Source: Escallonia rubra (Eukaryota > Streptophyta > Magnoliopsida > Escalloniales > Escalloniaceae). From it: 64,000 bases of DNA. How positions within the stretch are numbered: the first letter of the stretch is position 1; each line of letters starts with the position of its first letter. The position numbers and the translations under genes were made by a program. Positions 1 to 64,000 of the stretch are shown in pieces. The notes beneath the pieces are model-generated. The model did no database searches. It was not told where the DNA came from and worked only from the letters and a program-made list of their open reading frames with translations. The stretch lies in assembly GCA_033065855.1 (NCBI GenBank), contig JAVXUO010002775.1, positions 1-64,000 on the forward strand, read 5' to 3'.

Positions 1-1540
1 TGAAGTAAAAATCTTAAGAAAAAAAATTGGAGAATGGACATTAAATCGAATAATATGGTTTTTCCAACCTGCAAGTAATTCAGTCAAAAATAGGAAAATC
101 TTAAATGACTCATTTCTTTATTTTATTTTTTTGGAAACTGTCAACAAATAGAGCCTTAATCCCTGTCGGCTTCACTTTCAACAACAGAAAGGATCTTAAC
201 AGTGTCCATTTAAATAAAATAAAAAAAATAACCTTACTTTAATGATTTTTCCACATTTAAGGCTTAAGGTTCACGGTTTTTCTCAAAGATAGATAGCCAG
301 TGTTCTCATATCTAGAAAAAGAATTGCTTCCCCAAGCATTAGGCCAATGATGGATAGTTACGGTTCTCATGACAACTAACATGATATACATTGTCCTTTC
401 GATTGGTTTATGGTTGATCAAGCAAAGAGGGGATGCCCAACATTGTTTGCACTTGCTTAAGTTGCGATTGTTCTTTTTTGTTTAGATGACAAGTTTTCAT
501 TGTTTATTACTATTAAATATATGCTAGGAATTAGTTGCTTTCGAATGGACGAGACTGCATTGGGTATTAATCCTATTTAGCCATATGTGCCTAAGTGGGT
601 TGGATCATACTTGGTTTGGGTAAACTTATTTAATCCGTTTAATTCACATATAAAAATGAAGGTGGTTTCAAAAATTTGCTGAAAGGGCGCAATAGAAATT
701 CCAATATGAGCCACTTAAGACCTCTTCATAATTCCAGATTAATGCATAATCAGATGAAGCTAAACATAAGAGGACTCCAGAAGCATGTAAATAAACTTAA
801 AACAGTACAAGCAATATAGTTCAGAAATAGCTTAGACACCTAACTAAATAACTTTATAGAGGATTTTAGCGGTATAAGCATAATTCTAATAAAAATTTCT
901 GAGAAAAACTAGTATTATTTGGTAGAATATTCAGGTCCAACTTTAGTTACTTAAAAGTTTCTTATAAACCCAGCACATTCGACCCGCTAATGCTTGGACC
1001 GACTAACTATAAATCCATGATTTGATAACACCTAGTGGCACATTTAGGATAACTAATGCTTGGATCAATATTTATTATTTCGGTGACACAGGCATGCCAA
1101 AGTACACATTTAGGAAGCATTCTCAACTAGCAGCTAGGATGCTCCCCAAACAATGCACGATGAAACCAACACTACCCCCTGACATCTGAAGTATACCTCA
1201 TCCCCAAGTGTCGGAATAACTCTGAGAAAGAAAAATACCTCCCCAAGGGTCTAAATGACGAGGATGATCGATGAGAAAGATTACGGTGTCTGTCTTTCAT
1301 TCAGATGTTTCATTAAGGTGGTCTTAATTGTTGTACTCTTGGCATTTGATGATTTTATTGGACTAAAGTGCTCAAATAATTAGTTTATTATTGTTACATT
1401 GAACTAAAGTACTCTAATAATCAGTTTATTATTGTTACGTTGACTTACTGATTGAATTGTGGTAGCAAGAAAGGAAAAAACCCGCAAGACGAACCACCTG
1501 ATGTTGCGCGATTTGCAAGGAACTTTTTCTTTGTGTATAT
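1..1540. other. Intergenic DNA, no gene recognised
   Basis: AT-rich sequence without a convincing reading frame, RNA gene or element end. The only internal structure I see is an imperfect two-copy tandem repeat of 41 bp at about 1361-1442. Confidence 0.5.
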
Positions 1541-1552
1541 AAAATGACTTTA

Positions 1553-1736
1553 TATCACCAAGCGCGTAGGTCAGCTGGTAAGGGATTATCCTAACTTAAC
1601 CAGATGTCTGGGTTTCGAACCCTAGGAATGCAGCTGCGTTAAAACTTGGTAGGGAGAGCTTTGCCGTCGATGTGGTCCTACCCAGCTCGGAGGTGGGAAA
1701 AATCTAATCACACTTTTTTTGTAATAAAAAAAATAT
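1553..1736 (+). mobile_element. tRNA-derived SINE
   Basis: A short element with an RNA polymerase III promoter. The A box TAGGTCAGCTGG lies at about 1566-1577 and the B box GGTTTCGAACC at about 1612-1622, followed by an unrelated body and a T-rich/A-rich tail. It is bounded by an imperfect direct repeat, aaaatgacttta (1541-1552) and aaaataacttta (1737-1748), which reads as its target-site duplication. The tRNA-like head does not fold into a full tRNA, so this is a SINE rather than a tRNA gene. It appears to sit inside the left end of an older TIR element. Confidence 0.75.
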
Positions 1737-1845
1737 AAAATAACTTTATCCCTTGAATTATCCTCTCGTTTTCAAAATGGTCCTCGAACTCATATTTTCG
1801 CTTTAATTCAACAATCCTTGTTTTAAAACAGTCCCTCTATTAGCC

Positions 1846-2632
1846 GGATCCCGATCCACTGCTGTGGCTAGGGTTACAGCAGTGGTGCTGTGACCCTGTC
1901 ACAGCCGTCCGATCCTTATGGGTGGGAGGGAAGGGTCTAGATCACGCCACGTCACCAACCTTTAAGAAACTTAATTCCCCTCATTTACTCTCCCTCCCCT
2001 CATTTACTTTGCCGGCACCAACTCACACTCTCTCTCCAGTTCTTTACGCCGGCGACATTTCCGGCGAAGACACAGCGCCGTCACCCCCACCCACCGGGAT
2101 CTTTCGGCGTGCCTTCCATCGATCGGACGGCCCCTCATTTACTCTACCGGCACCATCTCACACTCTCTCTCCAGTTCCTTACGCCGGCGACATTCCCGGC
2201 GAAGACACAGCGCCGTCACCGCCACCCACCGGGATCTTCCGGCATGCCTTCCATCGATCGGACGGCTCCTTACGCCGTCCACGGCGACACAGCGACGTCA
2301 CCGCCACCCATAAGGATCGGACGGCGACGCATCTACCAACACCGGCGTGCCTTCCATCGACCAGCGGCTCCTCACGCCGTCCACCGCGCCGCCACATCCA
2401 CCGGTGGAGATCCCGGCAGACGCATCTACCAAGCTTTACGCCGGCGATGTTCCCGGCGAAGCCTCACGGTACACCGACGACACCGGTGAATCTTCCGACG
2501 TCTTATCTACCGCCGGAAAAAGTTCGAGACTCAATCTCACTGTACACCGCGTGCCTTCCATCGACCAGCGGCCACTCACGCGCGTCCAATTTCCGGTAAA
2601 GACACGGCGACACCACATCCATCTTCCGGCGA
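1846..2632 (+). repeat. Left long TIR of the MULE
   Basis: About 787 bp, matching 8549-9468 in inverse orientation. It is GC-rich and unlike the AT-rich flanks. It contains two tandem copies of a 135-bp unit (about 1996-2265), while the other arm contains three, which accounts for the length difference. In this superfamily the TIRs usually hold the transposase binding site and promoter. Pro/Ser-rich open frames across it are a by-product of the repeat; 135 is a multiple of three, so a frame stays open through all copies. Confidence 0.9.
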
Positions 2633-4688
2633 CGTCGCCGGCCACTTTCCGGCGAAGAGAAGTCTCTTTTCTCTCTTCCCCCTAATACTGTTATTTCGTG
2701 TAAGTTCTGTATATTGATTTTGGAATTGCGTTGAGTTTTGTCCACCCTCTCCCAGTGCTTTTCATTCCCAATCAAAGCATGCACTCGAAGAGATTATTAT
2801 ACCAAACCGTGCACTTTCATTGAAATTGCAACTACATTATTGATCCTGCCTGTTAGGATTATCCGAGTACAAAGTTTAACCATAAGCAAAAGAAGAGACA
2901 ATACATGTAAAGTATAAGTGATACTTGCTGGAATATGCTAGATTAATTTTGTTTTATAACTTGCTGATCAGTTTCTAGTGTTGAAATGAGGCCTTGATGT
3001 GTTCTGTTCATTCAAATTGCTGAATGTGTTGGATTTTGCTGGTACTTAACGTTTGCTACTTTCCTGTTTGTGCGACCTATATGCTTTAATTAGTCCTTCA
3101 GGTTTAGTAGGAGGTTCGATTAGTTGGCCACTTGACCTTAAACTGCAGATATTTATATCGTTATTGATGTTGCAGTAGTTTATACGATGCTTGATGTTTT
3201 TCTCATAGTCATATGGGGGAATCTTCTTCTATAAGCTGTAAATTGTGCAACAATGGTTTCCATGCACAAAACTTAGGCAAGTTTTAGGCTGGCAAAGTTC
3301 AGCATAGATATACTGGAAAAGACTTAACCACCATGCATTGGCAGTGTGCTGGATGGCTATTTTACTTTGATAGATCGATTATGTTTGCTGCTCTATTTGT
3401 TAGATGTTACTGTAGTATGCTCAAAAGGAGCACTGGAAAGTGGTGCCTGCTTGTTGGTCTTAGTTGGCTAATTTGTAGCTGCTAAATTTTTTGTAGAGGA
3501 AGGGGGAAATTAAGCTGATGTCGCTCAATTGTTTAGTTATCCTTATAAAGCCTCCTTACTCTACTTAGGCACCTACTGATTGTTTCAGTCTCTTAAAGTG
3601 ACAGCATTGCATCCTACTATCATCTTATTGGTCACCGATCAATTTCTTATTGTGCAACCAAAAGTCATAATTAAGTAATCAATTGTTTGAAGCATTTCCC
3701 GATCAACTCTATATCATACTTGCATCATGCATATGTAGCGTATAAGCTCTTCATCTATTAAAATATACAAGCATTAACGTATTTAGAACACAAATACATT
3801 ATTCTTTATATGAATCATTAGTTGTTTCATGTTCCCTCTGATTAGTTGTTTCATTTTTACTTGGAAGCAGTTTTGGTTAGTGGAAAGACCTTCATCCACC
3901 GATGACGAAAGAGTTGCGGACTGGGCTATTTGCGGCTTTTGATGCAGACGATTCACCGCTAAAAGCTTGCTTTCAGACAGACGAACTTGGATTTCCACTC
4001 AGCATCTAGTTCAGTACATCTCCTCCAATCGGTCAACATGCCATGGAAGACCATTTCTCCTCAACACCTTCGGCCACCATAATGTATGTTGTTATCAATT
4101 CTGAAAATGTACAGAATTGCTTGGTATCTACGATGGAGGAATTGATTGCAAAGAGAAACATTTCAGTCTCATGTGTTCTATCAAGAAGTAGAGTTGAAAC
4201 TTTTTTTTTCAAGGAGTAGTTTCTATATTACAATGAATGATTGATGCTAGAATCCTTAATGGAATCCCTGGAGTTTGCGAGGCATTAACTTCTCTTGCAT
4301 AATACCAAATCATATGACATGTGACTTACTAATACCATGGTCTGCACATTTCTTCACGTTTCATACCATTATGTCTCTCTGTTTACTGTTCAGTTTCTCC
4401 TATTTAATTAGCATAATGTCTCCATGTTTCAGTAAATTTTAGAAAATTGGAGCACTTGTTTGTTTCCTTTTCCAGTAACTTACTGGAAATGCAAAGATTT
4501 GAGCAATTGTCTGTTTCCCTTTTTCAGTAACTCACTGTAAATGCATATTGTTCATGGAGTTTAATATAGTGAAATGCATGTATGTTTTTATGATTACGTA
4601 GTAAACTTCTTGAAGCATGAAGTAATGAACCTCTATCCAAATGCATATTAGATGATTGGGTACCTAAAAATGGTATGTAATTCGATAG
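2633..4688. other. MULE 5' region, no clear coding sequence
   Basis: Between the left TIR and the main transposase exon the DNA is AT-rich with many stops. A donor-like gtaagt lies at about 2700, just inside the TIR, and an acceptor tag at 4686-4688. A long 5' leader intron starting from a TIR promoter is possible. The only coding-like part is the short frame beginning at 4043. Confidence 0.4.
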
Positions 4689-7168
4689 CCGGGATCATGC
4701 ATGGAAATTTTGGGTGGAGTATGGAGGGAAAATAGGTTTTGGGTGCACAAGGATTATTCAAACAAAAGCCGAAAAGATGAAATTGTCACCTCTGAAAAAT
4801 TTGTGTGCAACAAAGAGGGTTTTCAAGAGATTGATAAACGTGATCATTTGTCTAAAGCTCCTAGAGCGGAGACAAGAACGAGTTGTCTTGTAGGGATGAA
4901 AATTATATTTGATCGAAAGAAATATAAGTATCATCTTTCGGACTTTAATGGAGAGCATAACCATGATCTTCACGCTCCAATATGTGTTCATCTTTTGCGA
5001 AGTCAAAAAAATATAACCGAAAGTCAAGCGATAGAAGTTGATTTGGCATATGATGCCGGGCTTACACAAAAGAAAGCTTTTGATTTGTTTGGAGTGAAAT
5101 CGGGGGGAAGGGAACACATTGGATTCCTTCCGCTAGATCAAAAAAATTACCTTCGGACCAAACGAGAAAGAGGATTGCAATTTAGAGAAGTGGGAAGTTT
5201 GTTGATGAGTTTTAAAAATCAAGCATCACAAGATCTGTCATTCTTTAATGCATTTCAATTGGATAATGAGGAGCAAATTACAAATATCTTTTGGGCGGAT
5301 GGAAGGATGCGCATGGACTACGAACTTTCTGGTGATATTGTGACCTTTGACACTATATTTGCCACCAATAAAGATCGTAGGCCTCTTGGAGTGTTTATTG
5401 GATTTAATCACTACAGAGAAAAAGTCATCTTCGAAGCTTCTTTATTATACGACGAGACACAAGCGTTGTTTGATTGGGTTTTTAATACATTTTTGGAGGC
5501 ACATAAGTTTAAGAAGCCTATTACGCTTTTCACCGATCAAGACAGCAATGGGAAATGCAGTACGTGTTGTGATGCCGGAGATGCGACATAGTTTGTGTAC
5601 TTTTCATATTATGCAAAATTCTATTAAACATCTTTGCAATTTGATGAAGGATGATTCATGTTTTTTGAGTGATTTTAAAGCCCTAATGTTTGATTTCAAT
5701 GATGTGACAAAATTTGAAAAGGAGTGGGAGGCATTGCTTAAAAGGTACAAAGTACATGGAAATAGTTGGTTAGAGAGAACTTATGCCTTGAAGAAAAAGT
5801 GGGCTAGGTGTTACATGAAGACAACGGTCACTTTGGGGGTGCGAAGTACACAACTTAGCGAGAGCATGAATGCTAAGTTAAAGAAGTCATTGAAATCTAA
5901 ATTTGACATCTCTACCTTTTTCAAGCTATTTTCCATGGTTGTAAGTGAAAAAAGGTACAAAGAGGTAGAAGCGGGGTACAATACGAAGGAAAATATGCCT
6001 AGGGTAAAAGTTTCTTGTTTGCCTTTATTAAAGCAAGCGGGAAAAGTTTACACTCCAAAGATATTTGAGTTATTTAAAAAACAATAGGAGAAAAGTTTAC
6101 TAGCTCTTGTTGGAAACAAACAAGATAAAGATAGGTTGGAAGAATATTTGATTGTTTCTTGTGATGAGGAGGGAGAGTATGTTGTGACACATGATAAAGA
6201 GAATGCAACATTGTCATGTAGTTGTAGAAAATTTGAAACGGTTGGGATACTTTGTGGGCATGCATTGAAGGTTCTCGATGTGCTTGTCATTAAGTATATT
6301 CCGGAGACATTTTCAAGAGGTGGACAAGAGGATGAAGGCCTAGATATTCATCGGAGTGAAGGTTTGAATATAAGTGACCGGTATAGAGAGCTTTGGCCCG
6401 ATGCGGTGAGATTAGCACATAAGGCTTCCGAATTTAAGGATGGGTACATCCTCTACAAAACTAGGATGAAAGAATTGGACAAAGAAATTGAAGAACTTAG
6501 GAAGAAGCATTATGAATTTATGGGTCATGGTTGTGAACTTAATGGTAGTGACGGTGTGGATAAGAATGCCATTGAAAATCTTATTGGGAATGTGAAGGGG
6601 ATAAAAAAAAGAGGTGGTCCACCAAAGAGAGGAGGTAAACGACATAAAAGTTGGGTAGAGAAGCAACCAAGGAAAAGGAAACAAATGATGACTAACTCAT
6701 TGGGATGTCCAAATAATGACAAGGAAAATCAAGATCCATTGCTACATCATGAGGTATTTAAATAACGTATATGTATGCATACTTTTTTTATTTTAATAAG
6801 AAATGTAAATTTTGCCAATGCTAATGCGTGCTTTTTATAGTGCGTGGAGATACCTCAAGCATCTAGAGGGAGTCATTTTAATCATGGCAATGTTGAAAAA
6901 GATATTTATCGATCAAGTTTTTCCGAAATGTTAAATGTAAGTGTTCCATTTTTCACATTTCTAGTTGTTGTTTGGGTGCAAACATGTAATTTATTCATCT
7001 CTTCATCTTCGTGTTTTTTCATTGTAGGCTGGCTTGGATGACAATTTTCTCTCAAGTTTATCGCAAGGTTCAAATCGTATCCAATCGAACGACGAAAGAG
7101 TATTTGGAGACTTCAACGTGCTTTCGAGTCAAGTTTCAACGTCACTTGGAAGCTATATTTTCAAATGA
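4043..7168 (+). pseudogene. FAR1-related MULE transposase, multi-exon, disrupted
   Basis: Encodes a Mutator-type transposase of the FAR1/FRS5 family, which binds the element ends and catalyses cut-and-paste transposition. Order of parts: a FAR1-type zinc-finger DNA-binding region (about 4690-4990, ending in FNGEHNHDL), a MULE transposase core with WADGRMRMDY and LFTDQD (about 5280-5545) followed by RHSLCTFHIMQN (5584-5620), and a SWIM zinc finger CSCRKFETVGILCGHAL (about 6217-6268). Likely exons are 4689-6753, 6841-6936 and 7028-7168: donors GT at 6754 and 6937, acceptors AG at 6839-6840 and 7026-7027, all phase 0, with the stop at 7166. A tentative first exon, 4043-4083 (MEDHFSS...), joins in phase to 4689. 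Three lesions: one G missing near 4737-4745, two bases missing near 5541-5545, and a TAG at 6085-6087. The two indels together restore the original frame. A domesticated FRS gene is possible in principle, but the flanking TIRs argue for a transposon gene. Confidence 0.88.
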
Positions 7169-7723
7169 AAAATGTTCATGATAGGACCTATGTAGCATTT
7201 CCTATTTTGAAACTCTTGCATGCCTAAACTTTGGATAATTATTTCTTTGTTAACGGTTACGAAGTTATTGTATGCCTAAATATGAGAAATGCCTTGTTCT
7301 TGAACAGTATATTATCTTCAAGTATTTCTGAACGTATTTTTGACCAGTACATTACCCTAACAGATTCTTGAAGGTATTGAATGCTCCATTTCATAGAAGA
7401 TTGAAAGGACCTCTGTGATAACAGTGATCATCGATCGAGCCATCTTGTCTTCCTCATTTCAACCACGAATAACGTAGTTTGACTGTTATCTCGCACGCTA
7501 AAACTATTAGAAACGCTATGTTCCATTATGTTGAAATTATCGAAATGGACTTTGAAAAAGTCCAGTGAAAGTCAACTTTCTTTGTGCTCTACGTGTGGCC
7601 ACATATCTGCTGCTAAAAGGTAAACTTTCGTTGATCATACATTTTTTAGCGACAAATAGGGTGTCTATAAGAACAAGATAAAATGGGTAAAACTTCTCCG
7701 AATTCCGATAACGGACTTTTTAC

Positions 7724-7858
7724 CTGAGCAATCATGCACGTCATGATATGGCCCTCTTTGCTCCGGGCTTGAACACCAGGTACAGGAATGAAAGCCAAAC
7801 CAAGAAATAACACAAGACATGGTGAAAACAAGCTCAATAAACTTCTATATCCAACCAT
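7724..7858 (-). pseudogene. Exon-like fragment with signal peptide, antisense in MULE
   Basis: On the minus strand a start codon opens a 45-codon frame, MVGYRSLLSLFSPCLVLFLG and onward to VQARSKEGHIMTCMIAQ, ending exactly at a good donor site (CTCAG followed by gtaaaaag at 7723). The N-terminus looks like a cleavable signal peptide: basic start, a long Leu/Phe core, then a small-residue stretch near VQA. I do not recognise the family. Lying inside a MULE and antisense to the transposase, it could be a captured host exon (MULEs often carry such pieces) or part of an element-specific second gene. Confidence 0.4.
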
Positions 7859-8122
7859 TTTCGTCCCAAATGTATGAATAAAGTAAGAAATGAACACACC
7901 AATATCATTGGTTTGTTCTACTTATACAGCTGCTACAGGGTTCTCTTTGAGTGCAAGTTTTAGGCACCCCAGAAGTTGACCATCAATACAAGCAAGATGG
8001 GCATATTCTAAACAACAGAGGCACCTCCCAGCAAGTAAGAAAGGATGAGTCAGGAGGTATCCATAATGTACATTTTATTGGCTTTCTTATGAGGTAGGCT
8101 TTAACGTGAATTGAGCATTAAA

Positions 8123-8344
8123 CTAGGTAGATGAGTCAAGCCATGCAGGAAATTTCCAGCTATGTGGGATGATGCCTTGATGATCCCAGTCCATATGCAG
8201 CCTTTGTGGTTGCTCCACTATCCTCCCTTGTATCATTCTTGTGAGATTAACGTGTGTGAACTGAGCTAGCCTTTTTTCCACAACAGGCAGGCGGGAGAGG
8301 AAGTAATCATCTATGTCACAAAACAAAAATTGAAGGTACAGCAA
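8123..8344 (-). pseudogene. Possible terminal exon, antisense in MULE
   Basis: A minus-strand frame ends at a TAG at 8123-8125. The part after a possible acceptor (cag or tag at about 8310-8330) reads DDYFLSRLPVVEKRLAQFTH and closes with HSWKFPAWLDSST, which looks like a normal globular protein terminus rather than random translation. I do not recognise the family. It lies upstream, on the minus strand, of the signal-peptide exon at 7724-7858, so the two may come from different source genes. Confidence 0.35.
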
Positions 8345-8548
8345 GCCGCAGACAAGGAATGATCAAGAACTAATGCATACCAAGAGTAGAATCTCATCCA
8401 TTTACCAGTATTCTTTCATAGCACAATTACCTAAAGAACAAGGCAACGCAGCCTTACAAAGTGTTGATTGCAGAGCAGAATGAAGTTTACCAAAAAGCAA
8501 AAATGGTTCTGGTCCATTGGATCAGTTCAAAAAGCATGAACATTTGTC

Positions 8549-9468
8549 GCCGGAAGGTGGATGTGGCGTCGCCGTGTCTTCACCGGAAATTGGACGGCGT
8601 GAGTGGCCGCTGGTCGATGGAAGGCACGCGGTGTACAGTGAGATTGAGTCTCGAACTTTCACCGGCGGTAGATAAGACGCCGGAAGATTCACCGGTGTCG
8701 TCAGTGTACCGTGAAGCTTCACCGGGAACGTCGTCGGCGTAAGGCTTGGTAGATGCGTCTGCCAGGATCTCCACCGGTGGATGTGGCATCGCGGTGGACA
8801 GCGTGAGGAGCCGCTGGTCGATGGAAAGCACGCCAGTGTTGGTAGATGCGTCGCCGTCCGATCCTTATGGGTGGCGGTGACGTCGCTGTGTCGCCGTGGA
8901 CGGCGTGAGGAGCCGTCCGATCGATGGAAGGCACGCCGAAAGATCCCAGTGGGTGGCGGTGACGGCGCTGTGTCTTCGCCGGGAATGTCGCCGGCGTAAG
9001 GAACTGGAGAGAGAGTGTGAGTTGGTGCCGGTAGAGTAAATGAGGGGCCGTCCGATCGATGGAAGGCACGCCGGAAGATCCCGGTGGGTGGCGGTGACGG
9101 CGCTGTGTCTTCGCCGGGAATGTCGCCGGCGTAAGGAACTGGAGAGAGAGTGTGAGTTGGTGCCGGTAGAGTAAATGAGGGGCCGTCCGATCGATGGAAG
9201 GCACGCCGGAAGATCCCGGTGGGTGGCGGTGACGGCGCTGTGTCTTCGTCGGAAATGTCGCCAGCGTAAGGGACTTGAGATAGAGTGTGAGTTGGTGCCG
9301 GCAGAGTAAATGAGGGGAGGGAGAGTAACTGAGGAGAATTAAGTTTTTTAAAGGCTGGGTGACGTGGCATCATCTAGACCCTTCCCTCCCCCCCATAAGG
9401 ATCGGACGGCTGTGACAGGGTCACAGCACCACTGCTGTAACCTTAGCCACAACAGTGGATCGGGATCC
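8549..9468 (-). repeat. Right long TIR of the MULE
   Basis: About 920 bp, the inverted partner of 1846-2632. It carries three tandem copies of the 135-bp unit (about 8913-9047, 9048-9182 and 9183-9317), one more than the left arm. The third copy (9183-9317) differs at a few positions from the middle one. Confidence 0.9.
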
Positions 9469-10328
9469 CTATTAGCCCTTTCGTTAAAATCGCAGGGGTA
9501 TTATAATCATTAAAAATGTTGTCCTTCTTTCTCCTTTTTGTCACCCATCGTCCTCATCCTTCCCCCTCCTTCGCCAGAGATTTCCCCATCCGCCGCATTA
9601 TAGATCTTCAAATCGGTGACCTTTCATCTACCCATCCAGCACCTTCGACAAAGCATAGTATATCTTCAAATCGGCCATCTCTCATCCACCAGCCACCACG
9701 ATCGACAATCTCATCATTGTCAAAGCACCATCAACACCTTGCAATAGCCATTATCACACATCACCTAACCCACTGCCAAACTACTATCCCACCACAACCA
9801 AAATATATAAGCCAACAATCACCACTGCAAATCAGCAGCACAAATCTGCAAATCAACACCATACAAAAACTATTGGTGGCGGAGACATCGAGGATGGGGT
9901 GATTGGCAGCAAAGAAAGAGTCGAAGATGATTTGGGAAATCTTGGGTGATTGGGACGTCGAGGTGGTGGTTGGGGTTTGAGGTATAGGTAACAGATCCGT
10001 AGGTTGTGGGGTAAGGTGGTGAAGGCGATGGCTTTAGGGTAGTTGATAGGGTGATTGGCGGCAATGGGAGGCTGTGGTGTTTTGATGGTGGTGTCGACGA
10101 TAATAAAGGGGTTTGAAACATGGTCGCGGTGGCGATATGGTGGCAGAGGAGACATCGAGGAGGTGGTTGGGCTTTGAAGTATAGACCTACAAGTTATGGG
10201 GGTGGTGCCAGTGGTTTGAGGGTGGTGCCAGTGGTTTGAGGGTGGTGAAGGCTGTGAAGTAAATTGGGCGATTGGTGGTGCCAGTGGTTTGATGGTGGTT
10301 GCACCAATGGTTTGATGGTGGTTGCGAC

Positions 10329-10933
10329 CAGAGGTGAACACCAAACAGTTCAAACTGATTCGAGCCGTTCAAATCGATCAAACCGAATCAATCTAATCCG
10401 AACAGTCCAAAGATTTTAACGGTTTGGTTTCGTATTTTTCAAACTGACCTTGGTTTGGTTTGGTTCACGGTTCACATTTTTTAAACTGATTCCAAACTGA
10501 ACCGAAGCGACCTATGACATATTAATATATTTTTAGTAACATTCCATTGATAATTACACATATAAGGTTCTAAGCAACTCCAAATAAACAAATCTTGAAA
10601 ATTAAAGAAACAAAAATATTAACAACACTTAGAAACAAATTTTTTGTGACCAATATCTAGTTTATATTTACTCATTCTTTTTCATTCATCAATGAGAACT
10701 TATATATCGAATGAAATAAGATTATATACAATTTAGAAAAATATAACTTCAATTAGTAGTGTGCAAAGGAACAATGTCTTTAAGTGGGCAAAGGGATCCA
10801 AACCGATTAACTCAAACCGTTTAAACCGTCCAAACCGATAGTGTTTGGTTTGGTTCGGTTTACAATTTTTCAAACCGATGGATAACGGTTCGATTTGCGG
10901 TTTGACCCCCAAACCGAACTGTGCTCATCCCTA
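10329..10933. mobile_element. hAT-type non-autonomous element, 605 bp
   Basis: Flanked by the perfect 8-bp direct repeat gttgcgac (10321-10328 and 10934-10941), the duplication length of the hAT superfamily. The ends form imperfect inverted repeats: cagaggtgaacac on the left, and tagggatgagcac as the reverse complement of the right end. Both inner arms are full of aaaccgg/ggtttggtt-type motifs. No coding sequence is present. Confidence 0.88.
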
Positions 10934-11221
10934 GTTGCGACGATAATACCAAGGTTCGAAATAAGTTTGGTAGTGCAAGATTTGGTGGAAAATTGTTGGC
11001 AGGGTAGGGTTGATGGGAGGAGGAAACAAAGATAGCAGATTCACAATGTGAAAAAGAAGAGAAATACCTTATTGACAAAATTACCCCTAGCAGTTTAGTA
11101 GAAAATGTTTCAAAAGGAACAAAAAAATAATTTAGTTCAAGGACTCAAGTGAAAAAATAGGAGTTCAGGGATGCTTTTAAAAATACAAGATAGTTCAAAG
11201 GACTAAAGTCATATGATCGCC

Positions 11222-11256
11222 TTTTATTTTATTTTATTTTATTTTATTTTATTTTG
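11222..11256. repeat. (TTTTA)n microsatellite
   Basis: About seven tandem copies of a TTTTA-type pentamer, immediately outside the right end of the old TIR element. Confidence 0.9.
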
Positions 11257-11670
11257 GCAGTAAAGGGAAGGGTGGGGAATTTTGGTAACACAGACAGACC
11301 ACCTCTTGCAAACCCTAAACCGCCACAATATAGAATCACAAAAAATGACCAAAATTACTCCTGTGGCAGCCAGTACACTTAGCCATTGTTAGTATACTCC
11401 ATGCTGCTCACTAATAACTAGTATACTTTTCCTTGTTATTTTACTTGACAACCTCTATTCTACACGGAAAGCCTACAATGTATGTGCATATGAACCAATT
11501 TTCATGAGCCCGAAATCCAACCTAAAGGACACTAGACCAACTAGACTCTATTAAGCCAAAAACCGATAGATTAAAGAAAAAAAACTGAACTAGACTGAGA
11601 CCTGTGATAAGCGCTACACCAAATACCAAAAAAATAAAAAGATTAGACATATAAAATGGAGAAAATATTT
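11257..11670. other. Intergenic DNA, nothing recognised
   Basis: AT-rich sequence with no open frame worth calling and no repeat boundary that I can see. Confidence 0.4.
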
Positions 11671-12991
11671 GGTAGTTGTCTAACACCACGTCATAAGTTT
11701 AAGTGATGTAAGAATACCACTAATAATTCGTCAATTAATCAGAATTGGGACAACTATCAAAATGAATAATAACTTAAATCAAGATTTATCGTGGTTAGAA
11801 AAGCTTGAAATTCAAACTTTCACAGAAAAATTTGAACAGCCCGCCTATTAATTTTCCACCACGTTTCTACCACATAAGTTTCATGGTATAGATATGCTTT
11901 CATATGTATTTGTTTCTCTCTTTCTTTTGCTTCATCTCACACCTCTCTTCTCTTTCATCTCTGTCCGACTATCACCAGCACCACCCTTTTCACAAGAACC
12001 GCGTGTCTAGCATCTGCATTGACTAATGTTCTTCGGCAAACTCTAGGTTCTTACATATCTAATACCACTTATCCGCATCTCTATAATTAGCTGTACAAAA
12101 ATTTGCAATATGTTCAATAATATGTTCTATGAGAAACCCATAACTATTGCAATATGTTCGATAATATCATCCAAGTATAAAAAACTTGAACACCTGAAAA
12201 CGATTTACTATTTGCTGTTTCATGGTTACAACTAACTCATGTAACCCACAAATCAAGAAGGAGAAAATAATTAGTTGTACAAAAATTTGCAACACTTTAG
12301 ATTACTTTTGAAGCAAATTTGATGAGAATAACAGAAGTTAAGAGATAAAACCAAATCTGATAGATTATTTATCCACATAGGCATTCCTAAAAAGTAAACT
12401 ACATTTATGATTCAAAAAGAATCTTAAACTAAATAATATTCATGATTCAGAAAGCATATTGAGTCGGTGGAACCACCAAGTCTTCACTTACGTGTGTTGA
12501 ATCAATGGAACGCTTGTAGCTTTTTTTAATCGGTGGAACCAACAATTCTTCATTCATGTGTCTTGAATCAATGGAAAGCCAGATTCGGGTTAGTAATGGT
12601 ATGTCATGAATAATTGTTTTTGGTGAGATTTTTAAGTGAGAAATGAAACGACTATAGTTATGACGATGGGGAACGGTGGTGTCGAGGTGGTAACCCGAGA
12701 TCTGACAAGAAACTAGTGGCAGGTTTAGGCACATGGAGAATTCTGTGTCTATGTGTGGGCTAGAGAGATGTCCGTCGAGTGAGAACCAACAGATGCTAGG
12801 TTCTGTACTCAAAAATAATGATTTTAAATGTTGATTTTGTTTCTAAATATTTTCTATTTGATGTGAAGCATGGTTAAGATTTACTATTCATTTCGATAGT
12901 TGCCCAAATATTTTAGATTCTGACTAGTTGACAAATTACTAGTGGTGGTTTAACACCACCTAAGCTGACGACGTGGTGTTAGACAATTGCC
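11671..12991. mobile_element. Non-autonomous TIR transposon, about 1.3 kb
   Basis: The left arm (about 11671-11800, starting ggtagttgtctaacaccacg) matches the right arm (about 12873-12991) as an inverted repeat: read in reverse complement, the right arm begins ggcaattgtctaacaccacg and continues in parallel for over 100 bp. Long arms of this kind suggest a MULE-type element. I could not find a matching target-site duplication, so the ends may be a few bases off. The frame at 12447-12812 on the minus strand has no recognisable product. Confidence 0.7.
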
Positions 12992-13474
12992 GATTTGTCT
13001 ATTTAAGTCTGAACCATGTGTATTGTTCCTGACTCCTAGACTGTTCTGGACAATTCCTAGTCAACCTCACATATAACTTTCAAAAACAATTTGAGCTCTT
13101 TCATCTAAATATTTCTAGACCTCCCAGTGTACTCTTGCTACCCTTTAGTTTTCATTTTCCCTTTTCATTTTTTTTATTATTATTATGGGCCTGGGCTAGA
13201 CAATGGGTAGCCTTCCTTCCCTCTACTTCCAAATATCCAGACTCTACAAACCGAAATAGCTGAAACCATTACTTTGTAAAGGTTCCTCGCCCCGAAACGG
13301 TTAGCCTATAAAATGAAATTCTAGCGTGACCAATAAGACGTGTACACATGTAGATCACATAAAGTTGGAAGGTTTAAGTTGCATGTCATTCTAATTTAAG
13401 CTGGTTATGATTATTAGTGACAAGTGGCTATTAATGGTGAGTAAGGTAGTGTAGGGATAACTTGATCTCTTGGG
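12992..13474. other. Intergenic DNA, nothing recognised
   Basis: No open frame, RNA gene or element boundary seen. Confidence 0.4.
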
Positions 13475-14353
13475 TGGTAAAAAAATTACAGCGGAAAGAA
13501 CGAAAAATTGCCTTAACATCCATAGCTTACATAACGGTAGATCATACCTGTTTTTTACAAAACCTTTGATATAGATCTTGATACAAACTGGTCTTCCTCG
13601 TTATGACCCTACGTCGAATCCGAGTGTGGACTCTTGCAATTCTCTAACATTAGATTCTAGAAAATAATTCTAAGTTATGGGGAATATAGTATAGGAAAGA
13701 AGAGAGAATGTGCGCAAAACCACAGAGAGAGAGAGAGAGTAAAACTTCTCCAAGAGATAGATTGAATAGTATCTATGAATAGTACCCATAGATAGTAGTT
13801 TTATGGTTCCTCCTATCCTTTTATTATGCTATCTCTATCTCTTCAAGACTTTCCATAACTGTAGGATTCCTAGTGTGGGCTAGAAGGGGACCTGTGGCCT
13901 TTAATTTCCCGCTCAAATAGGACCTAATTGCTTAGCTAACAACTCATAGCCCGATTGGGTTACCTATTTAGTAATAGTTAATTCCAACAAATAGGTATTT
14001 CTGGAAACTGTGAAAAAAGAATGTAATTAAGTCAAAGACTTTATCAAAATTATAGCTTTAACCCTACTAATCAACCAATGCAACTTTGCTCCTCCACAGA
14101 TTTTTGTAACTACCATTGTGCTCCCTTAGTAATTAAATCTTACTCCATATGTCTCATGATAATAATCTGTATGATCATTAAATTGATTTACCAAATACAT
14201 CAACCTTTTAATAATCAGTATAAATCCCTTATAAAAGACTTGGCCACGATTCATAACGATCAACTTTATTTTATCGTCATATGATAATATCCATTAGTAT
14301 GAATGTCATCTAAGAGTTTATGTTCTTATTATGCGTTTAACCGAATCCCAACA
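13475..14353 (-). mobile_element. Probable Copia-type LTR remnant
   Basis: Read on the minus strand, the stretch begins TGTTGGGATTCGG and ends in CA. It has the composition of a plant Copia LTR, including a (GA)n tract at about 13725-13738. There is no coding sequence on either side and I found no convincing 5-bp duplication, so it is either a degraded solo LTR or a fragment. Boundaries are tentative. Confidence 0.35.
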
Positions 14354-15100
14354 TACCAAGGTAATTGATGCACGATGTATCTCGTTTGTATGTATATCAA
14401 AGCTTCCGTTTATGACTCTCAGGATACAACATCCTAATGATTAAGAACATTGCATAATAGTATTTGTAGAAATTAGTTATAAAGTCACAATAAATTTAAT
14501 ATTAATGATCGCAGATAGTCCATGTTCAATACACATATACTAGCATACAAAATGGCCAAGATAAACCATATCATCTTTGCATACTACAATGTACTAGATG
14601 GCTGTCCAGTTCCATCTAAAATTGTGAACAACCATTTAATTAAATATTTAATCATGATTAAAATCTATTTGCACTGGAAATGATGTTGCCTGATCTATCC
14701 CATACATCATAATCATAAATATATAATAGTGGACACATATACATTTTTTTTTGTAAAGTACAAAACTATCAATAATAAATAGGTATGTAACTGCTTAAAT
14801 GATGAATGAAGAAACTTATTTACATTAAATATGCTTCGATACATGGGATTGGTGCTATGGTTCAATTGCAAGTGCCGCATGATAGAGTATGAGACCAAAT
14901 AATTAAGATATTCAATAGCAAAAGAAGATTGCTATATGTAAAGATTGAGCAGATTGATTGCTGACACTCGGTGATGGGGGATGTGCCATGTCAGTGGTTG
15001 TCATTTCAGAGGGGAGAGGCTGCTCTTAAGAGGGTTGCTCTTGTTCTAAGTCAATGAACAAATTTCCCAACTTCTAGCAAAAGAAAACAGGGTAAGCATA
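14354..15100. other. Intergenic DNA, nothing recognised
   Basis: AT-rich, with short frames only. It could be internal sequence of the LTR fragment to its left, but no motif supports that. Confidence 0.35.
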
Positions 15101-15109
15101 TCTATGGAT

Positions 15110-15900
15110 TTGCTAAAACAGTATGAAGGTTAAGTGAATACCTTCAAGACCCTTATTCTGCTTCTGGTATAAGGGGTGGCAACATAAGTTTTCTTTGCCT
15201 TTTTAGTAGCAATCTTTGATATTATAATAGAAGTCCTCTGTGTTTTATTAGTGGTAGCCTTGGATCTTTTAGCAGAACCCTTACGCATATCAATAGCAGT
15301 CTTTGGCCTTTATGCAGAAGCCTTACTCTCATTCGTAGCAGCTTTCGATTTCTCAATAGAGGCTTTATCAACAGTAGGGCCAGATTTACTAAAGTGAGCC
15401 TCTATGTTCCCTGCCATTGGTGGCTCATTTGAAGGTAAAAATGGATTCAATAGGATTTATCAGTCTAGGTCCATGGGCGACATTAAAAGAAGTATGAGGG
15501 GGAACATTTGTTGTTGGTTTCTCAACTTGTTTTTCTCTGTTGTGCCTTTTCTCTTCTTTCCCTCCAAACTAGAGAAGACACCCCCGCATTTCCATCATCT
15601 TCTTCTTACATCATATTCTGATCATCTTGGGAATTATTTGAGTTATTCAACTCTGACTCAATTTAATAGCCATGGAAAAGATTCTTGATATTTTTCTCCA
15701 AGCCTTCATTGTCTGCTGATTCGTCCATTTGCTAAGTTGCATGAGTATTCTGACTTCTGGTTTACCTTGGAATGGCAGCAATTGCATCAGAGTCATGGTT
15801 ATTGTTTTTCTTCTTCACTGTCTTAGCTTAGGGGCAATCTTTAGGTGCAATTTGTTTTACCCCTTCATGCTGAGGGCTGGCTAGTTCCTTCACCTGTAAA
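15110..15900 (-). pseudogene. Decayed coding-like tract, basic protein
   Basis: In the minus-strand translation, pieces such as VKELASPQHEGVKQIAPKDC and DKASIEKSKAATNESKASA follow each other with a protein-like, Lys/Ser/Thr-rich composition but are interrupted by stops. This looks like the remains of a gene, probably the C-terminal part of a low-complexity basic protein. The family is not recognised. It could equally be transposon-derived. Confidence 0.3.
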
Positions 15901-16129
15901 GGGAATCGACTGAAAGGAAATTTAGAAAAAAAAGATTGTACTAGAGTGTGGATAGTCATCTGTATAAGCAGAAGATATACCTTGGCATGTCCATTTCATT
16001 ATTAACCATACTCCTATTTTCCAGATCCAGATTGATCGGGCAGTTGGTGAGAGTGCAACTACTTATTCCTTAGCTCCCATACTTATTCCTTAACATCTTC
16101 GCTAAGGCTTTATCAGATATAGCCAGAAT

Positions 16130-16640
16130 TTTCCTCTCTAGCCAATGTGGGATATACCCGGCTCACCTTGCACTGCCCCTAGTATCCTCTTTGTGTGGAA
16201 TATGCATGGGCTTACCTTCGATTTTCCCCACTGTCGGTAACCTAACTAGATAGGCCAGCCCGAGCTTTCGAGAGTTAGCTCTGATACAATCCGTGACGAC
16301 CTAGTCCATAGCCACACCACAGTGTACAATGCCTCCCTTAAAAAGGCTAGCAAAGTACTTCTAAGATCATGGGCAAGGTCTTATAACGTCAATCTTATAC
16401 TATCCCACATCTGATCTGCGATATCACATTTGTTTGGTTGATCGTTAGCATTTTCAGCCTCTCTTTAAGCTTAAAAATATCAAGTACAACGAAGAAAGGC
16501 AAAGGGACTCCTTCGACTAGCCCAAGCTGATGAGAAAAGTGCGAGGGTGTATACCATTGAAAATTACGCTCAACATGTGGGGCAACACTAATTTGACAAC
16601 CCACATGTAGGAATCTCCCACACAGAAAACTTGGCCATGA
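16130..16640 (-). mobile_element. Transposable-element fragment, LTR-like
   Basis: Contains the repeat-like phrases aatgtgggata and tatcccacatc in inverse orientation. On the minus strand it has gtcgtcacggattgtatcagagc, which resembles the junction of an LTR end with a methionine-tRNA primer site. No element ends were found, so this is a weak call. Confidence 0.25.
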
Positions 16641-16754
16641 TTGCTTCATATTCTCTTATTTTTTCAAAGGCATGCTCTCGATTATGTAGGAAGGGAGTTC
16701 TCTGAACCAACTTGGTCTGAAGCTTTAGCTGGCAAAAGGATGATGTAATACCCT

Positions 16755-18018
16755 TGTTAACCCTACGGTTATTTAACCGAGGATTATAGTTGGTTTTGAT
16801 GATAAACTAACATTGACAATTATGTTGTCTAACATGCATTGGGTTGATGAAGAAATAGGTACAATCTTATACTCATGCAAACGGACATCTAGACGAGCAA
16901 ATCGATCAAAGACACTCAACGGATCGCTCCAAAGAAGAACTTCGTAGATCGTATTTTACAATACTTTTATTTCCCTCTTTGTAAACTAGATATAGAGAGA
17001 TGATCGTTACGATGACTGTATACCTAGAACTTGCCCATAGGTTTTCCTTGCATGCATAAAAGTTTTTCATTCTTTAAAAACTAGGAAACTGCATTTTCTG
17101 GAATGCAGTCGACTTCATTGGAATGCAGTCGACTGCAAGTTGGGCAGTGAGGTATTACAGTCGACTGCATTGGAATGCAGTCAACTGCAATACTTCCAGT
17201 AGCCTATTACAGTCGACTGCATTGGATTACAGTCGACTGTAAGTTGGAAATTTTGAATTTCCAACGGCTACTTTGGGATTACAGTCGACTGTATTTACCG
17301 TTTGGCGCATTTAATGCTCTACCTAACTCCAAACGGTCATATTAATTCCTAACTCTATAAATACTCATCTTGGGCTTAGTTTTGATTCATCAATTGCATT
17401 CAAAGCTCTCTTATCTTTCATATTCTCAAAGATCAAAGCAATTGTTCAATCTCTCTTGGTTTTCATTGTTTTTTTATCCATTTCAAGAGAGCATTTAGTG
17501 TGACCTTACACTTGAGAGATATACACTTTCATAAAGTCATCATACACTCATCTCTCTTGTTCTAGTGCTTAAAATTGTACTCATCTACTTATTGAGAGTG
17601 AAATCTTGTACACAGTTCTTCATCTAAAGGTTCTTGTATCAAAGCTTGGGGTTGTCAAGCTTTGGAGCTTTGGGATTGTCAAAGCTTGTTCTTGATGTGG
17701 GCATAGCATCAAGGGATTGTAAGAGGTTCGATCTTGACCCGTAAGGAAGATCATACTAGTGGATTCTAGGGCCTTTCAAAGGACTTCCTCGAAGGGGTGG
17801 ACGTAGGCTTGAGGGTATATCAAGCTGAACCATGTAAATCTCCTTGTCAAGTATCTCTAAACCCTTCTCTCTTTACATTATCGTTTTACATTTGTGTTGA
17901 GATTGGTTAGTTTGCTTATTTAAGTTATTGAGATTGAGGTTTGTTGTTTGTTAATTTTTAAAGTAGTCTTAAAACCCTATTCACCCCCCCCCCCTCTAGG
18001 GTTATCTTTTTGGTTTCA
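16755..18018 (+). mobile_element. Solo LTR, about 1.26 kb (probably Copia)
   Basis: Starts tgttaaccctacggtta and ends with a C-run, ctctagggttatc and ggtttca. It is flanked by near-identical 5-mers, accct (16750-16754) and acccc (18019-18023). A second copy in opposite orientation lies at 46980-48277 with a perfect duplication, which confirms the ends. No internal region is attached, so this is a solo LTR left by recombination. The C-rich 3' end is typical of plant Copia LTRs. A cluster at about 17100-17295 holds several copies of the palindrome TGCAGTCGACTGCA and near variants. Confidence 0.85.
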
Positions 18019-18271
18019 ACCCCGTACTTTTAGAAGTGTCAAAACTAATTATTTGTCGGTCCAAAAAAAATAAAGGGAAATAATTATAGCGATAATTAGG
18101 AATTGGTATAATATGAGGGAGTAAAATGGCGTTGGGGTCGAAATGTGACTATGTGAAGTTTTAAGGTTACTTTGACATTATGAAAAGTTTTGGGACATTT
18201 TGTAAATTTTGAAAGTGGATTAGATTAGTGGTGACGTGTTGAGTTGTGAGGGAGAATTAAGGAAAAATTGT

Positions 18272-18276
<5 letters not shown>

Positions 18277-18360
<84 letters not shown>
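18277..18360. repeat. (CA)n(TA)n compound microsatellite
   Basis: About 46 bp of CA dinucleotides passing into about 35 bp of TA dinucleotides. Confidence 0.95.
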
Positions 18361-18362
<2 letters not shown>

Positions 18363-19089
18363 GTATATGTATATAAATATATATATATAGTAATTTATGG
18401 GATAGAAATTAGAAAGAAGAAAAAGAAAATAAATAGATAAGAGAAGCATGAGGAGTTCGGCAGAAAGAGAGAGAGAAGAGAAAGGGAGGTTTTGACAGTA
18501 GCGGGAAGAGGAGAAAATCCAGAGAGAAAATCAAGCTGAATATTGGAGGAAGAGAATCAATTATAAGATGAGATTCTTTTTAGTATTAATGTGTGTGCGT
18601 TCTTAGTGTTTTAGGGTGTTTGTTAATGGGGTTCTCTAAGCCTGATTTAGGTGTGTGATCGGTAGTTAATTAGATGTGGATTTAGTATGTGTTAGAGTGT
18701 ATTTCAGCGTGAGTGTCGCGTGCAATTCACAGCTGTATGTGTTGTTATGAGTGTGAGTGAACTGTACTTAAGTGTGTGTAGTCTTGTTGTATGTATTGTT
18801 GTGTGTGCGTTAGTGGTGAAGGGGAAGTAGCCATGGTGGCTACTCGTATGTGTGTGTGGGGGGGGGGGGGTAGGTGGAAATTGTGAGTGTTACAGTGTGT
18901 GTGTGTGTGTGTGTGTTGTAGAGAGTAGGTGTGTGAGGTGTGTGTAGGTGTAATGTATAAACGATGTGTGGGTGTGTGTTTTTTAGTGTGTGTGGTGTGT
19001 GCGTGTAATAGTTTGTGTATGGGTGTGCCAAGTATGAAAAAGAGACCTCTGTTATTTTTACAAGAATTACACTGTAGAAAATTATGTGA
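18361..19089. other. GT-rich intergenic DNA
   Basis: Purine-rich at first (GA-type, 18400-18540), then strongly GT-rich, with a G-run near 18858-18870 and a (GT)n stretch at about 18896-18916. No gene is recognised. The His/Thr-rich minus-strand frames are products of the GT repeats. Confidence 0.5.
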
Positions 19090-19726
19090 TTTTTTCTAGG
19101 GAAAATTGCAAAAAACACCCTCGTGGTTTGAGCCATTTGCAAAAAGACCCCTGTAGTTACAAAAGTTGCAAAGATACACCCGTGGTCGCAAAAGTGTTGC
19201 AACCAACGGTTTTCGTAACGAAATGAAAATATTGTCCAAAATACCCCTGCCAACAAAAGTCTCCAGCAGAGACCACCCTAGCCACACCGCCGCCACTCCA
19301 GCCTGCCATTCATGGACACAAGCCCAAGCCCTCTCTCTCTCACAGCCACGCCGCCCCTACCACCATCACCCAGCCATGTCTGCCGTGTCCACAAGCCGAA
19401 GCAGATCTCTCTCATCACTACCACAACTCCGCCTAATCGAAACCCGTCGCCGCCACTGCCTTCATCACCCCACCCCGTCTGCCACCTGCTTTACCCACGA
19501 CCGCCCCGTTGCTACCTGCCCCTTTGAAACCCATCGCCGCCACTGCCTTCATCACCCCACCCCGTCTGCCACCTGCTTTACCCACGACCGCCCCGTTGCT
19601 ACCTGCCTCATCGAAACCCGTCGCCGCCACTGCCTCATCAAATCGCACATACTTAGATCTAAGGTTTCAATCGCAAGGTGCGATTGAAACCCTAGATCTA
19701 AGTTTGTGCAATTTCGGCAAATCAAC

Positions 19727-21303
19727 TGTAATATCCTGAACCTAGGGTTAGCCGGTTATAATTACTTTAGCGACACTTTCTATCAGTGATGCTCCTTTGA
19801 ATCTTTAGCGACAATTTTTATGAGCGGTATCTTTTGGGACCTTTAGCAGATATTTTTATGATTTTAACTTACGATGACGAAGCTGGTTATAGGGTAATTT
19901 ATAGCAATATATTTACAACAGATTAAATGAGTGATGTTCTTTGGAGTATTTAGAGATGAGGTGCATGAGTAATATCATTAGCAATCTTTGATAATAACCA
20001 TTAGTTATTGATAAAAATAGGCACAATAGGGAAATAAATGAAATTGAAGGGGATGACTTTGAACATTTAAATTGCAAATTGGGTCATTGCTTAAATATAG
20101 ATATAATGAAAAAAAAAAGGATATAGAACAGGGAGAGAAGACACACAAAGAGAATGGCAAGGCAGCCGGCCCTAGAACGAGCGGTGCCCCATCTCTCGGA
20201 CCAGCTGAGCCACCGATGACGGCGACACCAAAGGGCCACCGGGGGACGACGTCGGAATAGCCACCAGCCACCCACCCAAGGGCTGCCGTCGCTAAGCCCA
20301 ATGTCCTGTATCTACGAAGGCAGCGCCGGCGTCCTTTGCTGTCGATGGGCATCAACCAGCCATGACCGGTAACCACCGGCTGTTTCATCGATGACCACCG
20401 ACACAGAGAGAGAGACTGGGCGGGGTGGTCGGTAGGTTAATCGGCAGTGGCGATGCCGATTTAATTGACGATTGAAGATTGCGGAAAGTGGTGTTTTAGG
20501 CGATCGAGATTGGTGGTCGATGTGCCGGCGGTGACGTCGCGCCAATGGTGACGGCGACGATGTTGGTGATACGCCAGTTTGTGGCGATCGCAGAAGTTGG
20601 TTCGTGGCTGGTGACGGTGGGGCAGCGGTGGTGGTGTTCTAGTTTTGGGTGCACTGGCAACCGTGGTGCTTAGGAGATCGCACTACGATGGAGAAGGGAG
20701 ATTAGGGTGGCTGATATTTTTGTGCCGGCGGTTCTGCTGTGAGATTGGCGGTGATTGCAGTGGAGCCATGGGTTTGTGGTGATGATGGTGGACAACAGCG
20801 ATACGGCGGTTTGACACGGCGGTAGAGAAGGTTTGTTACTTCTGTTATGTTACCTCCGGTGAGTTGGGTAGTGGAACGGTGATCGGAAGTGTGGCCGATT
20901 AGTGGTAATTGGTGATTGGAGGTGCAACTAAGGTGGAGCTTAGCGGTTGCGACGGTTATAACACTTAATATTATTTGATGTAATGAATTAAGACTAAGAA
21001 TTTTGGTAGCACTCTGTATGAATTATGAAATGGGTTGTTGTGGGTGCCTTTGCTCTTGGTGAATGAATTGGAATGAACGAGATGGTTATTTGGGTGCGGA
21101 ATCATAGCAACGATGGTGGTGGGCGTGCGTGCATGTTTGTATATGCGTGAATGTGTAATATGTACAAGGTGTATATACAGAGTGTGTCGGTAGGTAACAG
21201 GGTACAATAGTTTTGTGTGCGCGCACCGGTAGGTGTACGTGTTTCATGTGTTTAGGCAAGTGTGTATATTGTGTAGGCGTGGTTGTGGCTGGACGATAAC
21301 GTG
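19727..21303 (+). repeat. 5' LTR, first part
   Basis: Corresponds to 34600-36018 of the 3' LTR. It carries about 160 bp more than that copy, mainly a stretch near 20035-20150. It is interrupted after acgtg (21299-21303) by the nested Gypsy element. Confidence 0.9.
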
Positions 21304-22800
21304 TGTTCCCAACCCATCTTGGTCAGACCCAATGGCCCGCTAGGGGTCCCACTACACACGAACACGTCAACATTGTCAACAGTCAATTTTCCAGCGCATC
21401 AAACCGGTCAGTGCCCGCACACCCAAAACACGTGTTCTTCTCGCTTCACGTGCTTGTGCATTGACGTCACTCGCGCTAGCGCAATCATCACACCCAGATC
21501 ACCCAAACACCTTACCAAAATGTCGACCGACGGCGCAACCAGAGCAACAGGGTCAACGGGCAAAGGCCTTGGCCAACCCCATGGGGTCGGCCTCGGCCTC
21601 ACCCACGACCATGGGGTCGGCCTCGGCCTCACCCAAGGTCATGGGGTCGGCCTCGGCCTCCCATGGGGGTTTGGCCTTGGCCTTTCCTCCCCGGTTCTTC
21701 ACTCTTCGCGCAAAGTCCTTTCTGCACTTTTTTCGCTTTGCGCGTTTCGTACATGACTCTGGCACCTGGTTCATCACATGGGTACGATTCTTGGTAGCAT
21801 GCTCGTCGCAACACAACTTTTGGATTCATCATTGCTTATCAAAACACCCACCGACGGTGCGCCCGAAGTTCGCAAAAGGAGAAATTGCATGGGGCTCCGA
21901 AAATGGAATTTGGCCATTTGGCCTTGGCCAACCACAGGGGGTCGGCCTCGGCCTTCCCCAGGCCTAGGGGTCGGCCTCGGCCTCCATGAGGGGTTGGCCT
22001 TGGCCATTTTCCCCCGGTGGTTCACTCCTCCGCGCAAACCCCTTTTTTCGCACTCCTTTCGCTTCGTACGCTTTGCGCATGACTTTGACGCTTCGTTCGT
22101 CATATGGTTACGATTCGCGTCGACACGCTCGTCGTAACGCAACTTTCGGATTTGCCTTTGCTTATCAAAACACCTACCGTCGGCGCGCCCGAAGTTCACC
22201 GAAGGGGGGAGTGGCCTTGGCCTCCCTTCATGGGAGTTGGCCTTTTACCTTGGCCACCCCCTAGGGTCGGCCTCGGCCTCACCAAGGGGTCGGCCTCGGC
22301 CTCCCCAGGGGTGGTGGCCTTGGCCTTCCCCCCAATGTTTGGCCTATGGCCTTCCATTCTGCGCGCACTTGTTTGCCCGAGCCTTTGCACCTCCGCGATG
22401 TTTACGGACGTTCGTACATCAACCTCCCGACGTCCGTCGTCCATCAACTTCGCGACGTCCGTCGCCCGGGACCGCACGCCGCTCCCGCGATGCCCGTCAC
22501 CCAAAGTCGCGCGTTACAGCCGAATGACCCGTCACCGACGACCGCATGCCATCATCCCCAACTTTGTCACTACTACATATTGCATTCATTATCTTGTTAT
22601 GACACCCACACTTAGCTCACATCCTGTCTTCGAGACACCGACGCGCGCCCTCGCGCCATTCTCATGATGCGTGCCCCGTCACCAAATATTGCTCCGCGAC
22701 GTTCGTCGCCGCGCCCTCGCGCCATTCTCATGATACGTGCCCCGGCACCAAATATTGCTCCGCGACGTTCGTCGCCGCGCCCTCGCGCCATTCTCATGAA
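21304..22800 (+). repeat. 5' LTR (partial) of the PMD-bearing Gypsy
   Basis: Nearly identical to 28387-29890. It contains at least seven ggtcggcctcggcct-type motifs and ends within the 66-bp tandem repeat array, of which about two copies remain. It lacks the promoter part seen in the 3' LTR. Confidence 0.88.
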
Positions 22801-22965
22801 CATGTACGCGCCAACATGTCAGCCCCCAAGTTCACACCGAATTGGGAAGGACCACTTCAAGTGCATGAAGCCAGAGACAACGGCTCTTACCTCCTGCTCA
22901 ACACGGAAGACGGACAAATCACGGCACCTATCAATGGTCGCTATTTGAAGAAGTTTTATGCATGA
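22801..22965 (+). pseudogene. C-terminal tail of integrase/pol
   Basis: Encodes SAPKFTPNWEGPLQVHEAR and continues to LKKFYA followed by a stop at about 22963. This is the small C-terminal domain of a Ty3/Gypsy integrase, which in intact relatives binds DNA. It matches the pol end of the older element (about 57031-57187) closely. Only this tail remains, so it cannot be functional. It shows that the PMD gene lies just downstream of pol. Confidence 0.85.
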
Positions 22966-23405
22966 CCCACAGCGGAGTGTTCCCCCAGCCCTACCCGACC
23001 AAAGCTTAGAACATTTACACAACATTTTTTTGTATATGCACACATGTTCATGACTTGTAACTTTTGTTGTTTATTACAAGTTCTTGCTTTCTTCATGTAA
23101 TGGCATTTTGGCCCAAATACTATCAATGCAAAGATCATTCACTCGCCTCAACTACTGTATGTAACGCACTCTTTCATTTACACATCGTTCACTAAGTCGC
23201 TTGCTATGGGCGGGGAAGGGGGAACCACAACGGGAGGACACCACATGCAAGATATACGAGTACATCAAAAGCTAAGCATCACCTCACAACAAACACAGGT
23301 ACAAAATAACCATGCAACTGCTATATCAGTATCAACAAAATGCATACAGGTCACAGGTTTGTAGGTTGCTTCAGACCAATGACTACTAGCAAAATGAAAA
23401 GTACA
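22966..23405. other. Spacer between pol end and PMD gene
   Basis: A non-coding stretch between two convergent genes, conserved with 57190-57640 of the older element. It contains the purine-rich motif gcggggaaggggga at about 23211-23224, which has a counterpart at about 57442. This could be an internal polypurine tract or a relic of the 3' end that existed before the PMD gene was added. Confidence 0.45.
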
Positions 23406-26400
23406 TCACATATAGCGTAAAGAAGTAAGCAGTGCACCAACAGTATCAGAAGTATACGACTCCAGAGTCTGCCGCTGCACCTGTAAGTCGGACCATCTCT
23501 GCTCTAACTCGGCCCGCTGTCTCTCTATCTCTACCTGTCGAGCCTCCGCCTCGCTAAGCCGGGCCCGTATATCAGAAACCTCTCGCGTCACATCTGTCAA
23601 CGCTGCATCAAACATACGCCTACGGCCGTGACACGCCACCTCCTGCGCTCCTACCACAGTCAGTCCAGCCATGGCCTCAACACTCGGCCCTCTACAATGG
23701 ACATAGTCGGACAGCCACTCCAACTGGAAGCCAAAAGCTACGAACGGCTCGAGCTCTAACATAAACTCTGACCTCATCTCTGAACTCCAAGTCGAGGTCG
23801 ACACCGTACTAAGTGTCGCCAACCAGTCCACAAGGGCGGAAAACATCGCCTTGAACAATGCCATGCCCCGCATGGTAATAGAGCCCTCAAATGTCTGGGG
23901 TTGTCTCGCCCTAATCATCTCCAACCGCTGGACCACGACATCCGACAACCCGAGGCCCTCCCAGGACATACCGTCTGCCTGCCCGACTGAAGACCCACCA
24001 CTAGCAGCATCAACCCCTGTCGCCCTACCACCCACTGATCTCACGCCAACGGTGGCAGCATGCATCGCCAACAGAGCATCACCCGCATCGGCGGCCGACC
24101 CCGACAATGTATCCGCTATCGGCGCCACAACAGACGAATCAGGTACACCGCGTTGTGGCAACGAATCTCTAACCACCGCATGTGCGGTCGGTAACCCGGC
24201 ATGTGCCCACCAATCATCACCCTCAAACGTGTGACCCATCGGGCCATCGAATACATCCTCGACCAAGACAGGTGACGGGCTCGAATGACCAACTGGCACG
24301 ACCGGCTCCACAACATATGTTGCTGTCTGCTCCAGGTGACTGACTGGCTCCACAATGTAGGCCGCTGCCTGCTCTACCACCGTGGCCTCCCCGAAGGCCT
24401 CACTATCCATCGGCCCCCCCTCATAGGCCGGCTCGGCCTCCATCTCCTCGACCTCATCGGCCGCATCTACATCTGCCTCCCCATCTTCCTCAGCTGCCTC
24501 AAGATCCATCCCCTCAGTATCATCAGTAACAGCCTCGGCATACTCTGTGGTATCGTCTGACTCCACGTCAATGGCACCACCATCATCATCAAACTCCTGT
24601 CAAAACAAAAAAAAGGGGGAGAGAACCGAGCATTAGAGAACACTTAACATGATAATTGGCAACTGTACAACGAAAGCAAAGCAGTACACTAACCTCGGAG
24701 TCACACTCCTCCAGCACCTCTCGCGACCTCTTCGGCCTACGTCCACCACCTGTCGAAGGACCTGCGCCTGTCCGCTGTGCACCCGCCATCTGCCTACTCT
24801 CAATGACGAAATGGGACCTTTGCCAGCGCCCGGCACCCTCGGACCACCTGCTGCTGCCGGCGCCCGTGCCGGCACCGGTTCATCTAATACACCTGTAAGT
24901 AGTACCGACATGCCGTTCTGCCTCGCGACCTGCGCCGTAACAAGTCCCAGTCCTCTGTCCCCCGCAAAGACATCGACCTCCGGCCTGTCGGATGGCTCTT
25001 GCGACAACCACTCCGACCATGTCGCCAGTACCCGATCCCACCATCGCGCATACTCAACCGTCGCGACTCCCGTCGATAGCGTCCCAGGCCTCCTCCACTC
25101 CTCTGTCGGTACCGGCCACTTCTGCGCCCACTTTGAGATTGTATACCCAAAAGCCTTCCTCACCTCCCACGCCCTCGTATAGCCACATGGGGGCTCTAAA
25201 TCATAACCAAAGCTCGAGGACAATCGATCGGGGCTATATCTCGCCACATAATATCTGTTCTCAGCCGGCTTCCCGCCATCATCAGTCAATACGGGCAGCC
25301 ACCCTGGAAAGTACGCCACTAGTAAGGCCACCGCCGTGTCCGTCAGCTCATCTCGACCGTGTAGTCGCACCATAGTGTCCTGCAGATCCATCCATGGAGG
25401 AGTACCGTACGAATAATGCATGCCGGTATACGCACGGAGAACGCACTCATCTCGATCGTCAAAAATGTCTGCCAAATCACGCCCGGGCTTCTTCCCGCCT
25501 GCCCAGGCATATACTCGGCCACCTGCGTACCAAGCCGCAACCTCACGTGACTTGCCCGGCCGAGTCACCGTAATCATCCGTGGCGACGGATGTACTAAAG
25601 GAAGATCACGAGGCCGATAATCCATATAGACCTCGAATAGATACCGCTGCAAGAACATCCAGTCTACGTACGTCGTCACCTGATAGCGTCCGTACGACCT
25701 CTGTACATCATTGGCAAACTGATCTAGACGAGAGTACTGCGTGCCTAAGTAAATGGGGGCCAGCCCGACGCGCCCCCCACCAGCCATACGTACAGCCAAC
25801 TTGAATACCCTCAGGGACACGCCATCCTCCGGCGTCCCCTCAAATACAAACCTACAAGCATAAGAGCATACAATGTCTATCATAACCTTCTCACCCTATT
25901 CTGAACGTAAACTCTGTTGCATGGCAATATGACTACACTATCTTTCCGACACGTTTTTTTCTCTAAGTATAAAAATTTAGCATTCTACGCATACAAGAAC
26001 AATGGAAGTACAGCATGTAACAATACTAAAAGGAAGACATTATAAGCACGTACCTCGACAAAAACATGATAAGAAACCCCGCTAGCTCGTATCTCTTGTC
26101 CTTATAGCAAGGACCCGCGCGAAAATTGCTCACCGACGCAGACTTCTGCCCGGGTAACGCGGTCGCCGTACCATAGAAGTATTTGAGCCACCCGCTGTAC
26201 GTACCCTTGCGATTGCTCCTTATCAACGAGGCAAACCCCTGCAGTTCCTTTACCGTCAACCGTTCCGCCGCCGTCAACTCCAACTCACAAGCATTCTCCG
26301 TACCGTGCATGGGCAACCCCGTCAACATCATCACGTCGAGAAGCGTTGGCCCAATCTCCCCAAACGCCGTGATGAACGTATGCGTCTGCGAACTCCATCT

Positions 26401-27048
26401 CGAAAGCAACAACGCCAAGCCCTTAAAGTCCCTCACCGGCTCAATCACTTTGAACGTCGCCTCTATCGCAGACACCAATCCCAACGCCTCCAATCTCTCC
26501 CCCCAACCCGACGCCTCCAACATATACATGCACCAAAAATTCCACCCCACCGGCATGGTACTATGGCCCTTGAACATCACCGGCGACCACGGCACATCCA
26601 ATCGTTCCACCAACAAACCCGGCATGTACCTCGGCGACATCACCGGAGCGACCCCCCCGCTCGGCGCACGAACATACGGCGACAGAACCATCGGACTCTC
26701 CGCCATCGACGACGCACAGAAAGGACCCAAAAACACATCCGCACCCACTCGCTGGCCAAGCTCCCTCCAAAGCTCCTTGGGTGGGCATCCGGGCACCGCC
26801 CCCTTCGACGTCAACAAAATATTGCTGTGGCTTGGCGTTGCATCAAAGCTCCTCGCCCTACCAAGGAAACTCAACGGCACTTCCTCTTCTTCAAACGGCG
26901 TGACGTCGTCATCATCAACCATGTCGCCCGGCGCTAACGTTGATCGCCCGCTAGCTCCGCCCCGCCGTCGCACACTTTGCTTCTTCCGTGTCTTTTTCGG
27001 CAATCCACCAACATTCCCCTTTGCGCCGTGAGAAACATCTCCGCACAC
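23406..27048 (-). CDS. Plant mobile domain (PMD) protein, four exons, antisense in Gypsy element
   Basis: Predicted exons on the minus strand: 27048-26054, 25851-24906, 24789-24694 and 24596-23406. Each intron starts GT and ends AG, and the phases agree (995, 946, 96 and 1191 bases), giving 1075 aa without a break. The N-terminus has a basic stretch (KKTRKKQSVRRR, residues 18-29) that could be a nuclear signal, then an acidic run (residues 44-57). The PMD signature includes RWSSQTHTF (217-225) and LLDVMMLTGLP (236-246). Exon 2 continues the domain with YLGTQYSRLDQF and WYAGGRVYAWAGGKKPG. Exon 3 adds RRPKRSREVLEE. Exon 4 is acidic, then globular, and ends in an Arg/Glu-rich coiled coil (about 1004-1075). 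PMD proteins such as Arabidopsis MAIN and MAIL1 act in the nucleus in gene expression and transposon silencing. The function of this copy is unknown. Confidence is high for the family and moderate for the exact model. Confidence 0.85.
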
Positions 27049-28386
27049 GCCGTGCCTCCGATCGGCCTCGACCTCGGCGTCCTCGGCCCCTCGGCCTCGG
27101 CCTCGGCCTCGGCGTCGTCAGCCTCGGCCTCGGCCTCGGCCTCGGACCGCGCGGCCTCGGCCCGCGCCTCCCTCTCTCTCCTCCTTTCTTCCCTCTCCCT
27201 CTTCCCTCCTTCTTTCTCCCCCTCTTTCTCCTTCCCCTTCCCTCCTCCTTCCTTCCTCTTCTTTCCCCCTCCTCCTTCCTCCCTCTCCCTTCCCCTCTCC
27301 CTCCTTTCCTCTCCCCTTCCCCTCCCCCTTCTCCCTCTTCCCCTCCCCTTCCTCTCCCCCCTCCACCGCCCGCGCCGCGCCCGCGCCGGACCTCGGCCTC
27401 GGCCTCGGCCTCGTGGCCTTGGTCGGCCTCGGCCTCGCGGCCTTGGTCGGCCTCGGCCACTTGGTCGGTCGGCCCTTGTCGCCATCCCCCATCGCCTCTT
27501 CCCTTCACCCCATAGCCACGCCCTCCTCTCCTTCCCCCACACTCAGCCTCGGCCCGGCGGTGTGCCTCGGCCGCCGTCGCGGTTGGCCCATGGCCACCCC
27601 TTCCCCCACTTGCCCCTCCTCTCTTACCTTGTTGCATCCTCTTGGCTTCTTGTGATGTTCTCACTCTCATGGGTCTTCAAGAACCAACTCCTCTTCTTCT
27701 TCTTCTTCCTCTCCTTTCTTTCTCTCCTCTCTCTTTAGTTTGGTTAAGTCTTTCTTTCTCTCTCTCTTTAGTTTGGTTAAGTCTTTCTTTCTCTCCTCTC
27801 TCTTTAGTTTGGTTAAGTCTTTCTTTCTCTCTCTCCAAAGCCTTGAAAGACTTCCCACCTAACTTTCCCCCCCAAATCCATCACATCAATTTAAATTCCA
27901 AGTTTCCCCCCAAAATCCCTAACAACTCTTTCAGCGTTCCACTCCTTAACGCCAACGTTTTTCAAAGCGTTGTTATTTTAGCAAAACAACATTATCATTT
28001 CACATTCATAACCTAACATCGCTACCAAAATTCTTCGCGCAACCCACCCATCTTCCGCACTTTTTTTGTCGCGCTTTTTTTCTTTCTTTCACGCTAACGC
28101 CAACGGACAGGCGTGTTATATTTTGTTGTTGCTATTTCTTGTTTTCTCGAGTTCACCGTTACGCTAAGATCGTTAGCATCTTTTTTATTTTATTTTCAAA
28201 AAAAAAAATTATTATTATTTCGAAACTTTGCATATTCCAAGGGAATTTACGCTCCCCCGTGTTCCACGTTACTATAGCGATGTTTCCTCCAAATTCGAGC
28301 CCGGCATTTTTTTCATCGATTAATGCTTATGCGTGCGGCGCCCGCTCGGGTTTTCCCCTCCGCGCACACCGCACGCAGGGGGCTTA
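27049..28386 (-). promoter_or_regulatory. Pyrimidine-rich upstream region of the PMD gene
   Basis: Lies upstream of the PMD start codon and ends at the 3' LTR. On the plus strand it contains runs of ggcctcgg (about 27062-27170 and 27389-27470), a long CT tract (about 27170-27365) and three tandem copies of about 35 bp built on ctttagtttggttaagtctttctttctc (about 27735-27840). On the gene's strand these are GA-rich tracts, which are common in plant core promoters and leaders. That it acts as the PMD promoter is inferred from position. The long frames on both strands here are low-complexity artefacts. Confidence 0.5.
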
Positions 28387-29724
28387 TGTTCCCAACCCAT
28401 CTTGGTCAGACCCAATGGCCCGCTAGGGGTCCCACTACACACGAACACGTCAACATTGTCAACAGTCAATTTTCCAGCGCATCAAACCGGTCAGTGCCCG
28501 CACACCCAAAACACGTGTTCTTCTCGCTTCACGTGCTTGTGCATTGACGTCACTCGCGCTAGCGCAATCGTCACACCCAGATCACCCAAACACCTTACCA
28601 AAATGTCGACCGACGGCGCAACCGGAGCAACAGGGTCAACGGGCAAAGGCCTTGGCCAACCCCATGGGGTCGGCCTCGGCCTCACCCACGACCATGGGGT
28701 CGGCCTCGGCCTCACCCAAGGTCATGGGTCGGCCTCGGCCTCCCATGGGGGTTTGGCCTTGGCCTTTCCTCCCCGGTTCTTCACTCTTCGCGCAAAGTCC
28801 TTTCTGCACTTTTTTCGCTTTGCGCGTTTCGTACATGACTCTGGCACCTGGTTCATCACATGGGTACGATTCTTGGTAGCATGCTCGTCGCAACACAACT
28901 TTCGGATTCATCATTGCTTAGCAAAACACCCACCGACGGTGCGCCCGAAGTTCGCAAAAGGAGAAATTGCATGGGGCTCCGAAAATGGAATTTGGCCATT
29001 TGGCCTTGGCCAACCACAGGGGGTCGGCCTCGGCCTTCCCCAGGCCTAGGGGTCGGCCTCGGCCTCCATGAGGGGTTGGCCTTGGCCATTTTCCCCCGGT
29101 GGTTCACTCCTCCGCGCAAACCCCTTTTTTCGCACTCCTTTCGCTTCGTACGCTTTGCGCATGACTTTGACGCTTCGTTCGTCATATGGTTACGATTCGC
29201 GTCGACACGCTCGTCGTAACGCAACTTTCGGATTTGCCTTTGCTTATCAAAACACCTATCGTCGGCGCGCCCGAAGTTCACCGAAGGGGGGAGTGGCCTT
29301 GGCCTCCCTTCATGGGAGTTGGCCTTTTACCTTGGCCACCCCCTAGGGTCGGCCTCGGCCTCACCAAGGGGTCGGCCTCGGCCTCCCCAGGGGTGGTGGC
29401 CTTGGCCTTCCCCCCAATGTTTGGCCTATGGCCTTCCATTCTGCGCGCACTTGTTTGCCCGAGCCTTTGCACCTCCGCGATGTTTACGGACGTTCGTACA
29501 TCAACCTCCCGACGTCCGTCGTCCATCAACTTCGCGACGTCCGTCGCCCGGGACCGCACGCCGCTCCCGCGATGCCCGTCACCCAAAGTCGCGCGTTACA
29601 GCCGAATGACCCGTCACCGACGACCGCATGCCATCATCCCCAACTTTGTCACTACTACATATTGCATTCATTATCTTGTTATGACACCCACACTTAGCTC
29701 ACATCCTGTCTTCGAGACACCGAC

Positions 29725-30000
29725 GCGCGCCCTCGCGCCATTCTCATGATGTGTGCCCCGTCACCAAATATTGCTCCGCGACGTTCGTCGCCGCGCCCTC
29801 GCGCCATTCTCATGATACGTGCCCCGACACCAAATATTGCTCCGCGACGTTCGTCGCCGCGCCCTCGCGCCATTCTCATGATACGTGCCCCGGCACCAAA
29901 TATTGCTCCGCGACGTTCGTCGCCGCGCCCTTGCGCCATTCTCATGATACGTGCCCCGGCACCAAGTATTGCTTCGCGACGATCGTCGCCGCACCACTTT
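29725..30000 (+). repeat. 66-bp tandem array in LTR, about 4 copies
   Basis: Units recur at 29738, 29804, 29870 and 29936 (position of ccattctcatgat). The 5' LTR retains copies at 22656, 22722 and 22788. A diverged form (ccataacatgtgcccc, ctcgtgacggtcatcgc) exists in the older element at about 50930-51100. Confidence 0.92.
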
Positions 30001-30080
30001 CACAACACGTGCCCCAGGCACCAGGTATTGTCTCGTGCTATAAGCACCGCGCTCATGCGCCACAATCATGTTGCATACTA

Positions 30081-30570
30081 CCGGGATGGGCTCACAACCT
30101 TATAGCCATCGCCGTCTCAATCAAAATGGGGGCTTCGGCCTCGTACCGGGATGGGCTCACAACCTTATAGCCATCGCCGTCTCAATCAAAATGGGGGCTT
30201 CGGCCTCGTACCGGGATGGGCTCACAACCTTATAGCCATCGCCGTCTCAATCAAAATGGGGGCTTCGGCCTCGTACCGGGATGGGCTCACAACCTTATAG
30301 CCATCGCCGTCTCAATCAAAATGGGGGCTTCGGCCTCGTACCGGGATGGGCTCACAACCTTATAGCCATCGCCGTCTCAATCAAAATGGGGGCTTCGGCT
30401 TCGTACCGGGATGGGCTCACAACCTTATAGCCATCGCCGTCTCAATCAAAATGGGGGCTTCGGCCTCGTACCGGGATGGGCTCACAACCTTATAGCCATC
30501 GCCGTCTCAATCAAAATGGGGGCTTCGGCCTCGTACCGGGATGGGCTCACAACCTCATAGCCATCGCCGT
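30081..30570 (+). repeat. 65-bp tandem array in LTR, about 7.5 copies
   Basis: The unit starts ccgggatgggctcacaacc, with starts at 30081, 30146, 30211, 30276, 30341, 30406, 30471 and 30536. Copies are nearly identical, differing at single bases, so the expansion is recent. No spacers are present. Confidence 0.95.
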
Positions 30571-31037
30571 CACGGTCGCAAGGGGTTTCGGTACAAGGAC
30601 CCCTCGCCACAGACTCGGAGCACTGAGCTGTGACCATGTCCACTCATGTTACTATCGATCTTCGACACCACCAGGGCAATGACCCCCGGGTCACTCCGGG
30701 ACGGGAGCAGGTCCTTGGAGGGCATCGCGCCTAGTCCGCCTGGCAGTTGGCTACAAGGGTAACCCTCACCACTGTCAGGTTATTTGCGCGTCTCTTGACG
30801 CACCTCATGGGATTCAGTAAGGGCTTGGATTGGTGGCTGGGGCAACGGGCTTACTCTGATCATGCTACCGCGGTGTGGTCAGTCTTCTCAGACAGGTAGA
30901 GCGACGCTGTGCGAGGCAGGCAACGCGAATTTGGGAACCGGCAGTCCAACGGAGAACCGGTATTCTGGGACCCCCTGGTGACGTGTCACTCCCAGGGGAC
31001 GACATGTGGCACTTTATGACATAACCACCATGTTTCC

Positions 31038-31045
31038 TATAAATA
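31038..31045 (+). promoter_or_regulatory. LTR TATA box
   Basis: TATAAATA, in the context cctataaatagtg, lies about 340 bp before the LTR end. The same context is conserved at 51858-51865 in the older relative, supporting it as the retrotransposon core promoter. Confidence 0.65.
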
Positions 31046-31390
31046 GTGAACTTTACAACTCAAAAAGGGACTTTTGGCTTTTCTTACAAAAATCACTTTC
31101 TCACTCTAAGAATTTGGGAGCTCTTGGATTCTAGTGAGAGAAACGTAACTTTGGACCGTAGCATTGGACCCTGACTCGGACCCTGACTCGGACTATCGAC
31201 TGCCGGCCCTGTTCGTCTTAGCTTTGCCTTCGCAGCACTGCCATTCCTCACGGCCCGTCTGAGAAGCCTTGCCCTCAGCCCTTACTCCATCTGCCCTGTC
31301 TCTCACTCGGCATACTTGGAAGCTGACACGGACTGCAGCCTTTGTGGCACCTCCACGTAAACACGAACCCATTTCATTGGCATCAACGTG

Positions 31391-32859
31391 TAACAGGAGT
31401 ACATGTGGGACACTATTGCATGAGGAGTGCGGTTGTGTATAGTGTAGCAATATGACATGCTCGATGGGTTAATGACTTCAAGTTAGTTGAGAGAGGCTCG
31501 AAAACAATGATGAAATGCCGAGAATGGCATGGTGAACTGAGCACGATTTTGGAAGGGTTGTGTAGCGGGCGGTCAGATGCGGCGTCGGAGTTGTTTGAGG
31601 AAATAACCAACATGAATCATCAATGATGCCTTCGGGTCATAGTAAAGCTGGGAATATGGAGATAAAAAGAATGGCCCTAACCGTTCTTTTAGCTAGATGT
31701 AGCAGCGAGATTGTTGCTCCAGAGACTTCGATGCGGGAAGTGCGTAGCGTCATGTAAGTGACCCTTTGATTCAATTAGTATTTTTGATATATGAAGTATA
31801 TCTTTATCTACTGTTAAAAAAAAATGTGTTGTTTATCAGCATTGACCGTTTTGATTACGTTTAGCTGCTCTGGCTTAAATTGTTGGAAAACTTTTGGTGA
31901 TTTTATTTCTCATTAAAACCGGACCAGCATGTAATGACGTCTTGCTTGGAAGTCGGATTTGAAATAATTAGTGCAAGTGAGACGTCTTGGTATTTGACAT
32001 TTTTGTGAATATTGAAGAGCTTGAAAACTATCAAAATGGGTGTGAGAATGGTTTAGCATCAATTGATGAGTAATTGTATTTACGATGAACCAAAAGATCT
32101 TATTGTTGATTCGATTGCTGTGCCCCATATCCACGGGGGAAAGTGGATTCCGGGTCCTGGTCAACGGGACCATACGTTGACGCACAGTACTGTTGCATCG
32201 TGGTTCGCCCTTGCGTCCACAATATTGTTTATCCCGGGTGGAGGAGGGATTCTGGGTCCTAGTCAGTGGGACCATACGCTGACCGCATCATATTGTTTGA
32301 GTTGAGATTGGGATGGAACTGTTTGTCGTAAGGTTTTGTGCTAATGATTTTATACCTCAGTTTTGTTTCATGTACTATATTTCATTTACCGGATGAATAC
32401 TTTATTGTTTCAGATTTAAATGTTTCTACGATTTAAAGTGAATTATTTTCTGGCATGCCATGGTCCACCTGGTTGAATCATTGGTTACTTACTGAGCTTG
32501 TGGAAGCTCATCCCTTACTTATCATTTCAGGTTGAAAGTAAGGTGATGTTGAGGAGCATAAGAAGGACAATATGGCGCGGAGCTCCGGAGACTGCATAGA
32601 ATAAGTCGCTAAGTTTTTAGATTGTTGGTTTAGTTTTAGTTATTGATATATCAGAGTTATGAAGAATTGTAGCATGAGTGTTGTATTCAAATAAAGATAT
32701 GAAAATGTAATTAAGGTTTGTAGAAGTTTTAAATTCCGCTGCAGATCGTATGTTGTTTTAGTGAGTAAGGCCTAGCAGAGCCCTTGGTTGGAGTCTACTG
32801 GGTCTGCGGGCGGTCACGTGCCTAGCACACGGGCTTACCCGTGGGTTTGGGTCGTGACA
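31391..32859 (+). repeat. 5' LTR, second part
   Basis: Continues the LTR after the nested element and corresponds to 36019-37485. It ends in gtcgtgaca, just before the primer site. Confidence 0.9.
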
Positions 32860-34599
32860 GAAATGGTATCAGAGCATTACGGTTTTGGGATATTAGAGCT
32901 TAAGTAATGATACCCCTGGTTAGGTTACATGATCTTGTAGACTTGTAACTAGGCTGACGAAAGTGGAAGGTAGAACTCAAGATTTGATCATTTAGAGTGA
33001 AAGTCATATGTGAGAAATTCTTTGTACTCTAGTGCACCATAGGGTTGCAGTTAAACTTGCTACTACTAAGTAGACCGTGCGAAAGAATATATTGTGGTAT
33101 GTTATCTGAAAAGCATAACAGGAGCATGATGATTAGGAATTTAAATATTTGGTTGAGTTGGAGTGGAGTAAGTATAGTCAGTGAGCTTCGTACTAGCTGA
33201 GTCATAACTATTTCGAGGTTGAGTAATAATTTTCGGTTGGTTAGATTATAAAATCTTAGGTTATAATATGAGTTTTATAGTACAACGAAATGTTTGAAGT
33301 TGCGATGGACCTTACTGAAGTTGCGATGGACCTTACTGAAGTTGCTACTGATGTTCTTGACTCGTGTTTTGGAGGCTATTAAAGCTGCTACGATTGTAAA
33401 TGTTGTCTCTTGATGTTAAAAGGCTTGTGACTTTGGAAAATGATGTTGTCTGTTGAGGTTATCAAGGGTTCCTTTTGGGATTGGTTATTTGCGATTATGA
33501 ATTTTTGAATTTTCGTCAGTCAAAATCTTATGAGTATAGATCTTCAATTTAAGCGTATTTCATATAAGAACTAAATTATTAAACATCAAGGTCATTGGGT
33601 CATGTGGTTCTAGAATCGTTAGCGCGTAAATGATAATTCAAGCTCTGTAACATCGAGTAGTATTTAAAGTTGCTTAGGCTATGACTGATGATGATGACTT
33701 ACATTTCGAATGTTTCATACCATTAAGAGAACTTACTTCGTTTCGGTGAAGTTAAATTAGGTTGCATTGGAGGAATGTGTTTCCAGTTGCCGAAGCTGGA
33801 TCAGAGTGTAGAGATTTTGGGACTTTTGAAAATTTATGTGATCTCTTGAAGTTCTACAAGTATTAGAGTGTAAGTGATGACCTAGTAAGTTCGAGCTAAG
33901 TGTTAAGATTTGAATGGAAATAATGACGTTTGATATTCATTGGTGATAAATTTTGGTGCGGAGATTAGGCATTGCTTGAATTTTATGTTGGTTGCTATAT
34001 ATCCGAGTTATAGCAAAAATGTCTGGATGTTGTAAGTATAATGAAATTTGAGGTCGAAATTCTTTTAATGGGAGACAATGTGATACCCTGGTCTCAAATT
34101 GGTCTTATGGTTGATTTTGATGAATACACTTGATGCTCTAGAAAATTGATCACGTGAGACTGCACGGTTTAGAGACGATTTAGTTGTATAAATGGAGAAA
34201 TGTGGATATAGCATTTACAACTGGTGAATGTTCTAATTTAAGATTATTAATCTTAGACGTATTTTTGGTTGGTGAATTGAAGTGAGTTTAAAGTTAAGTG
34301 TTATGATGGGAGATGAGATCAGACACCATTAAGTGCAGAAATCTAATAACACAAAGTTTCGAGGTACGGATTATCAGTGGATCAAAGTGTGTTAAATGCA
34401 TATCACACATTTCGTGCTATAAGGTCTTTGGGTGCATGTACTTATCAAGCCGCTTGAAATTATATCCGAGTTTGGTTGTCAACCATTTAGATGGATTTAG
34501 TTGTGTTGGCACTTTAGGTGTTATGTTGGATCTGAGATTAAACATAATTGTGTAAAGAACACCAAATTTCGAGGACGAAATTTCTTAAGGGGGGGATAC
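32860..34599 (+). other. Internal region of the LARD-like element, non-coding
   Basis: Begins with the primer binding site (32864-32875) and ends with the polypurine tract aaggggggg (34587-34595). There is no gag or pol similarity. A short tandem duplication of gttgcgatggaccttactga lies at about 33300-33350. At about 34045-34090 a second set of 3'-end signals (gaggtcgaaatt, a purine tract, then tgtgataccctgg) precedes the real ones, suggesting a chimeric origin. Confidence 0.75.
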
Positions 34600-37485
34600 T
34601 GTAATATCCTGAACCTAGGGTTAGCCGGTTATAATTACTTTAGCGACACTTTCTATCAGTGATGCTCCTTTGAATCTTTAGCAGATATTTTTATGATTTT
34701 AACTTACGATGACGAAGCTGGTTATAGGGTAATTTATAGCAATATATTTACAACAGATTAAATGAGTGATGTTCTTTGGAGTATTTAGAGATGAGGTGCA
34801 TGAGTAATATCATTAGCAATCTTTGATAATAACCATTAGTTATTGATAAAAATAGGCACAAAGAGAATGGCAAGGCAGCCGGCCCCAGAACGAGCGGCGA
34901 ACCATCTCTCGGACCAGCTGAGCCACCGATGACGGCGACACCAAAGGGCCACCGGGGGACGACGTCGGAATAGCCACCAGCCACCCACCCAAGGGCTGCC
35001 GTCGCTAAGCCCAATGTCCTGTATCTACGAAGGCAGCGCCGGCGTCCTTTGCTGTCGATGGGCATCAACCAGCCATGACCGGTAACCACCGGCTGTTTCA
35101 TCGATGACCACCGACACAGAGAGAGAGAGACTGGGCGGGGTGGTCGGTAGGTTAATCGGCAGTGGCGATGCCGATTTAATTGACGATTGAAGATTGCAGA
35201 AAGTGGTGTTTTAGGCGATCGGGATTGGTGGTCGATGTGCCGGTGGTGACCTCGCGCCAATGGTGACGGCGGCGATGTTGGTGATACGCCAGTTTGTGGC
35301 GATCGCAGAAGTTGGTTCGTGGCTGGTGACGGTGGGGCAGCGGTGGTGGTGTTCTAGTTTTGGGTGCACTGGCAACCGTGGTGCTTAGGAGATCGCACTA
35401 CGATGGAGAAGGGAGATTAGGGTGGCTGATATTTTTGTGCCGGCGGTTCTGCTGTGAGATTGGCGGTGATTGCAGTGGAGCCATGGGTTTGTGGTGATGA
35501 TGGTGGACAACAGCGATACGGCGGTTTGACACGGCGGTAGAGAAGGTTTGTTACTTCTGTTATGTTACCTCCGGTGAGTTGGGTAGTGGAACGGTGATCG
35601 GAAGTGTGGCCGATTAGTGGTAATTGGTGATTGGAGGTGCAACTAAGGTGGAGCTTAGCGGTTGCGACGGTTATAACACTTAATATTATTTGATGTAATG
35701 AATTAAGACTAAGAATTTTGGTAGCACTCTGTATGAATTATGAAATGGGTTGTTGTGGGTGCCTTTGCTCTTGGTGAATGAATTGGAATGAACGAGATGG
35801 TTATTTGGGTGCGGAATCATAGCAACGATGGTGGTGGGCGTGCGTGCATGTTTGTATATGCGTGAATGTGTAATATGTACAAGGTGTATATACAGAGTGT
35901 GTCGGTAGGTAACAGGGTACAATAGTTTTGTGTGCGCGCACCGGTAGGTGTACGTGTTTCATGTGTTTAGGCAAGTGTGTATATTGTGTAGGCGTGGTTG
36001 TGGCTGGACGATAACGTGTAACAGGAGTACATGTGGGACACTATTGCATGAGGAGTGCGGTTGTGTATAGTGTAGCAATATGACATGCTCGATGGGTTAA
36101 TGACTTCAAGTTAGTTGAGAGAGGCTCGAAAACAATGATGAAATGCCGAGAATGGCATGGTGAACTGAGCACGATTTTGGAAGGGTTGTGTAGCGGGCGG
36201 TCAGATGCGGCGTCGGAGTTGTTTGAGGAAATAACCAACATGAATCATCAATGATGCCTTCGGGTCATAGTAAAGCTGGGAATATGGAGATAAAAAGAAT
36301 GGCCCTAACCGTTCTTTTAGCTAGATGTAGCAGCGAGATTGTTGCTCCAGAGACTTCGATGCGGGAAGTGCGTAGCGTCAAGTAAGTGACCCTTTGATTC
36401 AATTAGTATTTTTGATATATGAAGTATATCTTTATCTACTGTTAAAAAAAATGTGTTGTTTATCAGCATTGACCGTTTTGATTACGTTTAGCTGCTCTGG
36501 CTTAAATTGTTGGAAAACTTTTGGTGATTTTATTTCTCATTAAAACCGGACCAGCATGTAATGACGTCTTGCTTGGAAGTCGGATTTGAAATAATTAGTG
36601 CAAGTGAGACGTCTTGGTATTTGACATTTTTGTGAATATTGAAGAGCTTGAAAACTATCAAAATGGGTGTGAGAATGGTTTAGCATCAATTGATGAGTAA
36701 TTGTATTTACGATGAACCAAAAGATCTTATTGTTGATTCGATTGCTGTGCCCCATATCCACGGGGGAAAGTGGATTCCGGGTCCTGGTCAACGGGACCAT
36801 ACGTTGACGCACAGTACTGTTGCATCGTGGTTCGCCCTTGCGTCCACAATATTGTTTATCCCGGGTGGAGGAGGGATTCTGGGTCCTAGTCAGTGGGACC
36901 ATACGCTGACCGCAGCATATTGTTTGAGTTGAGATTGGGATGGAACTGTTTGTCGTAAGGTTTTGTGCTAATGATTTTATACCTCAGTTTTGTTTCATGT
37001 ACTATATTTCATTTACCGGATGAATACTTTATTGTTTCAGATTCAAATGTTACTACGATTTAAAGTGAATTATTTTCTGGCATGCCATGGTCCACCTGGT
37101 TGAATCATTGGTTACTTACTGAGCTTGTGGAAGCTCATCCCTTACTTATCATTTCAGGTTGAAGTAAGGTGATGTTGAGGAGCATAAGAAGGACAATATG
37201 GCGCGGAGCTCCGGAGACTGCATAGAATAAGTCGCTAAGTTTTTAGATTGTTGGTTTAGTTTTAGTTATTGATATATCAGAGTTATGAAGAATTGTAGCA
37301 TGAGTGTTGTATTCAAATAAAGATATGAAAATGTAATTAAGGTTTGTAGAAGTTTTAAATTCCGCTGCATATCGTATTTAGTTTTAGTGAGTAAGGCCTG
37401 GCAAAGCCCTTGGTTAGAGTCCATTGGGTCTGAGGCCGGTCACGTGCCTAGCACATGAGCTTAGCCGTAGGTTTGGGTCGTGACA
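34600..37485 (+). repeat. 3' LTR of the LARD-like element
   Basis: Starts tgtaatatcctgaacc and ends gtgaca. It is a full-length, uninterrupted reference for the split 5' LTR. A diverged relative occurs in reverse orientation at 60935-63567. Confidence 0.92.
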
Positions 37486-38197
37486 TCAACAACATCAAAG
37501 TTTGTGAAACCCTAGATCTAAGCCCAGATTTGATTTACCCGAATTGCACAAAGTTAGATCTAGGGTTTCAATTGCACATTGCAATTTGAAAACCTAGATC
37601 TTAGTTTGTGCGATTAGGGTTCGAATTGTCGGCGTTGCACCGAAATTAATCTTAGCTTGTGCGAATTTTTGTGCGATAAGTTTGGGCGGTGATGGCGGCA
37701 TCGGGATTGGGTGGGGCTGATGGTGGCGCCGGTTGTGGCTGGCAAACAGAATGGTGGCGGCGGGATTGTGAAGGGCTTACATCGACGGCGCACAGTGACG
37801 GGGCTGCGACAGCATAGACGCACAAGGTTGGGTGGTGGCAAAAATGAAGGGTGGTGGTGGATGGGGCTTGGTGAGAGCGGTTAGGGTTTTGGCTTGAGGG
37901 GCTGATGGCAGCAGGCGATTTGGTGGAGCAGGAGGTGGCGGTGGTTAGGGTTTAGGTGATTAGAGTAGGAAAGAAAATTAGGGTTTGGGAAGAGAAGAAG
38001 AAATAGAGGGCAACTTGGTCATTTCGTTAAATTAATCTCTGCCAAACGCACTGTTGCCGTTAGTTTGAACGATTTTTTTGACGGTTGCAACACTTTTGCG
38101 ACCACAGGTGTATCTTTGCAACTTTTGTAACTACAAGGGTCTTTTTGCAAATGGCTCAAACCACGAGGGTGTTTTTTACAATTTTCCCTTTTTTCTA

Positions 38198-39270
38198 TCC
38201 ACGAAGAACGCTAAATAATTGTATCGGCAAAAAACGGTTCTCAATTTTTTTAATATATCAAATCTGATTTAGGAGAATCTTATATTACTTAAATGTTTCA
38301 GTGACTGAAATTTCCAGGCATTTCGATGCCGATAGACTATTTTAACGGAACCGGTCTTTAAGCGCTCTGTTTAGATAGCGGTTACACATTTCCGACTAAA
38401 AATTCTCCGAAGGAATTTTAAGTCTATCAATCGGTTTTGATTGCTAAAAAAGGGTGTTTTGAGATTTTTCGGTGCAAGCGTCACTAGGGGGTGTTTTGGT
38501 AATTTTTCGCCTAAGAGGGGATTTTTGGTAATTTTCCACTCCCAGTGACAAATTTAGTGAAAATTCATAATTAAGTAGCAAGAATCATTAGAAATGAGAA
38601 TATTGTGTTTAGGTTCAAGAAAGAGAATGCTACTGTTAATAGATAGAGCAAATTTTGTTAACAGATTAGCTGTAATACGAAGTTGTGAACAGATAAGTAG
38701 GAAGGGGTAAGGTAGGTTGTACTTATGTATTTTAAGGTTATCTGACAAGTAAGATTTTGTTTGAATAGGTAATCCTACTCGTTGAAAACCGAAAGTAAGG
38801 AATTCTTTGGCTAAAAGCTAAATAAGCAACGATAGTGCGGTTCTGAGATGCTAATTCATTATTTCCATTGGCATGCCATGTTGATGACGTTTATGTTGAA
38901 CTCCTACTATTATGATTTTGGACACTGGTTATCGTTGTGACCCGGTATTCTTTTATTTGAATTATGTTGTTGAGGACTTGAGGGTGAACAATTCTTAAGT
39001 CCGCCAGTGAACGAAACGTTGATGAGTTGTTGATGACTTTGATCGAAATACTCTCTAAGTCCTTCCCTTTGATGAAAACTGTCTTTTTCAATTTATGCAG
39101 AGACTTTTCTATTGTTATCAAACATCGACAGTTATTGATAACCGATATTTCTCTTATTTAAGAACGCTGTTGAGAACTTATGGTAAAGTTTCTCACAAGT
39201 CCACCCTGTTGTTAAGCTGTAACGCGGTTAGGGACAAACATTCTATATGAGTTTCCTTTTCGATGGCAGT
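38198..39270. other. Intergenic DNA, nothing recognised
   Basis: AT-rich with short frames only. A phrase resembling the MULE-end style (gtgttttggtaatttttcgcc at about 38490) may be a remnant, but I could not pair it with another end. Confidence 0.35.
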
Positions 39271-39633
39271 TGTTGGCAGATCGGAGGTTGGCCGCATCCA
39301 TCTACTCCCTTGTGTACTCAACCGTGTGCGCTGGCTGGTGTGCCAGGACTATAAGGAAATAAAGTTGCGTCCTTACTAACAGCGATTGCTTTTGGTGCAG
39401 TGGTAAGCACTTGATCCTAACAATTGGTATCAGAGCAGGTCATGGGTTAGAGTCCCCCGGGGTGTATCTGGGGAAGGGATTGTTGGCAGATCGGAGGTTG
39501 GCCGCGTCCATCTACTCCCTTGTGTACTCAACCGTGTGCGTTGGCTGTTGTGCCAGGACTATAAGGAAATAAAGTTGCGCCCTTACTAACAGCAATTGCT
39601 TTTGGTGCAGTGGTAAGCGCTTGATCCTAACAG
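39271..39633 (+). repeat. tRNA-like (SINE-like) repeat, tandemly duplicated
   Basis: A 210-bp unit starts tgttggcagatcggaggttgg at 39271 and again at 39481, where the second copy is shorter. The unit contains gtggtaagcacttgatcc (A-box-like) and gggttagagtccccc (B-box-like), as in tRNA-derived repeats. The two copies are nearly identical. A complete tRNA fold is not evident. Confidence 0.55.
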
Positions 39634-39918
39634 CATTGTCTCTTTTAATTACATGAGACTGAGATGGACATCCCGTAAAACGGAGCATCAAAATGAGGAT
39701 CACCTGTGAGATTTGATCACTGGAAAAAAGGAGGTATGTCGCTAGAGTCTTTCGCGTCGTGTCAAGCCGAGTATGCGTTGTAATTAATTCTAATTGATAT
39801 TCTGTAGTATCTTATGCTACCCATGATTATTGTTTGCTCTAGTATTTTATCTTGCATTACATATGCATAGACACCCCATGTTTGTAGTTATTATTAATTA
39901 AATTAATTACTGGGGTTT
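39634..39918. other. Intergenic DNA, nothing recognised
   Basis: AT-rich spacer between the tRNA-like repeat and the next MULE. Confidence 0.4.
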
Positions 39919-39928
39919 ATATTAATTA

Positions 39929-41021
39929 GGCTTAATTGCACTCTAAACCCTATGTTTGGCAATGAATTGCAACCAAAACCCCAAAGTTTAAAACTCGACA
40001 CACAAGACCCCAAGGTTTGCCATCTGTTGCAATATTATCAAGATATCACTAACGGGAGTCAACGATTCTGTTACTTTTCAAGGATACTTTTGTCTTTTCA
40101 GGTCATTCTTAATATTATTTCAACATAAGTCATATCTCAACCAACTTCGACGGCCCAGATCGAAACATGTGTCATTATGATTTCTTTCTTTCTTTCTTTT
40201 TAACTTTTCTTTTCTTTTTCCTTTCTTTCTTCTCGATCCCCAAGGGCCGCTAGCTGCTCCTCCTTCTGCTGCAACCTAACTCCACCCCACCCACCCACTG
40301 TATCATCGTCATCAACCCACCAACACCATTTCAGACAACACCCAACCACCACCATAACATCCACCAACCACCGTCAAATCCATCGCCTGCACCAACCCAC
40401 CAACGATGCCGTCCTTGATCTACCACCATCGTATCACCACCATAGCACCACCATCACTAGCCGTTGTAAAGCCCAAAGACCCTAACTCCATCCTAATCAC
40501 CCACCGTATCACCACCATGAACCCACTAACATCATTTCAGACAACCACCTAGCCGCCACCACAAGACCCACCAACAACTGTAGATCTGTTCAGATCTGAA
40601 GCCACCATCACAATCAAACCATCATTATCGCCTGGTTGATGGTGGTGTGGTGGTGGTTTGTTCGTGGTGGTGTAAGGTATTTGTGTATTGGGTACCCTTG
40701 ATACAATGGTGGGTTTATTGTTGGTGGTGGTTGTGGGTGTAAGTTATGCTGCCGAGTGTGAATGGTGTTGGTATTTTCAATGTGGTGGTTGGTGTGGTGG
40801 TGCTACTGGAGGTGAATGATTGAAGAAGAAGATAACATATTAATAAGAACTAATGGATTAACCATTTTACCCTTGATAACTAACAGATTTTCTCACGTGT
40901 GTTAGCGATATCCTGATATTGCAACAGATGGCAAACCTTGGGGTCTTGTGTGTCGAGTTTTAAACTTTGGGTTTTTTGTTGCAATTCATTGCCAAACATA
41001 GGGTTTACAGTGCAATTAATC
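39929..41021. mobile_element. Non-autonomous MULE-type element, 1.09 kb
   Basis: Flanked by the perfect 10-bp repeat atattaatta (39919-39928 and 41022-41031); nine bases would be the usual MULE length plus one chance match. The left end ggcttaattgcactctaaacccta is mirrored at the right end. The inverted arms match for roughly 150 bp, sharing phrases such as ggggtcttgtgtgtcgagtt. The interior is CCA/TGG-rich, itself partly inverted, and non-coding. Confidence 0.88.
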
Positions 41022-42699
41022 ATATTAATTAAAGTGCATTTTTTAGTTTAGGCCTAGTAATGTAACTTAATTAATTAATTTTGTTATGTCAAATGGTTAA
41101 GTGTCCATGTCCCGTGGTCTTGTCCAAACCAATAGTCTAGTCCAGTTACATGTCCAGTCCAGTGTTGATCCAATTATTAACTGGGTCAGTCAAGTCTAAA
41201 TGTGTTAGTCCAGTCAAATGTCTAGATTTAGTTTATTTAGTTCGTCTAGATAATTGGAGGGAGATAACATGTGAATTATCATTGATGCAAAGACTAAATC
41301 CATGATTTATACGGTTAGGAATGAATTATCCCGATCCGGTACATCTCATCTGCAAATTCAAACATAATTACTGAAATTAGGTCAGATAATGCCCCGAAAT
41401 TGAGGAACCTCATTTTTTTAATTATAGGATGAACCGACCGGTTTTCGACTAACCGGCCAGTTAATTTACTTTTGTCAATCTCCGATTTCATCCAATATTC
41501 TAACTTATCTTCAGCCTTGCATATTGTCATAGCCAATATTATCAGATTCTGCGACCTTGAGCACTCTAAAAAGGGCACTTGTCCTTTATTTTCAAGGGTC
41601 AAAAAACTTATTCTCTTTAAAGCTTGTATACCATTTCTCCATGAAGTTATATTCTAGTTCTTTTGAGAATCTTATCCATCCATACTCACTTTAAAAGGTG
41701 TGTTTAGTCCTTGCATTGTGGATCATTTGGAAAGCGTCATCAAGGACCAAAAGAGTCACTTTTTATTCAAAAGCACAAAAATAGTCTTTACTTTTCTTTG
41801 ATTAAGTCTAGGACCAAAATGTAGATTACTTAAATCAAACTACAACAGTTTTGATTCCGGTTAGTCCGACCGGATACGTAGGCAATTCGGCCCCCAATGT
41901 CGAGTTGAAGCCAAAAAAACATAAAAAACTTAACTTAGGGTAAGTTTTATCGTATTTTTGCATATTATATGTTTTAAGGCCAATAATCAATAAAAATGAA
42001 GTAGAGACCGAAAGGGTGTAGCAGGTGCCTAACATCTTCTCGTTGCGTAACTTAGTCTCCAAACCCATCTCCCAATTTCGTTAGATTAGTTGTCCTTTTG
42101 GACCTTTTAGAGTCAATTTTAGGTTTTTTCTTATTAAATAAGATGGCGACTCCTAAAATCCTTAGGAAATTTTTTCGAAGAGGTTCACTACAGTAGCAAC
42201 TCCACTATGGGCCAAAGCTAAGAGGACTAAACTTAAATTTTTTTATTGATTTGCTGGCCTTGTTGTATTTTTCTGTGTTGTATAATGTGATATAAATGTG
42301 GAACTTGGGCTTGTATTTCCATATCTAATACACACGCACATCTTACCCCAACCACCCACTCGAAAGCAACAATTGAAGACCTTGGTCCTCCCGGTCTCAA
42401 GGCGTTCTTTCGATTGTGCTCTCAAGGCCATGGCCTCCTACTAAAGGGACCTCGTGGTCTTCCTGCTGTATTAAATGACTTGTATGTATACCCGTGATCG
42501 CCAATTATTAACTTTCAGAGTTACAGGCGGGAGGTATATAGTACAGTCGAGCCGATATGAGAGACTTTACACTGGCATTGAGAGATAAATCACACACCTG
42601 GACCACTCAGTGTTCTGCCCTTTGTTTGGAGAATACATGTATTGACCTACAACATGTTGGCAGGGAAATCAACCAACATTCTGTATGCTAAATTGTTAA

Positions 42700-43165
42700 T
42701 TTTGTTTAAAAGGGGAGACTCTGACTAACCGCCCGGTTAATCACTCCTAACCGGACGGTTAGTCAGTAAGTGCATTACTTGAAAAAAAAATTGGCTGATT
42801 TATGCCCTGATCCAACCCACTGATCAACCTGGTGTTTTTTCCATCAACTGACCGAACGGTTAGTCATAAACTTATCCATAGAAAAATTCCCAGAAACAAA
42901 GCCTAACCACATTAACCAACCGGCATGTTTGTCTATCAGGATGACCGGACAGTTAGTCAAAACTTTATCCCCCAAAAAATTCTCAGAAATAAATCCTAAC
43001 CACACTGACCAACCGGCCGTTTGTCCATCAGGATGACCATCGGTTAATCGGAACCTTACCCTACAGAAAAAATTCTAGAAAATTTCCCAAGAACAAGCCT
43101 TAACCTTACTAACCAACCGGTCGGTTTTCCTTCTAGGTAACCAAACGGTTAATCAGTCCTAGCCA
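42700..43165 (+). repeat. Imperfect repeats with ccggttag motifs
   Basis: A diverged series of roughly 115-bp units, each with aaccaaccgg or gaccgga followed by gttagtca and a caaaaaattc spacer. Similar motifs occur at about 41434 and 41858 in the LTR-like region of the same element. Confidence 0.6.
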
Positions 43166-43479
43166 CAAACTTTCCAAAATAAAAAAAAATCCTCTCACCC
43201 TTAGTTGGGTATTTTCCAGCCAGCTCGATCTTGGTGGTATGTGTCATTAAATTTTTGATAAATTTCTTTAAACAGTTAAGGTAAGCGTGGTTGGTGTCGG
43301 GTCTCATCTGGAAAGCTCTCACGAACTCCAATGGCTGAGGAATTCCCATAGGTCTCAGATTTGGTTCATATTATCAATGAACTGTAGAAGGATTTCCAGA
43401 ATGGTTTGGCGACTACAATCTCGATCAGTCGAGGAATTAGACAATCTAAATAGGAGAGGTACGAAAGAAACGGAAGAAA

Positions 43480-44060
43480 GATGACAAGAAGAGAGGTTCG
43501 GAATTTGATTGGCACTATGAGTCCCAGGACGAGGAGATCAAACCCCCTGCAACTCTGGAATGGAAAGACAAACTGGTGGCACTTGAGTCCTAAATCGCCA
43601 AGATGAGGAGAGCCGATTACCCTCTAGACCTTAGTGCCCTGACCATGTGCCCCGAGGATAGATTATCCCCCAAGTTTAAGATGTCAGAGATGGATGAGTT
43701 TGACGGGACCATGGATCCCAAAATCCATGTCAAGATGTATATGCGTGTGCTAGCCCCATATGGAGTGAATCATAAATAGTTGATACAGGTATTCCACTGT
43801 ACTCTCGCCGGAGCCACCTCACGTTGGTTCCTCACTTTGGATGAAGCCCGAGTTAGGACTTGGGAAGATGTTGTGAGAGAGTTTGTAAACCAATATCATA
43901 AAATGTTGGCTTAGATATTACTCGAAGAGATTTTGGAACCACAAAACATGAGATGATAGAGTCAGTGTCAGCCTTCATTTATGAGATGGAGAAGTAAGGC
44001 ATCCAATGATGAATCGTCCGATGGAGGAAGAACCAGTAAAATATCGTCAGGAACGATCTG
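43480..44060 (+). pseudogene. Gag remnant of the decayed Gypsy
   Basis: The conceptual translation contains SPKFKMSEMDEFDGTMDPKI and GATSRWFLTLDEARVRTWED, the typical retrotransposon gag pattern of the Tat/Ogre lineage (nucleocapsid-forming structural protein). It is broken in several places and cannot be functional. Confidence 0.75.
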
Positions 44061-45079
44061 CTTCATATTTACCATGAATATATTATTGGCCATTACCACA
44101 CATTATTCAAGGCTCTTATGGGTCGCTCATATAGATAGAAGATGCCATCAATAAGGGAACCGTCTCTCCTAAGCCGAAGCTAGGGGTATACCGAGTCGGT
44201 CCGAGGAGCTCTATGCACAGCCCAAGCCCGTTAATACCAACAATGTCAACAATGTGCAAGCACCCCAGATGCTGTCATGGGAGGCCACTGCAGAGCCTAG
44301 GAGGACGTCCACTCCAGTGAATGCATTGATGCCTAAGGTCTTCGAGTAGTTGTTAAGGAAGGATATGATATCTAAGTTGCCACCTATCTCTACGCTAAGA
44401 CTAATGTTGGAAGGATACGATATACATGCATTTTATGCCTATCATCAAGGGAAGTGACATTTTACGAAGAGATGCATAACGCTTCGACACACCATACAAT
44501 ATTTTATTGACAAGGGCAAAGTATCCACTCCCACGAAACCGAATGTCTGAAAAGAACTCTTGCCGCCACACAGGGTTAACTGCATCGATGATAGCCGACT
44601 AGTTATGGAATCGACTGTCTTTATTGTTCCAGCCAGCCAGTTTAGAAGTCAGTTTTAGCTTATCATTCTCTACCACAGTTTTGTGTTGTGATTACATGGA
44701 AAGAGTTCATGGATAGGCGATGCCTTCACTGCGGAGGAAGAATATGATGAAGAAATTGGTTTTATGTTCCGACCCAATCCCGAGGTATCCCACCTAACCC
44801 GATCAGGCCGAGTGTACTAGGCCACACCCCAGCCAACCACATCCGACGCTCTATTTTCTCAAGACCCCTCTGATGATGAAGTCCTAAGATAGTTAAAGAA
44901 AACCCAAGACAAGATTTCCATATGGGGATTGTTATCCGCCTCATATTCCTACCGACAAGCCCTTATCAAACTCCTCAGCAAGGCCCGGATATTGATCCAT
45001 ACCCAGCCCAAGAACTTTCCAAGTGATGGGGACTATATATTATGGGAGTGTCCTTACATTTCCAGGTCATATTTGCCCA

Positions 45080-45500
45080 GATGAGGACCGAGCCACAGTG
45101 ACCCGCTCCATATCACCTTGAGAGTGCTTGACAAGAGGGTTCCTTTGATCCTTGTGCACAATGGTTCTGCCTTGAATGTTTGTCCCCTACGCACCGTTCA
45201 AGCCCTCGACATTGACCCAACAGAGTTCACCCCTTCCAACCAAGTCGTCCGAGCCTATGACAATACCTGAAAGTAAGTGATTGATACAGTTAAGCTCCCA
45301 ATGACTGTGGGAACCACCAGTTTTGATATTGAGTTCCAAGTTTTGGATATACCTACCACGTTTAACATCATATTCGGAAGACCGTGGATATACACTGTCG
45401 ACGTAAACCCCTCTACACTGCACTAGAAAGTTAAGTTTGTCTTGGATAAAGCCATCTTCACCATCATGGGCAATTCAGATTTACCTCAGATCGGATAGGT
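45080..45500 (+). pseudogene. Retropepsin-like protease remnant
   Basis: The translation includes LVHNGSALNVCPLRTVQALD, matching the active-site region of Gypsy aspartic proteases (the usual Asp-Gly-Gly/Ala-Ser is altered here), and later NIIFGRPWIY, a conserved second motif of the domain. It is decayed. Confidence 0.65.
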
Positions 45501-46599
45501 AGAGAAATAAAAAGGATAGTGTCCAGGTGCCGCATGACTCGTTGGATATTCTACTCAGTGGATTCAAAATGGATAGCCCAATTCAGTGTCTTGAATATGA
45601 GGCAGTTTGTCACAGTGAAAAATTCCTCACCTTTACCCCCTTACAGTAGTACGATTGTGCTCCCTATGTTGAGAAAATTTCATTACTTGCCCACAAAAGG
45701 TTTAGGCCAAAATTGTTAAGGAATTCCTTGCTTTCCAAATGTCGAGAATCAAAAGTTTGGCTTAAGGTATAAGCCGATCAAAAAAGAGAAGAGAGAAGCC
45801 ATGAGAAAGATTGCACAGGCTATGAAGGTCAAGGAAAGTGGGTAGCCCGCAAATGTCAAAGGCATAACCAAGGTTCTAACCATGAATGAACGATTTGTCA
45901 AAGAAAGAGAGAGTGGCCACCTCTATGGATTTTCGGAGCCAGTTTACAGTGTTGAAACTAGAAAGCTGATCAAAGGATGGAAAATATTCTACGACTATGA
46001 ATGGTTTAAAGATGAAGAGCTGCCAGTCCTGACCAAGTCGGGTACCGAAGCAATTTCAGATTGGACAGATGTGATGGAACCGAAAGCGATGACAACATGC
46101 TTTAGTGATATGCTTACCTCGGTGCTTATTTGTGAAGTGGATGACTAGATCATAAACCTAGCAAGACTAATCATTCCAGTGCAGGGCGATGCACGAAATC
46201 AGATGATCGAGTATGGACTGTTAACTGTGATAGAGATTACAGAAGAGAGTCCTACTACTAAAGTTGCTTCGGAACCAGAAGACTTGAATGCTTATCTCAC
46301 CTTAGCCAATTTGAATCTACTCACTTATTATGTTTTCCCAAACTATTTGATTGATAATATGATGATTGATTTTGATTACCCCTGGGTTGTTGATATAAGT
46401 TATGATGAATTAATCAACATGGTTAAATGGACCCGAAAGAGAAAATAAAATAAAAGAAATGATGAAAGAAATAGAAAATTGGGAATCTAGTTGTGTCAAG
46501 CTAGTGGCCGAAAAAACATACAAAGTCACATAGGCACTCCCGAAAACATAAAATAAATTAAAATAAGGGCTAGCCTAGATGAAATAGAGAAATTAAAGA

Positions 46600-49050
46600 A
46601 ATCACTGCACTCCTTAGGGAATTCATCGTTGTATTTGCTTGGTCATATAGTGATATGCCCAGTATAGACCCATCGGTCATGAAACACCACCTACCTACCC
46701 TACCCGAAGCAAAGTTGTCAAGCAGAAGCTCCATAAGTTGATGTCAAAGTGGTCCCTTAAGGTCAAGGATGAGGTGATGAAGTTACTCCACATTTGATTT
46801 ATCAGAGCGATTGAGTACCCTACCTGGCTCGCAAACATTGTACCCGTCCTCAAGCCTTCTAGTCAAGTCAGAATGTGTGTTGATTCTCAGGACCTTAACC
46901 GAGCTTTCCCTAAGAATGACTTTCATCTGCCCATCACTGACATGATCATACACAATATAGCCCAACATGAATTGGTATCTGAAACCAAAAAGATAACCCT
47001 AGAGGGGGGTGGGGTTTTAAGACTACTTTAAAAATTAACAAGTAATCACTATAAACTTAGAGAAACTATGAATAACACTTAAAGAGCTTCAAGCAACAAA
47101 CCTCAAACACAATATTTCAAATAAGCAAACTAACCAATCTCATCACAAGTATAAAACAATAATGTAAAGAGAGAAGGGTTTAGAGATACTTGACGCTTGA
47201 GATTTAGATGGTTCGGCTTGAATTACCCTCAAGCCTACGTCCACCCCTTCAAGGAAGTCCCTTGAAAGGCCTTAGAATCCACTAGTATGATCTTCCTTAC
47301 GGGTCAAGATCGAACCTCTTACAATCCCTTGATGCTATACCCACATCAAGAACAAGCTTTGACAATCCCAAAGCTCCAAAGCTTGACAACCCCAAGCTTT
47401 GATACAAGAAACTTTAGATGAAGAATTGTGTACAAAGATTCACTCTCAAGAAGTAGATGAGTACAAGTTTAAGCTCTAGAACAAGAGAGATAAGTGTATG
47501 ATGACTTATGAAAGTGTATATCTCTCAAATGTAAGCTCACAATAAATGCTTTCTTGAATTGGATGAGAAAACAATGAAAACCAAGAGAGATTGAACAATT
47601 GCTTTGATCTTTGAGTATATGCAAGATAAGAGAGCTTTGAATGCAATTGATGAATCAAAACTATGCCCAAGATGAGTATATATAGGTGTGGGAATAAATA
47701 TGATCGTTTAGAATTAGGTAGGGCATTTATTGAGCCAAACGGTAAACGCAGTCGACTGCATTGCACCATCGCAGTTGACTGTATTCCCAAAAGTAGCCGT
47801 TGGAAATTTAAAATTTTTAATTGCAGTCGACTGTAATAGACTACTGGAAGTGTTGCATTGGAATGCAGTCGACTGTAATACCTCACCGCCCAACATGCAG
47901 TCGACTGCATTCCAATGCAGTCGACCGTATTTCTGAAAATGCAGTTTTTCCTATTTTTCAAAGAATGAAAAGGTTTATGCATGCAAGGGAAACCTATGGG
48001 CAAATTCTAGGTCACAGTCATCGATACGATCAACTCTCTATGTCTAGTTATAAATAACGGAATAAACGCAATAATAAAAAGCAATCGAAGTATTCTATCT
48101 TGATGCGTTCCGTTGAGTGTCTTTGAACGATTTGCTTGTCTAATTGTCCGTTTGCATGAGTATGAGATTGTACCGATTTGCTTCATCAACTCAATGCATG
48201 TTAGACAACATAATCATCAATGTTAGTTATCATCAAAATCAAATATAATCCTAGGTTAAATAACCGTAGGGTTAACAGTATCTTTCCAAGATTTATTTCC
48301 AGGGTACAACCAGATAAAAAAGGCTCTTGAAGGCTAGGAGAAGACAGCCTTAACCACCCCTTGGGGTACCTTTTGTTACAGCTTGGTGCCCTTCGGTTTG
48401 AAGAATGCCATAACTATATACCAGCGAGCCGCTACCACCCTAATCCATGACATGATTCATAAGGAGGTAAAAGTGTATGTAAACGATGTGATCATCAAGT
48501 CAAAGAAAAGGGAGGATCATTGCAAAATGCAAAGAAAATACTTTAGAGATTAAGGCAGTACAAAGTGAGGCTAAATCCGCAGAAGTGTGTTTGGGGTTAT
48601 ACCCAAGAAGTTGCTAGGTATTATGGTGAGCAAGAGAAGAATAGAGGTGGACCCTAACAAGATCAAAGCCATAGTTGAGATACCCCCACCAAAGACGGAG
48701 AAGGAGATTCGAGGGTTCTTGGCAGAATCTAATACGTTAGCCGGTTCATATCCCTACTGACCATGATCTGTGAATATCTGCTCAAACTATTGAAGAAGGA
48801 TTCGACAAAAGAGTGAAAACCATTGTGTCAAGAAGCCTTCAACAAGATCAAACAGTACCTTAGCAACCCCTCATTCCTAAGCTTGCCGATACCCGGTATA
48901 GCACAGCGGAAGCCATGTTAGCCCAGCATCTGGAGAATTCTTTGGTTGAGAGAGCTATTTATTATGTCAGTAAGAAGCTGACCCAATGAGAGGTGAATTA
49001 CTCAGCTTTAGAGAAGACGTTTGTATCTCTGGTTTGGGTGTAGCCCAAAA
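46600..49050 (+). pseudogene. RT/RNase H remnants split by a solo LTR
   Basis: Before the solo LTR (about 46600-46979) the translation has VPVLKPSSQVRMCVDSQDLN, the start of a Gypsy reverse transcriptase. After it (about 48290-48780) palm and thumb pieces follow. At about 48890-49040 there is an RNase H-like YYVSKKLTQ motif. Multiple breaks; a fossil. Confidence 0.7.
46980..48277 (-). mobile_element. Solo LTR, second copy of the 16.8-kb family
   Basis: Reverse-oriented copy of the LTR at 16755-18018. On the plus strand it starts tgaaaccaaaaagataacc and ends gtagggttaaca. It has a perfect 5-bp duplication gtatc (46975-46979 and 48278-48282). It sits inside the RT region of the decayed Gypsy and is younger than it. 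It carries the same clustered TGCAGTCGACTGCA-like palindromes (about 47745-47930). Confidence 0.92.
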
Positions 49051-49611
49051 CAAGTTTTCGCAGGTCACAGATGAGCAAGACGCGCAGAAAACATGTCTAG
49101 GCAACAAATCCTTAAAAAAGCTAAAAACTCAAATGCATCAGGCTGAACTGGTCTTTGCCTAACAGATGTTTCCTTAAACCTTTCATTGAATACATCAGAA
49201 TATTTAGAGGGGATAGACGAGGATTTCAGGGGATATGCCAAAAGGATTATAACTGGATAACGCTTGGCATGCACACCAGTTGGTACCAGACCAATTAAGG
49301 CACGTATATAATAGATGGTTTGGGAGATCACATTTTCCTTAAACCTAAAGGCATTCGTGGAAATGGACTAAAAAACAAAAACACAAAATTAACAACACAT
49401 GTCTACCTTTGGGGGATCTTTTGACATGTGAATGAGTTTGTAAATGCCTTGGCCTCTACATTGATTGGCACAGGAAGCTGATAATCAATCTACCCACATA
49501 CTCCAATTAGGGATTAACACAGTTGGCCAAGATCAAATTGGCACACCACCAGTTGACCAAGCCTTCCAAGATATATTCCTGAATCAAAAGACTTTCCTTC
49601 TCAGTTTCAAT

Positions 49612-49821
49612 TCAATTCCCTAGCAAAGTTAGGGCATTCCCATCTCTTAAAGAAGGACCCAAAAGATGGGGACTAAAAAAATTAGGGTTTTTCTTCATAA
49701 CAACCAAAGCATTCTTATCGATGGGAGCGGTATGATTGATCGCTAAACTCCAATGAGGGTGAGAAGGAAAAGGAACAACCTCTCCTTCATCACTCTTGGT
49801 GTTTGCTTCTTTTTTTCCCAT
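49612..49821 (-). CDS. Small hypothetical ORF, possible exon
   Basis: A 69-codon minus-strand frame beginning MGKKEANTKSDEGEVVPFPS and ending DGNALTLLGN. The composition is protein-like and the frame opens right after an AT-rich leader. No family recognised. It lies between two retrotransposons in otherwise unassigned DNA (49050-49952), so it could be a captured or orphan first exon. Chance is a real alternative. Confidence 0.25.
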   Translation of the reverse strand: MGKKEANTKSDEGEVVPFPSHPHWSLAINHTAPIDKNALVVMKKNPNFFSPHLLGPSLRDGNALTLLGN

Positions 49822-49952
49822 GATTGAAGAATGAAAGATTGCAAAGTATGCCTTGGATTATAATGGACGTTTTGAGCTTTCGAAGTGAACTGTAACTGGA
49901 ATAGGATATGGTAGTGAAGCAAGTGATGTGTCGGACGTTGAGCAAAAATAAG

Positions 49953-52227
49953 TGTTCCCAACCTATCTTGGTCGGACCCAGGGGCCCACTAGGGGTCCTA
50001 TTCGTACGAACACGTCGACATATTCAACGGTCAATTTTTCAACGCATCGAGCCGGTCAAAGTGCGCACGCCCAAGTCACGTGCGTTTTTCGCTCCGCATG
50101 CCTCGTGCGCGACTTAGGAGCCATTTATTTCACATCAGCATGACTCACGGTAGCACGTACGTCACGCCGCGACCACCGAACACCGTTTCACCCAAAAACA
50201 TCGGCTGACAGCATAACCGGAGACACGGGGTCAAGGGGTTAAGGCCTTGACCAACCTCAGGGGGTCGGCCTCGGCCTCCCCCAAGGGGCTGGCCTTAGCC
50301 TTCTCCCCAAGGTTTGGCCTTAGGCCTTCCCCAAGTCACCCATTCCCTACGCAATGTCCATTTTTGCACGTTCTTCGCTATGTACGCCTCATGTGTGACT
50401 TTGGCACCTTGTTCATTACGTGGGTGCGACTCACGGCAACACGATCGTCATACCTGGACTACCTAACTCCTTGCTGTCCACAAAAACATCAACTGTCGGC
50501 GTGCCTGAAACCCACCAAAAAAGGGAAGTGGCCTGGGCCTCCCCTTTGAGGGAACGCCTTGGCCTTGGCCACCCCCTAGGGTCGGCCTCGGCCTCCCTTG
50601 GGGGTTGGCCTTGGCCTTCCCCCAAAATTAAGCATTCGGCCTCCCCTTCCACGCGCACTTGTCTTCACAGCGTTTTGCGTCTTCATAATGCTCACCAATG
50701 CTCGCACACCAACCTCGCGACGTTCGTCATCCGCGGCCGCGCACCGCCTCTGCAATGCCCGTCTCCCAAAGTCGCGCGCTACCCCCGAGGGACCCTTCTC
50801 TGATGGCCGCATAACACTATCACCAACTTTGTCATTACTAAAGATAGCATTTATCATTTTGGTACAACATACACACTTGGCTCACGCCCCGTCTACAGGA
50901 CACTCGACGCTAGCCCGTGCGCGCGCCTCCGCGATGGTCGTCGCCGCGCCCACTTCCATAACATGTGCCCCCGACACTAGGTTTTATCTCGTGACGGTCA
51001 TCGCTACGCCCGTGCACCACTTCCATAACATGTGCCCCGGCACCAGGTATTCTCTCACGACGGTCATCGCCGCGCCCATGCGCCATAATCATGTCTCGTA
51101 CTGCGCCACAATCAATGTCTCATGCCAGTGGCATCGCGCCCATGTGCCACAATCATGTCTCGTGCTGTAGGCACCGCGCCCATGTGCCACAATCAATGTC
51201 TCATGTCATTGGCATCGCGCCCACGTGCCATAATCATGTTACATGCCTCTGGGCACCACACTCATTCACCACACCATGCGCCCCCGCCATGGACGTGGAA
51301 CATGCTTCGATCCACTCTTCAGAGTGTGCAGCATTTTGAGGGACTCCGCTCGTAGTGCTCCGGCACGAGGACCTTTCTTAGCGGGATAGACTCGTTAGCA
51401 CAAAGCTATCACCGCCTGGGGTGACTTGCATGACCCTAGGCACTGAGTTGTGACCATGTCCACTCACGTTACTGGTACTCATCGGTGCCCCCAGGACGAT
51501 GACCCCGGGTCACTCCGGGACGGGAGCAGGTCTTTGGAGGGCATCGCGCCTAGTCCGCCTGGCATTCGGCTACATGGGCAACCTTCACCGCTGTCAGGTT
51601 CTCTACGCATCTCTTGACACACCTTTATGGGATTCAGTTAGCGCTTGGACCGGTGGCTGGGGCAACGGGCTTACTCTGATCATGCTGTCATGGTGTGGTC
51701 AGTCTTCTCAGACAGGTCGAGCGATGCTATGTGGGGCAGGTAGCGCGAATTTGGGATCCGGCAGTCCAATCGAGAACCGATATTTTTGGACCCCCTAGTG
51801 ACGTGTCACTCCCAGGGGACGACATGTGGCACTTGACGACACAGGCACACTGTTTCCTATAAATAGTGGACTTTATAACTTATTCAAGGACTTTTGGCTT
51901 ATGCTTACAAAATCACTTTCTCACTCTAGAACTTAAGAGCTCTTGGATTCTAGAGAGAGAAACACAATTGGACATAATCTTGGACATAACATCGGACCGT
52001 AGCATTGGACCCTGACTTGGACCTTGACTTGAACTGTCGACTGTCGGACCTGTTCGTCTCAGCCTTGTCTCCGCAGCACTGCCATCCCTCACAGCCTGTC
52101 TAGGAAACCTTGCTCTCTGCCCTTACTCCACCCTCACTGTCTCTCACTTAGTACATCTGGAAGCTGACTTGGACTACAGCCTTTGTGGCACCTCCACGTA
52201 GGTACGAACCCACTTTCATTGGCATCA
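49953..52227 (+). repeat. 5' LTR of the older PMD-bearing Gypsy
   Basis: 2275 bp, ending tttcattggcatca. Shares with 28387-31385 the start, the ggcctcggcc motifs (about 50262-50620), the ggtgcatcgc/tccgcctggc block, the TATA region (51858-51865) and the end. It lacks the 65-bp array. Confidence 0.88.
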
Positions 52228-52230
52228 TTT

Positions 52231-52248
52231 TGGCGACTCCGCTGGGGA
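52231..52248 (+). promoter_or_regulatory. Primer binding site
   Basis: tggcgactccgctgggga lies three bases after the LTR end. This primer-site type is characteristic of plant Tat/Ogre Gypsy elements. Confidence 0.8.
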
Positions 52249-52319
52249 GGTGAGCATCGTATTGCAGTCTGCCTGTCTGCCACACTTAGGCACCATGCCT
52301 GTGCAACGGAGAGCTACGA

Positions 52320-54235
52320 GGACTACCAGCCAAGGCCCCAACCCTACTGTGCAAGAAGAAGCCCACCTTGGTGACCAAGAATAGACAAGTGCCACACGAC
52401 TCCAAGATCAACCGTCTGTCACTGCACCCGATGTACAAATGGTTGTTAGTGCAGCCATACAGCAACTTACTCCCACCATAGCCAACCTACAAGACTATCA
52501 GACCACTCTGATGGCCGTCATCATGGAAATGCAAAGATCCATACAGGCGTTGGCCTCGTAAAAATCTATTCCACCAGTTCAGCCTCCAAGACCTGGACTG
52601 GCTCTTGACGTCGCTCAGGCCCCAGTGTCGTGACCGCCGCCGCCTCTACCATCCAGACCCTCGGCGGTATGACTCACGACATCCTCACCACCCATAGCTG
52701 ACGCACATCCTTCAACGATGCCATCCCGCAGAGCACAAACAGACCTCAGACCAGTGTTACAACAGATTCTTCATGTTGTGGCACCTCAACATATGCCAAC
52801 GTGAAGCTCTTCCGAAACCCATGACTCCATTGAGATGGAGCCTAACCCTTACCCAACTGAACAACACCAAACCACCGGCCAAGTGGTAGACATGTCTCGC
52901 CGACCCACCCATGCCCATATACAAGTGCCACCACCAGCCCCTATCATGTATCAACCTTCTATTACTCCCGCTCACCAAGTTGCCCCATCGCCCCCGCCAG
53001 CCACCATCTCTTGACCGAAAATGAGGAACCATCCCCCAACTATGTCACCCAATCAGACTTGGAAGCACTCATCCACCACCTGTCACAAAACTCTGCACCT
53101 GACTCTTTAGCCCGGCTGACAGGCCATGCCCCGTACAGCAATGACATAGCCATCACACCCTACCCCCTCAAGTACAAGCAACCAACCTTTGTGCTCTTCA
53201 ATGGACGTGAGGGCAACGCCCGTGAGAACTTGACAAGATTTGCAGGCTCGTTGGGGTAGTATGGTCCGGGGGACAGTTTGAAGTTAAGAGAGTTTCACTA
53301 GTCCCTTACAGGCTTGGCTTATACTTGGTACCACCAGATCCCTGCGGGGACTATCCATTCATGGAGCGACATGGTCCGGCTGTTCTTGGACAAGTTCCAT
53401 TACGAAGATGAAAGGGTCACTATTGTTGATATTGCCGGCATAGAACCCGGGGGAGGACTTGAACAAGTACGTGCACCGCTTCCATCTCAAATGCCTCAAG
53501 TGTACGGACTTCAGCAAATATGAGACATTGGTTCCAATATGCATCAAGAACATGAGTGATGTATACCGGGTGCATATTGAGAACTTACAATTGAGGTCAT
53601 GGGGACACCTCAAAGAGACAGCCCACCGTACTTACAAGTCGGTCGGTCCCGTCAAACCGTGGAAGCCTCGACTGCAGAATGCACTCCTCTCCACGGCGGA
53701 AACATCCAACACTCGAAACAACAACAACAGTAACAACAACGGCAACAACAACTACAGTGGCTACAAGCACCAGTTCCAAGAGCCCCACCGACGCCCTGAC
53801 AAGAGAAGACAGAGAGAGCCTGCCCCAGACTACCCATGTGTCTAAAATACAGTGAAAGACCTTCTGGAAAATTGGGTAGAACATGACACTAACTTCCAAC
53901 TACCGCCGATGAGGACCAACATCACCGAAGCGGATAAAGCCAAGCCCAATTACTGCCCTTACCACCGTGTCGTCGAACATCACCTCAAGCATTGCAACGG
54001 GCTACGAGATATTTTTGCAAGAAAGGTTTCTACGGGCGACCTCAAGCTACGAAAGAACAATGATGTACGTGGGCACCCTTACCCACCGCATGGCAACGAC
54101 AACAAGGAGCATCAGGTGCTCATGGCCATCACTGACCAAGTTGAGCCTATCATCACTGAAGCCTTTACAGAGGCCATCCCACGATCACACCTTGTACACC
54201 TTCAGCTAGTCAGCCGACGTCCTCATTCGGCCAAA
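52320..54235 (+). pseudogene. Gag region of the older PMD-bearing Gypsy
   Basis: The translation shows a Pro/Gln-rich N-terminal part, then the gag core with PAGTIHSWSDMVRLFLDKFH (about 53342-53401), and an Asn/Gly-rich segment followed by a basic stretch (about 53700-53845). It would form the particle and bind RNA. Several breaks are visible; not functional as it stands. Confidence 0.8.
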
Positions 54236-55122
54236 TGACGAAGATCAAAGGTTTCTTTGATGAAATGGGGTTTTCACCCGCCGCTAGAAGCTATCTATCC
54301 AACTACCTGATCGAGGTCACCACTAGTCTCTGTCCCGAATACTTCGTTGCTCGAGCTGAACTACGACATATCACATCCAGTGCAATGTTTTTCTCAGACG
54401 AAGACTTGGCGCTGGTGGAACATCATAACCGGCCGTTGTTTCTGGAATGTACCATTAATGGCACAGGCTTCCGTCGTTCCCTGATAGACTGCGGGGCCTC
54501 AGTCAATATCATACCCCTCATCACTCTGTAAAGGGTTGGCATCCCCATGAGAAAGATCATATGTGACCCAATCAAGATCACCGGCTTCGGGCAGGGTCCC
54601 CAATCTACCCTCGACCATATCACTGTCCACCTCATGGTCGGAACCATCCATCACGACACCACATTCCACGTGATAGACAATGAGCCTGCATTTCATCTCT
54701 TACTTAGCCGACTGTGGATCCACATCAACAAAGTTGTTCCTTTAACGTACCATCAGTGCGTAAAACTTGTGGCCGGCCCTGCGGGACGCGAGGTAGCAAT
54801 GACAATAACAGCCACCAAGTCTCCTTTTGAATGTGCCGAATCATACTTCGTCGAGGCCTCCTTCTTCACCGAGCTTACCGAGGATGGTGAGAATTCTACT
54901 CACATCCATTCCACCAAGTTGCCAAACTGGGACGAGCTGTGTGGAAACAAGCCCCCCAAGTCCAAAGCCAATAAGCATAACAAGAACAAGGGGTCACCCT
55001 CAGTGATGCCGCCTGCTATGAAGGCCAGCTCCCCGCCTTCATCCCCCAAGTCCAAGAAGAAAAAGGCCGAACCAACCTTCCAACGCATCATCAAAAATAA
55101 CAAAGTGATCTACCAATTGTGA
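54235..55122 (+). pseudogene. Protease region
   Basis: Contains the retropepsin motif LIDCGASVNIIPL (about 54481-54522) and, downstream, FHLLLSRLWI (about 54690-54720), the usual second conserved motif of Gypsy proteases. It is followed by a Lys-rich linker (about 55030-55075). Mostly open but interrupted. Confidence 0.82.
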
Positions 55123-55479
55123 CAGTGTGTGGGGGCTCTAGTGGTCTGTCATCTGACCCCCTTGACCCTGACCCGCCCATGGAGACTGAATGGTGCTACA
55201 GCCGAGCATTGCCCGCCAGACCCCGAACTCACCCCTGGCACTGCCCGCCTTGCTATGAAGATGGCCCTTGACCACAGGCTGAAGACCTTAAAGAAATCAA
55301 CATGGCTGACCCGGGCGAGGAACCCTGACTTACGTACATTGGCACAAAGTTTACCCCGGGCTGAAGAGAGGAATTGGTTACCCTCATTCACGAATATCGC
55401 GATGTATTGGCATGGAGTTACAATGAGATGCCTGGGTTGGACCCTGCCTTGGTGACACACCATCTCAATATTACTACCG

Positions 55480-56450
55480 GGTCCATCCCTATCCGATAAC
55501 ATCCGCGAACTTTCTGCCCCGAGCTCGAGTTAAAGATCAAGCAAGAGATAAAACGGCTTCTGCAGGCTGGCTTCATTAAGCCTATCACTCATCCCATATG
55601 GCTAGCTAACGTCGTCCCTATACAAAAGAAGAACGGCCAAGTCCGTGTTTGAATTGACTTTCGGGACTTGAACAAAGCATGCCCCAAAGACGAGTTTCCA
55701 CTGCCCAACATCGACATGCTTACGGAGGCTACCGCCGGACACGAACCTTGTCTTTCATGGATGGTTTCGCCGGCTACAACCAAATTTGGATGAGTCCTGA
55801 CGACCGTGCCAAGACAGCCTTCCGAACTCCCATGGGTAACTTTTGTTGGAAAGTCATGCATTTCGGCCTCAAGAATGCGAGTGCTACCTATCAAAGGGCG
55901 GTGATAGCCATCTTCCACGACATGATACACCGTACAGTGGAAGACTACGTCGACGATCTCATCATCAAGTCTAAAAAGGGAAATGATCACCTCACTGACC
56001 TCCGAGTAGTCTTTGATCGTTGTCGCCAGTACAATATGCAGATGAATCCGCTGAAATGTGCCTTTGGAATCTCCTCCGAAAAATTCCTCGGCTTCCTAGT
56101 CAGTCGACAGGACATCGATGTTGACCCTTCTAAAGCCGCCTCCATTCAAGATATGCCACCTCCCAAAAGCACCAAACAGTTGAAGAGCTTCCGCGGCAAG
56201 GTTTCTTACCTCCGTCGATTCATTCTTGCATTGGCCGAACTTATCACACCCTTTCAGCACTTGACACGCAAGAGCGCACCATGGAGTTGGGGTGCGCCCC
56301 AACAGTAAGCCTTTGAACATATCAAGTCGGTCCTCATGTCACCGCAGACCATGGTCGTGCCACAACGAGGTATCCCACTCTTACTTTACTTGACCTCCAC
56401 GCCCGGGTCCATAGGGGCTTTACTTGCCCAAGAGGTGAAGCCATACCTCT
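55480..56450 (+). pseudogene. Reverse transcriptase region
   Basis: The translation includes the fingers region (WLANVVPIQKKNGQVRV at about 55600), palm motif FMDGFAGYNQIWM (about 55757), the catalytic YVDDLI (about 55948) and the thumb block SFRGKVSYLRRFI (about 56190). These are classical Ty3/Gypsy RT motifs. RNase H is only weakly represented before the integrase part starts. Broken. Confidence 0.85.
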
Positions 56451-56469
56451 ACGAAGAGCCACGGGAGGA

Positions 56470-57187
56470 GCCGTTGTTAACTTCATGCGCGATCACCTAA
56501 TTTGTTGCTTTGGTATCCCCCGGTGTATCATATCTGACAACGGCACACCATTCATCAACAGGGATATTCGAGCTCTCATAGAAGGGTACAACATCAACTA
56601 TGCCACGTCAACTCTTTACTATCCACAAGGCAATGGTCAAGCTGAAGCCTCCAACAAGACGTTGCTCCGCGTACTGTCATGGGTGGTTCATGACGCAATT
56701 GGTTTATGGTCCGAGAAGCTAAGTCTGGCACTTTGGGCTTACCGCGCTTCCAAGCACACAACAACAAAGGCCACACCCTTTTCCCTCGTCTATGGGGATG
56801 AGTGTGTGGTACCAGCCAAAATCGCGGTCACCTCAACTCGACTCTCCCTAAGGAGTGGTCTCATGGAGGAAGAAACCAGAACGGCAGCCCTTGAGGGCCT
56901 TAATGAAAAAAGAACCAACGCCTTGTGCCGCATGAAGAAGTATCATTAACAGCTCAAGAAAGCCTATAGGAAGACAGTCAAGCCACGATCATTTGTTGAA
57001 GGTGACCTTGTCCTCCAAGCCGCCAAGCATGTACGAGCCAACATGTCAGCCCCCAAGTTCACACCAAATTGGGAAGGACCATTCGAAGTGCATACAGCCA
57101 GAGACAATGGCTCCTACCTCCTGCTCAATCCGGACGATGGACAGATCACGGCCCCTATCAACGGCCTCCACCTGAAGAAGTATTATG
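56470..57187 (+). pseudogene. Integrase region
   Basis: The translation carries core motifs IISDNGTPFINRDIRAL (about 56530) and YYPQGNGQAEASNKTLL (about 56620), then the C-terminal domain with SAPKFTPNWEGPFEVHTAR (about 57045). It is partial relative to a full Gypsy integrase and interrupted. Confidence 0.85.
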
Positions 57188-57639
57188 CATATCAAGCTGC
57201 GGATTGTCCCTCCAGCCCTACCTGCCCAAAGCTTATAACACTTACACACATAGCATTTTTTTGTATATACACACATGTTTGTGACTTGTAACTTTTGTTG
57301 ATTATTACAAGTTCTTACTTTACTCATGTAACCGCAGTTTGGCCCAAGTACTATCAATGCAAAATCATTCATTCGCCTTAACTACTGTATGCAATGCAAT
57401 TCTTGTATTTTCACACATGTTCACTGAGTAACCTGCTATGGGCGGGGATGGGGGAACACCAACAGGAAGCCAACACATGCAAAGTCACAACCGTACAGCA
57501 AAAGCTAAGCATCATGTCATAACAAGCACAGGTACAAAAGAACAATATGACTGCAATATCAATAACATAAAAATGTACATAAGTCACAGGTCTGCAGGCC
57601 ACTACAGACCCAATGGCTAACATACAAAGCAAAGTACAT

Positions 57640-60600
57640 GATATCTACTGTAAGGAAGCAAACAATGCTCCAACAGGATCAGAAGTGTATGCATCCAATG
57701 CCTGTCGCTGCGACTGTAGATCTGACTATCTACCATCCCACTCGGCCCGCTGGCTCTTTATCTCTGCCCGTCGAGTCTCTGTCTCGGCGAGCTAGACCCG
57801 TATCTCTATCACCTCCCAGGTCACATCTGTCATCGTTTCATAAAGCACTCACCTACGACTCTGCAACGCCACCTCCTAAGCCCCTATAAGGGTCAGTCCC
57901 GCTACGGCCTCAGCACTCTGCCCCCTCGCTCTGATATGGTTGGCCAACCAGTCCAAGTGGAAGCCAAGAGATAAGAAAGGCGCGAGTTCCGTTATAAACT
58001 GTGATATGACCTCTAAAGTCCAAACTGAGGCCGACACCGTACCAAGAGTCACCAGCCAATCCACGAATACAGTGTACAACGCCTTCGTGAATACTGCGCC
58101 CCACACACTAATAGTGCCGGCAAATGTCTGCGGATGTCTCGCCCTAATCATCTCCAACCGACAGAATACTGAATAAGACAACCGAACACCCTCCCATGGT
58201 GCTCTGTCCACCTGCCCGACTGAAGACCACCCGCCACTGGCATCACCAACCCCTATAGCTCCATCACCTACTGACTGCACGCCAATGGCAACAGCATGCA
58301 TCACCAAAAGAGCATCACCCGTATCTACGGCTGACCCCGACAATGTATCCGGCACAGGTTCCACAACATATGGACCAGATACCTCCTGTCGCGGCAACAT
58401 ATCTCTAACCACTACATGTGTAGCTGGCAAACCATCGTGCACTCCTATCGGCGCATCTGGCTCTCTACTGGCCCACCAATCATCCCCCTCAAACATATGA
58501 CCCATCTGGCCACCAAACACCGCCTCGACTAAGACAGACCACGGACTCGGACGACTGACCGGCTCCACAATATATGCCGATGCCTGCTCCACCGCTGCGG
58601 CCTCCTCAACAGCCTCACTATCCATTGGCTCAACCTCATAGGCCACCTCGGCATCCATCTCCTTGACCTCGTCGGCCGCCTCAGCTTCTGCCTCATCGAC
58701 CTCATCAGCTGCCTCAGTATCCATCCCCTCAACATCATTAGTGACGGCCTCGGCGTCCTCCACTGTATCGTCCAAATCTACATCAGTAGCCTCATCAACA
58801 TCATCAAGCTCCTGTCAAGAAAAAAAAAGAGAAGAATCTTAGAACACACTTAATACGATAATTGGCAACTGTACAAAGAAAGTAAAGAGTAATACTAACC
58901 TCAGAGTCGGACTCCTCCAATACCTCTCGCGGCCTTTTCGGCCTGAGTCTACCAGTTGCCGAAGAACCCGCGCCCGTCTGCTATGCACTCTCCATCATAC
59001 CTACTCTCAATGACGAAATGGGACCCTTGTCGGCACCCTCGGTGCATGTGAAAGTGTCGGCACATCCCATACACAAGTAAGCAATACCGACATGCCAGAC
59101 TGCCTCGCAACCTGCGCTGATATCAACCCCATCCTCTGTCACCGAAAAAGACGTCGAACTGTTGCCTGTCAGCCGGTGCCTGTCATAACCACTATGCCCA
59201 CGTCATCCGCACTCGCTCCCACCATCGCGCGTACTCGACCGTCACTACACCCGTCGACAAAGTCCCGGGCCTCTTCCAATCCTCTGTCGGCGATGGCCAC
59301 ACTCGTGCCTCCTCTAGCATAGTATACCGAAAGGTCTTCTTCGTATCCCAAGGACTAGCATAGCCACATGGGGGCTCTAAGTCATAAGCAAAGGCCATGG
59401 ATAGACAGTCGGGACTATATCTCGCCACATAACACCTAGTCATCACCGACTTCCCGCCGTCATTAGTCAATACGGGGAGCCACCCCAGAAAATAGGCCAC
59501 TAGCAAGAACACCTCCATGTTTGTCAAACCATCATGCCTGCCTAGTTGCAAACTAGAGACCTGCAGGTGCATCCACGGAGGAGTGCCATGCGAACAATGC
59601 ATATCGAGATACGGACGGGCAATGCACTCGTCTCGCATGTCAAATATCTCTGCCAACTCGTATCCAGGCTTCTTCCCGCCCGCCCAAGCGTATACACGGC
59701 CACCTGCATACCAGATTGCCACCTCACGAGACCTACCCAGCCGAATCAACATGCCCTTCCTCGATGACAAATGTGCCACCGGAGGCCTATACTCAATGTA
59801 AATCTCGAATAGATACCCTTACAAGAACATCCAATCTACGTAGGTCGACACCTGATATCTCATGTACGACCTCTGCACGTCGTTGGAAAATTGATCCAGA
59901 CGTGAGTACAGTGTGCCTAAGTAAATGGGAGCTAGCCCGACACAGCCACCCCTAGCCATCCTGACTGCCAAGGGGAACACCTTCGGAGCAACGCCATCCT
60001 CAGGCGTTCCCTCAAGTACAAACCTACAAGTATAGAACATACAACACCTATTACGACTCCCCACCCTGTCCAGAACATAGAATGCAATGCATGTCAGTAT
60101 AACTACACTAACTTCTTGAAGCATGAAAATTTTCTAAGTACAGGATTTGACATACTATGCATACAAGAGCAATCGAAATACAACATGCAAGCAATACGGA
60201 AACGAAGATAATAGAAATGCGTACCTCAACAAGAACATGGCGAGGAATCCCACTAGCTCATATCTCTCGTCCCTATAGCAGGAACCCATGTCGAAATTGG
60301 CCTCCGACACCAACTTCTGCCCGGGTCGCGAGGTTGTTGTACCATAGAAGTGTTTGATCCACCCACTGTACGTACCCTTTCGGTGGCTCTTTATCTCAGC
60401 CGAAAACCCCTACAGCGCCTTGACGGTTAACCGTTCCTGCGCTATCAGCTTCAGTGCACAAGCATCCTTCGTCCCATGCATCGGCAACCTGGTCAACATC
60501 ACCACATCCAGAAGCGTCGACCCAATCTCCCCAAACTCGGTGATGAATGTATGCGTCTCTTAGCTCCACCTGGAAAGCAACAATGTCAAGCCTTTAATAT

Positions 60601-60934
60601 CCCTCACCGAATCAACCACCTTGAACGTCACCTCCACGGCCACCACCAGCCTCAGCGCCTCCAACCTCTTCACCCAAACCGAACGCTCCAACATGTAAGT
60701 GCACCAAAACTTTCACCCCACCAGCATTGTGTTATGGCCCTTAAACATCACAGGCAACCACGGTATATCTCGTCGTTCCGCCAAAAACAAGCCGGCACAT
60801 ACCTCGGCGACATCACCGGGGCAACCACCCCACTCGGCGCACGAACATACGGCGAGGAAACCATGGGACTCTCAGCCGTCCACGAAACACTCCAAGGCCC
60901 CAGAATCACATCCGCAGCCACTCGTTGACCCAAC
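57640..60934 (-). pseudogene. Antisense PMD gene, older copy, broken
   Basis: On the minus strand, blocks corresponding to those of the gene at 23406-27048 occur in the same order. The PMD start block (from 60933 down, with SPMVSSPYVRAPSGVVAPVM) is followed by an exon-2-like block (about 60020-59090, with YLGTLYSRLDQF and WYAGGRVYAWAGGKKPG). A short Pro/Lys/Arg block follows, and finally an acidic C-terminal block (58810 down to about 57650). Intron positions look conserved, for example the donor and acceptor near 60220 and 60020. The reading frame is interrupted in several places, and the 5' part is separated by the LTR element at 60935. It is a relic of the same captured gene. Confidence 0.82.
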
Positions 60935-63900
60935 TGTCATGACCCCAACCCACGGGTAGGCCCATGAGCTAGATACATGACCGGCCGCAGACCCAATGGA
61001 CTCCAACCAAAGGTTCTGTCAGGCCTTACTACAACATGTACACAAGAATCTATAACCAAGTAATTTAAATCTATCTCCTTAATAATATTTCTAAAATCAC
61101 GCTTATAATTTCTCAATAAATCTCCAATGACATTCTTTATTTAACAACTAACATAGATCATTTTAAATCCGGTGGAGATCTAAGCTCCGAAAAAATCTCA
61201 AATTACAAATTTAGTACTCGCATACCACCTAATGATTTATTAAATACTCTAAGAGGACTACAACTCCTCTAGCAGTTGTCTACCATAATCCTCGTGGCCT
61301 TCATCAGTGCCGGTTCCATCTAGATCATCGCCTGAAAAATATTTAAAAGAGTGAGCTTGGGGCCTAGTAAGCACACATACCATGTCCCTAAAATAGGTTT
61401 GAGGTTTTCCAAACATGCCATAGATTTCTCTTTTCAAAATCAGGAATTCAATGTCACCATAACAAAACATTCTTCATTATATATACATACATATATGCAC
61501 TTGCAGAAAAGGTTCTCAAATGGGAGTATAATCATTAAGAAGGCTCATTTGCATCTATCACAGATAATTCATACTTAGGTGTGCTGTAGTCAGCGTACAA
61601 GCCCCCCTGACTAGGGCCCGAAATCCCTCCTACACCCGGGATAATAATTCTGTGGACGCAAGGGCAAACCACAACCAACAGTACTGTGCATCCACGTACA
61701 AGCCCCGTTCACCAGGGCCCAAAATCCAACATTCCCCCGTTGGATATGGGGCACAGCAACCAAGTCCAGTTTATCATCTCATTCACATGTACCGAAATTA
61801 AATCATCTACTCATAGAACAGATCATGGCCTTTTTAAATTCAATTTTTCATCAAATGATTTAACATGAAAACATAAGCAGTACAAGAACTTCAAAAAATG
61901 TGCTTTGATTAAATCATGTATACATTTATATATTTTGCAAATAGAGTTTATGGAGGGACATGGTAGGGGTACTTACCTGGATAGTTAAGCGGTTCTGGTT
62001 CTTGTTCCCAAACCTGCCTTAGTTCTTGTCTATCGAAACCTAAACAATAAACATATGTTATTTACTGTCACTCAATCATATGCCTAGGTGCTAAATTTCC
62101 CCCCAAGTCCAAAAATTACCAAAATACCCCTAGACTTATGTAAAATTATCAAATTACCCCACGACGCCTAACGTACCGTTACACACCCAATATAACTCAA
62201 AATCTCCTTTTAAACAGCTAGGTGAGTTTTTCGGACAAAAATGAACTTTCTAGGAATTCTCCATTCGGAACCTTAAATCGTTCTTTAAATTGAGTGCTAA
62301 GGTTCTTATTCCAAAGTATATCCAAACGGCTGGAAAATATCACGAAATTTCATATGCTCACGCGTCTCAGTATGTTTAGATCACTGTAACATTTTTTGCT
62401 AAAAATAATTTTGTTTATTATATCAAATAATTCAAAAGCGTATTTTCAAAATAAGATTGTTTCAGGCATTTTGCATGCCTAGAAAACTCCCATAAATTTC
62501 TACATCGAAGGTTTCACAAAAATAAGGGTAGTTTTAGTTTTGTACTTTGCCCAGATATGCTCATAAATGACTTAAAAAGTCTTGGGCAATGGACTAATCT
62601 ATAATTCTGGAAACAACATTTTTTTCATCAAACTCTAGTTTTGTACATTGGTCATTTTGAGCCTGAAACATGACGAATCTTAGAAAAATTAAAAATACAA
62701 AGTTAAATTAAACTTTCTAAGGTTTTCAAAAATATAAGGTTCATAAAAATCCAATGAGTAGTAACTTCTCTACAGTAAATCGAAGTGGCTGATCAAAACA
62801 GCACATCTCTCTACAGACCGGTTTTATTCAATGATTATTTTGGAGCAGAAACAATACGAATCTCAGAAATATCAAAACTAAACAGTTGAATATGACATTC
62901 TGAGGTTTCTAGAAATATAAATTTCACAAAAATACCATGAGTAATTAATTTGTTATGACAAATGAAAGTGGCTGCCAAAAACCGAAAATTCTAGACTTCT
63001 ACAGTGAATTGACTTTATGGTCGTTTTTCAATGTGCAACCGTGGGATTATGAGAAAACTCAAAACTACAAAGTTTAAGGCGACACAATGAGGTTTTTAGA
63101 AAAAATCATCTCAATTTAATTTGAAATCAAGTAGATATGACAAAAACCCTAACCCACTCTTATGCTAGCTACTCTATAGCAGCCTTCTTCTCAAACACAC
63201 CCACAAAAGCTACCGATTTCACAACAAAAACATATATAACATCCAAATTCATGACTAAACTAAAGAAAGAGTTTAGGGATTTCATTACCTTGAATTTCTC
63301 CTTGCCCTAGCTTGGTTTTCCCCTCCCTTCTCTCTCCTTTTTCACGTGAAACAAGGGCTGGCAGATCTACTAGGATGGCTGCCCTCTTAAGACTTCCTTT
63401 ATTTATGGTTACCCTAAGTTCAGATAATTCTAAAGACCCCCCACACTTAGCTAGTGTTCTCATCTCACCCAAATTCTTTTTAAAAGGCGGCAATAGTCTT
63501 AGATTAAGGTTAAAAATAAATATTCTAAGATTTACCGTAAACCGTATTCTTGGTGCAGGGTATTACATTATCTTCCCCTAAAAAAAATATTTCGTCCTCG
63601 AAATTTGGTTTCCTCATAACCATTCCTGATCTCAATATCGGCCAACATCTACCTCAATCTTTCTACATCTATTTAAACAACTCAAATACAATTTCGAGCA
63701 CTTTACAAAGTATATGTACGGAAGTCCTCAAAGTATAAATTGCATTCGTCATAATTGACCCACCGATCAATATTACCTAAAGGAATCACAGGTTCCACCT
63801 CGGTGTAAGTATTATCTCTACTTTTAATCTATCTCCATTTGTACCATTAAATCATCGTTATACTGTAAGGTCTAACCAACGTCCCATGACGATCAACGTC

Positions 63901-64000
63901 AAATATTTCACCATACTACGAAATTTCGATTATAACCTCGGATTCCATAATTCAACCGACGGGATTATTAATCAAGTTCGAAATACTTATGACTTAGCTA
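60935..64000 (-). mobile_element. LTR retrotransposon, relative of the 19.7-kb element, runs off window
   Basis: Minus-oriented. The 3' LTR is 60935-63567 (2633 bp; on the minus strand it starts TGTAATACCC and ends ATGACA). It is preceded by a purine tract (63571-63579, aggggaaga on the minus strand) and the motif cgaggacgaaat, then 420 bp of internal sequence to the window end. Shared phrases with 34600-37485 (the end block around tccattgggtctg and the atcccgggtg block) show the same family, with clear divergence. It is inserted in the older PMD gene. The left flank is ccaac. Confidence 0.85.

Follow-up and report, generated by a model that had tools for sequence, protein, structure and literature searches.

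Does a plant retrotransposon that carries a plant mobile domain (PMD) gene in antisense keep that gene as a working part of its family, and how is the gene passed among the copies? The question arises from a 64,000-nt stretch of Escallonia rubra DNA (JAVXUO010002775.1, forward strand), called here the window, in which an element at 21304-31385, the window copy, has an antisense PMD gene lying between a remnant of pol and the 3' LTR.

The window copy and its element family

The bounds of the window copy are exact to the base, as it starts with TGTTCCC (21304) and ends with GGCATCA (31385), and the flanking sequence carries on both sides the unstranded target site duplication ACGTG (21299-21303 and 31386-31390), of the 5-bp Ogre type, which upholds the preliminary description of an LTR retrotransposon at 21304-31385. 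By repeat and LTR comparison, the element has, on the forward strand, a 5' LTR truncated inside a 66-bp tandem repeat (21304-22799) and a 3' LTR of 2,999 bp (28387-31385) in which units of 66 bp and of 65 bp form tandem arrays. The LTR pair is 99.5% identical (21304-22799 against 28387-29881), with 5 differences in 1,339 sites compared (K2P 0.0037), giving an age of about 0.14 million years at a mutation rate of 1.3e-8 per site per year. The insertion point lies within the 5' LTR of another element (20144-21304 and 31385-32859, compared with 34857-37485), whose LTR pair has a K2P of 0.008 and 0.012 in its two parts; from this nesting and these distances, the window copy is the younger of the two. 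Within its 3' LTR, the 65-bp unit is repeated 7.6 times at 99% (30079-30571) and adjoins 66-bp repeats (29726-29992), an array without counterpart in the truncated 5' LTR.

Most of gag-pol is missing, as had been claimed: the truncated 5' LTR is joined straight to the end of pol at 22799-22801 (forward strand), and the pol remnant that follows (22801-22965, forward strand) consists of the last codons and the stop, continuous with a long pol frame in the relatives. In a search of the 566-Mb genome, with 40 of 1,127 candidates scored, this junction was spanned by one of 42 matches, the window copy itself, so the loss looks private to it. A shared gag-pol-less lineage spreading the PMD gene was considered and rejected, as the junction was found once among the candidates so scored. 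The further idea of a cargo kept while the engine was lost had to be given up for this copy: the deletion is private, the gene of the window copy is itself broken, and in 12 of 20 related copies the fetched part of pol has an uninterrupted frame as far as the end of pol.

The primer site of the window copy is deleted, and the primer test rests on a second, decayed relative in the window (49953-60924, forward strand), found by repeat and profile searches. Its 5' LTR runs from 49953, and its 18-base primer site (52231-52248) matches the 3' end of the host tRNA-Arg(ACG) gene plus CCA, the 3' end that is added to tRNA-Arg. Profiles also located a piece of RT (55658-56308) and a weak piece of integrase, below the cut-off (56317-56949), followed by broken antisense PMD remnants with many stops to 60924. 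Elsewhere in the window, there are an inverted pair of 1.2-kb repeats at 87% (16755-17950 and 47090-48277) and shorter repeats in inverted pairs, about 95% alike and containing direct repeats of 135 bp (1846-2633 and 8546-9468).

The region lacking in the window copy can be read in a relative, L013, where the pol domains follow the order RVT_1 (16-174), RNaseH (239-367), RVT_3 (435-545) and rve (821-917). In excerpts of the survey of Neumann et al., a second RNase H between RNase H and integrase is described for Ogre and Retand in angiosperms, and a PMD extra ORF is reported in 57% of Ogre elements (PMC6317226); excerpts of another paper describe a tRNA-Arg primer site for Ogre (PMC9289625). 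The present family shares with Ogre this second RNase H, the tRNA-Arg primer site, the 5-bp target site duplication and the PMD extra ORF, and it differs from Ogre, as described in the excerpts of PMC6317226, in that the gene is multi-exon and occurs as old exchangeable types on near-identical pol. From the pol order, the primer site and the PMD ORF, the element is best called Ogre-like, and the window copy a dead and recent insertion from a high-copy family of Ty3/gypsy retrotransposons of the Tat lineage. This kind of element is known, as are PMD genes in Ogre/Tat elements.

Structure and state of the antisense gene

In the 566-Mb genome, 2,398 candidates for the E1 frame of the gene yielded 112 scored matches, of which 43 have an identity of at least 85%, 38 one of 69-84% and 31 one of 59-68%. 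Types A, B and C were set beforehand by exon-1 identity to the window copy, and these identity classes are equated with the types only within the copies read. Of the 112 matches, 31 copies supplied the gene sequences, namely the window copy, 20 A copies, which are the next-best-scoring 20 matches and were fetched with their flanks, four B copies and six C copies. The position and orientation of the gene are constant, antisense between the pol end and LTR sequence, in all 20 close copies, and deletions relative to the window copy are near zero in exons and commoner in introns and in an upstream GGCC-rich stretch. Compared with 21304-22464, the LTRs of L009-L028 are mostly about 83-94% identical, against about 93-97% for the gene and pol end, so the LTR of the close A copies has its own history or a faster rate.

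The claim of an antisense plant mobile domain gene was borne out by profile search, PF10536 scoring 52.5 bits against a cut-off of 34.9 on the E1 frame of the window copy alone (26026-27117, antisense), 31 bits, under that cut-off, on the E2 frame alone (24633-25895), and 93.5 bits (E 2e-26) when the exons of a naturally open relative are spliced. PF10536 was the sole domain that profile search found in the antisense protein of one relative, where TRP28 gave no match. A PDB sequence search with E1 gave no match up to E 1, and PADLOC found nothing.

The best gene model, taken from the sequences of the relatives, has four predicted exons on the reverse strand. A putative E0 (27628-27670), supported by copy comparison in types A and B and not in C, would supply an ATG and 14 codons before a GTAAG donor, and is followed by a putative intron 1 of GGCC/CCTC-rich simple repeats, variable in length (27039-27627). 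E1 (26054-27038), placed by profile and copies and open in the window copy, holds a basic NLS-like stretch, recognized by eye, and the first part of the PMD; E2 (24694-25851) holds the second PMD part; and E3 (23406-24596) runs through an acidic stretch and a C-terminal coiled-coil-like segment, again judged by eye, to the PMD stop. Intron 2 (25852-26053), which has indels inside, keeps its donor and acceptor, the E1/E2 splice sites, in 31 of the 31 copies read. Intron 3 (24597-24693), GT..AG, marks the region where type-B and type-C genes stop matching; apart from L036, where this part is missing, all copies keep the intron 3 donor, and in some type-C copies the E3 acceptor is not cleanly readable. 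The E0 donor GT is present in all 25 copies of types A and B; five of the six C copies lack it there and L035 is ambiguous, and an in-frame ATG stands directly before E1 in five of six C copies; the 5' end of the model is provisional.

The preliminary description had four exons without an internal stop over 1075 codons. The spliced antisense gene stands as a prediction, and the open frame does not, as E2 has lost its frame in the window copy, where it measures 1,158 nt and the spliced frame runs into its first stop near codon 771. That open frame must have been obtained through an additional intron, which would remove the troublesome stretch at about 24780-24910, leave the gene of the window copy intact and make the cargo alone preserved. 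GT and AG dinucleotides are present there, and E1, E2 up to that stretch, and E3 of the window copy are each open. However, the stretch is coding in the relatives, as 18 of 20 have an E2 of 1,168 nt that reads directly through it; in the B and C copies L033, L029, L035 and L037, it is crossed by a single protein match; and the length of the window copy within it is unlike that of any of the 20, which makes the intact gene with its extra intron hardly credible. Among the relatives, about 1,130 open codons are kept in nine of 20, and the gene is broken in the other 11 under the best model, L028, with its first stop at 1,119, being counted as broken. Judged by its sequence, the gene of the window copy is broken, with an assembly error at that place as a possibility.

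Regarding known relatives of the gene, the element PMDs form one clade, with seven further PMDs from this genome falling outside it (100/99, on a tree with long branches). In this and in being borne by a Gypsy element, they would be in line with the clades PMD-A1/A2 of Ikeda et al. (2017), described in excerpts of PMC5418596. The antisense position between pol and the 3' LTR is shared with the aORFs of Grande, RIRE2 and Retand (aORF-3R; TRP28), unlike which the present gene encodes a PMD and has no TRP28 match; excerpts of the respective papers propose a regulatory role for antisense aORFs (PMC11963269) and describe an own promoter and antisense transcription for gene23 of Grande (PMC7264820). 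PF10536 is also shared with Arabidopsis MAIN and MAIL1, which, according to excerpts of PMC7156037, work with PP7L in gene regulation and TE silencing, a silencing role that is not transferable to element PMDs. A close MAIN/MAIL-like origin was considered and is not supported, as two element PMDs have 25-27% identity over at least 200 residues to two full-length PMD matches of contig C922, and a MAIN orthologue was not identified among the genome PMDs. That contig carries four full-length PMD matches within 19 kb, and the genome (G000) holds several further high-copy PMD repeat classes with open frames of 468, 596 and 685 aa and many identical scores.

Selection on the gene

For variants common to at least two of the 20 A copies, pN/pS was 0.29 (0.16-0.57) in E1, 0.23 (0.14-0.39) in E2, 0.54 (0.32-0.85) in E3 and 0.12 (0.07-0.17) in pol, the exon values agreeing with the earlier claim that the family keeps the gene; for singletons in the same copies, it was 0.34, 0.49, 0.50 and 0.26, respectively. 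The upper limits of dN/dS for E1 and E2 were 0.15-0.39 in seven copy pairs compared, with a downward bias because the four B and six C copies were all chosen with an open exon-1 match. For E3, these limits were 0.29-0.32 between A and C-type E3, 0.50 for the A-like E3 of L031, and 0.65 and 0.88 in pairs of the same E3 type. In this part of the copies, a dN/dS near 1 was not seen for E1 and E2, and E3 appears weakly constrained. The copies read indicate that the PMD gene is under purifying selection family-wide, with weak constraint on E3.

An antisense frame could also be a passive relic, that is, a functionless fragment of a captured host gene which is open since the copies are young. The broken state of 11 of the 20 related A copies and of the window copy under the best model is in line with this, as is the weak constraint on E3, but the constraint persists over silent distances from 0.4 to above 1, with the dN/dS limits of E1 and E2 given above, the E1/E2 splice sites are kept across divergent types, and deletions are few in exons and more frequent in introns, so a passive relic seems highly improbable. 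Purifying selection argues instead that the spliced antisense gene has a function. The literature found, seen as excerpts, gives no established role for the PMD genes of plant Gypsy elements, and in the excerpts of PMC6317226, a large survey, the authors ask whether the extra ORFs of SIRE have any function.

Exchange of the gene between copies

A pol stretch of about 1,050 codons was fetched, and the full comparison was made for one B copy (L030, broken) and one C copy (L029). Between L013 (A) and L029, the silent divergence (dS) of pol is 0.024 (0.014-0.036), against 1.17, 2.06 and 1.37 in E1, E2 and E3 of the PMD gene, silent divergences above 1 being saturated. Between L013 and L030, pol differs by 0.065 (0.046-0.086), against 0.38 and 0.41 in E1 and E2 and a saturated 1.46 in E3. 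The last exon departs from the rest of the gene also between L032 (B) and L035 (C), where dS is 0.053 in E3 against 1.22 in E1 and 2.16 in E2, both saturated; a C-type E3 is found in the B copies L030, L032 and L033, and an A-like E3 (0.34) in the B copy L031. Pol pieces of eight further copies were compared against L013: two B copies, C1372 and C2287, are 100% identical to it (801/801 bp), and the other B copies reach 99.3% (C349) and 94.8% (C1256); the C copies C623 and C1060 reach 99.1% and 98.8%, C2003 has 95.5 and 93.4% in two rearranged parts, and in C3005 no pol match to L013 was found.

The places where the types part from each other are also sharp. Comparing A with B or C, an identity of about 0.9 gives way to one of about 0.65 at 23400-23425, next to the PMD stop codon, and comparing B with C, it drops in or next to intron 3, L033 having a different boundary inside E3. 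On the other side of the gene, L030, the sole B copy read that far, regains within-A identity from about 28050 into the LTR, and this A-like sequence on both flanks implies that a gene-sized block moved at least in L030. In type C (L029), the difference extends beyond the gene, as the LTR is also more diverged (about 80-85% identity).

In the pol tree, where seven rows have under half of the columns and C2003 has a long branch, a single clade of type A is rejected (p-AU 0.00025) and the B copies are scattered; a single clade of type C is not rejected (p-AU 0.73), and type C may thus reflect one exchange. The gene trees included the window copy, seven of the 20 A, the four B and five of the six C copies (L036 being left out), and the second element of the window. 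With E1 and E2, types A, B and C form separate clades (100, 97 and 100), and the PMD of the second element is a branch of its own outside A and B. With E3, three of the four B copies group with C (100), and a single B clade is rejected at p-AU 0.0005. This E3 grouping is rejected on E1 and E2 with a p-AU of 2.6e-8, a value weakened by the grouping having been named after the dS table was inspected, which leaves the dS contrast unaffected. From these comparisons, the copies read have on young, near-identical pol at least three PMD gene types of ancient divergence, and the gene appears to have been exchanged as a block and, separately, by its last exon; the block in one type-B copy would comprise the gene and about 380 bp upstream.

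The likely mechanism is template switching as in retroviruses, by which reverse transcriptase would pass between co-packaged RNAs of different family members, and the antisense orientation would allow introns and a promoter of the gene's own to survive the RNA stage. For ONSEN in Arabidopsis, family members have been described to recombine pairwise, which was likened to recombinant retroviruses (excerpts of PMC5668417), and envelope recombination is reported in endogenous retroviruses (PMC10536682). Those cases are similar in that modules are swapped between family members, and differ in that what moves here is a PMD gene in antisense, or just its last exon.

What maintained the old types is a separate matter, and ordinary recombination with a sweep of pol is one account, in which a fit young pol spread into older lineages with differing PMD genes, without selection for variety. 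Recombination of this kind is documented in plants, as in the ONSEN excerpts (PMC5668417); the scattering of B pols among A pols and the possible single clade of C pols point the same way, and homology stops sharply where the sequences differ, as expected from homology-driven switching. However, the gene of L030 has A-like sequence on both flanks, as read in this one B copy, and diverged genes are still common together, at 43, 38 and 31 of 112 matches, classes that equal A, B and C only for the copies read. The pol sweep is a serious possibility, which we would place a little short of an even chance. It is also possible, though we hold this tentatively and with some doubt, that the PMD gene is a multi-type, exchangeable effector cassette, whose old variants would be kept by selection for variety, for instance to counter host silencing factors, and would move onto a spreading pol entire or as the last exon alone.

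Regarding the gene product, a basic stretch near the start of E1 is present in all rows compared except the decayed second element of the window (partial E1), 34-43% of the first 90 residues of E3 are D or E, and the protein end is charged and coiled-coil-like, a label given by eye, wherever it is covered. The basic start, the acidic part of E3 and the coiled-coil-like end would suit a nuclear protein-binding regulator, and the product, with its NLS-like start, PMD, acidic stretch and coiled-coil-like end, may be a nuclear regulator that helps the expression of the element itself or acts against host silencing. The role of silencing modulator or decoy suggested in the preliminary description is conjectural, and an anti-silencing idea is in print for MULE-borne PMDs, as excerpted from PMC5418596. 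Taken jointly, a dead and recent Ogre-like copy, a selected antisense PMD gene, its exchange as a block or by the last exon, template switching and a nuclear regulator form a reading that we consider quite probable.

Among the matches listed from open-licence PMC papers, exchange of a PMD or antisense ORF is described in no title or abstract start. If the PMD gene is a swappable module with old variants side by side, retrotransposons would have an accessory gene whose evolution resembles that of viral surface or counter-defence genes, and it would offer a handle on a possible conflict between host PMD silencing proteins and the PMDs of the elements.
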